This document shows, one piece after another, positions 1 through 64,000 of a DNA stretch of 64,000 bases. The stretch spans positions 73,997,763 to 74,061,762 of the forward strand of contig CM071570.1 in NCBI GenBank assembly GCA_036426205.1, written 5' to 3'. How positions within the stretch are numbered: the first letter of the stretch is position 1; the number at the start of each line of letters is the position of its first letter. The stretch comes from Ascaphus truei (Eukaryota > Chordata > Amphibia > Anura > Ascaphidae). A program made the translations under genes and the position numbers. The notes under the pieces were generated by a model. It was not told where the DNA came from. It saw only the letters and a program-made list of their open reading frames with translations, and ran no database searches.

Positions 1-79
1 TTATCTGAGCCGACCAAAGCTAAATTCAAACTTTCGTCAAACACCTCCCAGTTGATACCCCTTTTTGACAAACCGAGTT

Positions 80-360
80 TTCTGCCGGGTGTGGGCTCGG
101 TCCATTTTGACCAATTTAAAATTTAAAATATTAGAAGGATTGGCGACCTTCTCTATAAGGGGAAACCATTAAGCTTTCAAGAACTTAGAACCAAGTACAA
201 TGCCCCAGACCTACCCCTGTTTCAGTTTCTACAGATTAGACATTTTCTTCTGTCCATTTCTAGGAAACTGGAAATCCCGGAGCTCTCTAATTTTGAATCA
301 CTGTATAAAAAAGCAGAGTACCAAAAAGGCCTAATAACTCTAATATATGTAGGGTTCAAA
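80..360 (+). pseudogene. L1/Tx1-type LINE ORF2 C-terminal fragment, first part
   Basis: Plus-strand translation from about position 145 gives DLLYKGKPLSFQELRTKY followed by a segment containing FQFLQIRHF. This is the pattern of the region C-terminal to the reverse transcriptase in L1/Tx1-clade ORF2 (an IGDLL..G..LSF.EL..KY....FF.YLQ.RH type block). A stop codon lies at the upstream end near 120. The reading resumes after about 1325, so the LINE is split by an LTR-like insertion. No start is present; this is only the 3' part of ORF2. Assignment to the L1/Tx1 clade rather than another LINE is by motif recognition. Confidence 0.6.
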
Positions 361-399
361 TTTGCAGGGATATCAGGAATCCACTCCTGGCTTTGGCTG

Positions 400-1313
400 A
401 GCCCATCCATCCGGAGCTTTGGAGGTTCCAGACAATCTATTCCCTGCTTCTGCAATCACATGCCTCCTGCTGCCTCCTGTGCAGCTCTGGCCTGATTGGC
501 CTGCTGTGCTATTTAGTGCCTGCCCCGCCCTCAGGAAGTTGCTGGACATAGACTTTGCAATCCAAGTTGCAAGTGACTTTGCTTGTCACAGACTCCCTGT
601 TTGGCCTGCTGGGCCTCCTTGTATCCTGCGTATCCTGCTTTAGGTCCCCTGCTTCACAAGGCCTTCTTGCTTAGCAGCCCCGGCGCTGCTTCCCTTGTTC
701 CTGGCAGACTTCGCCGGCGCGCTGAAGCAGCTACGCTGGTGTCCCCAGTGTTTCCTGTGGCGTGTCTGCACCCCTGGTTCCTGTGGCCTTCCTGTTGGCA
801 GTTCCTGTTCCCAGTGGTCTCCACCACTCTCGGCTGTACCCGGCTAGGGGGTCCGTTTTGTTTGTGCTGGAAGCACTGGATTCTGCAGTTCCTGTTCCCA
901 GTGGTCTCCACCACTCTCGGCTGTACCGGCTGTGGGGTGCCGTTCTGGTGCTGTAGCACTGGATTTGCAGTTCCTGTTCCCAGTGGTCTCCACCTTGTCT
1001 CGGTCTGTACTCGGCTAGGTGTGCCGTTCTGTGGCTGTAGCACTGAATTTCCAGTTCCTGTTCCTATCCCTGAATTACCTTGACCCAAGATTCCTGTTGA
1101 TGTGACTTTGCTTGTTTCCTCGACCACCGCTCCTGTGCCGCCTGCCTTGACCCCTGCCTGGATAACGTTAACCCTACTTTCTCCAATCCTGGCCTGCTAT
1201 GTCTGATTACGGAAACCGCACTCCAGACCTGACTCCGTGGCTTAAGTCGGTGCTTATACATCCCCACCTCAGCCCCGCGGTCCGATACCAGTTTGTTGCA
1301 AGCAGTACGTTAC
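400..1313 (+). mobile_element. Ty3/gypsy-like LTR inserted in the LINE
   Basis: CpG-containing, C/T-rich sequence splits the LINE ORF2. Its 3' end (about 1258-1313, from the tract CATCCCCACCTCAG to CGTTACA) closely parallels the LTR/leader of the gypsy element at 59249-60310, which has CATCCCCACCTCAAACTCGCGG before gag. No gag follows here; LINE sequence resumes directly, so this is best read as a solo LTR. The left boundary is approximate and I could not fix a target-site duplication. Confidence 0.5.
799..1070. repeat. Degenerate tandem repeat within the LTR
   Basis: The motif CAGTTCCTGTTCC recurs at 799, 895, 968 and 1052. The first three copies are followed by CAGTGGTCTCCACC and a CGGCT(A/G)-containing segment. 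Units are about 96, 73 and 84 bp, a short array of diverged units inside the LTR. Confidence 0.75.
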
Positions 1314-1324
1314 AGGGAATACTG

Positions 1325-2190
1325 CAGATCACAGCTATATGACCAAATGGGCTGGGGACCTGGTGTAGAAATGGATAGAGAACTGGGGAGGATATTTGGG
1401 ACAGTGCCGCCAGATCCTCTTCTGCACAATAACAAAGAGAATCTATACAAATAATTTTTCAGTGGTCATCACACCAGCGAGATTGAAGCAGATTTTTCCC
1501 GGTGCCTCTGACCAATGTTGGAGGGCCTGCAGCCAGGTCAGGGATATGAACCCCACATCTGGTGAACTGCCTGGCAATTCAGGTATTTTGGGGAGTGATC
1601 CAGGGATTATTAGTGGTAGACTGCCTTGTGATCCCTCTGGATCCTCTGGTCATCTGTTGGCTAAAACCTTGCGGAGGGGAGTCTTCTTAAAATGTTTGAT
1701 CTCTCATATCCTAATTGCCGCAGATGTGAATAGCGGCGTGTGGAAAACCATACCCCCTACACCTTCAAGGTCAATGGTTACTAGAAGAATGAATGAGAAT
1801 GCTAACGGGGAGGCCTACTGCTTTCCTCAAACATTCTACAGAGAAATTTCACACAGATATGGGACCGGTGGCTGGAGACGTAACAGAACAATAGGAAGGG
1901 GTTGCAAAGAAAGAGCGTGAATAATAATAAAAGCTCAAAGGTTAAAAAAACAACTATAAAGTAAAAGGATAGTAGGGAGATTGGTGACGGGGATGGAAGG
2001 GCAGGTGACTCTGGAAATTGCAATTAAGATAGCTGGTACACTTTCCCCCCTCACCCCTCTTTCCATTATTATTTCTCTTGTATAAAATTCGATGTATAAG
2101 CCCAAGGCTATATTGGATTCTGCGGTTCCCTTCTGTAATACTTGTATGTATAATGTACAAAACTCAAAAAAAATTGTTTATACCAACAAA
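1325..2190 (+). pseudogene. L1/Tx1-type LINE ORF2 C-terminus and 3' UTR, second part
   Basis: Reading resumes with YMTKWAGDL-like and EMDRELG-like codons at about 1335-1395, then a plus-strand frame at 1396-1920 containing TPARLKQIFPGASDQCWRAC. This matches the end of L1/Tx1 ORF2, where a conserved segment (..TP.RL..I.P..S..CWRC) precedes a Cys/His-rich tail. Frameshifts and stops are present. The downstream AT-rich stretch with AATAATAATAAAA and an A-rich end near 2170-2190 is a plausible 3' UTR and tail. Together with 80-360 it forms one 5'-truncated LINE. Confidence 0.55.
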
Positions 2191-3820
2191 TACATTCATA
2201 CAAAAGCATATTATAGCACTCGTCCAAATATTGAGTAGAATACGCGTCATTTATATTTTTAAGCTGTTGCATAATTTGGAGTATTGTATTGCTGTGAAAG
2301 GTTGAAGCTATTGTGGACACCTTAAATATGATCATAAGAAATAAACAATGTATGGTTCAGTTTTATACAATGAATGAGTAAGGTAAGGAAAGCATGTTCT
2401 AGGAGCATTTGATTTCCATCCACCCTTCATACTGCAACAATTACTACCTTGCCATGCTCTTGAAAGTGTCATTTAGCTTTTAGGTTGCTGTAGATATTAT
2501 GAGAGCATTTGAACTCTAAGTGGTTGATTAAAAAATAAAGCTTTTTTTTGGCCACCTACAATATATTTTTTAATCAATAACAAAAAAAAATGATCGGTTG
2601 CAACACTTTGCTCCTCATGCATTCTTGGACTATAAGGCGAGAAAATAAGCAGAATGCTGATTTGTGCTGTTCTGCAAATAAAGTTTACACAGTAAATTAA
2701 ACATTTCCTCTTTCGTTCCCGTTGCACACTTTTGGGTTCCGGAATCTAGAAGCAGAGAGCGCATCTTTTATGGGCACGTCTTTGTGATTTTTATCATTCT
2801 TTATTGTGATTTGTATCTTACAATAAATATTATATATTGTTAACATTTTGGTACATACTTTTGGCTTCACACAGACTGTAATGGTATCACTAGAAATCTT
2901 GGCATGTATTACTTGCTAATGTATGGTACGATACTACAACAGTGTATGAAGTGTAAAACCTGTTCTGTAAGATACTGTATGACTTAGGTTAGTAGTTGGG
3001 GCAATTTATTACTGGGTGGAAATCTATTTAGAAAATAATTTGAACATGTTGGCTAGAACATGTCATGGTATCTTTCCACTTTTCCCCTCATATTTGCCAT
3101 GAGTTACCTAATGCACATATTAAAATGAGATGTACATTATAAGATTCTGTATCATGTTTCTTCTTTTTGTTAGAATCAAAAGAACTGTTCAAACAGTTGT
3201 TAGACTTTTTTGGTTACAGTGCACCTACATTCACTGTTTGGAATGTCCTGTACAATACATTTGCCAACATGGCTGCTATATTGTTTACACACATCATATA
3301 GTTTTATAATGCTGCTCCCCTACAAAATGAACACCAATTCTCTCCTATTTGTTGTAAAGGTCAATTGGTGTTATTTTATTGTGGTTTCTTGCTGAAATCA
3401 AGGCCCGAAGATCATGTTATAATTTATTGTTTAACTAGAACTAACACTTTTGTAATTGTGAATTATTTGGCCAGTGAGGTAGGTCATAATGCCCATTTTA
3501 ATTTTGGTGAAATTGGACAAATCTAGTCATGTTCTAATTTGGGTATAGGGGTTGCCTGCATACAATACATTTGCACTGTATAGGGTAATTTTGACTAAGA
3601 AATGTGTCAACTATTGGAATACATATAAATCATATTTACAAATGTAACCCCTTCTTTGGGGACTGCTATTTCAGTTATGGGGTTAACATTCTTAATGGGT
3701 AATTGTGTGGGCTCACTCAGGTTACTCCCCTCTCCATCATGTGATGTAGAATGGCTATGCAGAATGGATTGCCAATCCCTTATATGTCTTGTGACCTGTG
3801 ATGTCACTATAGGGAGTATA
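2191..3820. other. AT-rich intergenic DNA, no feature recognised
   Basis: Short reading frames only, none with a recognisable domain. No terminal repeats or RNA gene were seen. Confidence 0.5.
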
Positions 3821-4017
3821 CAGGGCAGGCCTGCACAACTCCAGTCCTCGAGGGCCGCAAACAGGCCAGGTTTTCAGGATATCCCTACTTCAGCACAGCT
3901 GTCTTAATTAGTGGCTCAGTATGACTGAGCCACTAATTGAGCCAGCTGGGCTGAAGTAGGGATATCCTGAAAATCTGGGCTGCTTGTGGCCCTCGAGGAC
4001 TGGAGTTGTGCAGGTCT
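3821..4017. mobile_element. Palindromic hAT-like MITE
   Basis: A near-perfect inverted repeat: the left arm contains GCACAACTCCAGTCCTCGAG and ends in GCCACTAATT, and the right arm is its reverse complement ending GGAGTTGTGCAGG. The arms meet near 3925 at a GGCTCAGT/ACTGAGCC core. It has the same design as the 30266-30445 element, which has a clean 8-bp duplication. No exact TSD is visible here. There is no coding capacity. Confidence 0.75.
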
Positions 4018-5209
4018 GATATAGGGTATATATAGCTCCACCCTATGTTCAAGAAGCAGGTTCTTCGGAGTTCTGACAGGGCTCCTCACTATGAGCCCTG
4101 TAAATAGGTTCCTGTGTATAGCTAAGTGTATTAAGACGAGTCCTGTCACCGTTTGTTGTTTTCAGTTAGGAACGTGCCTGTTATATCATGATATATTAAG
4201 TATTTTAATGAATCTGGTACTTCAAGGGATAACATTGGTTACAAATTGTGCTAAAAATACAATAATTGTTTTTATGACAGGTCAAGACCATTCCTGTGAC
4301 TTTGCTGATATTCAAAGATGGCTTAATTGGGGGACTATCACTGATGGCCCACTAAAAGTGAAAAAAATGTATAGTCTGAAAAGCTATTGACGATAGCCAG
4401 ATCATGGGCTGTCGGCCTCAAAGAATACCTTAACATTCTTGAAATATCACAGAGAGATGAAAAACAGGTCACCACTTAGTCTGAGGGCTATATTAAATAT
4501 AGGATGTCATGGGATTACATCTATTCTGAAGAATAAAGTTTAGATATTTGTAATCGTTGCAAGGAAATGGATGCAAAAAGGCCAAAACACTTGATGTTCC
4601 GAAGGTCACAAATGACAGATATCCGTTTGTCACTCAAATTTATGGGTAAGCCGGTTATTCAGCAACTCGCCTGAATCTATTGATATGGCTCGCGTCTGTT
4701 TAACTATTAGAGAAATTAAGATATGAGGTCTTTTATATTTAGTCAGACTTTTAAAATCCAAAGAGAGGATTTTTTTGTTGTTAAGTGATCAAACTTGTCA
4801 GCCAGAGCTGATTTACTACAGGGGTGGGCTTAAGTTGTTTCAATTGGGAAAAAATAGTACATAAGTCTCACCAAGGTAATATGAAAATCGGAATTCAACA
4901 GAGGTGTGTTTCGGGATCAGAACACATGAATTCTCTTCTACTCCAGTGACCTCACTGGGAATGGACCTATGACATTGGTATCATTGGGTACTAGTTTAAG
5001 GCAAGTTTAAGGCATGTATCCAGAATGTACCGGGTGTACCTGGGTCTTTTTGGCAATTGCCACTGGTTTGTGTTAGAATAGTCGCAGTCTCTGCTGTATA
5101 TTATATCAGGATTTCTGTTTGTTTTATACTTTTATTTTAAGAAACTGGTCTACATTTATTGAGAACTGTTCTTGTAATATGTTTCTGTAAACTAAGCACT
5201 GTATGTATG
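4018..5209. other. Intergenic DNA, no feature recognised
   Basis: Short disrupted frames only. A possibly old retroelement cannot be excluded, but I recognised no domain. Confidence 0.4.
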
Positions 5210-6027
5210 TGTAACGGTATTTCTGGCCCGGCCTGACCCACCCAATCTCACATTGGCCCCTGTGGTCTAACCGGCCCCCATTACAGTGTGGTAGTGTCGG
5301 GTGGTGCACCTGTTGGCAACAGGACTCCTGAGTCTCCCGCATGATGGTGTGTGGGGAGGACCCGTCAGACAGGCAGCTGAGGTAGTGTGCTGAGTCTCAC
5401 CTAGTTCCAGTGCAGCGCCTCCACCTCACCAGGGTCCCTGCGTCCGCATGGGGATGATCCTGACGAGGAACTCCTCGGTGGTTCAACCTCCTGTGTAATC
5501 CATGGACTCTCACACACAGTGGTTTCTCTGATCAGCTCCATCTTTATTGTCACGGTGGGCATAGCTGCCCTCCACAATGGGGTGTATTTAGCCGATCATC
5601 TCGCCCGTGCTCCCCTTTGATAGGTATGTCACCTAGATGAGGGATTCACTATTCCCGCAGGAATCACTGCCCTGTGCCAGGTCCCTGGACACAGTCTCCC
5701 ATGGAGTTACTAGAACATAACTAACACTCTGCAGAACTTGAACTCCTTCCTGAACCTTGCAAGAACTTTCCAGCAACTGTACTCGCCTTGAACTCTGACA
5801 GAACTAACTCTTTGACACAGTGCTGTGCCTTATGTAACTTCTGAGGCTGACACACCTCTGACATCACTAACCATGGAGTCAGAGCATGTGACCAGTCCCA
5901 TCCATACACAGGGCACCCCACCAGGGTGTGAGGGAAAACCTCCATGATTACTGCTGGCATGCCCACACTTACCAGGCCTTGCTGCCAGCAGGAGAGATGA
6001 CTGTAGGCATTTTACATGACCGCTACA
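5210..6027 (-). mobile_element. Solo LTR, copy 1 (TG...CA, 4-bp TSD TATG)
   Basis: The element begins TGTAACGGTA and ends CGCTACA, and is flanked by TATG at 5206-5209 and 6028-6031. It is homologous along its length to 9548-10357: shared blocks include CTCACATTGGCCCCT, GTGGTGCACCTG, ACTCCTGAGTCT, AGCGCCTCCA and GAGGGAAAACCTCCATGATTAC. A TTTATT at about 5543 would be AATAAA on the minus strand, suggesting minus orientation. It is 818 bp long with no internal coding region, so it is a solo LTR. The superfamily (ERV or Ty3/gypsy) is not determined. Confidence 0.8.
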
Positions 6028-7115
6028 TATGTATTAAAAAAAACTTTAAGTGATGCGTTGGGCTTTAAACAAACTGTTTGCATGCTTTGTATAGGGAAAA
6101 GTACACTTTGGGACACATTTTGCTACAACAGATTTTTGTGTGTTAAGTGCATAGTCTTTCTTTAATAAACAGAAAACTTACACCCCAGCAGATACATATT
6201 CTTCAGTGGTGGCAGTGAGTATGATTATAGCCTAGTAAAGGTTAAATATGAACTAATTGAAAGCCCTTTGCACAGTAGAAAGGTGATTTGGTTAGTGTAG
6301 CCGTGTGTATTAACCCTGGTTGTATCTATGACTCATGCTCACAAGTGTGCTGTTCATGACAGATGATAGATTGGGATGGAGTGAGGGGAGGTATTGTTCA
6401 TTTGAGGGACCTTTTGTGGAAGGTTAAAAGTGGGTAAACTAGAGAGCTGTGTATGAACTCTTGTTCCATATGCAGGTCACGTGCTCACAGGTGTGCCGTA
6501 CGTGACAGTGCCCATTACATAAGCGCCAGTTGTAAGGGTCCAAGGTTGTGCTATTGAGAAGGGCAAGAGACGTGTTCAGAGGTACGCAATGGAGACTGTT
6601 TTAAGGTGAAATTAAAATAAGGCTTTTGTTGCGCCTGTTGCTTTAAACACAGCAAACATGTAAATCAGCAAACAAAATCCGCTCCACTCTGGAGCAACAT
6701 CCAAAAATATTTGTACAAATAAAAGTACATTATTTAGTATAATTATAATATATCTATCCTTATCTAACTGCCTCAAGTGGCAGGTAGCTGGCAACGGATT
6801 TTCAAGATGATGTATAGTGGCACTTCTGCTGGTAATGTATAAATAATGAATTGTACAGCCCCACTTGAGATTTTTCAGGTTTGTAGCCAAAACTGTATTA
6901 GATCAGCCACGGCCTACGTGAAAACACCAAAATGTACTAGTTTTAGATTTTAGAAAAATATTTTGACAAAAACAATGCCACACTTAAAAATGCCACTATT
7001 TTAATTTCCCAAAAAACGCTTTTCTGACTACCTTAATCCTTTTAACTTTGGCATTGCTGTAGCATTATTACTCAGGTGCTTGGGACTGACCTTCACCATA
7101 ACCTGTATGCATTAT
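6028..7115. other. Intergenic DNA with one dispersed-repeat fragment
   Basis: About 6560-6760 (GTTCAGAGGTA...GGAGACTG..., TTGCGCCTGTTGCTTTAA, CCGCTCCACTCTGGAG) is a diverged copy of the repeat found at 61124-61300 and 63667-63863. The rest has no recognised feature. Confidence 0.5.
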
Positions 7116-7462
7116 CAGAGGTGGAACACACCAATTAAGGGCCGCGGTGCAAGTTCTGTATATGCACTATTCCCTCTGGGGCCCTACCTATGGAGCGGGG
7201 CTTTACACGTTGCAGTAGGGGCCCCACCGAGGCAACAGATTGCGGAAGCTGGGCCCGACTTCTGGTGGGATTTAACTTCCGTGTTAGGACAGCTGTGGCA
7301 AGACCCCTCCGGCAGGGCACGCTCTACAGGTAAGGCCTGGTGGGATGGGAGGCAGAGTGGACCCTGTACAACTGCCCGGAACACTCTTTCGACTTCTAAA
7401 ATAAGTGCTGGATAGGTGTTCCGGTGCGTGGGAGGATGGGCCCCTAAGTAATTCCGCCACTG
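7116..7462. mobile_element. hAT-type MITE (CAGTGGCGGAA family)
   Basis: Left end CAGAGGTGGAAC, right end GTAATTCCGCCACTG, giving imperfect terminal inverted repeats. Flanks TGCATTAT (7108-7115) and CACATTAT (7463-7470) agree at 6 of 8 positions, fitting an aged 8-bp hAT duplication. It is non-coding. Confidence 0.6.
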
Positions 7463-7747
7463 CACATTATATATTTTGTGAAATTGCTTGTAACACATTT
7501 TGCATATAGGCTTTGAGGCCTAAATTATTACAAATATAAAATATATTTGAAGTTGTAGCTATTTCAAATTGTGTTCAAATAGAGTTGTTACGTTGCTCTG
7601 CTTCACTGGATTACTGTTTTACTGATGCTTCCTGGCACTATACCTTTACAATATTACAGTATTATAAACAAGTTGTTAGGAATTAACATTTGTGTTTCCT
7701 AATAGGATAGATTTGTTCCAAAATTATTTTCCACACCATATCAGAGC

Positions 7748-7920
7748 TAGGGTTGCCAGGTGTCCGGTATTGAACTGGACTGTCCTGTATTTGGATAATC
7801 TGTCCAGTAAAAAATGAGAGGTACTGTAATATGTATGTGTCCTGTATTTTTCTCCCTGGACATAATGACCTGACGCACCATTGAATCTAGTATTTTTGGA
7901 GAAGCCACCTGGCAACTCTA
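7748..7920. mobile_element. TIR element, TAGGGTTGCCAGGTGTCCGG family, short copy
   Basis: It starts TAGGGTTGCCAGGTGTCC and ends GCCACCTGGCAACTCTA, terminal inverted repeats of about 17 bp. The same termini bound the longer copy at 36534-37462. It is non-coding. The superfamily was not assigned because no clear TSD is visible. Confidence 0.65.
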
Positions 7921-7995
7921 ATCAGTCCCTAATTCGGTATCCTGTGAAGCCATGGCAGGGAAGTCTCCGAGTTCCTTTGAAATGAATGTAACTTA

Positions 7996-8213
7996 CAATG
8001 GCGGATTTCCCATTAGAACCTGATAGGCCCGGGCATAAGGTGGCGGCATGCGCGATTGGTGCTTGCCAGCTGCTTGTGCACATCTGCACGGGCGGCAACG
8101 TGGTGTCACACAGCGTCGCGTTGCCATGGCTAGCTGATGGTGCTGATGGAGCAGGGAGGTGCCAAGCAAGTGCCAAAGGGCGGCATTTAAAAAAAAAAAA
8201 AAAAACGCCACTG
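7996..8213. mobile_element. hAT-type MITE (CAGTGGCGGA family)
   Basis: Left CAATGGCGGATTTCCC and right ACGCCACTG form the terminal repeats. AATGTAAC occurs at 7985-7992 and again at 8214-8221, an 8-bp duplication, with three extra bases (TTA) on the left. The interior holds a poly-A run near 8190. The start TGGCGGATTTCCCATTAG(G) resembles the 32335-32651 copy. Confidence 0.65.
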
Positions 8214-8637
8214 AATGTAACGGAGGCTTTCCTGCCATAGAGAAGCAACATCACAGGATATTGAGTAGGGTAGCTAAGGGCACTAAAATATTAATTCTCA
8301 AATGTCAATGAAGTTTAATCATTTCCTTAAATTCTTTTAGGCAACTTTTTTCTCATCCCGATATCCCACACATCTTAGCAATTTGCAAGCTGACGCATTC
8401 ACATTCAATGACCTCCACTCTTCTTAAAACATTTTGTGTTTCTCAGAACAGGGATTTCATGTGTGTTCTTGGTTAGAAAGTCCTACAGAACCAGAGACTC
8501 AAGGGCTGAATTCATGGATATGTGCCACTCACACTGGCAAGTTCATTTGTATCTGATGTTATAGCTGAACTTCCTCAGACTGATATCAGGATCCCCCTTT
8601 TATTTTATTTTTATAGTTGGGTAACCGTGACTTAGCC

Positions 8638-8905
8638 CAGCGGTGCGCAAACTGGGGGGCGTGACCCCCAGTGGGGGCGCGAGACTGAGTGTGTGTGGGG
8701 GGAGGGCACAGGGTTTACAGAGGCCCTGCGCACTTCCCAAAGGCACTTAAATTAAGTGCAGGGGGAGCTGCAGGGCCTCTGTAAAACTAACTTACCTTGG
8801 CTCCAGCAGCTTCTCACACGCGTCGCCATGGCAACGCGGCATCAAATGACGCCTCGAGGTCATGCGCCGGAGCAGGGGTGAGGGGAAAAAAGTTTGCGCC
8901 CCCTA
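8638..8905. mobile_element. hAT-type MITE, family A copy 1
   Basis: It begins CAGCGGTGCGCAAACTGGG and ends AAAGTTTGCGCCCCCTA, flanked by ACTTAGCC (8630-8637) and TCTTAGCC (8906-8913), 7 of 8 identical. The internal GGCACTTAAATTAAGTGC, CGTCGCCATGG and CAAATGACGC blocks are shared with 26429-26737. It is GC-rich and non-coding. Confidence 0.8.
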
Positions 8906-8913
8906 TCTTAGCC

Positions 8914-9547
8914 AAAGAAAAGTAACTTGCATTTTTTATACAGTGTTTTTGTCTGGCATTGAGTTCACATGTAAATCTGTGTACAACAGCTTTGCCTTTC
9001 ATGTTAAAAAAAAATAAGGTTCCAAATACTAATATTAAACAGCACACCTGTCAGTTAATCTCAAATTTCGAGGACAGTTAACTCATGTCTAATTATTATT
9101 ATTATTATTATTTTAAATTAACTTACACCCCCTTTGAAATCTGGCATCTGTAGTCCATTCTCTTTCTTCAGAAAAGCAGAAGGAAAAAATAATAGAAATA
9201 ATATTGGCAGGAGTTTAAAACCAGCCCTGGAGCACGTTAGCTTGAAAATGTTGAATCCGTCGACTTGTATAAAATGCATGTACCCAACATGCAAATACAA
9301 CTTAGCTGTTGGTTTGATGTAAAGGACAGTGGGATATGCCATCAACACTGAAGGAAAATAATATTGCGGTAGAAATTCTTAAGTCCTAAATAACACACTT
9401 GCATAATTTCCTTAGAATGTATATAATGCAAATGTTCCAAAAACATAAATAGGACGTTCTTATTTGTCCCAAACATCCCTGCTTTCTGATATTTAGGTTC
9501 AATGGATATACAGTACTTCATTCTGGGAATAAATCATACTAAGGATA
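8914..9547. other. Intergenic DNA with an (ATT)n microsatellite
   Basis: A short ATT run lies near 9092-9112. Nothing else was recognised. Confidence 0.5.
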
Positions 9548-10357
9548 TGTAACAGTGTTTCCCCCCCTCCCCCCCCATCTCACATTGGCCCCTTACGTGA
9601 GGAAACTGCCCCATGTTACATGTAATGTAGTGTGGTGCACCTGCTGGCTTGCAGAACTCCTGAGTCTTCAGCGGTGATATGGGGAAATACATCAGGACTG
9701 GCTCATGAGGTAATGCTGAGAACTACTCACTTCTGGTACAGCGCCTCCATCTCTTCCAGGTCCCCACGACAGCAGGGAGGAGTCTCTGAAAGAGAACCTC
9801 TGGGTGCAGCTTCTCCCTGAATGACTCCCCTCTCAGGCAAGAAGGTTCTTTCATGTTGGACATTCTTTATTAACATCATTAGTGGCAGTCTGCCCATCAT
9901 TGCGCCCGGTCTCTAGCCGCTCATCAAAAAGGTTGCCCACCTCAAGGAAGTCCCTGGACACCACTCCTAGTCAGGGTCCTAGAGGCTGTCCTTGCTCTTC
10001 ACTTACTCCCTAATAGAGTAAGGGGAATAGTCTGCCCACCTCTCCCCTAAGGGGGGGGGGGGGGGGGGGCACAATCCTTACCAGAGCCCTGGCAGTGTGT
10101 TGGGTCAGACAATCTCATTCAGGTGGGATGAGACACTCACTAAATTCAGGAAGTTATGCATACTATATAGCTTCAGTAGGCACCACCCCTGTGTCACTGT
10201 AAGTGGACACAGAGCATGATGTCACTTCCTTCACTACACCATAAACATCACAGGGGATGAGGGAAAACCTCATGATTACTCCTGGCAACCTGCCCTTATC
10301 AGGGATTACTACTCAGGAGGAGAAAGACATATAACCCATAAACTACACAGGGTTACA
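9548..10357 (-). mobile_element. Solo LTR, copy 2 (TG...CA, 4-bp TSD GATA)
   Basis: It starts TGTAACAGTG and ends AGGGTTACA, with GATA at 9544-9547 and 10358-10361. It is homologous to 5210-6027 throughout. TTTATT at about 9866 gives AATAAA on the minus strand. A 19-base G run lies at about 10051-10069. It has no internal genes. Confidence 0.85.
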
Positions 10358-10361
10358 GATA

Positions 10362-11242
10362 TGAAATAAGATCTAATTTAATACAAAAAAAGCTTGAGGG
10401 CACAAGAAAGCAAAGACGTATTGTTTTTGTGAAGCGTTGTATAAATGCAGTGATATAGACACTATTATTGTGTTAAGATTCTGTCTGTTTGGAGCAGAAT
10501 AAACCACAACATTTTTTGTCTACAAGAATGCAAGCTCAAATGAAACCCAGCTGCTACGGTAGATGTGGAAGTCATGTTTTATCCACTAAGCCATGCAGCC
10601 TCTTTAGAGTTTAATTTGAACTCGGTTCTCAAGCTAAAGGCCAATGATTAATCTGCTAAGCCTTTTCGTACAGCACTGAGTGTATTTTCATTCTGTTATC
10701 TGTCTGCAACCCAACATGCTTTCTGAATGTATATACACACACACACAAAAGAACGTACATAGCTCCTGGTTACATTTTTCACACACAAGTTAAATTTGGA
10801 AGCGTGGAAGAAATGGCTAAAAATAGGCTAGTTGTTAAACGTATCTTATTTTTCTTGTGCAAACACTGATCACCATGTTTTACAGAAGATAATGGTGCTC
10901 TAGTCTAATGCAACTGTGCATAATCTTAAAGAAGGTGACACTTTAAATAATCTATATATATATTTTTTTTTTAAAGGTTTGTGCTAAATTAACTTTTTTC
11001 AAAATATATTTTTTCTAAAAACATGTGTCGGTTAATAAATTCCAGTTCCAGTTCATCCTGAATATAACAGCAATTCTCCGTGTGATTCTCACATACCTAC
11101 AGTAGGTGACTGAAAATGATAAACTAATGTACATAGAATAAACAAAAATGATGTATTCTTGACCCTTGTAAGTTACAGATGCATCTTACTCATAATGAAA
11201 TTATAGGAAGCTATAGGATTCCAAGCAAACATATGATTTGTA
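10362..11242. other. AT-rich intergenic DNA, no feature recognised
   Basis: Only short frames and a small CA run near 10737. No terminal repeats found. Confidence 0.5.
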
Positions 11243-11603
11243 CAGATGCAGCGGCCATTATTTTAACAAATCCCGAATCCTGTGCGCTGCTGTACTCCAC
11301 GCGGCATGAATGTGGCCAATCGCCCCAGGCACACGTGTTTATCACGGTTGCTTTGTTTGAATTTCATGGCTTGTGTGCAATTAAATGCAATGAAATGAAT
11401 GAATTGTAATGTGTACAGTACTGTGCTACTGTGCTACTGTGTCAATTTCAGGTGTTTAAAAGCCAGAACACTAAAATGCCTTTTTATGCACTCGCCTGCA
11501 CTCGAGTCTTAAGGCGGTACGGTTGGAAGTAATCCCGCGCCATCACATGGGTATTCCGAGGTATACGCAGCGTGATTTGTTAAAATAATGGCCGCTGCAT
11601 CTG
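11243..11603. mobile_element. TA-flanked MITE (CWGATGCAGCGGCC family), copy 1
   Basis: Near-perfect terminal inverted repeats: left CAGATGCAGCGGCCATTATT, right its reverse complement ending CCGCTGCATCTG; the inverted match continues through TTAACAAATC. TA lies on both sides (11241-11242, 11604-11605), as for Tc1/mariner-type insertion. It is 361 bp and homologous to 59866-60230. It is non-coding. Confidence 0.85.
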
Positions 11604-11605
11604 TA

Positions 11606-12591
11606 TTGATACTGGAACGTAAGATTATGCACTTACTGTAATTAAACCATTGTAATGCATTTCAATATCACCAACTGCACACTGTAGGGTAATAAAAAGA
11701 ACATACTACAACTACACATTTCCATTTATAGAAAGGAAATCTTAATAGATAAGAAATAATATTTTTTTGGGTCCAAATGAGTGCGTTACTGCAACTTCTG
11801 TGTTAAATTCATTAATGCCATTAATCTTCCTGTGTGCAATATAATCATATTGAGTTAGTGGGTGACTTCAGGAGTTACTAAAAACAGCCAAATTATAGAG
11901 CTTCAATAATGGAAATAAACAGCATGATGCATACTACATCTCTTAATGATATATTCCTATTATCCAATCATTTTAATAAAGCAATACTAATCTACTCTGT
12001 GTGTTAATGGTATGTTGTTCCGCTCCATTATTATTTGCACAGTAGTTATGTTCCTCTCTACAGCTACCTCCAAAAAATAGTGCTGACTGTTGTTCCTCGT
12101 AGTAGCACTTCTCCTTAAATACTCTGTATGCCGAGCAGTGATGACATTCCGTATAGTCTTTATAAGACGGTTTCTGAAATGTCAAACATGTCAGTAATCC
12201 ACAGTGGGTATTATCAGCAGATGGATTGGAGAAACGCAAATCAGTATTCCGCAAGTAAAAAAAGATAACACCAAGTGCCTGGTAAAATGAATAGTTTAGA
12301 GTGGCCTATCTGGATGGACTAGATGGGTAGTACAAATACAGTTATGGCATTTTATTAAATAAATACGGTATAGCACTTTCCCATCATTAGTCAATAGAAG
12401 GCAACAATGACTACCACAAAGGGTCAATTGAAGGGGGGGAAAAAACTAAAAACAAAAAAATAGAAATAGGTGTATGCTTACCCTGGTAACTTAAAATAAA
12501 CTTCCCAACATACTAATGTTCAAAGATGTATGTATTAAAGCTGTAAAAAATATGGTGAGAAATGTCTACAGATATTGCCAAACATACAGTA
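11606..12591. other. AT-rich intergenic DNA, no feature recognised
   Basis: No recognisable domain, repeat boundary or RNA gene. Confidence 0.5.
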
Positions 12592-12815
12592 CAAGTAGTC
12601 CTCACTAGCCAACGTTTCACTATACAACGAATGGCATATCCAACGCTTTACAATGCAACCCTATGGGCCGTTTTTCGATGCCTGAATGCGTTATCCGACG
12701 CCTGAATGTGTTATCCAACGCTCACCGCCACTGAATATGGGACTCACTTTACAATGGTTTCACTATCCAAAGCTACTTCCAGAACGGATTCTGTTGGATA
12801 ACCGAGGACTGCCTG
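12592..12815. mobile_element. pogo/Tigger-like MITE, copy 1
   Basis: Termini CAAGTAGTCCTCACTAGCCA and (reverse complement of the right end) CAGGCAGTCCTCGGTTATCC, with TA on both sides. CAG..AGTCCTCG-type ends with a TA duplication are typical of pogo/Tigger-derived MITEs. It is 224 bp, non-coding, and built like 30589-30795. Confidence 0.7.
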
Positions 12816-13247
12816 TATATACAATAATACCTAGGGAAAAAGGCACTATGTAAGGCAAGTATTAGATGAGAGGAAATTCTACTTTAAACAGATGTACCGT
12901 GTAAGATTTCGGCAGATACAGTGGCGACAAAAAGTTTGTGTACCCCAATGATAATTACAGAAATTCAAAAGATTTTCCATGATAACCTTCTTGAATCAAA
13001 ACCAGTGTTTTCTTAAATATCCAATAGGGCTTATATTAACCAATTCCATGTCTTTTGAAACAAAAGTCATGGTATGTTCAAAAGTAAGTGAAACCCTCTT
13101 ATCAGCTAAATTAATGGGTATCATTAGAATCAGGTGGTGAAATAATTAGGTAGATCTTCAGGGGTGAGTTTGGGATGCCCCACCCTATATAAAGATCAAA
13201 ACTGTTGTGAGTTTGATCTTCACCATACAGGTGTGTGGAAACACGTC

Positions 13248-13526
13248 ATGCCACGATCAGAAGAAATCTCTGAGGAACTCAGAAAAGTAGTTATTGATGC
13301 TCATCAGTCTAGAAAGCGTTACAAAGCAATTTCTAAGGATTTCGGGCTCCACCAATCCACTGTCAGACAGATCGTCTACAAATGGAGAAAGTTCAAGACC
13401 ACAGTCACTCCACCCAGGAGCAGTCATCCTACCGAATTCTCTCCAAGAACAAACTGTCAAATCATCCAGGAAGTCACAAAGAACCCAGAGAAACCTCTAA
13501 AGATCTGCAGGTCACTCTCGCCTTGA
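13248..13526 (+). pseudogene. Tc1 copy 1 transposase, N-terminal half
   Basis: This encodes the DNA-binding part of a Tc1-family cut-and-paste transposase. From the ATG at 13248 the frame reads MPRSEEISEELRKVVIDAHQ, then KAISKDFGLHQSTVRQIVYKW, the first helix-turn-helix of the paired-type domain that binds the terminal repeats. The frame is lost after about 93 codons; neighbouring frames continue with STIRK-like and GRIARRN-like Tc1 sequence to about 13660. There the coding region is interrupted by Tc1 copy 2, and the catalytic half lies at 28609-29214. The gene is dead through frameshifts and interruption. Confidence 0.8.
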
Positions 13527-13810
13527 CTAATGGGAGTGTTCTTGACTCAACTATCAGAAAAAAGACTGAACAAAAATGGTGTTCATGGAAGGATAGCCAG
13601 GAGGAATACACTGCTCTCTAAAAAGAACATTGCTACCCGTATGAAGTTCACCAAAGAGCACATTCAGTGGTGAGAAGAAATTTGTGAACCCCTTCAGATT
13701 TTCACATATTTCAAACTTAATATTTTATTAGATCTTAATTTAAATCCTAATAATAGATAAAGATAACCTCATCAAACAAATGACACAAAACCATGATACT
13801 TTTTAAACAT

Positions 13811-14149
13811 TTATTTCTCCACAAATGATTCAACATTAAATATCCATGAGTGATAAAGTATGTGAACCTTTAGATTCAGAACCTTTTGAGCAGCAATAAC
13901 TTCAACTAAGCATTTCCTGTAACTGCTGGTCAGTCTCTCACGTCGATTTTGAGGAATTTTGGCCCATTCCTCCTTACAGAATTGCTTCAACTCAGTGGCA
14001 TTTGAGTGCCACCATGCATGGACAGCTCTCTGCAGGTCATGCCACAACATTTCAATGTGGGATCAGACCGGACTTTGACTAAGCCATTCTAAAACACGGC
14101 ATTTCTTCTTCTGCAGCCATTCTTTGGTAGATCTGCTTGTATGTTTATG
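13811..14149 (-). pseudogene. Tc1 copy 2 transposase, C-terminal part
   Basis: Minus-strand translation gives MLWHDLQRAVHAWWHSNATE and then EWAKIPQNRRERLTSSYRKCLVEV. This is the standard C-terminus of Tc1 transposases (IE.LWHDLKRAVH..., EW.KIP..RCERLV.SYRKRL..V). The remainder of the DDE catalytic domain and the N-terminus lie beyond the BEL insertion at 27530-28244. Its stop is near 13811 and the C-terminal frame is otherwise open. Confidence 0.8.
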
Positions 14150-14154
14150 ATTAT
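14150..14154. repeat. Left 5-bp target-site duplication of BEL/Pao (ATTAT)
   Basis: ATTAT directly precedes the LTR here and recurs at 27530-27534 directly after the LTR fragment, both inside Tc1 copy 2 sequence. Five base pairs is the usual duplication size for BEL/Pao. Confidence 0.75.
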
Positions 14155-14682
14155 TATCCTGAAGCCAGGGTCACGAATGGTGTATGAATGACTCCAGGTA
14201 GCTTAACTCGTGTCTCACCTCTTCAAGAGCACAAACAAGTCCTTTTCTCTTTCTTGGTTTTATTGAGGGAAAACACCGGGAGTGGTGCTTGTAGATGGAG
14301 TGTGGGGAGAGAGGGCTTCTCTGTCTGCTGTGCAGTGTATCAATAATGAGACAGTGTAAACAAAAAGGCCTTGCTGGGGTGATAGCAGGCAGTTACTCAC
14401 TCAGATTCCAGGGTCAAAAGGAAATGAGGAGTAGGGTCACACTAATAGGAAGTGGACTATACTAACTGTCAGCAAGGACAGGGGGGATGAATAGCACATC
14501 TCAGCTAGGAGAAATGAGCTGCAGGCACCAAACAGGCTGTGTAAACGACATGTTGCAATAATGTTGCATTTTACATACAGCGTTGCTGCTGGGACAGGAA
14601 ACTGACAGGCAACTAAAGAAGGGAGAAATGATCCCATAACTAAAGGGGAAGACAGAGGAATATGGAATCTAGTTCCAGGACA
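14155..14682 (-). mobile_element. BEL/Pao 3' LTR (LTR A)
   Basis: Read on the minus strand it begins TGTCCTGGAACTAG and ends CTTCAGGATA. It is homologous over its whole length to 24221-24762, with several small indels. A minus-strand AATAAA polyadenylation signal lies in CCTCAATAAAACC near 14264. The internal sequence directly 5' of it ends ..AGACTGGGAG, a plausible polypurine tract. It is about 528 bp. Confidence 0.85.
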
Positions 14683-14930
14683 CTCCCAGTCTGGTATCTG
14701 GAGATACTACTATTTTAGGTATGTGTGGAACATATGTGCAATACAACATAACATGCAAAACTCATGTCCACATGACGATGGGATACCGTCCGGTACCACC
14801 AGCTTAAGTCCTTGCCATCTCGGTAAGGTAGGTGAATGCACAGCTCTAGGTTAGCTTGATGCACCACAATGTCTCTCAGAGTCCATAGAACTGGTAGCCA
14901 GTTCTTCTTTGTAATAGTCCGATTTTGGCA
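14683..14930. other. BEL/Pao region between integrase and 3' LTR
   Basis: Non-coding tail of the element containing the putative polypurine tract next to the LTR (minus-strand GACTGGGAG). Confidence 0.6.
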
Positions 14931-16184
14931 TTAGGAGGATAGTATCAAAAGTGTGATAGGTCTCAAAAAAGTCTTAACGACCCCGTTCTGGGTCACCCGA
15001 ACTTCCACTTTGCGGACCCTTTCATCTTCGCTTGGGAAGGTTTTGATTATAAGTCCCATGGGCCATTCGTTTCTTGTTACCTGTTTGTCTTTCAACAAAA
15101 CCACGTCTCCTACTTGGATGTCCGGTTTAACCGTTTGCCATTTATGGCGTTCTTGGAGTGTCACTAGATACTCGCGTCTCCAGCGATCCCAAAATGTGTT
15201 AGCCAAGTGCTGCACCTGTCTCCACTGTCGCTTGTACATATCTTTAGAGTGGAAGCCTCCGACTGGGGTGGGGATGTTCCCTACTTTCTGGGTTAGCAGC
15301 ATTGCTGGCGTCAAAATACTTGGCGATTCTGGATCCGTTGACACTGGAATCAAAGGCCTAGCATTGATTATTGCTGATATTTCGGCCATGAATGTGGTTA
15401 ACACTTCGTGAGTGAGTCGAGTCAGGTTGCTTTTTAGCATCATAGAGTCCAAGATACGCCGGACTACCCCGATCATGCGTTCCCATGCTCCGCCCATGTG
15501 AGAGGAGTGAGGAGGGTTGAATGTCCACGTGCACTCTTGGTCGCGCAAGTATCTTTTGATACTATTGTCTTTATTATCTTTAGTGTCTATTTGTAATTCC
15601 TTACATGCTCCAACGAAATTGGTACCACAATCGGAGCGTATTTGTTTAACTGGTCCTCTGACTGCAAAGAACCTTCTGAGGGCATTTATGATGCTTGAAG
15701 CATCCATAGATTCTATAACCTCGATGTGTATCGCTCGCATACTCATGCAGGTGAAGAGTACCGCCCATCGTTTGCTGTTTGCTAGTCCGCCCCTAGTTCT
15801 ACGCGAGATGACCATCCAGGGCCCAAATACATCAAGTCCTACATAGGTAAAGGGGGGTTCTGTATTAAGTCTGTCGACAGGTAGATCCGCCATCCTTTGG
15901 TCTTGGCTTTTGCCTCTCAGCATTCGGCACCTAAAACATTTGTGGAGATTACTGGCCACGCACCTTTTCATGCCAACGACCCAAATGCCCGCCGCCCTAA
16001 TGGCGCCTTCGGTGAAGTGTCGTCCCTGATGCATGACTTGTTCGTGGTAGTGGCGCACCAATAAAGTGGCGATGTGATGCCGGCCAGGGATGATAAGAGG
16101 GTTGCTTTCCTCCCTGCTCAGTTGGGACTTATTGAGGCGGCCTCCTACTCTCATGAGGCCGTCGTTGTCGATGAAGGGATTCAA
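14931..16184 (-). pseudogene. pol: BEL/Pao pol: integrase domain
   Basis: This is the integrase that inserts the retrotransposon cDNA into the genome. The 417-codon open segment shows an N-terminal HHCC zinc-binding region (residues 36-86: RHHIATLLVRHYHEQ then CVASNLHKCFRC). It is followed by the DDE core with D118 in YVGLDVFGPW, D185 in QIRSDCGTNF and E235 in MGGAWERMIG, and by a BEL-type C-terminal domain (WPMGLI.KTFPSEDERVRKVEV). It is downstream of and in frame with the RNase H segment, from which it is separated by one TGA codon at a CpG-derived position (CGA to TGA is the simplest reading). Catalytic residues are intact; the polyprotein as a whole is not. Confidence 0.9.
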
Positions 16185-16187
16185 CTT

Positions 16188-17492
16188 TCAAAGTGGACTG
16201 TTTTTGTTAATACTCTTCTTTCCGCGAATGCAATTGATCTCTTCCGCATATGTTTCCCTTTGAACATGACTGAGAACAGTTTCCTTAGCCTTTGTAATTT
16301 CCTCTACGGTGCGCAGCTCTTTGCAGATGTGCCAGCCGTGGCAGCCGGTAGTTTTACCGTCTGGTGTCTGGCGGAAGGAGGAGGCTATATGCCCGAGATG
16401 GGCTACTGTTCGCAGAAGGGCCGTCCACTTTGAGAAGCGTTGGAATCGATGTGATCCGAATGCGTTTCTGTGCGATACATTGGTGAGTACTACGGATACT
16501 TGTGGGGGCCTTATCTCCGTATCCTTTTCGGGATCCACGAGTTCAAAATCGTCAACTGGGGTTGGTAGCGTTTCCGCAGGCTGTGCAAGAAACATTGGTC
16601 CTGTGAGCCACGACGTATTCTGCAGTTGAGATGCGGGTACTGATCTGGTGGCGTGATCTGCGGGATTTTGTTCTGTGGGCACGTGGTGCCATTGTTCTGG
16701 TTGGGTTGACTTCCTGATTCTTTCTACGCGGTTAGCTACGTATACGTAGAATCTCCTTTTCTTATTGTAGATGTATCCCAGTACCACCTTGCTATCTGTG
16801 TAGAGTTTGACGGCATCTGGTTTGCTGTCCATCTCATTCTCGATAAGCTCCGCCAGTTCTACTGCTAGCACTGCACCACACAGCTCGAGTCTGGGTATAG
16901 TATGGTCAGGTTGTGGCGCCAGCTTAGCTTTGCCAAGGATGAACCTGATGTGGCAACTTCCATCCACGTCCGTGGTTTTTAGGTAGGCCACCGCTGCTAT
17001 AGCTTTGGTGGAGGCATCTGAGAACACGCAAAGCTCTTTGCTGTGTGCGGCGGTGAGAGATATAGGTAAATAGGGGCGTGGGATTTGAAGTTGCTCGAGG
17101 GCCTTCAAGGAGTGTTTCCACGTTTCCCACTCTTTCCGTTTTTCTGGAGGTAGTGGGGTGTCCCATTCCTGTTTTTCGAAGGACATTTCTCTGAGGAGGG
17201 ACTTCCCTTGTATAGTGACAGGAGCCACGAATCCTAGCGGGTTGTAGAGACTGTTAACGGTGGACAGGACTCCGCGACGTGTGAAGGGTTTTTCTTCGAT
17301 GGCTACCTGGAACGTAAAAGTGTCTGTTTTAAGATTCCAGCTTATCCCCAGGCTCCGCTGTATGGGAGGCGTGTCGGTCCCCAGATCCAAATTCTTGAGA
17401 TCTGGTGCTTGATCATCTGCGTGGAACGCCTTCATCACTGTGGCACTGTGGGAAGCTATTTTGTGCAACCTTAGGTTGGCCTTCGCTAACAT
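16188..17492 (-). pseudogene. pol: BEL/Pao pol: RT C-terminal part, RNase H and connector
   Basis: This covers the RT thumb/connection and the RNase H that degrades the RNA of the RNA:cDNA hybrid. The segment opens with MLAKANLRLHKIASHSATVM, the usual BEL sequence after the YVDD box, then SLGISWN and GVLSTVNSLYNPLGFVAPV. The RNase H acidic residues are seen in CVFSDASTKAIAAVAY, IPRLELCGAVLA and KLYTDSKVVLGYI. It is joined to the RT segment upstream by an apparent 1-nt frameshift near 17525 (the GAGAAGAAGCC stretch), and ends in a TGA before the integrase. Confidence 0.88.
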
Positions 17493-17515
17493 CTTTTGTG
17501 TCCTCTTGAGTAGAT

Positions 17516-18424
17516 CTACGGCTTCTTCTCGGTGGGAACTGATTTTAATCCGTCGTCCACATAGAAGTCTCTTTCGACGAAGCTCCTGGCGTCTTTCCCG
17601 AACTCTGCTTCTCCGTCTTGGGCCGTTCTTCTGAGGCCGTAGGCTGCCACTGCAGGTGATGGGCTGTTCCCGAAGACATGTACTTTCATGCGGTACTCCG
17701 TGATTTCTTTTTCTATGTCGTCATCTTGGTACCACAGGAATCTTAGGTAGTTACGGTTGTCTTCTCGCACAAGGAAGCAGTGGAACATCTGTTGAATGTC
17801 TGCGGTTACGGCGATAGGTTCCTTGCGGAAGCGGATCAGCACTCCCAGAAGACTGTTCGTCAGATCCGGCCCAGTGAGGAGAACATCGTTTAGGGAGACT
17901 CCCTGATGCTGAGCGCTGGAGTCGAATACCACTCGGATTTGGCCAGGTTTCTGGGGGTGGTAGACGCCAAACGACGGGAGGTACCAGCATTCTTCGCCTT
18001 CTTTCAGTGGGGGCGCCGACTCTGCATGGCCACTGTGGAAGATTTTTTGCATGAAGGTCACAAAGTGTTCCTTGGTCTCCGGTTTCCTTTGTAGGTTACG
18101 GCGGAGCGAAGCGAGCCTAGACATAGCATGGTCTCTGTTGTTTGGGAGGCGTCTTCTTGGCGAGCGGAAAGGTAGTGGGGCCACCCAACTGCCCAATTCG
18201 TCCTTGAAGAGCTCCTTATCCATTAACCTCAAGAATTCTTTGTCTTCCATTGATGGCGCCTGTTTGTCGTCGTCCTTTGTTGTCTGGAACACTGTACTCC
18301 CTAGGTCATTGGGGTATTTTCTTGCCACAGGCGCGTCTCCATAGTTCCTTTTGGTCTTGAGCTTCTCGTGGACCTGAAAGTGGTTCGGACAAGGTTTGAA
18401 GTGGGATATACGACCGTTCTCCAA
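17516..18424 (-). pseudogene. pol: BEL/Pao pol: reverse transcriptase
   Basis: This is the reverse transcriptase that copies element RNA into cDNA. The 302-codon open segment contains WVAPLPFRSPRRRLPNNRDH, EECWYLPSFGVYHPQKPGQI, RVVFDSSAQHQGVSLNDVLL, TADIQQMFHCFLVRED and the catalytic FYVDDGLKS box at residues 287-295, all characteristic of BEL/Pao rather than Ty3/gypsy or retroviruses. It begins after a frameshift and stop just downstream of the protease segment (18425-18432) and ends by frameshift just after YVDD. The catalytic Asp pair is intact. Confidence 0.9.
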
Positions 18425-18432
18425 CTAGGTCC

Positions 18433-18955
18433 TCATATCCTGTCTATGCATACTTCTCCAACTACCACCCATCCTAGATCGAGCCTTTGGGCGCTTGGGC
18501 CGTTGTGGTCCCCATTTCGCTGTTCGCGGATCTTGTGTGCTCTCATGATGTCTCTGCCAAGTAGCAGCAGGATCTGGGCATCTTCGTCTAGTGGTGGGAT
18601 ATGATCGGCAATGGTTTTTAGATGGGGATGGTGTCGCGCCACGTCTGGCGTGGGGATCTCAGTCCTATCTTCCGCCATGTGATTGCACTCGATGAGTGTG
18701 GGAAGGGGCATGCTCACTTTGCCGTCTATTGAGCACATGGTGTAGCCATTCACTCTTCTCCCTGTAGTCTCCATTCGCCCTGCGCACGTTCTGAGAGTGT
18801 AAGGAGAAGTACTGTCTTGTATGCCGAACATATCGAAGAATTCTGACCTGACCAGCGATCGGTTGCTCTGGTCGTCGATGATTGCATACATCCGTTTGGC
18901 TCTTTGGGGTTGTCCCTCTGGGTGCACTGCTACCAGACATATTTTAGAGCAAGAT
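18433..18955 (-). pseudogene. pol: BEL/Pao pol: aspartic protease-like domain
   Basis: This is the putative Gag-Pol processing protease (DUF1758-type domain found in BEL/Pao). The open segment contains MYAIIDDQSNRSLVRSEFFD; DDQSN is the family's active-site block. It continues through LLLGRDIMRAHKI and SAQRLDLGWVVVGEVC. The frame can be followed upstream of the listed start through SCSKICLVAVHPEG into the end of gag. It reaches gag only by a frameshift at a 12-base G run (19010-19021). It ends with an in-frame TGA after VCIDRI. Confidence 0.85.
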
Positions 18956-21265
18956 CTACCGTCGTTTCCTTCTCCGCATACTTCTGAGCATTTGGATCCT
19001 ACTGACGTCGGGGGGGGGGGGTGTCTCCCACTTCTTTTCCTCCCCGCCCTGCTTTGTCGGAGGGTTAGGGGCTTTGCTTGCTTTGGGCTTCATAGCTTCC
19101 GGGTGTAGAGCGGCTATGTGCCTGTCGCTATCGCACTCTGTGCATTTCATAGCTTCTTTGCAGTCCTTGAATAAATGAGTTGTGGAAGCACAACATTTGA
19201 AACAGGCTCCCCATTCCCTGAGTAGGTTCTTTCGCTCCTCTATGGGTTTCATCCTGAATCCGAAGCACTTGTTAAGTGGATGCGGCTTTTTGTGGATAGG
19301 GCATTCTATGTTAAGGTCCCTTGGTTTTTTGTCCCTGTCGGCCGTCTGGCTGGGACTCGCGTGGGTCGTAGGGGGCACCTCCGTCCTGTGGACCGAGATG
19401 GGTGTTCTGGAGTCCTTGTACCTTGCTGTTGACCTTTCGTTCCTCGGGTGGCTGGCGCTGGATGTGGTTTGCGCCCCTAAGATGAAGCTGGGGTCGTTTC
19501 TTGTCCTTGCCGCTTCGCAGATGAAGCTCACGAAGAATGAGAATGGGGGGAAGACAACCTGCTTCTCCCTTTTGTATTTGGAACCTTGTGAAAGCCACCT
19601 TTCTTGGAGGTTGAAGGGTAGCTTCTCCAGGATGGGTCTCACTCCACGAGCTGAATCTAGGGCGTTGATACCTATTAAGGAATGGTCTTTCCTTGCGAAC
19701 TCCAGTTCTTGCAGCAGGTCTCCAAGATCTCGTAACTTCGAGTAGTCTTTACTCGTGATCTTGGGGAAGCTCTCGATTCTTTTGAAGAGTGAATCCTCGA
19801 CTGCTTCAGGGCTGCCATAGGTCTCTTCTAGCCTTTCCCACACTAGGTCCAGACCTACTTGGGGTTGATGTGCGTTTGCCGTCCGAAGTCTCTGCGCTTG
19901 CTCCCTGGATACGTTCCCCAAGAACTTAACTAACAGGTTGAGCTCTTCCCTTGCTGAGAAGTCCAAGCTGTCGATTGCGTCTTTGAACGTGAACTTCCAC
20001 GTCCGGTAGTTCTCAGGGCGGTCGTCGAAGCTGATGAGTCCTGCGTGCACCAAGTCGCGCCGGATCATGTACTTGGCTATGTCTGTCAGACCTGAGACAT
20101 CGGCGCGTTTGCCCCGTTCTGAGGTAGTTGCTGGGACGGTCTGTGCGGTCGCCTCTTCCTTGGCGTGGACGCGTGATGGCTGCTGGCCAGTGTGAGGGGC
20201 TGTTTTCTCCCGCGTGGGTGTACCTGGATTACGAGCCTGTTGTGGTGCATCCGTGTGCGCTCTGGCGTGTAGATCACTGTTGCGGCTGTGGCTATCCCAG
20301 GCAGCGTGTGCCATTGACGGAGCAGCGTCTTCTCCTCGTGGTCCTAGCGAGTCTTCGTTGTCTGTGGTGTCACTCCCTCCGTGTTGAGATGGTGCGCTGG
20401 TGTTTACACTGAAGAGGCTCCTTACGTAGTATTCAGTGCGTTGGGCTGGATCCTCTGAAGCTATCCATCTGTACGGTAGCTCCCCGCCGTCCTGTCTCGC
20501 AGCTGCTTCTAGGACTTTGGCTTGGGCTATGGCGGCAGCGGCGTCCTCTTCTTTGCTTAGAGCCTCTAGATCCGCGTCTAATTCGGCCTTTCTACGCGCA
20601 TTGGCAGCGGAGGCGGCCTGCTCCTCCTCTTCTATGTGCGCCCTTTCTGCCCTTACGGCTGCCTCTCTCCGACCATATTCGGCCCTGGCACGTGCGGCCT
20701 CTGCGGTGGCTCGCGCCTTGGTAGCGCTCGCGCTTGCGCTAGACGCGTGAGATTGCACTGATCTTGCTGACCTTGATGAGTGTCTGGATGTGCTTGAGCG
20801 CTGTGATGCAGTTTCCAGCAAATGGTCCTTTCTCTGGTCTTCGGCCTCAGTAATAGTGGTCTGCACGAAGCCGTCACGCTCCAGGTCAGTTGCCTCCTGC
20901 TGGTCGCGTTAGCTGAGGCTTTCCTCTGTGTTAATTCTTTTTAGGTAGGCGAGATATGTTTGTGACAGCATTTGGTAACGTTTGTGACTTGACCTCAATT
21001 GGGCTATAGCTTGCCTTATTTGTTTCTCCTGATCACTAGTGCTTGCAACGTTACATACTTCACGACCAGTGTCCTCCCAGGCCTTCTCTAACCTTTCGCG
21101 GTGTGCTTCAATGTCAGTCTCATATTTTTCGCGGGCCTTTTGTGTCAGTGTGACTGTCCGTTTAGGCCTTGCGCCTGCCTGCGCCTGTTGCAGATGCGCA
21201 GCGGTCTCTGTGTCTGAGAGATCGCTTTCCTGCGTGATGTCTGGTGAGGCTCTGAGTTCTGCCAT
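18956..21265 (-). pseudogene. gag: BEL/Pao gag, copy 1 (one nonsense codon)
   Basis: This is the structural capsid/nucleocapsid precursor. The start is MAELRASPDITQESDLSDTE at 21265. A charged, Ala/Glu/Arg-rich probable coiled coil follows (AEAARARAEYGRREAAVRAE), then the capsid-like core (SGLTDIAKYMIRRDLVHAGL, FDDRPENYRTWKFTFKDAID). Near the C-terminus lies a Cys/His nucleocapsid region with CFKCCASTTHLFKDC and CTECDSDRHIAALH. A TAA at 20909-20911 interrupts the frame; gag copy 2 has GAA there, so one base change explains it. The C-terminal residues after PPPPDVSRIQ are out of frame because of the G run. Confidence 0.9.
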
Positions 21266-21705
21266 GCTGTAGGTGTGTGTAGGCCTTTGCCAGTGCGTGT
21301 GGCGTGCGGTCTTTTACCTTGTCAGCGATGGGCGTCTGTCTCAGATGATGCCGAGCGGTGTCCTGCAGCGTGCAGCGTTGGGGTAGCTGTACTTACAGAT
21401 GTCCGTTGGCTCCTCACTGTGGGGCTGAGCAGCGGGTGGACTCAGACAGAGAAAAAGGCAATTAGGTTTGTGTGTACAGTCTGTTTGCAAAGCTGCTGCC
21501 TTGTGTGCAGGGTTGCTTGTGCAGTGTAGGCTGCTTGCTTATCTGTAAGGCTGCAGGCTGTGTGCAGTTTGCTGTATAAAGCTTGCTGTCCTGTCTGGCA
21601 GAGTGAAGCTGCTGCTTGTCCTGGGGTGCAGAGACTATTCTGTATAGCATAAAGTCTTTGAGTAGTAGCTGCTGTGTGATTCCCTAACACAGGTCTTTGT
21701 TTTAC
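21266..21705 (-). promoter_or_regulatory. BEL/Pao 5' leader, copy 1
   Basis: Untranslated leader between the LTR remnant and the gag start, nearly identical to 23781-24220. The primer-binding site should lie at its minus-strand 5' end (GTAAAACAAAGACCTG..., near 21705), but I could not match it to a tRNA. No splice signal was recognised. Confidence 0.7.
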
Positions 21706-23780
21706 TATCCTGAAGCCAGGGTCACGAATGGTGTATGAATGACTCCAGGTAGCTTAACTCGTGTCTCACCTCTTCCAGAGCACAAACAAGTCCTTTTCTC
21801 TTTCTTGGTTTTATTGAGGGAAATGGGACTCGCGTGGGTCGTAGGGGGCACGTCCGTCCTGTGGACCGAGATGGGTGTTCTGGAGTCCTTGTACCTTGCT
21901 GTTGACCTTTCGTTCCTCGGGTGGCTGGCGCTGGATGTGGTTTGCACCCCTAAGATGAAGCTGGGGTCGTTTCTTGTCCTTGCCGCTTCGCGGATGAAGC
22001 TCACGAAGAATGAGAATGGGGGGAAGACAACCTGCTTCTCCCTTTTGTATTTGGAACCTTGTGAAAGCCACCTTTCTTGGAGGTTGAAGGGTAGCTTCTC
22101 CAGGATGGGTCTCACTCCACGAGCTGAATCTAGGGCGTTGAGACCTATTAAGCAATGGTCTTTCCTTGCGAACTCCAGTTCTTGCAGCAGGTCTCCAAGA
22201 TCTCGTAACTTGGAGTAGTCTTTATTCGTGATCTTGGGGAAGCTCTCGATTCTTTTGAAGAGTGAATCCTCGACTGCTTCGGGGCTGCCATAGGACTCTT
22301 CTAGCCTTTCCCACACTAGGTCAAGACCTACTTGGGGTTGATGCGCGTTTGCCGTCCGAAGTCTCTGCGCTTGCTCCCTGGATACGTTCCCCAGGAACTT
22401 GACTAACAGGTTGAGCTCTTCCCTTGCTGAGAAGTCCAAGCTGTCAATTGCGTCTTTGAACGTGAACTTCCACGTCCGGTAGTTTTCAGGGCGGTCGTCG
22501 AAGCTGATGAGTCCTGCGTGCACCAAGTCGCGCCGGATCATGTACTTGGCTATGTCTGTCAGACCTGAGACATCGGCGCGTTTGTCCCGTTCTGAGGTAG
22601 TTGCTGGGAGGGTCCGTGCGGTCGCCTCTTCCTTGGCATGGACGCGTGATGACTGCTGGCCAGTGTGAGGGGCTGTTTTCTCCTGCGTGGGTGTACCTGG
22701 ATTGCGAGCCTGTTGTGGTGCATCCGTGTGCGCGCTGGCGTGTGGATCACTGTTGCGGCTGTGGCTATCCCAGGCAGCATGTGCCATTGATGGAGCAGCG
22801 TCTTCTCCTCGTGGTCCTAGCGAGTCTTCGGTATCTGTGGAGTCGCTCCATCCGTGTTGAGATGGTGCGCTGGTGTTTACACTGAAGAGGCTCCTTACGT
22901 AGTCTTCAGTGCGTTGGGCTGGATCCTCTGAGGCTATCCGTCTGTACGGTAGCTCCCCGCCGTCCTGTCTCGCAGCTGCTTCTAGGACTTCGGCTTGGGC
23001 TATGGCGGCAGCGGCGTCCTCTTCTTTGCTTAGAGCCTCTAGATCCGCGTCTAATTCGGCCTTTCTACGCACATTGGCAGCGGCGGTGGTAGCAGCGGCG
23101 GCGGCATTGGCGGCGGAGGCGGCGGCGGCGACCTGCTCCTCCTCTTCTATGCGCGCCTTTTCTGCCCTTACGGCTGCCTCTTTCCGACCATATTCGGCCC
23201 TGGCACGTGCGGCCTCTGCGGTGGCTCGCGCCTTGGTAGCGCTCGCGCTTGCGCTAGACGCGTGAGATTGCACTGATCTTGCTGACCTTGATGAGTGTCT
23301 GGATGTGCTTGAGCGCTGTGATGCAGTTTCCAGCAAAAGGTCTTTTCTCTGGTCTTCGGCCTCAGTAATAGTGGTCTGCACGAAGCCGTCACGCTCCAGG
23401 TCAGTTGCCTCCTGCTGGTCGCGTTCGCTGAGGCTTTCCTCTGTGTTAATTCTTTTTAGGTAGGCGAGATATGTTTGTGACAGCATTTGGTAACGTTTGT
23501 GACTTGACCTCAATTGGGCTATAGCTTGCCTAATTTGTTTCTCCTGATCACTAGTGCTTGCAACGTTACATATTTCACGACCAGTGTCCTCCCAGGCCTT
23601 CTCTAACCTTTCGCGGTGTGCTTCAATGTCAGTCTCATATTTTTCGCGGGCCTTTTGTGTCAGTGTGACTGTCTGTTTAGGCCTTGCGCCTGCCTGCGCC
23701 TGTTGCAGATGCGCAGCGGTCTCTGTGTCTGAGAGATCGCTTTCCTGCGTGATGTCTGGTGAGGCTCTGAGTTCTGCCAT
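21705..23780 (-). pseudogene. gag: BEL/Pao gag, copy 2, truncated and fused to LTR sequence
   Basis: The open frame is 691 codons from the same MAELRASPDITQ start. It tracks copy 1 closely, with an intact GAA where copy 1 has a stop. After VPPTTHASP the frame runs into LTR-derived sequence (ISLNKTKKEKRTCLCSGRGE...) and stops at the LTR end. The Cys/His nucleocapsid region and all of pol are lost. An Ala-rich stretch (near 23076-23130) is expanded relative to copy 1 by GCN-type codons. If transcribed from the 24221-24762 LTR it could give a Gag lacking nucleocapsid. Whether it is expressed is unknown. Confidence 0.88.
21706..21823 (-). mobile_element. BEL/Pao LTR remnant (118 bp, middle of tandem)
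   Basis: It matches the 3'-terminal part of the other two LTRs (minus strand: CCCTCAATAAAACCAAGAAAG through CTTCAGGATA) and retains the AATAAA signal. On its other side it joins gag copy 2 within a codon, at about 21823. The rest of this LTR (the U3-like part) and everything from the end of gag to the LTR in copy 2 are missing. Confidence 0.85.
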
Positions 23781-24220
23781 GCTGTAGGTGTGTGTAGGCC
23801 TTTGCCAGTGCGTGTGGCGTGCGGTCTTTTACCTTGTCAGCGATGGGCGTCTGTCTCAGATGATGCCGAGCGGTGTCCTGCAGCGTGCAGCGTTGGGGTA
23901 GCTGTACTTACAGATGTCCGTTGGCTCCTCACTGTGGGGCTGAGCAGCGGGTGGACTCAGACAGAGAAAAAGGCAATTAGGTTTGTGTGTACAGTCTGTT
24001 TGCAAAGCTGCTGCCTTGTGTGCAGGGTTGCTTGTGCAGTGTAAGCTGCTTGCTTATCTGTAAGGCTGCAGGCTGTGTGCAGTTTGCTGTATAAAGCTTG
24101 CTGTCCTGTCTGGCAGAGTGAAGCTGCTGCTTGTCCTGGGGTGCAGAGACTATTCTGTATAGCATAAAGTCTTTGAGTAGTAGCTGCTGTGTGATTCCCT
24201 AACACAGGTCTTTGTTTTAC
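23781..24220 (-). promoter_or_regulatory. BEL/Pao 5' leader, copy 2
   Basis: Nearly identical to the 21266-21705 leader (for example TGCTGTAGGTGTGTGTAGGC and TGGTTTTAC-adjacent ends). It lies between the full LTR at 24221 and gag copy 2. Confidence 0.75.
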
Positions 24221-24762
24221 TATCCTGAAGCCAGGGTCACGAATGGTGTATGAATGACTCCAGGTAGCTTAACTCGTGTCTCACCTCTTCCAAAGCACAA
24301 ACAAGTCCTTTTCTCTTTCTTGGTTTTATTGAGGAAAAACACAGGGAGATAGGTGCTTGTAGATGGAGTGTGGGGAGAGAGGGCTTCTCTGTCTGCTGTG
24401 CAGTGTATCAATGATGAGACAGTGTAAAACAAAAAGGCCTTGCTGGGGTGATAGCAGGCAGTTACTCACTCAGAGTCCAGGGTCAAAAGGAAATGAGGAG
24501 TAAGGGTCACACTAGATAGGAAGTGGGACTATACTAACTGTCAGCAAGGACAGGGGGGTAGGAATAACCCACTCTCAGCTAAGAGAATATGAGCTGCAGG
24601 CAACCAACACAGGCTGTGTAAACGACATGTTGCAATAATGTTGCATTTTACATGCAGCGTTGCTGCTGGGACAGGGGAAACTGACAGGCAACTAAAGAAG
24701 GGAGAAATGAATCCCATAACTAAAGGGGAAGACAGAGGAATATGGAATCTAGTTCCAGGACA
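24221..24762 (-). mobile_element. BEL/Pao 5' LTR (LTR B)
   Basis: Full-length LTR of 542 bp, from CTTCAGGATA (at 24221) to the TGTCCTGG terminus (at 24762, minus-strand reading). It differs from LTR A by scattered substitutions and small indels. The minus-strand AATAAA is retained. Beyond its terminus comes the AIPL1 block, not the Tc1 sequence expected from the TSD pairing. Confidence 0.85.
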
Positions 24763-25009
24763 CTAGGATATAGTCAAATACATTCTTGATTCCATTGGGT
24801 CCTATCAGAATGTATGGAACCCTCAGAGGTAACATGAAAACCCTGAAAAGACAGAAGACCGAAATAAGTAACAACTGATAGGGTTTAATGTTCCACTAAA
24901 ATAATTAGTCTGGGAAAACAAAATGCAAAGCTACACAGGGGCAATATGCGCTTAGAGAATACAAGACAAACTAAAGTTATTTGCAAGAACTGCAGTGCTA
25001 AATAATAAT

Positions 25010-25205
25010 AATAATTGTTTGTTCTTGTATAGCGCTGCTATTTTTACGTGGCACTGTACAGAGACATTTTGCAGGCACATGTTTTTGGTGCCTGAGACAC
25101 AGGGAGATAAAGTGACTTGCTCAAGGTCACAAGGAGCTGACACTAGGTTCCTCTGCTTCAAACTCAGTGCCAGAGTCAGTGTCTTTACTCACTGAGCTGC
25201 TGCTT
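25010..25205. repeat. L2/MIR-type LINE 3' end or SINE core
   Basis: It contains TATAGCGCTGCTATTT, then GTGACTTGCTCAAGGTCACA and a CTCACTGAGCTGC end, the conserved core shared by L2 3' ends and MIR-like SINEs. Similar blocks are at 50690-50990, 56150-56310 and 58015-58110. Confidence 0.6.
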
Positions 25206-25775
25206 CAGTGCAGAAGCAATGGTAGCAGGGCACAAACAAAAAGCAAGGGGCAATAAGTGAAAATAGAATAACAAGACAAAAACAAAAAGGTATCCGTAGA
25301 TCTTCAGAATCTAGAAATATGATGAAACAAAACAGGGAAAAACTAAACGCTAGGGAACAGAGAATAATCAAACCGCTGCTCTGTAAACAGAAGCAACTAA
25401 AAGCAAGATGGCTGCTGGCCTCAAGGAATATTCTAGTCCTACCGGCTCTGGGTCTGAAATTCATTTCTCTGTGCGCGCCTACAAGTCTATGAGGAGTATG
25501 GCAGGAAGGAATCTTGACAGGCCCAACCCATGTCAATTTTCTATTTGAATTCTTCTTAAAGTTTCCACATTCTGCAAATTCTACCAATCTGTCTGTTCAT
25601 TCCTGTTGCTGTAACCATACTTACACACTGATGCTTAGTGTCATACATACACATACTGTATATACACTGTATAAATACAAAATATTTTCTTTGTGTTGTA
25701 TTGCTTGTTTAATGGAGGCTGTCTGTGGGGGACAGAAACCAATGTGATAACCATTTCATGTTCTCCTTTGGAAAG

Positions 25776-25955
25776 GTGACCTTCCATTTTCGCACATTGA
25801 AGTGTGATGGTGAGGGAACAGTGATTGATGACAGCAAGACAATTGGGACCCCAATGGAGATCGTCATCGGCAACATGTTCAAACTGGAGGTTTGGGAGGT
25901 GCTGCTCACATCAATGAGGATTGGAGAAGTGGCTGAATTCTGGTGTGATGTCATA
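25776..25955 (+). CDS. aipl1: AIPL1 exon 2 (aryl hydrocarbon receptor interacting protein like 1), partial
   Basis: This is one coding exon of AIPL1, known in other vertebrates as a photoreceptor co-chaperone needed for cGMP phosphodiesterase 6 folding. The 60 codons encode part of the N-terminal FKBP-like domain: [20 protein letters not shown], then [20 protein letters not shown], then [31 protein letters not shown] and EVAEFWCD distinguish AIPL1 from its paralogue AIP (IGKKFKLPVWE). The exon is bounded by an acceptor (GGAAAG|GTG at 25775/25776) and a donor (GTCATA|GTGAGT at 25955/25956). Its length of 180 bp, phase 0 at both ends, equals human AIPL1 exon 2. There is no stop or frameshift. 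I found neither exon 1 nor exon 3 in the window. It lies inside a retroelement stack, so it may be a duplicated fragment rather than the working gene. Confidence 0.85.
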
Positions 25956-26428
25956 GTGAGTAACCAAACACTATTAATATCAAGTACTGCTTAGATATAA
26001 TGCAGAGTTTGATAGGAGTACAAGTTGTCTGAATTTTGCTCCAACAATCTTAATTCAAATGTAAGGGGTATAAATGTTAGTCAGCAAGATGGCAAAATGT
26101 TAAGGCCAATATTTACTATGTGCTATTCAATAAGACACCTTATGGACCATTTAAGCGAATGGGACATAAAGGGCCCTATTTACTAAGCAGCACAATTTGA
26201 TAAGACACCTTATGGTGCTTAAAAAAAACCTTACTTATCATTCACTTGAATGGGGCATGAGGAGACATATTTACTTAGTAGTCCCAGAAGCAGGGCCGGT
26301 GTAAGGGTAGTAGATGCGCTAGCTGAACCTTCAGCCTTACACTCCCCCCCCCCCCCAATTCAATTTCAGGGGAGAAAAATTGTGCCCTGATACAATCCCC
26401 TCTCCCTCACATACACTCTCCCTTAGAC

Positions 26429-26737
26429 CAGGGGTGCACAAAGTGGGGGGTGCGCCCCCCAGGGGGGGGGAGAATTTCCAGGGGGGCGCGGTGGCTACAG
26501 AGGTCCCGCGCTCTCCCCCAAGGCACTTAAATTAAGTGCTGGGGGGACAGCGTGAGGCCTCTGCAACTTCTCCTACCTGATCTTTGACGACGCGTCACCA
26601 TGGTAACCGGTGTCAAATGACGCTGTGGGGTCACGTGATGCCATTTGATGCCGGAGCCTTGCAGGAGGGGGGCACGAGCCTGGAGGTGAGAAGGCAGGGG
26701 GGGGGGGGGCGCATGCTCAAAACTTTGTGCACCCCTG
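26429..26737. mobile_element. hAT-type MITE, family A copy 2
   Basis: Terminal inverted repeats CAGGGGTGCACAAAGT / ACTTTGTGCACCCCTG, flanked by a perfect 8-bp duplication CCTTAGAC (26421-26428 and 26738-26745). It is 309 bp and very GC-rich, with G runs. It shares GGCACTTAAATTAAGTGC with 8638-8905. Confidence 0.92.
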
Positions 26738-26740
26738 CCT

Positions 26741-27482
26741 TAGACACTTTCTCTCTCCCCCTCTCATTCTATCTCTCCACTCCCTCTCGTTCACTTTGTC
26801 CCTCCCCTCCCTCTCATTCTCTCTCTCCTCCTCTTTTTCTTCTCACCCCCTCTAATTCTCTCTCCCCCTCCCTCTCGTTCTCTTTGTCCCTCCCCTCCCT
26901 CTCATTCTCTCTCTCCTCCTCTTTTTCTTTATCCTCCTCTCATTCTATATTTCCCCTCCTCTCATTCTCTCTCCACCCTTTCATTCTTTCTCCCCCCAAC
27001 CTCTCATTCCCTCTCACCTCTCTCTCTCTCTCATTCTCTCTCTCCCCCTCCCTCTCAGTCTCTCCTCCCCCACCCTCTCATTCTCTCTCCCCATCCCTCT
27101 CATCCTCTCTCCCCTCCATCATTTTCTCTCTCCCACCCTCCCTGTAATTCTCAATCTTCCTCACCCCCTCTTTTCTTTCTCTCTCCTCCCCTCATTCTCT
27201 CTTACCCGCTCTCTCTTATTCTCGCTCCTCTCTCCTTCTCTCTACCCCATCATCATTTTCTCTCTCCCACCCTCTCTCATTCTCTGTCCCCGTCTCATTC
27301 TCTCTGACCCCCCCTCTATCTTTCTATCTCCCTCTCTTATTCTCTCTCTTACTGCTCCCTCTCATTCTCTCACCTCCCTTCTTCTTATTCTCTCTATCAC
27401 CCTCATTCTCTCTCCCCTTCCCTCTCATTCTCTCTCCCCCTCCCTCTCATTATCTCTATCCCCCCTCCCTCTCATTATCTCT
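26741..27482. repeat. Polypyrimidine microsatellite (CTCTCTCCCCCTCTCATT)n
   Basis: About 740 bp of nearly pure C/T with recurring CTCATTCTCTCTC and CCCTCCCTCTC units on the plus strand. Such tracts can form triplex DNA. It ends exactly at the junction with the BEL LTR fragment. The long plus-strand frame over it has no biological meaning. Confidence 0.9.
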
Positions 27483-27529
27483 ATAACTAAAGGGGAAGAC
27501 AGAGGAATATGGAATCTAGTTCCAGGACA
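27483..27529 (-). mobile_element. BEL/Pao LTR 5'-terminal fragment (47 bp)
   Basis: Identical to the last 47 bp of LTR B (24716-24762) and to 14636-14682 of LTR A. It is followed directly by ATTAT and Tc1 copy 2 sequence, so it marks the true outer end of the BEL insertion. Confidence 0.88.
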
Positions 27530-28244
27530 ATTATTGCCTTGCTGCATGACCCACTCTCTCTTCAGATTCAGCTCACAGACGGATGGCCTGAATTTCTCCT
27601 CTACAATCATCTGATACAATGCAGAATTCATGGTTGTGGTCATGGTTGTGGCAAGCCATCAAGTCCTGAGGCAGCAAAGCAGCCCCAAACCATCACACGC
27701 CCATCACCATGCTTGACGGTTAGAATGAGGTTCTTTTCTAACACCGTTTTGGTTTTCACCAACCAGAACATTTCCCATTGAGGCCAAAAGAGACTTCTGG
27801 ACATCTGTTCAGAGAACATTGTTCCAAAAGTCTTGTGGATCATCTATGTGCGCTTTGGCAAAATTCAGATGGGAAGCAGTGTTCTTTTTAGAGAACAGTG
27901 GTTTCCTCCTTGCTAACCTTGCATGAATACAATTCTTGTTCAGTCTTTTTCTAATAGTTGAGTCATGAACACTCACATTAGCCAAGGCAAGAGTGGCCTG
28001 CAGATCCTTGGGGTTCTTTGACTTCCTGGATGATTTGACGGTTTGGTCTTGGAGAGATTTTGGTAGAATGATAGCTCCTGGGTAGTGACTGAGGTCTTGA
28101 ACTTTCTCCATTTGTAGACTGTCTGTCTGAAAGTGGATTGGTGGAACCCCAAATACTTAGAAATTGTTTTGTATCACCTTATGGATTGATGAGCATCAAT
28201 AACTGCTTTTCTGAGTCCTCAGAGGTGTATTTTTATAGTGGCAT
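27530..28244 (-). pseudogene. Tc1 copy 2 transposase, N-terminal and central part
   Basis: Minus-strand pieces include an ATG at 28244 followed by a degraded helix-turn-helix region, MEKVQDLSHYPGAIILPKSL, AHIDDPQDFWNNVL, FWLVKTKTVLEKNLILTVKH and GDGRVMVWGCFAASGLDGLP. These are central Tc1 transposase blocks, including the region around the second catalytic Asp. Frames change several times. It joins 13811-14149 across the BEL insertion. Confidence 0.8.
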
Positions 28245-28608
28245 GACGTGTTTCCACACACCTGTATGGAGAAGACCAAACTCACAAAGTTTCTGATCTT
28301 TATATAGGGTGGGGCCTCCCAAACTCACACCTGAAGATCTACCTAATTATTTAAACACCTGACTCTAATTATTCATTTTAATTTGGCTCATAAAACCAGG
28401 GTTTCACTTACTTTTGCATAAACCTTGACTCTTAATTACTCATTCTTTGTCTAATGAAAACATCATTTTATTTAAAAAGACATGGACTTGGTTAATATAA
28501 ACCCTACTGGATATTTAAGAAAAGATTGGTTTCTATTCAAGAAGGTTATCAGGGAAAAAATATGGAATATCCGTAATTATTATTGTGGTTCACAATTTCT
28601 CTCCACTG

Positions 28609-29214
28609 CAGATGATCCACAAGACTTCTGGAACAATGTTCTCTGGACAGCTGAGTCAAAGGTAGAACTTTTTGGCCTCAATGAGAACCGTTTTGTTTGG
28701 CGAAAATCAAACACTGTGTTCGAATAGAAGAACCTCATCCCAATCGTCAAGCATAATGGTGGGAGTATTATGGTTTGGGGCTGCTATGCTGCCTCAGGAC
28801 CTGGACGGCTTGCCATCATTGACACAATCATGAATTCTGCACTGTATCATAAGATTCTAGAGGAGAATGTCAGGCCATCCGTCCGTGAGCTAAAGCTGAA
28901 ACGAAAATGTGTCATGCAGCAAGACAATGATCCTAAAAATACAAGCAATCTACAAAAGAAGGGCTGCAGAAGAATACATTCCAGATTTTAGAATGGCCTA
29001 GTCGAAGTCCGGCCCTAAACCGCATTGAAATGTTGTGGCAGGACCTGAAGTGAGGTGTACATACAAAGAAGTCCTCAAATGTCACTGAGTTAAAGCTGTT
29101 CTGTAAGAAGGAATGGGCCAAACTTCTTCAAAACCGATGTGAGAGACTGACCAGCAGTTATATGAAATGCTTAGTTGAAGTTACTGCTCCTCAAGGAGGT
29201 GCCACCAGGTAATG
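28609..29214 (+). pseudogene. Tc1 copy 1 transposase, C-terminal half
   Basis: Plus-strand reading gives DDPQDFWNNVLWTAESKVEL, GLNENRFVWRKSN, GGSIMVWGCYAASGPGRLA, ..LYHKILEENVRPSVRELKLK and [10 protein letters not shown], the DDE catalytic half of a Tc1 transposase. Stops and frameshifts occur near 28727 and 28990, after which [20 protein letters not shown] and EWAKLLQNRCERLTSSY-like codons continue to about 29214. It joins 13248-13660. Confidence 0.8.
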
Positions 29215-29369
29215 AATCTAAAGGTTCACATACTTTTTCATTAGATATTGAATGATGAATCATTTGTGGATATAAAATATTGAAAAAGTATTGTGTTTTT
29301 GTACTATTTGTTTGATCAGGTTATCTTTATCTATTATTAGGACTTGGATTAAGATCTAATAACATTTTA

Positions 29370-29500
29370 TGTAACTGTATTTGTAACCATGTATTATTTG
29401 TCATATTAACTATGTCCAGGACATACTTGAAAACGAGAGGTAACTCTTAATGTATTACTTCCTGGTAAAACATTTTATAAATAAATAAATACATTTTAGG
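29370..29500 (+). mobile_element. Short LINE/SINE 3' tail inserted in Tc1 copy 1
   Basis: It contains CCAGGACATACTTGAAAACG, AGAGGTAACTC, TTCCTGGTAAAACATTTTAT and an (AAAT)n tail. ACATTTTA at 29362-29369 and 29501-29508 flanks it as a target duplication. The same tail occurs near 48990-49062, 50793-50873 and inverted at 55770-55855. Confidence 0.75.
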
Positions 29501-29552
29501 TTTTAAATATTTGTAAATCCTAAGAGGTTCACAAACTTTTTTCTCGCCAATG

Positions 29553-30265
29553 TAAGTGACAAAAATTATGTGAAGTGTTACATGAATAACCTAAACTGCA
29601 GCAAAAAAACTGCTCAACATTGATACCGGCCAACATGTGAAATCTCTTTTCTGGTAGCAGAATGGGGGAGAGATCCTTAGCTTTTAATGATTTTGCGGTG
29701 AGATACCTTCTGTATTTTCCACCATCTTACATTGGGTTCAGAGAACTTATTCAGGGAGTTTGCTACATTATTCAGTGAAACTCCCTGAGTAAAAAGAATA
29801 GTCTAGTATGTTGATGGTACAGAAGCCCAACACTGTTCAAAGAGGAAAGACTTGGGAGTTTATTGAATATAAAAGTATACAAATGTCTTCAAAATGATAA
29901 ACTGTGGCACAAAGAGCAGTCAGAATATTGGCATGCATATAACATTCTATTTTTGTAAGAAGGGGATCTTGTAAACTGTGCAAAGCGATGTGTATACCAA
30001 AGCTGGCTTCAGAGAAAAGCAACAAATATAGGTAGTCGACTAAAGACAAGACTGGTGAAGCTAATTTGAAAGAAAAGGACTGCTTTCAATAGATTAATGG
30101 AGACCTGCAGCTATGGCATATGGTGCTAACCCTATAGAATTTATGTTCAGGAAAGTGTATTTCTAAGATGTGACGTAATCTTTAAAATAAATGAATATAA
30201 AAGGATTATTTATATGTAGGTCTTCCAAAGAAACTATACAATATGTACAAGTGCATCAGCTAGTA
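29553..30265. other. Intergenic DNA, no feature recognised
   Basis: Short frames only. Confidence 0.5.
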
Positions 30266-30445
30266 CAGGGGTGGTTAACTCCAGTACTCAGAGGCCACCA
30301 ACAGGTCAGGTTTTAAGGGTCTCTCTGCTTTGGGACAAGTGGCTCAGTCAATGACTGTCATTGATTGAGCCACCTGTGCTAAAGCAGGGATATCCTTAAA
30401 ACCTGACCTGTTGGTGCCCTTTGAGGACTGGAGTTGGCCATCCCG
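30266..30445. mobile_element. Palindromic hAT MITE with 8-bp TSD
   Basis: It starts CAGGGGTGGTTAACTCCAGT and ends CTGGAGTTGGCCATCCCG, with AGCTAGTA at 30258-30265 and 30446-30453. The arms pair along the whole element (CAACAGGTCAGGTTTTAAGG with its complement) around a CAATGACTGTCATTG centre. It is related to 3821-4017. Confidence 0.92.
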
Positions 30446-30588
30446 AGCTAGTAGAAGATTACTTGAGAAATAGGGGACAGTAAATTGTTTTGCGTTTTAA
30501 AAAAACCTTAGTCCCAAGGAGTGCCATAAAAAGACAGCAAATCAACAGCTGATTGCATTAGAGAACTGGCCCCACTCATTTAAATATA

Positions 30589-30795
30589 CTGGCAGCCCTC
30601 ACTTTTCGGACGAAATGTTTCCCGCTAACTGTAGTCGGTTAACGGACCATCAGATTGCGGGTCATATGCTAATCGGCGGTGGTGACCGTCAGATAAGCGG
30701 GTCCGGTGTCGGGTAATGCGTCCGGCGGACTGCATTATGCGGCGTTGGATAAGGCATCCATCGAAACCGGGACGTAGATAAGCAAGGACCACCTG
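30589..30795. mobile_element. pogo/Tigger-like MITE, copy 2
   Basis: Left CTGGCAGCCCTCACTTTTCG, right end complement CAGGTGGTCCTTGCTTATCT, TA on both sides (30587-30588, 30796-30797). It is 207 bp, non-coding, CpG-rich, and similar in design to 12592-12815. Confidence 0.65.
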
Positions 30796-30965
30796 TATAT
30801 ATGTAGATCCCCCTCCCCTTTTTTTCCAGTGGAACTGGTGGCAGTTAAGGGGTTAAAGACCCTAGCGGGTTAATTCCCATCTCAGGTCATCTTGTGTAGC
30901 ATGACTGTAGAAATATAGCCCTAACCACCTTCTGAAAGGTGTCTAGTGACATCACGGGAGGTAAT

Positions 30966-31018
30966 GTAACATCAAAAGTGTCACATACAAAGTATTTGTG
31001 GAGTTAATACTGGAGTTA
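30966..31018. repeat. Dispersed repeat, duplicated at 31642
   Basis: The segment from TGTAACATCAAAAGTGTCAC through GTGGAGTTAATACTGGAGTT recurs at about 31642-31694 and, inverted, near 41940-41998. It probably belongs to a larger dispersed element. Confidence 0.7.
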
Positions 31019-31284
31019 TCTGTGGATGCTTTTTACATCTTTTAATATCTTTAAACATGGATGCATACTGAACACCATGGACTAACATTCTGATTCGTTT
31101 CATCACACAGGTATGTTTGTCTGATTGGAACCCATCTATCAATTTTAAGTCCATCTGCATTTGATATCTAATTACAACTACCTGGTATGAGCTGAATAGG
31201 CAGACACCCTCCCTTAATTGTTAGTCAAGTGACTGTGTGTTTAAGGCAGTCTATCTTTGTTGTGAGCCATATGACGGTGTGTAC

Positions 31285-31638
31285 TGCTGCGGCCAAGTTT
31301 ATTCGAGCATTTGCCCGTTCTTGGCCGCAGCAGTAGCCTGGCGCGCGCCCGAGGGTGACGGGCGCGCGCCGAAGCAGCGGAAGAGCGCCCTCCGATCGGG
31401 GCGCTCTCCCTACCGCTGCCGGGTCCGCCGGGTCCCCCGGAACCCCCTGCCGCCGTCCCCCACATCGCGGGACACCAGGGCTCCCTCGGGGAGCCCTGGA
31501 CGCGCGTGCAGGGGGCGCAGGCTCCCGAAGACGCGTGACCGCGCGTCTATGACGCGCGGCACGCCGAGGGGCGGCCACTAGCAAGCCGGGAAATCTCCCG
31601 GCTTGCGGATCTGGCCGATGCGCAATAAAGCGTGTCGG
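31285..31638. mobile_element. Very GC-rich TA-flanked MITE
   Basis: A 354-bp island, about 70% G+C by eye, in AT-rich DNA, with TA at 31283-31284 and 31639-31640. The ends CTGCTGCGGCCAAGTTTATT and (complement) CCGACACGCTTTATTGCGCA are imperfect inverted repeats. It contains several self-complementary GC arms (CGGGCGCGCGCC, GAGCGCCCTCCGATCGGGGC). The ORFs over it reflect GC content, not genes. Confidence 0.55.
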
Positions 31639-31745
31639 TAGTGTAACATCAAAAGTGTCACATAAAGTGTCTGTGGAGTTAATACTGGAGTTAGAATTGG
31701 AGGTGAAGACTACGAGAAGATCTGGACTCTGCACTTTAAAAACAA

Positions 31746-32167
31746 CTATAACCTTGTAGCAGTGAGAACTCGACTTTCTAAATGCTCTGATAATTGGTAA
31801 CTTGTCTTGAATGTTTTCCACTTTTGAATAATCTTTCTCACTGTAGAATGATGGACTTTAAATTGTTTAGAAATTGCCTTATAATCCTTCCCAGATTGAT
31901 GAGCAGCAACAATTGCTTCTCTAAGATCATTGCTGATGTCTTTCCTCCTTGGCATTGTGTTAACACACACCTGAATGCTCCAGACCAGCAAACTGCTAAA
32001 GCTTCGACTTTTATAGATGTGGTCACACTTGCTGATGATCAGTTAATCAAGGGAATTTGATTAGCAGCACCTGTCTGCTACATAGCATCTTAATTCCTAT
32101 GGAAGCAGTAAGGGTGTTGTAAAACCATAGAATTCAAAGAGGGTGTACTTCCTTTTTCACACAACTG
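31746..32167 (-). pseudogene. Tc1-like copy 3, transposase N-terminus and terminal repeat
   Basis: From the ATG at 31955 (minus) the reading is MPRRKDISNDLREAIVAAHQ, KDYKAISKQFKVHHSTVRKI: the first helix-turn-helix of a Tc1 transposase from a subfamily different from copies 1 and 2. The right terminal repeat ends TTTTTCACACAACTG, next to TA (32168-32169). The element is truncated on the left near 31750. Confidence 0.8.
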
Positions 32168-32334
32168 TATATAACTCCAGTAAGGTTACATGCCACTAAT
32201 AATTATTCTGCTTGCTTCAGAGGGTGCACACAAAATGGTGCTATGTTACATATATGGCAGTGATCGTACCACATTGGCGACAAGTCTTCAGACATTTTTT
32301 TCTGGGTACTTCTGTAATTCTGGACCTGTGGAGC

Positions 32335-32651
32335 CAGTTGCGGTTTTCCCATTAGGCCCGGGCCTAGGGCGTCAAAATTTGGGGATGGACAATTTTTCAG
32401 TTTTTTCCCCCATATACAGAGGTCTCGTACCTTCTCCTGCGCACCGCCCTCATCCTTCTGTAGCATTGCGGCATCAAATGATGCTGCGACGTCACATGGC
32501 GTCGCGTTGTCATGGAAATACCTAGTCTCGGGACGTTGCAGCGTCTTTGATGCCACAGTGATGCAGGAGGAGGGCGGTGTTCTAGAAGGAGGCGGCCCGG
32601 GCGGCAGAAGGGTAAGTGCCTAGGAGCAGCAAAATTTTAAATCCGCCACTG
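32335..32651. mobile_element. hAT-type MITE (CAGTGGCGGA family) with 8-bp TSD
   Basis: Left CAGTTGCGGTTTTCCCATTA, right AAATCCGCCACTG, with TGTGGAGC at 32327-32334 and 32652-32659. It is 317 bp and GC-rich. The family includes 7116-7462, 7996-8213 and probably 40733-41325. Confidence 0.9.
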
Positions 32652-32879
32652 TGTGGAGCACTTTGCAAGGCAGACCGGTCCCGGTTCTTGCTAAAAATTC
32701 TTCCAAATTTACCAGTGATATTCTTACTACAGCAAGATGCTGTATTGCAGATTTAAGGAATAAGCAAAATGTCCCATCAATAAATATAGTTAAATGGCGG
32801 GTTTGCCATGTTCTCTCTCAGAAAGGCTGCACGTTTTTCCATTTCCAGAAGTGAAAATTAATTTGCCTTGATATTGGGA

Positions 32880-33395
32880 GCTGCAACAGGACCTTTTCCG
32901 GGTTTAAAAAGGCAGCACACATAAATCCTGTCTGTAGTTGATGAGTCCAGCAGGGAGCTGGTTAGTTTCTGCTACAGTCAATGACTAACAGTGTTCTGCC
33001 CAAACTGCATGGATCTCTCTAGCACAGGGTTCCAAGAGATTATCCCAAGGAACCAGATCCTCTATTCCTGGACACAGCAGTCCCTTGAACCCGCCAAAGG
33101 GAGCACGTCACGGACACCAACCTAGACCCGGAGACTGATATAAAGAGCCCCTGCTTACAGGTACCTCTTTGAACTTTGGGGTCAGAGGTTGGTAAGAGGT
33201 ATAGCCACCCAGCCCTGCAGATAGGGACTGGGAAGTGCGAGTTAGCCCTTACAAAGGGATATGCCTGTTTTATTAATTTTTTTGTTGACAGGAACATGTA
33301 TAGTTTTGAAGCTACGGGCTAAATAAATGACACTGTTTATTTCCCTAATCTATGTCTCCCTCGTTATACCTCTGCACTTGTCTCCTACAGGACCC
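32880..33395 (+). mobile_element. LTR-like block with TATA box and polyadenylation signal
   Basis: GATATAAAGAGCCC (about 33138) resembles a TATA box, AATAAA lies at about 33322, and the block ends CTCCTACA. These resemble an LTR read on the plus strand. The left edge and a TSD were not found. Confidence 0.35.
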
Positions 33396-33999
33396 CTCGT
33401 TTCTTTCAGAGGGTAGACAAGGCCCAAAACTGGGCATGCCTTACTGCAAGTTTCCCCTCTGGGTGAGTTCTGTCATGTCAGAGTCTATAGCACCACCATC
33501 ACTTGAGTATCCAGGAACTATACCCTTTCTTGGAGCTATTGACCTGCAGGTGACTATCATACAGTATTTTTCCCTTCATTTTTTTCTCCCCCTACTTCTC
33601 TTATGATTTTGGATTCGTAATGTAAAGTATTTTTTATAATCAATGTGGTATTCCCCCATGTTTTCCCTCTTCTTTTTCAGTACTCCATAAAATCTGCAAA
33701 TAAATAAACTGTTGGAGAAAAGAAAAGACAAGTGGACTACATAAAAAAGCTCCAGGCATTACATTCGTCATTTTATTCTATGCTCACAAGCAAAGACATG
33801 AAGCTCCATAAAGACATAAACAGGTCTGATCTGCATTATATAAAACAATATATTTTATTGGATGGATGCATTTTTCTCTTCTCAGAATTAGATCACAGCT
33901 CAAAAGTGAAATGTATAAATATATATTAAGCAAGTTATTTATCACAACCTTCATGCCTGAACAGCCACCGTCACAGTAGATTGTCATTTTAGAGTGTTA

Positions 34000-35762
34000 A
34001 CTGGTTGGAACTTGCCATGTGTTGCTCATGATTGGCAAATCCAACAGTGTTCAAAGTCCTGTACTCATCTCGCACACACTTATGCCACCTGTAGAAAAGC
34101 TTGCACTCTCAAATCTTTCTCCTCCTTGCTGTCGGTGACATTTCACCCAGGCCTAGGCTTTATTCTCTCTCTACTGTACTTGTTCCCACCCTCTCCCCTT
34201 TGCCTCATATCTTCATATTCCCTATGCCAACCACTTAAACATAATTTTTATCCCCCAACTTCCTACTTTCTGTTTCTTCTGTGTTCTTTGGAATGTTCTC
34301 TTCCAACCTAAAAAGTTCCTGGCTCTGCATGATCTTTCCTGCACCTTCTCACTGAAACTGTTTGCTTTAACAAAAACCTGGCTTTCTCAATCTGACTGCA
34401 CTAGAGGCTGCTATTCCCTCTTGTAGCCTCTCTTTCTCCCACACACCTCCTCTTCTCAATGCTGCTACTAACGTTAAAACAGTTCATGCTGCTGTTTAAA
34501 AAATAAATAAAAATGTCAGTTCAATATGTGCATCAATACAATCTACATACTGATAAGTGATTAGCCAAGTTGCCAATCGATCCGTTCTCCTGTGATCGAT
34601 TGGCAAAGATTTGGCTCGAGGGTTAACTAAATCCCTGTCAGTGCAGCAGAAGAGGACCCAAGATGCAAAGTTCTGTGGGGAAGATGATGTGACCAGGCAG
34701 TCACTAGATACAATTGGTGCACTGCTAGAGAGAGGGCAGGGCTCAAACGTGACAGAGCTTGTTTCAGAAGAGGAAAACTTCCGAATACACGCAGGGACAA
34801 CCACTGTTTAGACCTTGTATTTACTAGAAACTGTTCACTTAAATGTCTCCCCTTGTCCACTTTCTGATCACCATATTTTCTCATTTCCTTCTTACTATTC
34901 TTCCTACCTCCCCCTGCTACACCCGTAACTTACATTCCATTAGCCTCCCTGCTTTGGAATCCACCAGAATATCCAACCTCTCCTCCTCCACCTTTGATTC
35001 TTACAATCTTGTCGATACATATAATGCTATTCCCTTAACCAGCATGCCTCCCTTATTCTCAAGCACACTCACCTCTTTGTCCTTCAACCATGGCTTAACA
35101 CATCTACACGCTTCCTATGCTCCTACACTTGCTCCTCTGGAGGATATCTTGCAGTCTCGCCGACTTCCTCCACTACAAGTGTCTCCTTTTCTCCTTCAAT
35201 TCCACCCTCTCAGGCTAAACAGCAATACTTCTCTACATCTAATTCTCCTTCCCTTATAAAATTCTCACGACATCTCCTGGTTCTATTTTTATCTTTCATA
35301 TTGCTCCTTCAGTATCTTTATTGCTAGCTCTTCCTCTTTCCATGTTGACCTGTCGGTGGATGTGGCTCAGGGCTGTCCTGGGACCACCTCTATTTTTTCC
35401 CCTTCATTTACTTATTCAGTGATCTCATGATCTCATGTCTTTGGTTTCAAATATCACCTCTACACAGATGACACACAACTTTCATGTGTCGCCTGAAATT
35501 TAACATGTCTAAAATGGAGTTCATCAAAACTCACCTAAACAAGGCCCAATTGCTCAATTTTCTGTCAGATATATAAAACCCAGTCTTCCAAGCATGTTGC
35601 TTAGGTGTAATATTTGACTCATCCCTCTCCTCCTCAAATTCATGTAGTTACTAAATATTGCAGATTTATTTCTGCACAACATTACCAAAGTTCGCCCTTT
35701 CATCTGTCACTCCACGACTAAGGCGCTCATATATGCCCCCATTATTTCCAGACTTGACTAAG
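34000..35762 (+). pseudogene. L2-type LINE, endonuclease to reverse transcriptase remnant
   Basis: A degraded plus-strand LINE. About 34310-34435 reads LALHDLSCTFSLKLFALTKT then WLSQSDCTRGCYSLL, the L2 endonuclease block (..ALTETWL...D). About 34800-35250 gives open but diverged L2-like sequence. Near 35370-35480 AQGCPGTTSIFSPSFTY and LYTDDTQL correspond to the RT QGSVLGP and YADD blocks, with YTDD at 35459-35480. About 34490-34820 is an unrelated insertion. Many stops and frameshifts make it inactive. Confidence 0.65.
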
Positions 35763-36045
35763 GTTGTGTCCATAGAGGGCAGACCACGTGGCCACGTCCG
35801 CACACTGAGCGATCAGACTGCCTAAAGGCAGTGATCGCGTCTATACAGCATGTGGGCGCATGCACGCGGAAGTGGGCGTGCGATGCGCGTGAAATCAGTC
35901 AAAACTGATTTCTCGGGCGGTCACCTGAGCGTTTCGACCAATGAGGGCGAACCAGCTCTGACATCACTGGACCGCCCATAGACAAGCCCCCAGACGGCGA
36001 GCGTACTAAGGCCAGGGAAAGCACCCGCTAAGGCAACTTTATATC
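35763..36045. mobile_element. GC-rich MITE-like element, family G copy 1
   Basis: CpG-rich insertion splitting the L2 LINE (TTTCCAGACTTGACTA on the left, LINE sequence TATCTGGCATTCATGCC on the right). It contains CAATGAGGGCGAACCAGCTC and AAGGCCAGGGAAAGCAC, shared with 37860-38165 and, in part, 40375-40625. Confidence 0.7.
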
Positions 36046-36300
36046 TGGCATTCATGCCTCCCAACTCCATAATCTACAATCAAAAAAAAAGGCTGCTGCA
36101 AGAGTTCTTACTCTCTTCTAGGTCTGTCTCTGCCCCATTCCTCCTGAAATCCCTTCAATTTCTTCCTATTACACACTGCATTACCTATAAAATTCTACTT
36201 CTCTCCCCAAGGCTCTTTACATTCTTCTTTCCCATTGTACTGTATATCTCTAATTTCCTGCTATATCCCTTCTTGTCTCTTACGCTCTGCTGAAGGCTTT
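36046..36300 (+). pseudogene. L2-type LINE continued
   Basis: Reads MPPNSIIYNQKKRLLQEFLL, SSRSVSAPFLLKSLQFLPIT and HCITYKILLL, the C-terminal region of L2-like ORF2 (PILK.LHWLPIT.RI.YKILLL). It joins 34000-35762 across the MITE. Confidence 0.65.
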
Positions 36301-36533
36301 CTCCTCTCTGCTCCATTTGTCACTTTGATTTATTTTAGAACGTCAAAAGATCTAAATTTATTTGCTCTTAAATTAATTCGACACAGTTTTCAAAATAAAA
36401 TATAGTAACACCCTAAAAAATATTAGGGATCCACAATTTGTATTTAAAAGACATGGACGATCTACTGTAAACATGCTCACATCACTGTTGGAGGAGAATG
36501 ATAGTGGACCCGAGCATGGCCCCCTTCATGAGC

Positions 36534-37462
36534 TAGGGTTGCTAGGTGTCCGGTTTTTACCCGGACAGGCCGGTAATTCCGATGCCTGTCCAGTATAAAA
36601 TTGGACGTAATAATGGACACCTATGTGTCCGGTATTACCATTATAACTTGCGGCAGTGGAGTGCTGGCAGCGGAAGCGCGAGGGAGGCTGGAAGGTGGGC
36701 AGCGGCGAGTGCGAGGACAGAGGCGCGAGCGTGGCTGGAAGGCAGCCTGTGCTGAGGCTGGAGCGGATGGTGGCCGGGTGCAGTCAGGACTGGAGGACTC
36801 GTGAGTCGTGTCCTGACTGGAGGAGAGGAAGCCAATTGGAGGACAGCGGGGGCGGAGCCCACACCCGTGCAGCCCAGAGACAAGTTCTGTGATGTCTGCG
36901 TCCTGCAGGAAATAAGGAAAGGACACAATATGGAGGGATATGATTATGGGGAGCCAGGGTGAGATAAGGTGGGTGATTGATATGATGATGGGGGGGCGCT
37001 GTAGATGATGGGGGGCCAGGGTGAGATGATGATGGGGGGGCAGGGTGAGAGGATGGGGGGCCAGGGTGAGATGATGATGGGGGGGCCAGGGTGAGATGAT
37101 GATGGGGGGGCCAGGGTGAGACGATGGGGGGGGGGCAGGGTGAGATGATGATTAGAGATGATGGGGGGAAATATAGATGATAATGGGGGGGGGTAAGATG
37201 TGATTGGGTCAGCCTGAGGAGATTAGATGATGATGATGGGGGGCCAGGGTGGGATGAGATGATAATGGGGTATATTTTAAATGTATTGGGGACATGGGGG
37301 TAAATTTTAAATGTATTTGGGGGGTGTGGGGGTATTTTTTAAATGTATGTGGGGGAGTGGGGGTATTTTTTAAATGTATACAGGGGGCATGGGGGTATTT
37401 TTTATATCTGTTCGGGGGGTGTGGGTGTCCAGTATTTTTGGACATGCCACCTGGCAACCCTA
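36534..37462. mobile_element. TIR element, TAGGGTTGCCAGGTGTCCGG family, long copy with minisatellite
   Basis: The ends TAGGGTTGCTAGGTGTCCGG and TGCCACCTGGCAACCCTA match those of 7748-7920. The interior carries an unrelated GC-rich stretch (36650-36900) and an array of GATGATGGGGGGCCAGGGTGA-like units (about 36930-37260), then GTATTTTTTAAATGTAT-like units (37270-37420). No transposase was recognised. Confidence 0.65.
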
Positions 37463-37529
37463 TTCACGACATTAAAACCAAGAAGTCGTTTTTACTCCAA
37501 ATGAAGCTCTGGAGAGCTTTTTCAGGTGC

Positions 37530-37690
37530 AGCAGTATTAGGACCTACAGATGGGCCATACTGTGCAGTGGTGTAAGCTTAAAATACTTTAGCCAAAGAAT
37601 TGAAATAAAGGACCTTTGCTTATGAGAAGATATACACATAATTATTTAAGTATACAATATGTGAAGTTAGATGTAGCACTAGGCCTTTTT
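37530..37690. repeat. Dispersed repeat, homologous to 57600-57760
   Basis: TTAGGACCTACAGATGGGCC and AACTTTAGCCAAAG-like blocks align with TTAGGACCTGCAGATTGGGC and CTTTTGGCCAAAGG at 57606-57670. The family is unassigned. Confidence 0.5.
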
Positions 37691-37859
37691 GTCGTTTGTT
37701 CTATAAATTAGGTCATAAGTCTTTTTGACACAATGTATATGATGTGGTGAATTTAGGTTCTGAGCTCACAGGGGTTGCGTGTGTTCTACTAGTACTACTT
37801 AGCTGATCGGAGGCCACACCTACTCCAATATAAGTATCCAGTTAGGCCTGGGACATTGT

Positions 37860-38165
37860 GGTGTGAGCAAGGCTGAGCCGTGCTCACACTCGGCACTGAG
37901 CCCCTGCAGCCGCAATGAGAGCGGCTTTAGCAGGGGCTCGCGCGCGCACGCACGCTTGGGGAAGCGTGGGTCTTAAGATGGTTTCAAATTTGGAGCTTGC
38001 CGGAGTGCAGGGCCGGTCACGTGAGAGGTTCGCCCAATGAGGGCGAACCAGCTCCGTGACGTCACTGGCCCGCCCCCGACACGCCCACGGACGGCACGCT
38101 GTGTAAGGCCAGGGAAAGCACCGCTTTCCCTCAGCCTCAGCGCGCCTCCGCACTGTTTTATTCAC
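37860..38165. mobile_element. GC-rich MITE-like element, family G copy 2
   Basis: CpG-rich block with CCAATGAGGGCGAACCAGCT, CCGTGACGTCACTGGCC and AAGGCCAGGGAAAGCACCG. It shares the core with 35763-36045. ORFs over it are by-products of base composition. Confidence 0.7.
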
Positions 38166-39109
38166 TATGTCCCAGGCCTTACTCTTTGGGCAACATTACA
38201 GGGTATAGCTATTTAAAAGCCCTTTTTAACCCTCTGGTTCATACATCGGTTTCTCCTCACATGAGGCTCTCTGCTCTCACTAGCTTTACTCACCTGATAC
38301 TGTATCTCTTAGTTAATTTACTTAGTCAAGCTCACATCATAACTACAGAACTTACAGTATTATCCTGTCTAGCGGCTGTGGGTTATTTTAGCCATCTATC
38401 ACCAACGGGTATAGCAACCTATGGAGCTTGCACTCTTTCTTAGCAATCACATGTGCTTCTAGCCAGTACCTGGGCTATTTTGCATAAAAACACATTCAGA
38501 GTCTGATATAGATTATCTGTGCCGTTAAGAGCCCACTTTACATTAGTACTGCTTAGAGCATTATCTAGTTGGCCAACATTGAGAGGTATAGCAACCTCAG
38601 GGACGTTAACCCCTCTTTGGAAATCATGTGTGTATTGTTTCAGCACTTGAACAATTTACCGCAAACACGATTAAAATCTGACAATAGTAAATTTTGCCAC
38701 CAAAATGTATCAATACACTAGATGGTAGTCCTCACACTGGTGTATATTCCATAAATGCCCTCAGACCCTGTATTTTATTTTATCATATGTTTCTGTTAAT
38801 AAATGTATAACTTTTTAACTCTGTGCCTGTCACCAAGTTGCACAGATACAATTTATAATTGGTTTGTATCAATTTTTGGGTCATCACCAGGGAGTTCTAA
38901 TATGGTTTCTTCTGTTGTGTTTCCTCATTAAAAGTTATAGATCATTAATACAATTATGGTATAATTCAACTCTAATCTAGAGGTGTGCATCTCATCCAAA
39001 GGATTGTCTATTCTCTCTGCTTTCTAAAAATAAAATAAAAATTCAAGTTCAAGGAAGCCCAAATCCAGAGGTAGCACCATCTCCTAAATCAAGTACGGTA
39101 GGGTATTTC

Positions 39110-39540
39110 ATGTTTGTTTGTACCATGTGTCTCTGCAGCCTTCTCACAACTGAACCCGTTCTCACTTTTGGCTCCCTACCTGTGAAACTCCCTCACCTCC
39201 AGCATTGCCTAATCCACATGCCTCTGATCTTTTAAATCACGCCTAAAATGTCTCCATGTCACCTGCTCAGCGAAGCACTTGATTCATTTAGGCCTGAGGA
39301 TTCTGCTCACACACCTGATGCATTTACTTGACCCCTCCAGAATATGTTCCTTACTGCACTTAATCCTATTGTATTCTATGTCTCCTATTATTCCATCTAG
39401 TTTGTTTAACTTCATCTTTAGTGCACTTGTGTAACTTTGAGTAATTTTTCCTTGTACTGTCTGTACTACAATCCTGTAAAGCACGGCATACATTGGTGGC
39501 TCCATATAAATAAACATATGCGTATAAAATTCTTTAACAG
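39110..39540 (+). pseudogene. L2-type LINE 3' end
   Basis: Contains an L2-like C-terminal reading (CCTCACCTCCAGCATTGCCT region) and the typical 3' terminus TACATTGGTGGCTCCATATA followed by AATAAAC. It may be the 3' end of the same LINE as 34000-36300, separated by later insertions. Confidence 0.5.
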
Positions 39541-40374
39541 ACCCAGAAAAGCGAAAAAATACTAAAAAATAATAATCTGAGAAGCGGCTTAAAGAAGTGA
39601 AAAAAAAAGATGTTGAAAAGAACAGAGAAGGTGCCAAAAGAAGTTAAAGTGTTTGAAAAGACATGAAACAGCTTAAAAAATTGTGAATATATATTTTGAA
39701 CCTATAAAGTAGACATGACGAATCATGCATAACTCATTTTTATTGAATGAGGCGAAAAGTACTCCTGTATGCTAATCCTTCTAGTGACCCAAGCACTCAT
39801 CTTTTATTAAGACCTTCCAATCATTACATTCCCCAAATTCTCTCACTACTGTTCTAATTTATGAGATAATTTTGCTTTATTTCTACTGCTAAGAATGTTT
39901 ATTTTGATATTTTCCATGCTGCTGCTGCTAAATTGTCACTGTTCACTGTGATATGGATAATACACAACTCCTCTCTATTGATAAAACTCCTTAAACAAAA
40001 GATAAAATGAAGCTACTTTAAAAGAAAATTTCTCATTTGCCTTGTGGGAGTTTTAAAATACTTGGTAAACTGCCTATGTTATTTAAGGAACAACAGGAAA
40101 AGCCTGTACATGTCAGACAGAAAAAAAAAACCAGATGTATGAACAATGCTGTCTAGAGAGATTGTGCTTGCCAAAACTACCTGCTAAACTGTGCAGAATA
40201 ATGTAAATTCTAAATTAGTTTTTTTTTCTTCAGGATTCTATAGTATATTATACTAGCTGTGCCCAGAGTAACATACGCCAATCTAGGAGATCTGAAAGGT
40301 TATTAAACACTACTCTTTGTTTTAACCCCTCCCTGTAATGCCTTGCTGTCTCTTGTAACCTCTCCCCTACTTTA

Positions 40375-40625
40375 GGCTGTGTTTATAGTGTGCGCGACAG
40401 TGCAAACAAAATACAGTTCCTCTATCAGGCCGACAATAGTGCGCGAAACTGCACGCGTGAGGAAGAGCGACTGCTCGGCAGAATTTTGAAGCTGCAAATT
40501 TTTGTGTTTTTTCGCACGACGGCTGCGTCACGCGAGTAGTTCAGCCCATGAGGGTGAACCAGCCTGGTGACGTCACAGCCACGCCTCCTCATCGCCTCCC
40601 CATCAAAGTTCACAAATCGCTCGGG
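40375..40625. mobile_element. GC-rich MITE-like element, family G copy 3 (diverged)
   Basis: CpG-rich, begins AGGCTGTGTTTATAGTGTGC and contains CCATGAGGGTGAACCAGCC and GGTGACGTCACAGCC, the family G core with substitutions. Confidence 0.6.
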
Positions 40626-40732
40626 TCCAGGATTAGGAGAGATATCCCCAGCAGCAAGGAGGAGGAGTAGAGAGAGAGAGAGAGGAGGTGAGAAGAGGAG
40701 TTGTGGGGCTGCTCTTTATTGAGTGGTGTAGA

Positions 40733-41325
40733 CAGTGCCGGATTAAAGGGGTACTGAATAGACACATGCCCGGGGCGCCAACTGAGAAGGGGCACCATGC
40801 ACTCTATCCCCAGCCCCATCTTTAAATGTCCGAGTCCTATGCAGCCTCATCAATGTCATAGCACATTTAAAAGCACAGCCGGAGTGGCTGGTTCACGTGC
40901 GCATGGGACTCGGAGCAGCAGCAACACGGGACAATGACAGAGCGGCGGGCGGGACAGGGCACGGAGGACCTTTCCTGTGCCAACGCTCCATCAATGTTCC
41001 TTGCTGCTGCTGCCACCGCTCCGAATCAGCGCCTGCCGCTCTGATGTGCCATCTTTAAACGTCTCTCGATATCGACGAGGCTGCGCAGGACTCGACATTT
41101 AAAGATGGCGATGGGGTCGAACAATTGCACTTACCTTTTGCCTTCTCCTCTTCCAGCATCCCGAAGTCACATGGCAATGCGTTTATATAACAACGAAACA
41201 TCATGTGGCGTCACGTTGTAATGGAAAAGCGTCGCCATGTGATGTTGCTGCGTCATTTGATGCCGCAACCCTGCAGAAGGAGGGACAACCTGCCAGGGGC
41301 AGGCTACACCCTCGGACCGGCACTG
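40733..41325. mobile_element. hAT-type element, 593 bp
   Basis: Ends CAGTGCCGGATTAAAG and GGACCGGCACTG. Flanks GGTGTAGA (40725-40732) and GCTGTAGA (41326-41333) agree at 7 of 8 positions. GC-rich interior with a CGTCGCCATG block like other hAT MITEs here. No transposase. Confidence 0.75.
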
Positions 41326-41497
41326 GCTGTAGAAATTGTTGGGAAAGAGGTGTGTATATAGTGGTGCAGTGTCTGGACACAGGCATAGGTGAAGGGAATG
41401 AGAGATGGAGAAATGTGGATAGAAGGAGAGTGGGGATGCTGGAGAGAACAGAAAAGTTTACAATGGAGTGAGGAAACAGCAAACAAAAAAAGCAATA

Positions 41498-41753
41498 GGG
41501 AGGACATAATAAGATGCAGGGAGAGAAAGGTAGGAGAAAGGGCTCTCAGGAGCCTGAAACGCGTAGGGTGTTGCATGTATTAGTTTTTTGTTTGTCCTTT
41601 TTTTCTTTTTTATGTAGTCCAAATAAACTCTTTTAAGCCTTTGCAGTTGGGGAGCTGATGGTGCATTTTTTTTTGGGATTCAGCGATTCGTTTTTCCAGT
41701 CTTTCTCACCTTGGGGGAGGACATAATAAGATGCAGGGAGAGAAAGGTAGGAG
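41498..41753 (+). mobile_element. Short retro-insertion with ~39-bp direct flanks
   Basis: A block from GGGAGGACATAATAAGATGC to GAAAGGTAGGAG occurs at 41498-41536 and again at 41715-41753. Between them lies a tail with CTGAAACGCGTAGGG and CCAAATAAACTC, the style of Penelope-like or similar retroelement 3' ends. The long direct repeat fits a retrotransposition target duplication. Confidence 0.55.
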
Positions 41754-41998
41754 GAGAGTTTCCAGATATTGGATGAGGAGTAGAAGGTGAAAGAGCAGGT
41801 GTATAAATCAGGCCTGGGAGGGCAGTTTACTCTTAAGGTTACACAGCAGCTTAGAAAGTTAGTCTTCAGAGCATTTAGAAAGCCAATTTTTCATATTTGT
41901 AGGGTCGATGGTGAAGTGTAGAGTCCAGTTCTTGTATTCTTCACCTCCAATTTTTACTCCACAAACACTTCATATGTGACACTTATGATGTTACACAG

Positions 41999-42320
41999 CC
42001 AATGTGCAGTCTCATTACACAGGATGTGCAGTCTTATTGGCTGTCCCTGGGTGAGTGACAGGCCGATCACAGAGGGAGAGGGATGTGCAACCTCACTGCC
42101 TGTCCCTGGGTGATACAGCTATAATAGGCCATTCACCCTATCGCAGATGGTTGTGCAGACATCCTTAGAGAAATATAGTTATGTAGATGACATTAACACC
42201 TATGACTCAAGTCTAACACAGAGGGGGAGAGATGTGCAGTCTTATTGACGGTCTCTGTGTGAGTGACAGGCCGTTCAGCCTATGACAAAGGGATATGCAG
42301 ACATCCTTAGAGAAATATAG
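41999..42320. repeat. Degenerate tandem repeat
   Basis: Units carrying TGTGCAGTCTTATTG..TGTC(C/T)CTG.GTGAGTGACAGGCC recur near 42015, 42090 and 42230, and GCAGACATCCTTAGAGAAAT recurs at about 42155 and 42298. Confidence 0.7.
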
Positions 42321-42359
42321 ATGTGTTCTTTTTTTGTAACATAGTTGATGTAGTGCAAA

Positions 42360-44189
42360 CTTCTAATACCCATATTGATTCTTGGGATGAAGGGTTCACT
42401 TTATAAAGGGGGAATAAATGGTGAAAAAAGCAAGCGAGGTGATGCTATGTGGCAATATCCCCCATTTCCACACTCATGAGGGGATCCCACAAACAGGTTG
42501 CAACTTGCTTGCTTGTGTGCATGAGTCAGAACAAAGAGCATATTCCTATTATATCATGTATGTTACTGCTGTAAAATGCGCTATGTACATGGATGACGCT
42601 ACAGTATATAAATAAAGATATACATATTGTACCAGTGCACGATAATGAATAATGTTATGTAATTTTGTTATGGTTTGTATACCCTTATAGTAATGTACAG
42701 TGGAATAAGTTGTCACATTCTAAATAAATACTATTAATAATGAGTAATGTTTTAAGTAAAAATAAATAAATATATATATATATATATATATAATTATTTT
42801 TTCCTGGCTGCTAAATATGTTTTTATTCTGCTGGGCCTTTTTTGCTCATGTTTTGAAATATGGCATTTAAAAATTGTTTATGTAGAGTCCTTCATATTTA
42901 TTGCTCCCGGTATCCAGTTGTCATTTGGGTGATGCACTAAACTACACATGATAAGTTTGCTTTTTGGTCCACCAGTTCAGAGTTTGCTCCACAATATCCC
43001 AAAGTAAAAACCATTTGGAAACCCTCTGCATGCAAACTGAATGCCAAGTCTGTTGTTGATTCAGGGGTGAGATATTCAAGCAAAGCCGAGAAAATCAATT
43101 GAAATTCCTGACCATCTCAAAGGTATGCTACAAACTAGCTGATAAGCAGAAAAGGACATTGTAAGGACACATCTGTTCATCCAGTTTTTTGCTGCTGTGA
43201 CTGTGATAAGTATCTCTTCTCGTATAAAACCACCATCACGAGTTCCTATTAGGTATTCATTGCTATGCACAAAAACAACAAAAGGCCTGGATTCCCTAAG
43301 CTCGATTAGGCTAGTTAATGTAAGTTCGTGCCACATGAATAGTAACACTATATTCACTAAAGACAGTAACATAACGGTAAGACATGTTTTCTTCCATAAA
43401 GAGCCTAGCATTACCTACAGTATAACAGATGTGTGTGATAATGAGATGCAAATAATATGCATTCTACTAAACTCCTTTAATATTAACGTAGGGACTAAAC
43501 ATTGCATTATTAAAGTTGCTTTTACTTCCACCCAGGCCCTGAAATATGGCTTTTGCAGTGATTGGATAGGTGTACCGCCAGATATTGATGTGAGGGACCC
43601 TGCAGGGATGAAAATGGATTAGCTACATACTGTTGCTGTGTATTAACCCATGTCACATATACAAGTCACATGCTCACAGGTATGATGTTTGTGATACTAT
43701 ACTTGTAAAATAAAAGAGTGGGTGGGGGGGGGGGGGGGCAGTGACACTCATTTTCTTCCATGTGATTCTACACTGGAATGTATGGTTAGAAAAGAACAAG
43801 GTATCAAATACAAAAGACAGAACTTGCACTGACCCTGTGTTAATAATTGTAACTGGTGCTAAGGTCCAGTACCTTCACCATCAGGTACAATATACATACA
43901 TAGAAACATTTAGATCAGACCAACAGTCATAAAAATAAACCCCAAAGCAGCACTACTGTATCAGGGCTTCCCTTTTAGAAGCCTGAGGAAAGGCAAGGAA
44001 TCCCTAATACACTAGTGTTGCTTTGGAGATCTGTGTGGTGACTGTACCTCTTATTTTTAAACTTCCTATTAAACTTTTGTGAAGTTATTTGCCTTGATTA
44101 TATTGATTTTTGTAAATGGACTTTTCAAAATAAATTAATTTTCTCAACTTGTTAGGTAGCAAAAAGTGGGAAAAAATCCCTAGTGGTCC
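42360..44189. other. Intergenic DNA with a small TA microsatellite
   Basis: (TA)n at about 42771-42793 and a G run at 43726-43738. 43660-43690 resembles 6470-6500 (CACATGCTCACAGGT). No gene recognised. Confidence 0.5.
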
Positions 44190-44650
44190 TTCAAGCTGCA
44201 GTTCAGTCTTTTTTTTTTTTTTTACATTTATTTTTTTACTTCAATAGTTTTATGTGTGCAATCTCTAATTAGCTAAAGAACTGTATAGCTGCAGGTCAAT
44301 TCGTTTTCCATGTATTGATAGGTCGAAATTTTTTGACATATTAAAAGCTGGGATTTGTTTATAATCTGCTTGACTGGCAGTGGAAGCTCATGAATATTCA
44401 TGAGCATTCCTGCACTGACAAGTGCTAGAGGGAGGGCAGTGCTGACAAAGGGGTGTGCCAGAGCTTGTGACAGGACATGAAGGGGCAGTGCCTTAGCAAA
44501 TGGCTGTTAAAATAGAATACAAGAAAATTGGTCTTTCAAAGTTGTTTTTTTTAAAACAGAAAATGCTAAAAGTATTTTTTCTCTTACTACAGAACTGATT
44601 TATTAAAAAAAACACACATGCAGGATATTGACTGAACTGCAGCTTTCAAG
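44190..44650. mobile_element. Terminal-inverted-repeat element with central palindrome
   Basis: Ends TTCAAGCTGCAGTTCAGTC and GACTGAACTGCAGCTTTCAA form an inverted pair of about 18 bp. Near the middle lies a perfect 20-nt palindrome, GCTCATGAATATTCATGAGC (44386-44405). Non-coding; superfamily unassigned. Confidence 0.7.
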
Positions 44651-45148
44651 TCAATGAGGAGAGAGAGGAGAGAGGAGAGACCGAGCCTAGTGTAATATCG
44701 TTGATAAAAATTTAATGATCTTGAACATAAACAATTTAAAACTCACAAACACCCGAAGTTTAAGTGCATGTTATGAGAATATTCATGCCCCAACATGAAC
44801 CAGGAAGCTGCTCCGCTTGTCCTCCTCTGCTCAAATGGTCACAAGTTACAGTCAAGCTGAATTCATCAGGGGAAGGGTTCTGGTTGTGTGTACACATACT
44901 AAATAATCCCAGAAACCAATCGGGAGAGACTAATCAAATCTCCACTGAGTATATGTTGCTTTGTTTTTAGAATTAGCATACCAAATCTCACTAGATTACA
45001 GAGAATTTAAACAATAAATAAAAATATTTTAAATGAACACACTAATCATTCTTTGCATAATTATACACAATAAGTTCAATACAATACAAACATCATTTGA
45101 TGCAAATGGAGGAAGAAAAAGCTCTATATTATTAGGCTTATATAGAGT

Positions 45149-45460
45149 CCAGCAGAGACCTATTATTTTCAGTTAATTTGATTTCATTTAACATTTAATA
45201 GCATAGAGGGGTTAGTGAAATATAGCTACCAATAAACCACATATAATATGTAAAAGAGTGGTGGTTAACACTTGAATAAAAAAAACTGTTCCAGGTACAT
45301 AAAGGCCAGCAGAGATCTATTATTTTCAGTTAATTTGATTTGATTTAATTTGATTTAATACTTAATAGCATAGAGGGGTTAATGAAATGTAGCTACCCAT
45401 AAACCACATATACTGTAGTATGTAAAAGAGTGGTGATTAACACTTGATTGAAAAACCCGT
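45149..45460. repeat. Tandem duplication, period about 156 bp
   Basis: Two head-to-tail copies starting CCAGCAGAGA(C/T)CTATTATT at 45149 and 45305. Both contain TAGCATAGAGGGGTTA and ATAAACCACATATA; the second has an extra TTTGATTTAA stretch. Confidence 0.85.
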
Positions 45461-45580
45461 ACCAAGGGAGTTAACTAGACTTTTATATTTATATATATAA
45501 ATAAATATCCCATGAGCGATCGCCAGGGGGCAAAATCCGGTCGCCCGGATTTGTCAAGCACTAATATATATATATATCTC

Positions 45581-45717
45581 GACAGGGGGTGCCCAGTGCT
45601 ACATCCATATTTTATTATTATTAGTATTAGCATTATTATTAGTACTGAAGCATTATTTCTTGCAATTATTACCATGTATGTTTTGTCATTTGGATGTAGC
45701 ACTGGACACCCCCTGTC
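45581..45717. repeat. Inverted repeat with AT-rich loop
   Basis: Arms GACAGGGGGTGCCCAGTGCT... (45581-45608) and the complement ending ACACCCCCTGTC (45691-45717), separated by about 80 bp of ATTATT-rich sequence. Likely a MITE or the inverted end of one. Confidence 0.75.
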
Positions 45718-45828
45718 GTTTGCTATATTCATGTGCCACAGCCCAGTGGCACTCTATGTGGCATTACATATAGTCAAGATTAGGTGGGTGTGGGCGTTTG
45801 AGCTTGCTTGGTTTGTGTGATATCTATA

Positions 45829-45842
45829 TTATATATATATAC

Positions 45843-45886
<44 letters not shown>

Positions 45887-45920
45887 CTATATATATATAT
45901 ATATTTTAATATATATATAC
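45829..45920. repeat. (TA)n microsatellite
   Basis: Long alternating TA runs broken by short AT-rich variants. The plus-strand frame of alternating Ile and Tyr over it is not a gene. Confidence 0.95.
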
Positions 45921-45939
45921 ACGATACCGTTGTTAATCC

Positions 45940-47135
45940 CACGAAATCAGGAGACAGCATTCAATCTTGAAGCAGGAAAAAGTGTATTGGTAACAGGGCA
46001 CAAATCTCCAATGTTTTGGTCCCAAGAAACGGGACCTTCCTCAGGGTAAGAAAGACAATACATGTACTTAAATACCCCTAAAACCAAAGTGACAATCAAC
46101 CAAATAATTCAATCAATTCTGGTGAACAGGACCTCCTACAGTTCCAAGAGAACATGAATACGTTCCACACGACCATAAACCTGGAACTCACCCATTCCCC
46201 GGACGAAGTATATTTCCTAGACACCACCATTACTATAAAGAACAACCAACTACAGACTTCTGTATACCTCAAACCAGAGACCGAGCCAGCTATATGAGGG
46301 ACAACAGCTTCCAACCGACACACACTAAGCATGCAACCATCTACAGTCAAGCCATACGATACAACCGGATATGCTCCTACACAGCAGACAGAGGCCAGTG
46401 GATTACAGCCTTGAGATCGGATTTCATAAACCGTGGCTATAACCACAGAATTGTAGACCAGCAAATCCACAAAGCCACCAGAATACCAAGAAGTGATCTC
46501 CTTGAATACAGACAGAAAGAGACAAGCGACAGGGTACCTTTGGTGGTCACATATAACCCACACCAGGAAGCCCTATGCAAGATCGCCAGGGAACTACAAC
46601 CCATTACCCAGGAAGATACAAAACTGCAACAGGTCTTCCCTGAAACACCCTTATTATCATACAGACAACCTCATAATCTCAAGAAAATGATGGTGAGGAG
46701 TAAAGTATTCAACAGTACAACTAAATGCGGGACAAGACCATGCCAGGACGCAATATGCAAAACCTGTGCAATGCTCCACACAGCGGGCACAATATAAATA
46801 CCAGACAGGAATCTGGAGTACAAAATCAGAGGAAGGTTCACATGTTCCTCCAGCAATGTCATGTACCTCATCATGTGCATGAAATGCCCAGGGGGCTACT
46901 ACTACATAGGTGAGACGGGTCAGGAGCTAAACAAGAGAATGGATCTGCATCGCCACAGCATCACACACGGAACAAGAGACAGTCCTGTCGGCGAACATTT
47001 CTCTGACGGAGGCCATATTCAAAGGTAATCTAAGAACACCGAAAGAGACTGAATACAAATTTATGCAACTGTTCGGGACACTTAGTGGTGGCCTAAACCG
47101 AGACGCAGTTTTATGAGTCACTACTGACACAAGAG
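45940..47135 (+). pseudogene. Penelope-like element: RT C-terminus and GIY-YIG endonuclease
   Basis: Penelope-like elements encode one protein with a reverse transcriptase and a GIY-YIG nuclease. From about 46113 the reading is ..NTFHTTINLELTHSPDEVYF, LDTT, QTSVYLKP (end of the RT palm). A frameshift near 46280 follows, then DNSFQPTHTKHATIYSQAIR, GYNHRIVDQQIHKATRI and LVVTYNPHQEALCKIARELQ. After one stop at 46796-46798 the same frame gives LEYKIRGRFTCSSSNVMYLI, CMKCPGGYYYIGETGQELNK and RHSITHGTRDSPVGEHFSD: the Cys-rich linker and GIY-YIG domain. 45950-46060, read in reverse (GGACCAAAACATTGG), resembles the terminal repeat of such elements. Confidence 0.75.
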
Positions 47136-47399
47136 AACTCTCTTCCCATGAGTGCTAAGGCCATGTCTATATTTTATGCGCTATATGATAGCTGTGTGTG
47201 CAGTCTCTTACACATACAAATACTCTATGTAATTCCATCCCTATATACCAATAGGGACCACATAGTATCTACACACACTTTTACACACTTTTACACACCC
47301 CCTTACATTTCCACACCTACCCACACCTTTGGTATACACTCCCACTCCACACACACCTTTTGTAAAGCACCGTATACACTGTGGGCAGTTTATACATTT

Positions 47400-47405
<6 letters not shown>

Positions 47406-47473
<68 letters not shown>
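47406..47473. repeat. (CA)n microsatellite
   Basis: Nearly pure CA repeats with one AACAC interruption. Confidence 0.97.
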
Positions 47474-47474
<1 letters not shown>

Positions 47475-48136
47475 CACTAACATTCAGGGACTATTTAACA
47501 CCTCAAGTCATAAATCACATACAGCACAGGGGAGAGGGGAAGAAGAGAGAGATAGCACAGCAAAAAGATGGAAGGCTGGAGACAGGTAAAAATAAAATTA
47601 TTTAATAGGCATTAACGCCAAGCAAAAAACAAAACTAGGACCTAATTTGTTTCTAGCGTTTATGCCTATTAATACATTTTATTTTACCTGCCTCCAAAAC
47701 ACTTTATTTTTTTTGCTGTTGCTCATTCTCTTTCCCACCACCATTTTGCATAGTTAGGTGGCAAGTTTTGATTTTATTATTATGAGTGCCGGTCTGGTGT
47801 AAATTTTTCTAGATAACAACAAGAGGGACCCGTATACGAAAAGCTTTGTCTATTCTTCTTCAGTCATTGGCATCATATGATCTCAACCAGCTATGGGTAT
47901 TATTTAAATGTCACCTGCTAACAATGAAAACAAGATCATAACATTGTAACTAGTTAAATTCTCTGAACATGGTTTTTTCTTCATGAGCTGAAAAATGTGC
48001 TTTGTTAACAAACAAAAAACAGTGTTTTTTTTATATTATAAATTAAGGGGTAATAATATGGGTTGCTAGTCATCTTTATTATAGAAGGGTCCATTTTACA
48101 TCCACAAGGGTCCATTACATGAAGGGTCCCCTACCA
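47474..48136. other. Intergenic DNA, no feature recognised
   Basis: Short inverted match around 47600-47690 (TTTAATAGGCATTAACGCCA and complement-like TGCCTATTAATACATTTTAT) may be a degraded TIR element. Confidence 0.4.
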
Positions 48137-48424
48137 CAGGGTGAGCAAACTCTGTTGCTGCATCCTCTGCCTCCACTCCCCCAGTGCTCGCGCCCCCCTC
48201 CCCCCCCACACCTTCTTGTCGGCGCCAAAAAATCAACGCAGTGGGGTCATGTCAAACGCGTCATCTGAAGCCTTCTGACCTCGGTAAGTTCCGTTGCAGA
48301 GGCTTCACGCGATCCCCCAGCATTTAATTTAAACTGGTGGGGAAGAGTGTGGGTCTCTGCAACCGCCCCTCGCCCCACCCCCCACCCCAAAAAAAAATCT
48401 CGCACCCCAGTTTGAGCACCCCTG
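48137..48424. mobile_element. hAT-type MITE, family A copy 3 (inverted)
   Basis: Starts CAGGGTGAGCAAACTC, ends CCCAGTTTGAGCACCCCTG, with CCCTACCA at 48129-48136 and 48425-48432. It is oriented opposite to 8638-8905 and 26429-26737. Confidence 0.9.
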
Positions 48425-48889
48425 CCCTACCACATAGCAATACTATCATCCGAGTGATGACAAGAACACAGCGCACGACGCAAAATAGTGAAGTATGAAC
48501 AATTTAGGTTTATATTAAAACAATTTAAGGTTCTGCGTACATCAATATGAAAAAAACAGGCAATCAATGAAAGTGGATGGGGTTACCGCACGCTTGGAAC
48601 TGGAAACGCAGATAGCAGAAAACCAGTGTACCATGTACTATTGCCTCTTTTCACGTGGGTTCCTGTTTTAGCTGCGCAATGTCCCATTTTCCTTACTTAT
48701 ATCTGATATCTGACTCCAAAAGACTGTTCGTGTTCCAAGGCTCAACAAACTATCCGGCCGCTCCTCCTCTCGCTTACCGTGCACCCAAACTGGCAACAAT
48801 CTACCGGAGACTCTCACAGCCACCACCGGTCAAGTTCTTTCAAAAAATAAGCGGTCTCACATTTTATCTGGTCGTAACTGTTATATAAC

Positions 48890-49066
48890 TGTACGCCTAT
48901 TAATATATTTATTCTTAACGTACATGTAATGTCTTGTATAAATGCATAACCTGCTCACTTAATGAACATGTCTGTCATCATCATAAACTCTGTGCCCAGG
49001 ACATATTTGAAAACGAGAGGTAACTCAATGTATTACTTCCTGGTAAAACATTTTATAATAAAACAT
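48890..49066 (+). mobile_element. LINE/SINE 3' tail, copy 2
   Basis: Shares GGACATATTTGAAAACGAGA, GGTAACTC and TTCCTGGTAAAACATTTTAT with 29370-29500. Target duplication not resolved. Confidence 0.65.
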
Positions 49067-49764
49067 GTTGGAAATTCCATGATGCTTCCATGAAACTATT
49101 GTAACTTCTGTTTGCGAAGTTTCTGATAAAGACTGACTAAGTTTCCCCTCCTGGAAAAAAAAAAGACACTGAATAATGAGTTTCCCCGCTTCTTTTAATT
49201 TCTGTTACGATACATACAGTAGGAGAAAACTAGTACTTAGCAAGAATAAAAAAAACAATATGTATCAATATTTAGCTTCAGTCTACCAAAATGCCCAATT
49301 TTTTTAAAGCTTGAGTATTTGATAACAGTGTGCTTTTTTTCCATGATGCAAAACAACCAAGATGTTGGATGACACAAAATCATAATTATATAACTCTCTT
49401 GCATTAAAAAAAATGGTAGGTAACTAAAGTCCATTCTTTTTAAGGAAAAAAAACCCCAAAGAACTTGCAATCGACAGAGTTTACACCAAGAATGTGTTGC
49501 TATTTATTACTGAAGAGACGGTGTGATTCCACATTGAAGGATTTGTTTTTCAAAAAACCTTCAGGGAATCCAACTTCTAAATGAAATTTCTGTGCAGAAA
49601 AACAAAAGAGGAGAAAACTTGAAACGATTACTTATATATTTGCATTGTCTCCCTTAAACGCGAATTCTGTTCCTCGTCACTGCCCAGTGAGATTGATAAA
49701 ATGTGGTGGCTTTGCCAACTGCAAAGAGCTGCCCAAAACGTGTGCAAGACTTAAATTAAACATC

Positions 49765-49896
49765 TACTAGCTGATTACCCGGGTTGCCCGGGCGTGGAAA
49801 GGGCAGGGGGCATGGAGTGGAAGGGGAAGGGGGGGGGGCAAAGGGCAGGGAGGGGGGGGGCCAAAGGGCAGGGGGGGGGGACCAATCCACCCCACA

Positions 49897-49946
<50 letters not shown>

Positions 49947-50575
49947 CACACACACCACACAACCCCCCCCCCACCCCACACACACCACAAGCCCCCCCCC
50001 CCACACACAACCCCCACACACACCACAATCCCCCCACCACACACACCACTCAATCCCCTCCACCCCCCCCCCACCACAACTCAATCCCTCCACACCCCCC
50101 ACACACTCAAATCACTCCCCCCCCCCCCCCCCCACCACCAACACACACACACACTTAGTCCACAATTTCACCTGGGGGGGCGACATGCTCCGATCCCCCA
50201 ACCCCCAATGCTGCGGAAAACGGGAAGCAGACAGGAAGAGAAGGAGGGGGCTGTCTGTGTGCAGGAGAAGCCCCGCCCCCTCTGCAAGACACAGACACAT
50301 AGAAGCAGCAGCACGGAGCTTCTGGCCCCGCCCCTCTGCAAGACACAGACATAGAAGCAGCAGCACGGGAGCGCCCCCAGGTTTCCCTGCAAGCTGCTCG
50401 CGCCCCCCTACATAATCGGGCGCCCCCCCTACCGGTGTGTGTGTGGTGTTTGCCCGTTACTCCGCCTCAGGCCAATGAGAGGGGGTGCGGGGGCGGGCGG
50501 CCCAAGGACCAATGAGATATCCCCTAGGGACCACGGACATCCAGACAGGCCTACAGTGCTTTCACTAATATAGTA
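49765..50575. mobile_element. Unclassified element with CA/G-rich core and 46-bp duplication
   Basis: Starts CTACTAGCTGATTACCCGGG (compare TATACTAGCTGTGCCC at 40253) and ends near CACTAATATAGTATAAAG. The interior holds G-rich runs, (CA)n at about 49900-49943, C-rich runs, and two copies of a CTCTGCAAGACACAGACA...AGAAGCAGCAGCACGG unit near 50280-50370. No coding frame is credible. Confidence 0.45.
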
Positions 50576-50689
50576 TAAAGTAATTGAGTTCTTTGTTCTG
50601 CAATGTTTCTCCCCAGTCTGTGTGGTTTAACCTGAGCTAAAGCCACTTCAAACAAAGCATTATAGAAAAAACAAAAAGCGATAAACACC

Positions 50690-50990
50690 TATTTGTATTG
50701 TATTGTATGTCTTTATTTATATAGCGCCAAAAGTGTACTCAGCGCTTCACAAATAATACAGTACAGGCAATTAGAAAGAAATTAGTTGACATACTTACAG
50801 GACATACTTGAAAACGAGAGGTAACTCTCAATGTATTTCTTCCTGGTAAAATATTTTATAAATAAATAATAAAATAAAATGATACAATAAGTGCAGCAAA
50901 ATCAGACAATAGGAAAGGAAATTCCTGCCACGAAGAGCTTACAATCTAAGAGGTATGATGGGAGACTTACAGAGACAGGAGGTTAGGGAA
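50690..50990. repeat. L2/CR1-like 3' end with inserted LINE/SINE tail
   Basis: TTATTTATATAGCGCCAAAA and CACGAAGAGCTTACAATCTA are L2/CR1-type 3' motifs. Between them the tail seen at 29370 (ACTTGAAAACGAGAGGTAAC) is inserted. Confidence 0.6.
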
Positions 50991-50999
50991 TAAGTGCTG

Positions 51000-52600
51000 T
51001 GTATGGCAGTGCTTGGCCACAATGGGTGGTAGGAGTGGCCGAGTGTGGGACAGTAACCATGAGTGCAGGCTGTTGGGATGCTTAACTATTTCAAGACAGA
51101 CTATTAAGAGAAAGGACTCAGGGACTCAGATACATTTTTATTTTGGTGATATTACAATTCTCAACTTTTTACGTTGGCTACAGCTATTCTTGCCCTGCAT
51201 TTTTAGTGCACAGCTTAAGAGCATGGCAGACACATCTACAGTACCATTACTTTGCTTTTCAGTGGTTTTTCATCCACAGCTTCAAGTTATTTCCCCACTT
51301 GTGAAAGACAGACAACTAGTACAGATTGTATATAGAATAACATTCCCACATTTGCTTTCCTAAACATGACACAGGTGTTCTGATGAATATCCCTGACCAT
51401 CTCTGGAATGCTTAACTGAGGCCCTCAAGCTCACACTTACAGTACAGGCAGAAATAGTAAGTGGTGGTTGGGATGGTGTCATGCTAAAGCCAGTCAATTA
51501 GGTTTTGAATGGCAGATATCAACCTATCAGTCTATTTCCTAATGTTTCATCATGCAAATGTGGAAATTCATGCAAGATGCCAAATATACATGTTATGCCT
51601 GCACCACGCCCATGGTGTCTTCTGCATGATGTCTTCCAGAACAGTAGCATGTGCTGCTGTCTGTCTGTCTCTCTCTGCCTGCACAATGTAAAGTAGTCAT
51701 CCCGCAGCAGACTTGACAGTTACAATTATAAGCTTGAAATGCAGGCCTTTAAAGGGCATTGAAAATGCAGACTCTGTTCAAAATGTAAATTGTGAAGTAT
51801 TATTGCAGCTGTCCATAGAAAGTGCTTAATGTAAGCATATGTTACATACAATCTGGGGTCTTTACATGTACTGTACATTAGTGGCAAAGTAAGTTCCACT
51901 AATGTAAATGTATTTACAATGAAGCATCCGTTAAAAAAAGGTATGCTCCCCTCCAAAATGGCCTAACCATGAGATCAAGGTGAATCCCTTTAAATCCTTA
52001 CCTGCTAAAGAGCTAGCAATAACGAAACCAAAGGATTTTTAGAACCTCTAGTAGTGAAAGGGTCAAATCGGGTTACTAATCCTATTATTTGCTTGCTGGG
52101 GGTTTCTAGATACTACCTGGGAAGGCCCGTAGGAAGCACATCGGGTGAAGTTGCAGCATCCTATTGGCACGCATAACATGGAAGATTTAAACGTCATTTT
52201 GTTTCCCCTGGAGGGGATACGACCGTCCCCGGAGCTGAAATGGAGACCCCCTGCTGCCTATCCATGTAAAACAAATAAATACAAGCAGGCAGAACTGCTA
52301 ATTTAAATGAAACAGAAAGCCTCATCGGTACTGGATATTGGCTCTGCGCAAGGCCTCCGTAATATGCTTGAATGCGCTGCGTTTTTCTAAGGTGACTGGG
52401 GAAGTGTCTGGAAATATTTGCGGACTGGATCCCTCGTAGTTTAAGGTTAAGCCCAGCCATTGCCCCTACCCGTCTGATGAATTCACAGGATCACCCTGTA
52501 AATCCATCTGCCTGTGGCTCATGTAGTAAGAATTTTATGGGTTAACCCTAGCAATGTATAGTGAAACCTTTATAGGGTGTAGATTGTGTGTGATGTATTT
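51000..52600. other. Intergenic DNA, no feature recognised
   Basis: Short frames without recognisable domains. 51440-51700 may hold old repeat sequence. Confidence 0.45.
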
Positions 52601-53306
52601 AAATGTTAAATGCATTTCTTTGTTCCCTGAACATGCCCGGCCGGTAATTCACTTACCCAGCCTGCACACCTAGGAATCTGGGTCTGGCTGGTTTCACGAT
52701 GGGGTTGAGAACAAAGGAGAATGGGTATGGGAAGTCCTCCTATCTGGGAGGCAATGGCCTGAAGAGCAGTGCCATTGTCTGCCCAGACAGAGATGCACCT
52801 ATCTCATCAGGAGAACAAATTCCCCGCCATCCTTGCTTCGGCCTGCCCATCACACTCCCAGCCTGGAATGGCCAACCGAGGTGAGCCCTCGCGCTCTTAT
52901 TGGCCCAACTCAAAGCACCCGCGCTGGGCTTGGTCGCTGCCCCATTCTCCATGATTTCCTATGGAGACCGGGAACCTAGAAAAGCAGCGGCTGATCTGAG
53001 TTCTAGAAATCTCTTCTGGGTTGGCATGCAGATTGCTTTGCTAGAGACACCCACAATCAAGGCTGCTTGCTATGCTGAGTGGAACACTTTAGGTTGCTCT
53101 GCTGCAACTTGCATCCAACGCGGTCTGGAGACCTACAGCAGGGGAAGTTGGACTAGGATTCCCCCAGTTTTGCTCTGAGGGTCTTGAGTATATGCTCTGT
53201 TGTGACTTTATGTTGCATCTGTTGGCTCTGGACGAAATAAACACATGTTTATTTGATCTCTATCTGGTGCTTTATCCCAAGAAAGAGTCCGGGTGTCCCG
53301 TTACAC
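52600..53306 (+). mobile_element. LTR-like block ending CGTTACA
   Basis: Carries AATAAA at about 53238 and ends GTGTCCCGTTACA, as a plus-strand LTR would. The start and TSD were not found. The short ORFs inside are not conserved genes as far as I can tell. Confidence 0.35.
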
Positions 53307-54019
53307 AAGCTACTTAGGTATACTTGAATGTCTGTTACCGATTCCAGTACATGACTGATTCTCATGTTGTTTCTCCTTGCCGTTATCTTGGTGTTCTTGT
53401 TTGTCATGTATTTCCCGGATCTGGGATTTCCTCTCGTCTAGGTCCTTGGAGAGCATAGGCTGTCTTGAGATTAGTGTACAGATCATCGATGTCCTGCTTA
53501 GTGCTGTTTCTGAGACTAGGATTTTCCACCATTTCGAATTCTGTTGTAGCATGTGGAACACCTCCATTTAGATCATCCTGAGTGGGACTCTGGCGTCTCT
53601 TAAAAAACTCTCGTGAGAGTTCCTCTTGGTTAGACTCCTCTGAGGTTCCAATTCAATCTAAAATGCTTTTTGTAAAGAGAGGGAAACTTTTATGGATCTT
53701 TTACACAATGACAATGCCACCGCCAGGGGGGAGAGCCGGGACAAGTGGGCCTAGTGGCTACCGGGGGTCCGGCCGGGCGGCGCAGGAAGTTGAGCGGCTC
53801 AGAGGTCGGGCCCAAGTTCTGCGGCCGGCTTCCGGGCCTGTGGTTGCTGCTGGGCCTCCCTTACTCCCACGCCAGGCCTCTCTCATATGCCCATGCGGGC
53901 CGAAAGCTGTGCCTAGTTTTCGGCCTGCACTGGCATGAGAGAGAGGCCCGGCATAGGAGAATGAGTAAGGGAGGCCCGCAACTTGGGAGAGCTGGGGCCT
54001 GGTGGCAACCAGAGGCCAA

Positions 54020-54640
54020 GCAACCTGAGAAGAGGAGGGGGGGCGTGAGAGGAGGAGGGGGGCGTGAGAGGAGGAGAGGAGGAAGGGGGGGGGGGAGAGG
54101 AGGAGGGGGGGCATGAGAGGAGGAGAGGGGGGGGCGTGAGAGGAGGAGGGGGGGGCGTGAGAGGAGGAGGGGGGCGTGAGCGGAAGGAGGAGGCGTGAGA
54201 GGAGGAAGGGGGGCGTGAGAGGAGGAGGGGGGTCGTGAGAGGAGGAAGGGGGGCGTGAGAGAGAATGGGGGGAGGAGGGAGGAGGGGGGGGCGTGAGAGG
54301 AGGAGGGGGGTGTGAGAGGAGGGGGGGCGTGAGAGAGGAGGGGGGCGTGAGAGGAGGAGGGGGGGCATGTTGCAGGAGGGGGGGCGTTAGAGGAAATGGG
54401 GGGGTGTGAGAGGAGGAGGGTGGGGATGTGAGAGAGGGGGGGGGGTGAGGAGGAGGGGGGGCATGAGAGGAGGAGGGGGGTGAGAGGAGATGGGGGGGGT
54501 GAGAGGATGAGGGGGGTATAGGAGCTGGGGGGGGCATGAGAGAGGGAGGGGGGGGCGGAGAGGATGAGGTGGGGCGTGAGAGGGGGGTGGGGAGGGGGAG
54601 GGGGCGTGAGAGGAGGACGGGGGGGCGAGAGTCACAGAAA
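54020..54640. repeat. Polypurine G-rich tandem array
   Basis: About 620 bp of GAGAGGAGGAGGGGGGGCGT-like units, nearly free of C and T apart from the recurring GCGTGAG. The proline/serine-rich minus-strand frames over it (up to 259 codons) are artefacts of composition. Potential triplex or G-quadruplex former. Confidence 0.92.
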
Positions 54641-54801
54641 CCTTTGAATATCAGTATTGCTTGACTGAGGAAGAGAGGAAAACTCTCGAAACTTGTCTAT
54701 ACATCAATTGTTAGTCCAAATAAAAAAGGTATCAACCTAATACTGAAGAATCAGTTTATTCTGCACTATCGCAACTGGACTACACGGCTATTTCCGTTTT
54801 A

Positions 54802-54920
54802 TATATATATATATATATAGATATATCATATATAGTTAGATATATAGATATATATATATATATAAATCTATATATATATATATATCTATATAATATTATA
54901 TATATATATATATATTTTAA
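54802..54920. repeat. (TA)n microsatellite
   Basis: Imperfect TA runs with TATAGATA variants. Confidence 0.95.
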
Positions 54921-56150
54921 AAAAAATTTTATATAGCTTCTAGGCAGAACTGCTCCTCATTCTGTAACTTCTGTATTGCTGTTTGTCTTCCAATATAGTC
55001 TTCTATAAATCAGTTTACCATCTTTTGTGAAAGCCTCTGTAAATCCAACTAGCTGTCAGTTTCTCTTGCTTTGCTTCACAGTTGGTCTCCTAGTTTCTCT
55101 GTGCTTGCCCTTCATTCCTTGAAGCGTCTACCACAAGGTTAAAACGTTTTGTTTTCGTTTTTCCTTAAAAAAAAAAAAAAAGAAGAAGCAATCCAATACA
55201 TTCTTCTGGCTGAGAGCGCAACACAATTCACTCCTAGCCAGAAACCCGACTGCTTCTAGCAAATTCAGTGTCTTTATCTACAGTAGTGCTGCTCACCTGT
55301 TCATAAGACTCTACTCCAGTCACCTAGTGTCAATCTCATGCCTCTCTCGGCAATTCATGTCAACATGAATCGCATCCATAGAAATAAAAGGTATTTGAAG
55401 TACAGGGGACTATTCTAAATAATACTATTCCTACCATGCACGACACATACGTTGTTGACTATGGACTATATATAATAGGCATTGCACTGAGGTTCTCATT
55501 CTAAACTGCATGAGGTAGGAATGTAGATTTGAAAGGTAAGCAAATAGTATTGTACAAATGTGTAGAGCCATGATAAATGTTGCAGTGTAATCAGGAAAAG
55601 AGAATGCAAGCTTTCCTCCCCCTTTGATTCTTATTACCCCTTTTGAAGTACTGCTTTTGGGTACACGGCCAATTAATGCCTTGCAACCCTCCCCAGGGAT
55701 GAAAGGGATAGAGAAGGATCAGAGCCGGGATGGGTTTGCTTGATGTACCAATTTCACTAGCAATTATTTATTTTATTTATAAAATATTTTACTAGAAAAA
55801 AAGAAATAAATTCAGAGTTTCCTCTCGTTTTGAAGTATGTCCTGGGTACAAAATGACACATTTAAAAGCTAAAGATAACACCACATTCAATTTATTTTGT
55901 GACTGCTGCTAAAAGCAAACTGCAAAATGAAATTCTTGCATGTAGTCTTTGGAAATGAATGACAAATTGATTTCTGATTTGACAATGAAATTGCAATGCT
56001 CAACTTGAACATTGAATATGGAAAGAACTATACCAGTGCAGCAATATATTCATACTTCCCAACCATGTGTATAATGGCAACTCAAAGGATTTTTTGTATT
56101 TGTTGAAAACTGTTTACGTTTTCTACTTTATCCTTATGAATACATTCCAC
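54921..56150. other. Intergenic DNA; inverted LINE/SINE tail at 55770-55855
   Basis: 55770-55855 contains ATTTATAAAATATTTTACTA and CTCTCGTTTTGAAGTATGTC, the reverse complement of the 29370-type tail. Nothing else recognised. Confidence 0.55.
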
Positions 56151-56310
56151 AGAATGTGGAGGCTCCTTCATTTAACATGACAGTGACATGAGCACACAGG
56201 GCAATAGGAGATAAATACATTACAAACAGTGGGAATAGGTGCAACAGGTAAATGACAACGCAAGGCAAAGGGAGACCCTGCTCCAAAGAGCTTACAATCT
56301 AAGTATTAAT
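56150..56310. repeat. L2/CR1-type LINE 3' end
   Basis: ACATGACAGTGACATGAGCA ... GACCCTGCTCCAAAGAGCTT ACAATCTAAG is a standard L2/CR1 3' block. Confidence 0.6.
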
Positions 56311-56573
56311 GCAGTGTATTTCATACTCTAGTCTCGCCATGTTCATTCTCCTTAAAGCACACCATTGCATTGATTAATGATGTCAAATGGTCAGTTTTTA
56401 GGGGCCACAAACATATTCAGCATCTATAACCATATCAGTGCCAGAGAAGCCAGCAACCCATTGCTCTGCCCTCCAGCGTTAAATGGGTTAAAATAACAAA
56501 AAATAAGGATTTCCAAGCTCTATTAAGCAATATACATATATATACTGTATAGGAGGACATACGGAGAACTTAC

Positions 56574-56784
56574 CAGATTTGTCAGCCCAATGAGAGAAAG
56601 ATGAGCCAAACAGCATGATGCAGCCCATAAGACACATCTGCCCCAGGAGAAGCTCCTTCCTTTTCCTGCGAGTCTTGCTCCTCCGCTGCGTCCCAGTCTC
56701 CAGCATCCCTCTCTGGGCAGAGAACAGGCGCTGCTTTCCCTGAGTCAGACCATGCATGTTCCCCTTCTTCATTGTAATATCCAT
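56574..56784 (-). CDS. Putative first coding exon of an unidentified type II membrane or secreted protein
   Basis: The minus-strand ATG at 56784 opens MDITMKKGNMHGLTQGKQRL, then a basic stretch KTRRKRKELL, a hydrophobic segment LLGQMCLMGCIMLFGSSF (about residues 45-62, predicted signal anchor) and HWADKSG. The frame leaves the exon at a strong donor, AAATCTG|GTAAGT (56573/56574), after 70 codons plus 1 nt (phase 1). Two further in-frame ATGs follow within ten codons, so the start is uncertain. The 0.5 kb upstream looks like a 5' UTR, with CT/GA-rich stretches. A basic N-terminus followed by one hydrophobic helix would fit a Golgi enzyme or transmembrane ligand. I do not recognise the gene, and further exons would lie below 56574. 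Confidence 0.5.
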
Positions 56785-57300
56785 ATCCAACAGCACCCAC
56801 TTAACCAAGCTCTGCTTTTACACGGAGGGTAAAAAAAAAAACAACAACAGCAGCAGCTCTCTATCTACAGTATACTTTACAGAGAGTGCAGAAACTCAAC
56901 ACAACACAATCAATACCAAAATGAGAACACCGGCTTGCCACTTCTTCCCAAACTCCGGGTGCTGCGGCTGCTTCCTCAGCTGTTCTCTCTCGCTGGTCTA
57001 ATCCATGTTAAATGTGGCTGAGAAGGACCCCGGGTAGAGTTTGGTGTTTTTTTTGACGCCGAGCAGCAGGATGTGCCATTGATGTAGGGGGAGAAAAGAA
57101 AAAAAAGGCTCGCAGCAGCCCTAGCAAGAGAGGCTTGTTGTGTGGTTGCTGATCATATAGAGCAGAGACTGAGCACTGGATTAATTCACAGTGCAGCTGT
57201 CTGATCAAAGATCCCCTGGGAGAGAAACTCAGGGAGAGCGAGTTAGATAGGCGCACACACGGAAAACACAAGGAGGCAGAGAATGAGAGAGAGAGAGTGA
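56785..57300 (-). promoter_or_regulatory. Possible 5' UTR/promoter of the minus-strand gene
   Basis: Non-repetitive sequence upstream of the putative first exon, with a CCGGAGTTTGGGAAG-type GC segment and GA/CT tracts near 57270-57420. No TATA box was recognised at a convincing distance. Confidence 0.3.
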
Positions 57301-57599
57301 GGTTACTGGTGAAACTTTAGTCAGCAGCGAATCGGCTCCTAATTCCTCAGACCTCTCTTTCTCTCTCCGCCCTGTTTCTCTTCCCCACCCCCTTCCCAGG
57401 TTCATTTCTTTCTCTTCTTTTTTTTTTTTTTTTTGTGTGTGTGTGCAGATCTTATGAGGCACTGTTACCACAGGGACTGTGCAATCTGGATTAGATCTGT
57501 GTTACATATAACCCCAGCTAACTGGATGACTAACTGGCTCTTTGCCTTAACAAACTGGATCTTGCATTGTACATTGCAGTGTACATGAGAATTGTGCCA

Positions 57600-57760
57600 G
57601 GTAGTGTTAGGACCTGCAGATTGGGCATGCCGTGAAGTGGCTGCCAGTTTATAACCTTTTGGCCAAAGGGTTTAACTAAATGACCCTTTTACATGAGCAG
57701 ATAAGCACTGAGGTATTTGCACTATATGTTCTGTCATTTTGTATGATGCGTTGGCCTTTC
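57600..57760. repeat. Dispersed repeat, homologous to 37530-37690
   Basis: Shares TTAGGACCTGCAGATTGGGC and TTTTGGCCAAAGGGTTTAAC-type blocks with the other copy. Confidence 0.5.
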
Positions 57761-58014
57761 TGTTTTTGTTTGCATTGTACTGTATTTCTCGTGTTCCACT
57801 TTGACAAGGTACAGCACAATAGATGGGAGGAAATATTGTGATTGAGTGTTTCAGGTGAGCAGTACTGTGGGTATTTAAAGGAACCTGTCTCAGAAGTAGG
57901 AATAGTTGCGGAAACTTTACAGTTACTGCAGAAAACGTAATATATATTTTTTCTCATGATATATTGCAGTATTCTGTGCTTGAAGCTTTTCAGCCTGCAG
58001 TGCTTACAATATAA

Positions 58015-58110
58015 TTTTTAGTGCCTGAGACACACAGTGATAAAGTGATCTGGCCAAGGTCACAAGGTTTGCGACACTGGCATTCAGAATGGTTTCACCT
58101 ACTTAAAAGG
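58015..58110. repeat. L2/MIR-type core fragment
   Basis: GTGCCTGAGACACACAGTGA and GGCCAAGGTCACAAGG match 25097-25135. Confidence 0.6.
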
Positions 58111-58559
58111 CAGTCAATTACTATTAGACCGAACTTTAGTTGTGGGTCCGCGATTCCTAGCAAGACTGATTCCTGCTATTGTATAAAGTCTGTAACCAGC
58201 AACTACATGTATATACCCCCAAAACTCTCTTTGCCAGAGGTACCTGCAATGCAGAACAATATGTTTCAGGCCCCTCTGGCATCAAATAGTGGAAGGTGCA
58301 ATCCCACATAAGACCAAATCGAACACCTGTCTAATAGGTTACAATTGATGCCCGTACGTACACCAAATTGCAACATATTCAGTCGCGGTAGGATTTAAGG
58401 GTGCTTCAGAATGACGAAAGCTGGTACTGCATATGTATTAAAGAAATAATGTTATAATTCATACATATTGGCTTCACTATTGTGCATTTTTTTATTTCTT
58501 GCTTTATACATGCTTTCCACGTGAACATCTGCTCTCCCCTTTTTTCGGAAGAAATTTGA

Positions 58560-59200
58560 ACTCCTGATTGCAAGGGATTTAAAAGGCAGTAAGCCGCTTG
58601 CCAGAACGGAGTCTTATCCCAACTTGCAATAACGGTATGATTCCCCAGGCTGGCAAGGACTGGCTGGGATGCACACCCAGCACTGAAAGCTCCAATAAGC
58701 TGAACAAGCTTGCAAACACACAGGGAGTGCCTGTGGAGAACCTATGTCACAGGAGACCAGGTTATCAGAGCCACGCCGGGTAGAAAAAACGTTTCAGCTG
58801 GAAATTTGAAATAGCCAAGGGACATGCACAAGCCTGCCACATCTCCCCCAAGCTATCCCAATGCCACCCACTGGGCAGGCGCCCACAGGTTTGGCAGAAC
58901 AAGTGGCATCCCGGAGGACTGCCATTGATCTCCGGACCTAGTACTCCGCCTTTCCCTGCTACCCAAATGCCGTTCACACCTCTGGGCATCCTCCGGCTGC
59001 TTTGAACTCCGATGTTCAGCAGACATACCGGCGCCTATGGGTTTACACAGGCTGCCTATTTTGACATGGGTTCTGAATGTCTAAACATATTAAAATACAC
59101 TTTAATAAACTCTGAGTCTTGGGGAATCCCCTCAGCTATGTGGGACTTTAGGTGAGGATCTTGCAGTTGAAAACAAGGAGTCTGGAAGACACTGTGTGGC
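58560..59200 (+). mobile_element. LTR-like block with AATAAA
   Basis: CpG-containing, C-rich sequence with TTTAATAAACTCTGAG at about 59100. Resembles an LTR in composition. Boundaries unresolved. Confidence 0.3.
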
Positions 59201-59248
59201 CCCAGTGTAACTCACCCTGGGTACCCAAAAATAGTGCAAGTAAGCCGG

Positions 59249-60307
59249 TGTTAGGATTGGGCTTAGGCCCCGCGATGCATTGCGCAACATCACGGATGGC
59301 GTGCATCAGCCGCAACCGGCATGCAGACGCCGCACCACCTGGAGGAGAGACGCACCAAGTCCGGATTCCAGGTCCCGCGCCGCCACAGTAAAACAACGGC
59401 TTACTCCATCAGCTGCTCCATACCTTTAGTGCATCCCTCTACAGCCTATCAAAGGACATCTTACATCTAACTACTGATTGCCCACACCCTCCTGCTGCTT
59501 CTCCATTGGCTGCTTGTGCTTTATATGCTCTGGCAAACTGGCTGAGCATAAATCCTGTTTACGTATTGTTTGCTTACCTCAAAGCTTCCTGCTGCCCTGC
59601 CTATTTTTGTTTTGCTTCCTATTTTTGACTAAAACTTGTACCTGGACCTCTACCTTCTCTGACTCCTTGACCACGGATACAGATAACGACGATTCTACTC
59701 TCTTTCCCCTTGACCATGGCTCCGGATTACGACAACGCTACATGCTCCATACCTAGACCACGGCGAGTATTACTACCACCAAGACCTCTCCTATCCTGAC
59801 TCGGCTACTCGACCAATACTCTGCACTCCGGACGCGGTCACGCGGTTATAGGTCGGTGACTACTACTGATGCAGCGGCCGTTATTCGAACAAATCACGGC
59901 GCCAATTTTGAGTTATCTGCTGTTCCCCACGCAGCATGAATGCGGCCAATCGCCCCAGGCACCTGCGCTTATCGCGGATGTTTTATTTGAATTTCATGGA
60001 TTCTGTTTCTTTGTTTGCAATAAAATTGATGAATTGTAATGTGTACAGTACTGTGCTACTGTGCTGCTGTGTCAATTTCATGTTTTTAAAAGCCAGAACA
60101 CTAAAACGTTTTTCTGCACTCGCCGCGCTCACATCTTAGTGCGGGAAGGCTGGAATTTATCCCGCAGTTTCAAATCGGGATTCCGATGTACATGACGCGT
60201 GAAGTGCTCGAATAACGGCCGCTGCATCAGTAACATCCCCACCTCAAACTCGCGGTCTCGTCCAGTTTGTGGTGAGCGCACGTTGCAGTATGCTCAGCCC
60301 TAAAAAC
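59249..60307 (+). mobile_element. Ty3/gypsy LTR and leader (with nested MITE)
   Basis: Starts TGTTAGGATTGGGCTTAGG. It contains a possible TATA box (CTTTATATGC, about 59518) and C-rich leader sequence (CTTGACCACGG, ACTCCGGA), and ends CCTCAAACTCGCGGTCTCGT before gag. The exact LTR/leader boundary is not resolved. The LTR near 400-1313 shares its 3' part. Confidence 0.7.
59866..60230. mobile_element. TA-flanked MITE (CWGATGCAGCGGCC family), copy 2, nested in gypsy
   Basis: Termini CTGATGCAGCGGCCGTTATT and its complement ending GCCGCTGCATCAG, with TA at 59864-59865 and 60231-60232. It is 365 bp, homologous to 11243-11603 throughout (GAATTGTAATGTGTACAGTA and AAAAGCCAGAACACTAAAA are shared). It is inserted in the gypsy LTR/leader, so it is younger than that copy. 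Confidence 0.9.
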
Positions 60308-60901
60308 ATGGACCCTGCTGAGGTGGGTCGACTTTTGAACGACCATGCCAGCATGTTTAAGAAGCTGGAAAAATATTTGGCACAAAATGACCAACGTAGG
60401 GAACTACTCCAATGCTCGGTTCAAGCCATTACTGACCAGACCCAACCTGGCTCCTCTCACTCTGCATCCCCAGCGACTCCTGCCCCAACACCCATCCCTA
60501 TGACCGCAGCTTCGAAAACACGACTACCTACTCCAAACCGCTATGGCGGCGACCATCTTGGCTGTCGCGTTTTTTTGAACCAATATTCTATTTACTTTGA
60601 GCTAATGCCCTCTCGATTTCTGTCTCAGCAGTCTACGTGGCGTACATTGTCTTTGCTAATGGATGACGCTTTGTCATGGGCTTCACCCATCCGGGAGCAG
60701 AGGCCGTATCTCAGCAGTGACATCACATGCTTCACTAAAGAATTTCACAGGCTATTCGATACCCTTGGACGCAAGGTAACTGTTGCCTCTTCTCTTTTAA
60801 ATATTTCTCAAGGCAACTACCCTGTGGCCCGGTACGCAGTCGAATTTCGGACCATAGCTGTCGAGACCGGCTGGAATGATGAGGTCTTGACTGAAACATA
60901 A
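60308..60901 (+). pseudogene. gag: Ty3/gypsy gag, 3'-truncated
   Basis: Structural protein of a vertebrate Ty3/gypsy retrotransposon. The ATG at 60308 starts MDPAEVGRLLNDHASMFKKL, a helical N-terminus. A Pro/Thr/Ser-rich linker is followed by the retrotransposon gag capsid domain: TPNRYGGDHLGCRVFLNQYS, FELMPSRF, TWRTLSLLMDDALSWASPI, FTKEFHRLFDTLGRK, YAVEFRTIAVETGWNDEVL. The frame ends after about 197 codons, where a 42-bp minisatellite begins, so the nucleocapsid zinc knuckle and all of pol are absent. No internal stop is seen in the preserved part. The family also gave rise to domesticated PEG10/RTL-type genes, but this copy still sits next to an LTR. Confidence 0.85.
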
Positions 60902-61118
60902 TGCTTGTGGCATGGGAGGAGAAAGGAATCAGAGAAGCCATATGCTTGGGGGGCAAGAGGGAGAAAGGGATTAGAGAGGCCTCGTGTTTCTGGGAGTGAG
61001 TGGAGAAAGGGATCAAAGAAGTGTGATGCTTGAGTAGGTGGGGAAGAAGGGTCCAAAAAAGCCTAATGTTTGAGGAGCGGGCAGGGGGAGTAATGGATTG
61101 TAGAAGCCTGGTTGATTG
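60900..61118. repeat. Minisatellite, unit about 42 bp, five degenerate copies
   Basis: Units begin ATGCTTG or (A/G)TGTTT and share a GGAGAAAGGGAT(C/T)A core. They start near 60900, 60942, 60984, 61026 and 61066. Because 42 is a multiple of 3, the minus strand is open across it and encodes a 14-residue repeat (LIPFSLLPPKHMAS-like). Confidence 0.8.
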
Positions 61119-61123
61119 GGGCT

Positions 61124-61300
61124 TGTAAGAGATGTGTGCAGAGGTATATTTATTGGAGACCGATTAGGGTGAAATGAAATCCCGGCTTTATTGCACCTGT
61201 TCCTTTAACAAGGCAAAACATTAAAAATAAACAAAATAAAGACCTATCCCGCTGTGGAGAATATCTAAACCTTTACTCCAGCCCTCTCTAACTGGGTGGG
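61124..61300 (-). repeat. Dispersed repeat flanking the coiled-coil ORF, left copy
   Basis: TGTAAGAGATGTGTGCAGAG through GGGTGGGTAG, closely related to 63667-63850 and distantly to 6560-6760. A minus-strand AATAAAGCC signal lies near 61182. It could be the 3' LTR or 3' UTR of the coiled-coil unit. Confidence 0.8.
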
Positions 61301-61303
61301 TAG

Positions 61304-63342
61304 TTAAGCTTGTACTTCTTTAGCAGTCTGCAGATTTTCTTCCTGCAGAGTTTGCTGCTTCTCCTCGGCATTCTGGAGGCGCGTACGCAGACCTTGCAGT
61401 TGATTCTGCAGTAGGTGCTCTGCTTGTGTGCCTTGCTCCAATGCTTTGAACTTTTCATCTTCCAATAGTCTATTCCTTTTTTCTAGTTCATGAAGCTTTC
61501 TATTCATTTCACTGACATGGTCAGTCAAATCAGAATGTACCTCTTTCAGCTTTGTATTTTCTCTTTTAACAGTCTCCGTAATATTTAGGGTCTCCTTGTA
61601 GTCCTCCTTCCGTTTACGCACATCTGAGTTGAGACTCCCGGTCTCCTGGCATAAGACTTCTATCTCTAGGTTGAGGATATGAAGCTCCTTTTGAGAGACT
61701 TTAAGATCCATAAAAGACTGTAGATGGCTTTTTGAGAGATCTCCAGCTCCTCAGCGAGACTGCAAAGTTCCTATTTAGAGACTTCCAGTTTTATGCGGCA
61801 ACTGCTGATCTCTTGGTGTGAGGCAACCCGCTCTATGCGGAGAGTATAAACCTCGTTCTGTGATATGTCCACCTCTGTGCGGGTACTGTTGACCTCCTGG
61901 TGTGAGGCATTCAGTTCTATGCGGAGAGTATGAACCTCATTCTCAGAGACTTCCACCTCTCTGTGGCAATTCTGAACCTCTTGCTGAGAGAGACTAAGCT
62001 CTTTCAATGGCTCCACATACTTCTGTTTCAGATTAGCAATCATTCTATCAGATTGGCTCTGCTTTTCATCCATGGCGGAAATAATATTTGCTGTCTTCAG
62101 CTCAGTCATCCGGTTCTCTAAATCCCTACGTAAGCGATGATCTATGTTCATCACTGTCCCATAGTCAAAGGTGATTGAGAACAGATCACTCTGTAGCTTG
62201 GCATTAGATTCTATCTCCTGTTTCAGTCGTTTACAGAGCAGATCACAGTTATGCCTGGCAGCCTGCAGTGCATCTTCAGGGCTGGTCAAGGGATCGTCTC
62301 TCACTGGTTCCGGCTCCGCTTCCCTGGTATGGTCGGTTGAGGATTCCTCACTGTTGGCACCAGACAGCCACTTCTTTGGGTTACGTGACTTCTGCCTTGG
62401 GCCCTCTGGATATTCTATCATCCGCGTGATGAAACCTCCTTTTTCTGCAGGCTGCAGGGCATCTAGGACCCCCTTTTTCTCCGCGAGATCTGTGGACGTG
62501 TCTGTTCCTTCCACGGTAAGTGAAGCACCGCTTTTCTTTTTCCGCCTTTTTGTTTTGGATGACTCCGTCCCATCAGGGATACTGGGGTCTCCATCTTTAT
62601 TTGAAACTTCAGCAGCTTCACTGTATCCGCTAGGCTTTTCTTGCAGTTGTGTTAGCTGGCAGGAATATTCGGGGTCATAAAGACCTGTTTGTTCGGTGTG
62701 TACCGAGCTTAGGCACCTCCACCATTCTTGGGGTGTTTTGTGGGTGTGACTAGGTTTGGGTTCCCCATAACAGATATCTTTATCCATATCCTCATAGGAC
62801 CGGAAGGGCCACTCTTCCGCGGGGTAGGATTCATTACAGGAACACCGCATCTTGTCCTCCCTTTTGGTGCTATCATGTGTATTCTTCTTCCTGACCTCGG
62901 GAGGCGCCACTGAAGCTATTTTCACTGTATTTGCAAGAACCCCAGCTGGTAGTCCTACAGGTGGGCAGACTTTGCTTGCAGAGTTTGTAGCTCTCAAAGG
63001 CATCCCTGTAGACTTTTTCTTCTTCTTTACTTTTGCAGATTCTGAGACATCAGGAGTCCTGAGCACACATTCTTTCTCATTAGTGATACTGGATGTGCAC
63101 TTGCTAAAAAAAAACTTCTGCATTTTCCTCATGACCACAGCTTGCTGCTCCAGTTCCTTGGCACGTTGATAAAAATATTCCTCTGGCTGCTGCCCTTTTT
63201 CTGGAGCCACATAGGGATCATCCTCATCATCTGAATAGGGCCTGGAGGGACACTACTCCATGTGGCTTGGGTCTTTACACCAGGAATACATTTTCTTCCC
63301 CATTCTTGCAGAGTCTGTATTTGACTTCAGATGGACAGCCAT
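61304..63342 (-). pseudogene. Intronless coiled-coil ORF, degraded
   Basis: The minus-strand reading likely starts at the ATG at 63342 (MAVHLKSNTDSARMGKKMYS). A TAG at 63253-63255 follows, then the frame runs 479 codons (YFYQRAKELEQQAVVMRKMQ, a Lys-rich basic region, CSCNESYPAEEWPFRSYEDM) into a long heptad-rich region. This has near-repeats of about 28 residues: EVEVSENEVHTLRIELNASH, EVDISQNEVYTLRIERVASH. It is broken by a TAG near 61771 and a frameshift near 61715, then continues (MDLKVSQKELHILNLEIEVL ... LEKRNRLLEDEKFKALEQGT) to a stop at 61304. About 675 residues in total, with the C-terminal half predicted coiled coil. No homologue recognised. Either a retro-copied host gene or the ORF of an unclassified repeat unit. 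Confidence 0.6.
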
Positions 63343-63666
63343 TTTAAAATCCCATGTTTTTTTTCTTTTTCTTCACAAGTGGTGGGGTAGACTCTACCCC
63401 ACAGCATCAGTCCCTTGTATGGGTCACCGTCTGTCACAGTGCTCCCAGTCAAATTGTGGCATTGTGGCTTTCTCCAGTGCCGTGTAGTTTTCCTGCCTGG
63501 ATGTGTAGCCCTTTAATTCTGGTCACTTCTTCACGTGATTCTTTGTTTTGTTGCTCAGGCTGTTTGAAGGAACTGTATGCAGGCAAAAGCACAAAAAATT
63601 CACAGGCAGTGTCCGGGGCCCCTTTGAAATTCAAGGGCCACCTCTCACCCCCCTACTGACAGCATA

Positions 63667-63863
63667 TGTAAGAGATGTGTGCAGGGGTATATTTGGATAA
63701 TGGAGACCGATTAGGGTTAAATTAAATCCTGGCTTTATTGTGCCTGTTTCTTTAACAAGGTAAAACATTCAAAATAAAGGCCTACTCCGCTTTGGAGAAA
63801 ATCTAAACCTTTACTCAGCCTTCTAAACGGGGTGGGTAGCTTTGCAGATTAACACCCCAAACA
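63667..63863 (-). repeat. Dispersed repeat flanking the coiled-coil ORF, right copy
   Basis: Runs from TGTAAGAGATGTGTGCAGGG to CACCCCAAACA; both ends fit a TG...CA terminus. It shares CCGATTAGGGT, CTTTATTG.(A/G)CCTGTT and CTAAACCTTTACTC with 61124-61300. A (TA)n run follows at 63864-63930. Confidence 0.8.
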
Positions 63864-64000
63864 TATATATAATATATATATATAATATCTTTTATTATAT
63901 TATATACTATATTATATATATACATACATATATATAGTGTGCTATGGAAATGTCTGTGTCTTGTCCCCTTGCCTTGCTGTCAGAATACAGTCCTTCTGTG

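Follow-up and report, generated by a model that had tools for sequence, protein, structure and literature searches.

A host-derived segment carrying exon 2 of the eye gene AIPL1 lies in the Ascaphus truei genome between the complete 5' LTR of a BEL/Pao retrotransposon and a second copy of the terminal 47 bp of that LTR. It was found in a 64-kb stretch of DNA, which was analysed as a whole and is referred to below as the window. The best explanation, to which we give a probability of about 45%, is that a broken end of the LTR invaded another BEL copy, that synthesis ran from there into the flanking AIPL1 gene, and that the break was closed by end joining. Exon 2 in the BEL element would in that case be a candidate, still unproven, duplicate of the AIPL1 exon.

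Nested insertions and the BEL target site

The BEL/Pao element (minus strand) is inserted in an inner Tc1 element (minus strand), which is itself inserted in an outer Tc1 element (plus strand). The features of this nest are as follows; the Tc1 coordinates are alignment limits.

12936–13663, plus strand: outer Tc1, first part (84.6–85.4% identity to the inverted inner Tc1; resumes at 28610)
13718–14154, minus strand: last part of the inner Tc1, reaching the BEL site (81.7% identity to 29369–28927)
14150–14154: BEL target duplication ATTAT, left copy (sequence and empty-site alignment)
27530–27534: BEL target duplication ATTAT, right copy (sequence and empty-site alignment)
27533–28595, minus strand: inner Tc1, first part (self-comparison and alignment)
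28610–29369, plus strand: outer Tc1, remainder (self-comparison and alignment)

The halves of the outer Tc1 pair as 12936–13663 with 28610–29369 and those of the inner Tc1 as 13718–14154 with 27533–28595. A Sleeping Beauty-type HTH was detected with Pfam in the outer Tc1 ORF at 13146–13526. When an empty site was reconstructed from 80 bp of each flank and one ATTAT, its alignment to the other Tc1 ran through the junction and covered 158 bp, at 82.9% identity and with a single 1-bp gap (E = 3e-38). In a preliminary description of this DNA the two ATTAT copies had been read as the BEL target duplication and the Tc1 copy as continuous across the BEL insertion; both readings are borne out by the sequence and by the alignment of the joined flanks. 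Since the flanks rejoin as Tc1, one BEL insertion with its target duplication accounts for both outer ends, and all intervening DNA therefore arrived with the BEL element or later. The same description expected everything between the ATTAT copies to be BEL. This holds for the outer ends, which fit one BEL element, but 2,720 bp of host DNA are enclosed and the element itself is rearranged. No N bases are present in the window.

The BEL/Pao element

14155–14682, minus strand: BEL 3' LTR (L), 528 bp (LTR alignment)
14683–24220, minus strand: BEL/Pao body, broken, with a tandem duplication and an LTR-end fragment inside (Pfam matches and self-comparison)
24221–24762, minus strand: BEL 5' LTR (R), complete, 542 bp (LTR alignment)

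The element has the two LTRs and the short target duplication ATTAT of a BEL/Pao insertion, and three of the four BEL ORFs scanned were matched in Pfam: Peptidase_A17 (E = 3e-46), DUF5641 (E = 5e-27), and DUF1759 (E = 6e-6). The ORF with DUF5641 also matched rve, the integrase core, at an E-value of 6e-6, under the curated cut-off of that family, and the ORF at 17516–18424 had no Pfam match. The Pfam scan took in ten ORFs of the window, four of them without a match and one matched below the cut-off only. The pol frame is interrupted and falls into several separate ORFs, and one of the two gag units carries a stop codon.

These units belong to a tandem duplication of the body (19351–21823 and 21824–24338), the copies of which differ by 50 substitutions and one 42-bp indel. 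The terminal 118 bp of the LTR are also present in the middle of the element, at 21706–21823, where they were placed by the tandem repeat. On the minus strand this fragment starts 8 nt before AATAAA (by eye), and its start could mark the 5' end of a genomic RNA. In the 653 ungapped codons (out of 668) that were compared, gag of the two units showed 17 synonymous and 30 replacement differences (dN/dS 0.53, p = 0.04), which is weak evidence that part of their divergence may predate the BEL insertion.

Host segment with AIPL1 exon 2

24763–27482, plus strand: 2,720 bp of host DNA, running from AIPL1 intron 1 through exon 2 into intron 2 (sequence and AIPL1 comparison)
25776–25955, plus strand: AIPL1 exon 2, 180 bp, 60 codons (splice-site sequence and protein match)
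26747–27482: pyrimidine-rich tract of 736 bp with a C+T content of 90.1%, reaching the outer junction (base composition)

Exon 2 is preceded by AG and followed by GTGAGT. It had been described as intact and correctly spliced; the exon and its predicted splice sites are intact, and the splicing itself is to be taken as a reading of the sequence. Compared with solved structures, exon 2 matched AIPL1 best (E = 5e-30) and AIP less well (E = 1e-20), which identifies it as AIPL1 rather than AIP. All 60 of its 60 residues are those of the annotated A. truei AIPL1 (P0081), and the other frogs among the 25 best AIPL1 matches showed 84.7–88.1% to exon 2 (comparison of the best 120 of 433 relatives).

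The annotated protein P0081 lacks exon 1. It opens with MFSFGK, as obtained when the intron is translated from 25758 in frame with exon 2, and continues with the residues of exon 3 onward. So the annotated A. truei AIPL1 would use the exon 2 and the intron end seen here, or an identical copy, and the locus in the window may itself be the annotated AIPL1 gene. No second A. truei AIPL1 protein was found among the best 120 of 464 matches to P0081 (0.55–1.75 times its length), in a comparison in which the three sequences of the P0081 cluster are indistinguishable.

AIPL1 exon 1 was not found in the window with human and Discoglossus queries, nor were exons 3–6 with human, A. truei, and Discoglossus queries; no other AIPL1 exon was thus detected in 25.7 kb upstream or 38 kb downstream. 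TXNDC17 and MED31, which we take to be neighbours of AIPL1, were also searched for in the window: TXNDC17 gave no convincing match (best E = 0.06, inside the BEL element), and MED31 gave no match at E-values up to 1. A minus-strand ORF at 61771–63252 matched only four uncharacterised A. truei proteins (56–60%, four of four matches) and gives no clue to synteny. Together with the exon 2 match, it marks the DNA as coming from A. truei or a species very near to it.

The exon has intron sequence on both sides and the segment has no poly(A) at its junctions, so it was not copied from a spliced mRNA, and a processed retrocopy is ruled out.

Duplicated LTR terminus and junctions

24716–24762, minus strand: LTR terminal 47 bp, first copy (self-comparison)
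27483–27529, minus strand: LTR terminal 47 bp, second copy (self-comparison)

The 47-bp block is identical at 27483–27529, 24716–24762, and 14636–14682. No further copy was found on either strand of the window with up to ten mismatches allowed, and a chance repeat is thereby ruled out. The succession first described, a full 5' LTR ending at 24762, then host-type DNA, then a second 47-bp copy, is confirmed both in the exact end of the LTR and in the identity of the repeat.

The inner junction (24762/24763) falls at the exact last base of the LTR, and the duplicated 47 bp end at the same terminal base that adjoins the host segment. At the outer junction (27482/27483) the pyrimidine-rich tract meets the LTR at a point 47 bp short of the LTR end. 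By eye, from the sequence of the window, some 2 bp (AT) may there belong to either side. No poly(A), poly(T), or TTTT/A was seen by eye at the junctions of the host segment. LINE-mediated insertion with a 47-bp target duplication was rejected, since poly(A) is missing and only coincidence would make such a duplication stop at the LTR terminus. A 47-bp duplication of chance origin need not stop at the LTR terminus, whereas one copied from an LTR–AIPL1 junction would, and this favours copying.

Divergence of U3 between the LTRs

The U3 of R (24339–24762, 424 bp) and the U3 of L (410 bp) differ by 22 events, 11 substitutions and 11 indels. Fourteen of these 22 are crowded into 126 bp (14406–14531 of L), and R is the longer in 11 of 11 indels. 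The copying model does not account for this clustered, one-way pattern. As its cause, general read error is made unlikely by the ORFs that are open near both LTRs; a local error could still have contributed.

The inner 118 bp (U5) of the LTR pair show three differences. The body units show 51 events in 2,515 bp, and the leader and LTR-end part of the units three in 510 bp. U3 is thus more divergent than the body units (p = 5e-4) and than the leader and LTR-end part (p = 1e-5), and for indels alone the excess over the body units is stronger (p = 5e-9); compared with U5 of these two LTRs, the difference is non-significant (p = 0.32). The excess over body units and leader counts for a U3 taken from another copy, and we read it as suggesting that the U3 of R was derived from another BEL copy, as the copying model predicts. 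It can alternatively be accounted for if the tandem units arose later than the two LTRs, or if gag and the leader tolerate fewer indels.

Origin of the host segment

BEL/Pao copy B integrated in the inner Tc1 and produced the ATTAT duplication. For what followed, we infer a break, a donor, a direction of copying, and end joining. After integration, the 5' LTR of copy B would have broken 47 bp from its outer end, and the element-side end would have invaded the LTR of a putative BEL copy A, situated within intron 1 of AIPL1 and roughly 1 kb upstream of its exon 2. Extension would have proceeded through the U3 and the LTR terminus of copy A and then through 2,720 bp of the flanking gene. Synthesis would have halted at the end of the 736-bp pyrimidine-rich tract, with release of the strand, which would then have been joined, with about 2 bp of microhomology, to the side of the break that kept the terminal 47 bp and the Tc1 sequence. 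The LTR would in this way have come to enclose AIPL1 exon 2 as a genomic copy, unspliced.

The host segment begins directly after the last base of the LTR, as at a true BEL integration junction, which supports copying from a BEL–AIPL1 junction. A break 47 bp from the LTR end accounts for the length of the duplication, and the undisturbed target duplication and Tc1 layers indicate a change internal to the insertion. Pyrimidine-rich tracts hinder DNA synthesis, and the position of the outer end at the edge of a 90% pyrimidine tract counts for a stop of synthesis there. The initial proposals had included copying from a second BEL element together with the AIPL1 sequence flanking it. This offers the best anatomical fit, with a junction at the LTR terminus, 47 bp ending there, and a divergent U3; it falls short of proof, the donor being putative.

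The host segment might instead have been captured during reverse transcription, before integration, which we regard as rather unlikely. The RNA would be a transcript that started upstream of copy A, antisense to AIPL1, and ran through exon 2 into the BEL element; the cDNA would have switched from a genomic RNA to this read-in RNA and then onto the first 47 bases of U3, and the LTR with unspliced AIPL1 would have been copied and integrated whole. BEL termini at both ends with a single intact 5-bp target duplication agree with this, as do the LTR fragment of the body duplication, which begins where a genomic RNA 5' end might (by eye), and the gag dN/dS, in that some divergence may predate insertion. 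Canonical reverse transcription, however, copies sequence into both LTRs, so the host segment would be expected in both; it is missing from the 3' LTR. Confinement to one LTR could result from a switch onto plus-strand strong-stop DNA, at the price of additional rare steps. Were one RNA the source of unit 1 and of the U3 in R, and a second RNA that of unit 2 and of the U3 in L, equal divergence of U3 and leader would be expected, against the 22 events in 410–424 bp and three in 510 bp observed, although a conserved leader could explain this. This route also calls for a read-in RNA and for two switches between non-homologous sequences. Under this doubtful reading, a BEL/Pao particle would have taken up, by successive switches of template, an antisense piece of a vertebrate gene that was still unspliced, and inserted it within its own LTR; a DNA-like, intron-bearing duplicate of the exon would then be a product of reverse transcription.

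Wrong joining of the host segment in the assembly or library is likewise doubtful. The exact 47-bp repeat could be a contig overlap, the U3 indels are clustered and all in one direction, and the outer junction lies at a pyrimidine-rich tract, a kind of sequence that is hard to read. ORFs of 418 and 707 aa remain open near the two LTRs, at a distance of about 400 bp or less, which speaks against an artefact and indicates that sequence quality is not generally poor; the window has no N, a single long read can hold the 3-kb structure, and overlaps between long reads are far longer than 47 bp. The data reported for the species count both ways: the published HiFi run is described as skewed toward shorter reads, which favours an artefact, and the public data include HiFi reads, which argues against it (PMC12401588). 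One A. truei assembly, GCA_037306005.1, is described as based on long reads and 3D data, with a contig N50 of 981.5 kb (PMC12822217), and this too argues against an artefact. A contig overlap of short-read k-mer size, tempting because both stretches begin with the same 47 bp, was rejected, since the data for the species include long reads and the window has no N.

It seems still less probable that the window contains AIPL1 at its native place, exons 1 and 3–6 being beyond its limits and the sole exon 2 moved into the nest by local rearrangement. The annotated A. truei AIPL1 does begin with the intronic ATG of this segment, which would suit a distant or lost exon 1, but at least one other frog model (P0086) is also without the usual exon 1, and the missing exon is therefore weak evidence for a native locus. 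On either side of the segment, both Tc1 layers and the BEL target duplication are uninterrupted; exon 2 therefore arrived after the nest was built. That no other AIPL1 exon was detected on either side within the window also stands against this reading. Very unlikely, finally, is recombination into the LTR, through 47 bp of homology, of a 2,767-bp circle made of 47 bp of LTR and AIPL1 flank and closed at the pyrimidine tract. It would yield an identical structure in a single step, and circles from triplex-forming and other non-B microsatellites have been reported (PMC11161834). A circle, however, predicts that the U3 of R and the U3 of L come from one copy, and U3 differs more than the body units do. 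Moreover, 47 bp is short for homologous recombination.

Significance

The nested elements and the intact target duplication date the entry of the host segment after three insertions. If the donor is found, dispersed LTR copies would act as homology handles that draw a neighbouring exon with its splice sites elsewhere without transposition of the gene. If exon 2 exists only here, the A. truei AIPL1 annotation must be redone, and if the structure is an artefact, exon counts near LTRs call for caution. No paper on A. truei together with AIPL1 was found. Among the titles and opening parts of abstracts searched, we recognised neither exon capture by a BEL element nor a case of ectopic LTR conversion with flank and end joining; absence from print is not claimed for either.

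Comparison with known systems

An intact target duplication around a complex element with extra LTR material is shared with the complex LTR elements attributed to template switching, and an intact target duplication with terminal LTR ends is one of the two signs of such complexes given by Sabot and Schulman (PMC1950507). The complexes described there have two cores, three LTRs, and alike outer LTRs (PMC1950507), whereas here the outermost right piece is only 47 bp long (identical), the U3 of R and L differ by the 22 events given above, and the extra DNA is host DNA. In 5' transduction by retrotransposons, as described in PMC13317346, host DNA upstream of the element also moves with it. By our reasoning, the usual retroviral-type cycle would not leave host DNA in one LTR only, with an LTR end outside it.

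Class 2 templated sequence insertion polymorphisms resemble the present case in that a patch from elsewhere is placed at a break without poly(A), and perhaps also in their microhomology at a junction (PMC5110952); RNA-derived patches are favoured in that account. They differ in having no duplication of the recipient (PMC5110952), whereas 47 bp are duplicated here and one junction is an LTR end. The poly(A) and the TTTT/A site of class 1 insertions, which are LINE-1 mediated, were not seen here by eye.

It is well known that strand-annealing repair may abort and be completed by end joining, and a mammalian case was reportedly described by Richardson and Jasin. In Drosophila P-element gap repair, aborted SDSA with end joining was as frequent as complete SDSA (earlier work cited in PMC3962482). 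One-ended invasion, or aborted SDSA, as presented in that source is like our preferred reading in that copying begins in homology, may run into the flank, and closes by end joining (PMC3962482). The present case would differ in that the donor is an ectopic LTR, the copied flank holds a host exon, and the break and the donor are deduced from evolved sequence.

The BEL/Pao retrotransposon, lying on the minus strand, carried an internal tandem duplication (19351-24338), with the last 118 bp of the LTR situated between its two units. This arrangement looks as if reverse transcription had jumped between two genomic RNAs, leaving the first at its 5' end and resuming in gag of the second (a template switch), or as if a tandem duplication had occurred later. 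When the right LTR (24221-24762) was compared with the left one (14155-14682), all 11 of the 11 indels were longer in the right copy, and 14 of the 22 substitutions and indels in U3 were concentrated in 126 bp.

The annotated A. truei AIPL1 protein lacked exon 1 and started at an intronic ATG (25758) upstream of exon 2 (25776-25955); the start of this gene model is probably wrong.

Base composition was scanned on 300-bp stretches in steps of 20. A purine-rich tract (A+G at least 90%) was located at 54041-54361, and the only other part of the window with a bias of this strength was 26741-27201, overlapping the pyrimidine-rich tract at the outer end of the AIPL1-containing host segment.

Near the right end, a Retrotrans_gag domain (E 3e-8) was encoded by a plus-strand ORF at 60203-60901. 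Two minus-strand ORFs, 493 and 148 aa long, lay at 61304-63252. Among the matches listed, the 493-aa ORF had four relatives, all four uncharacterised A. truei proteins; together they possibly form a lineage-specific family.
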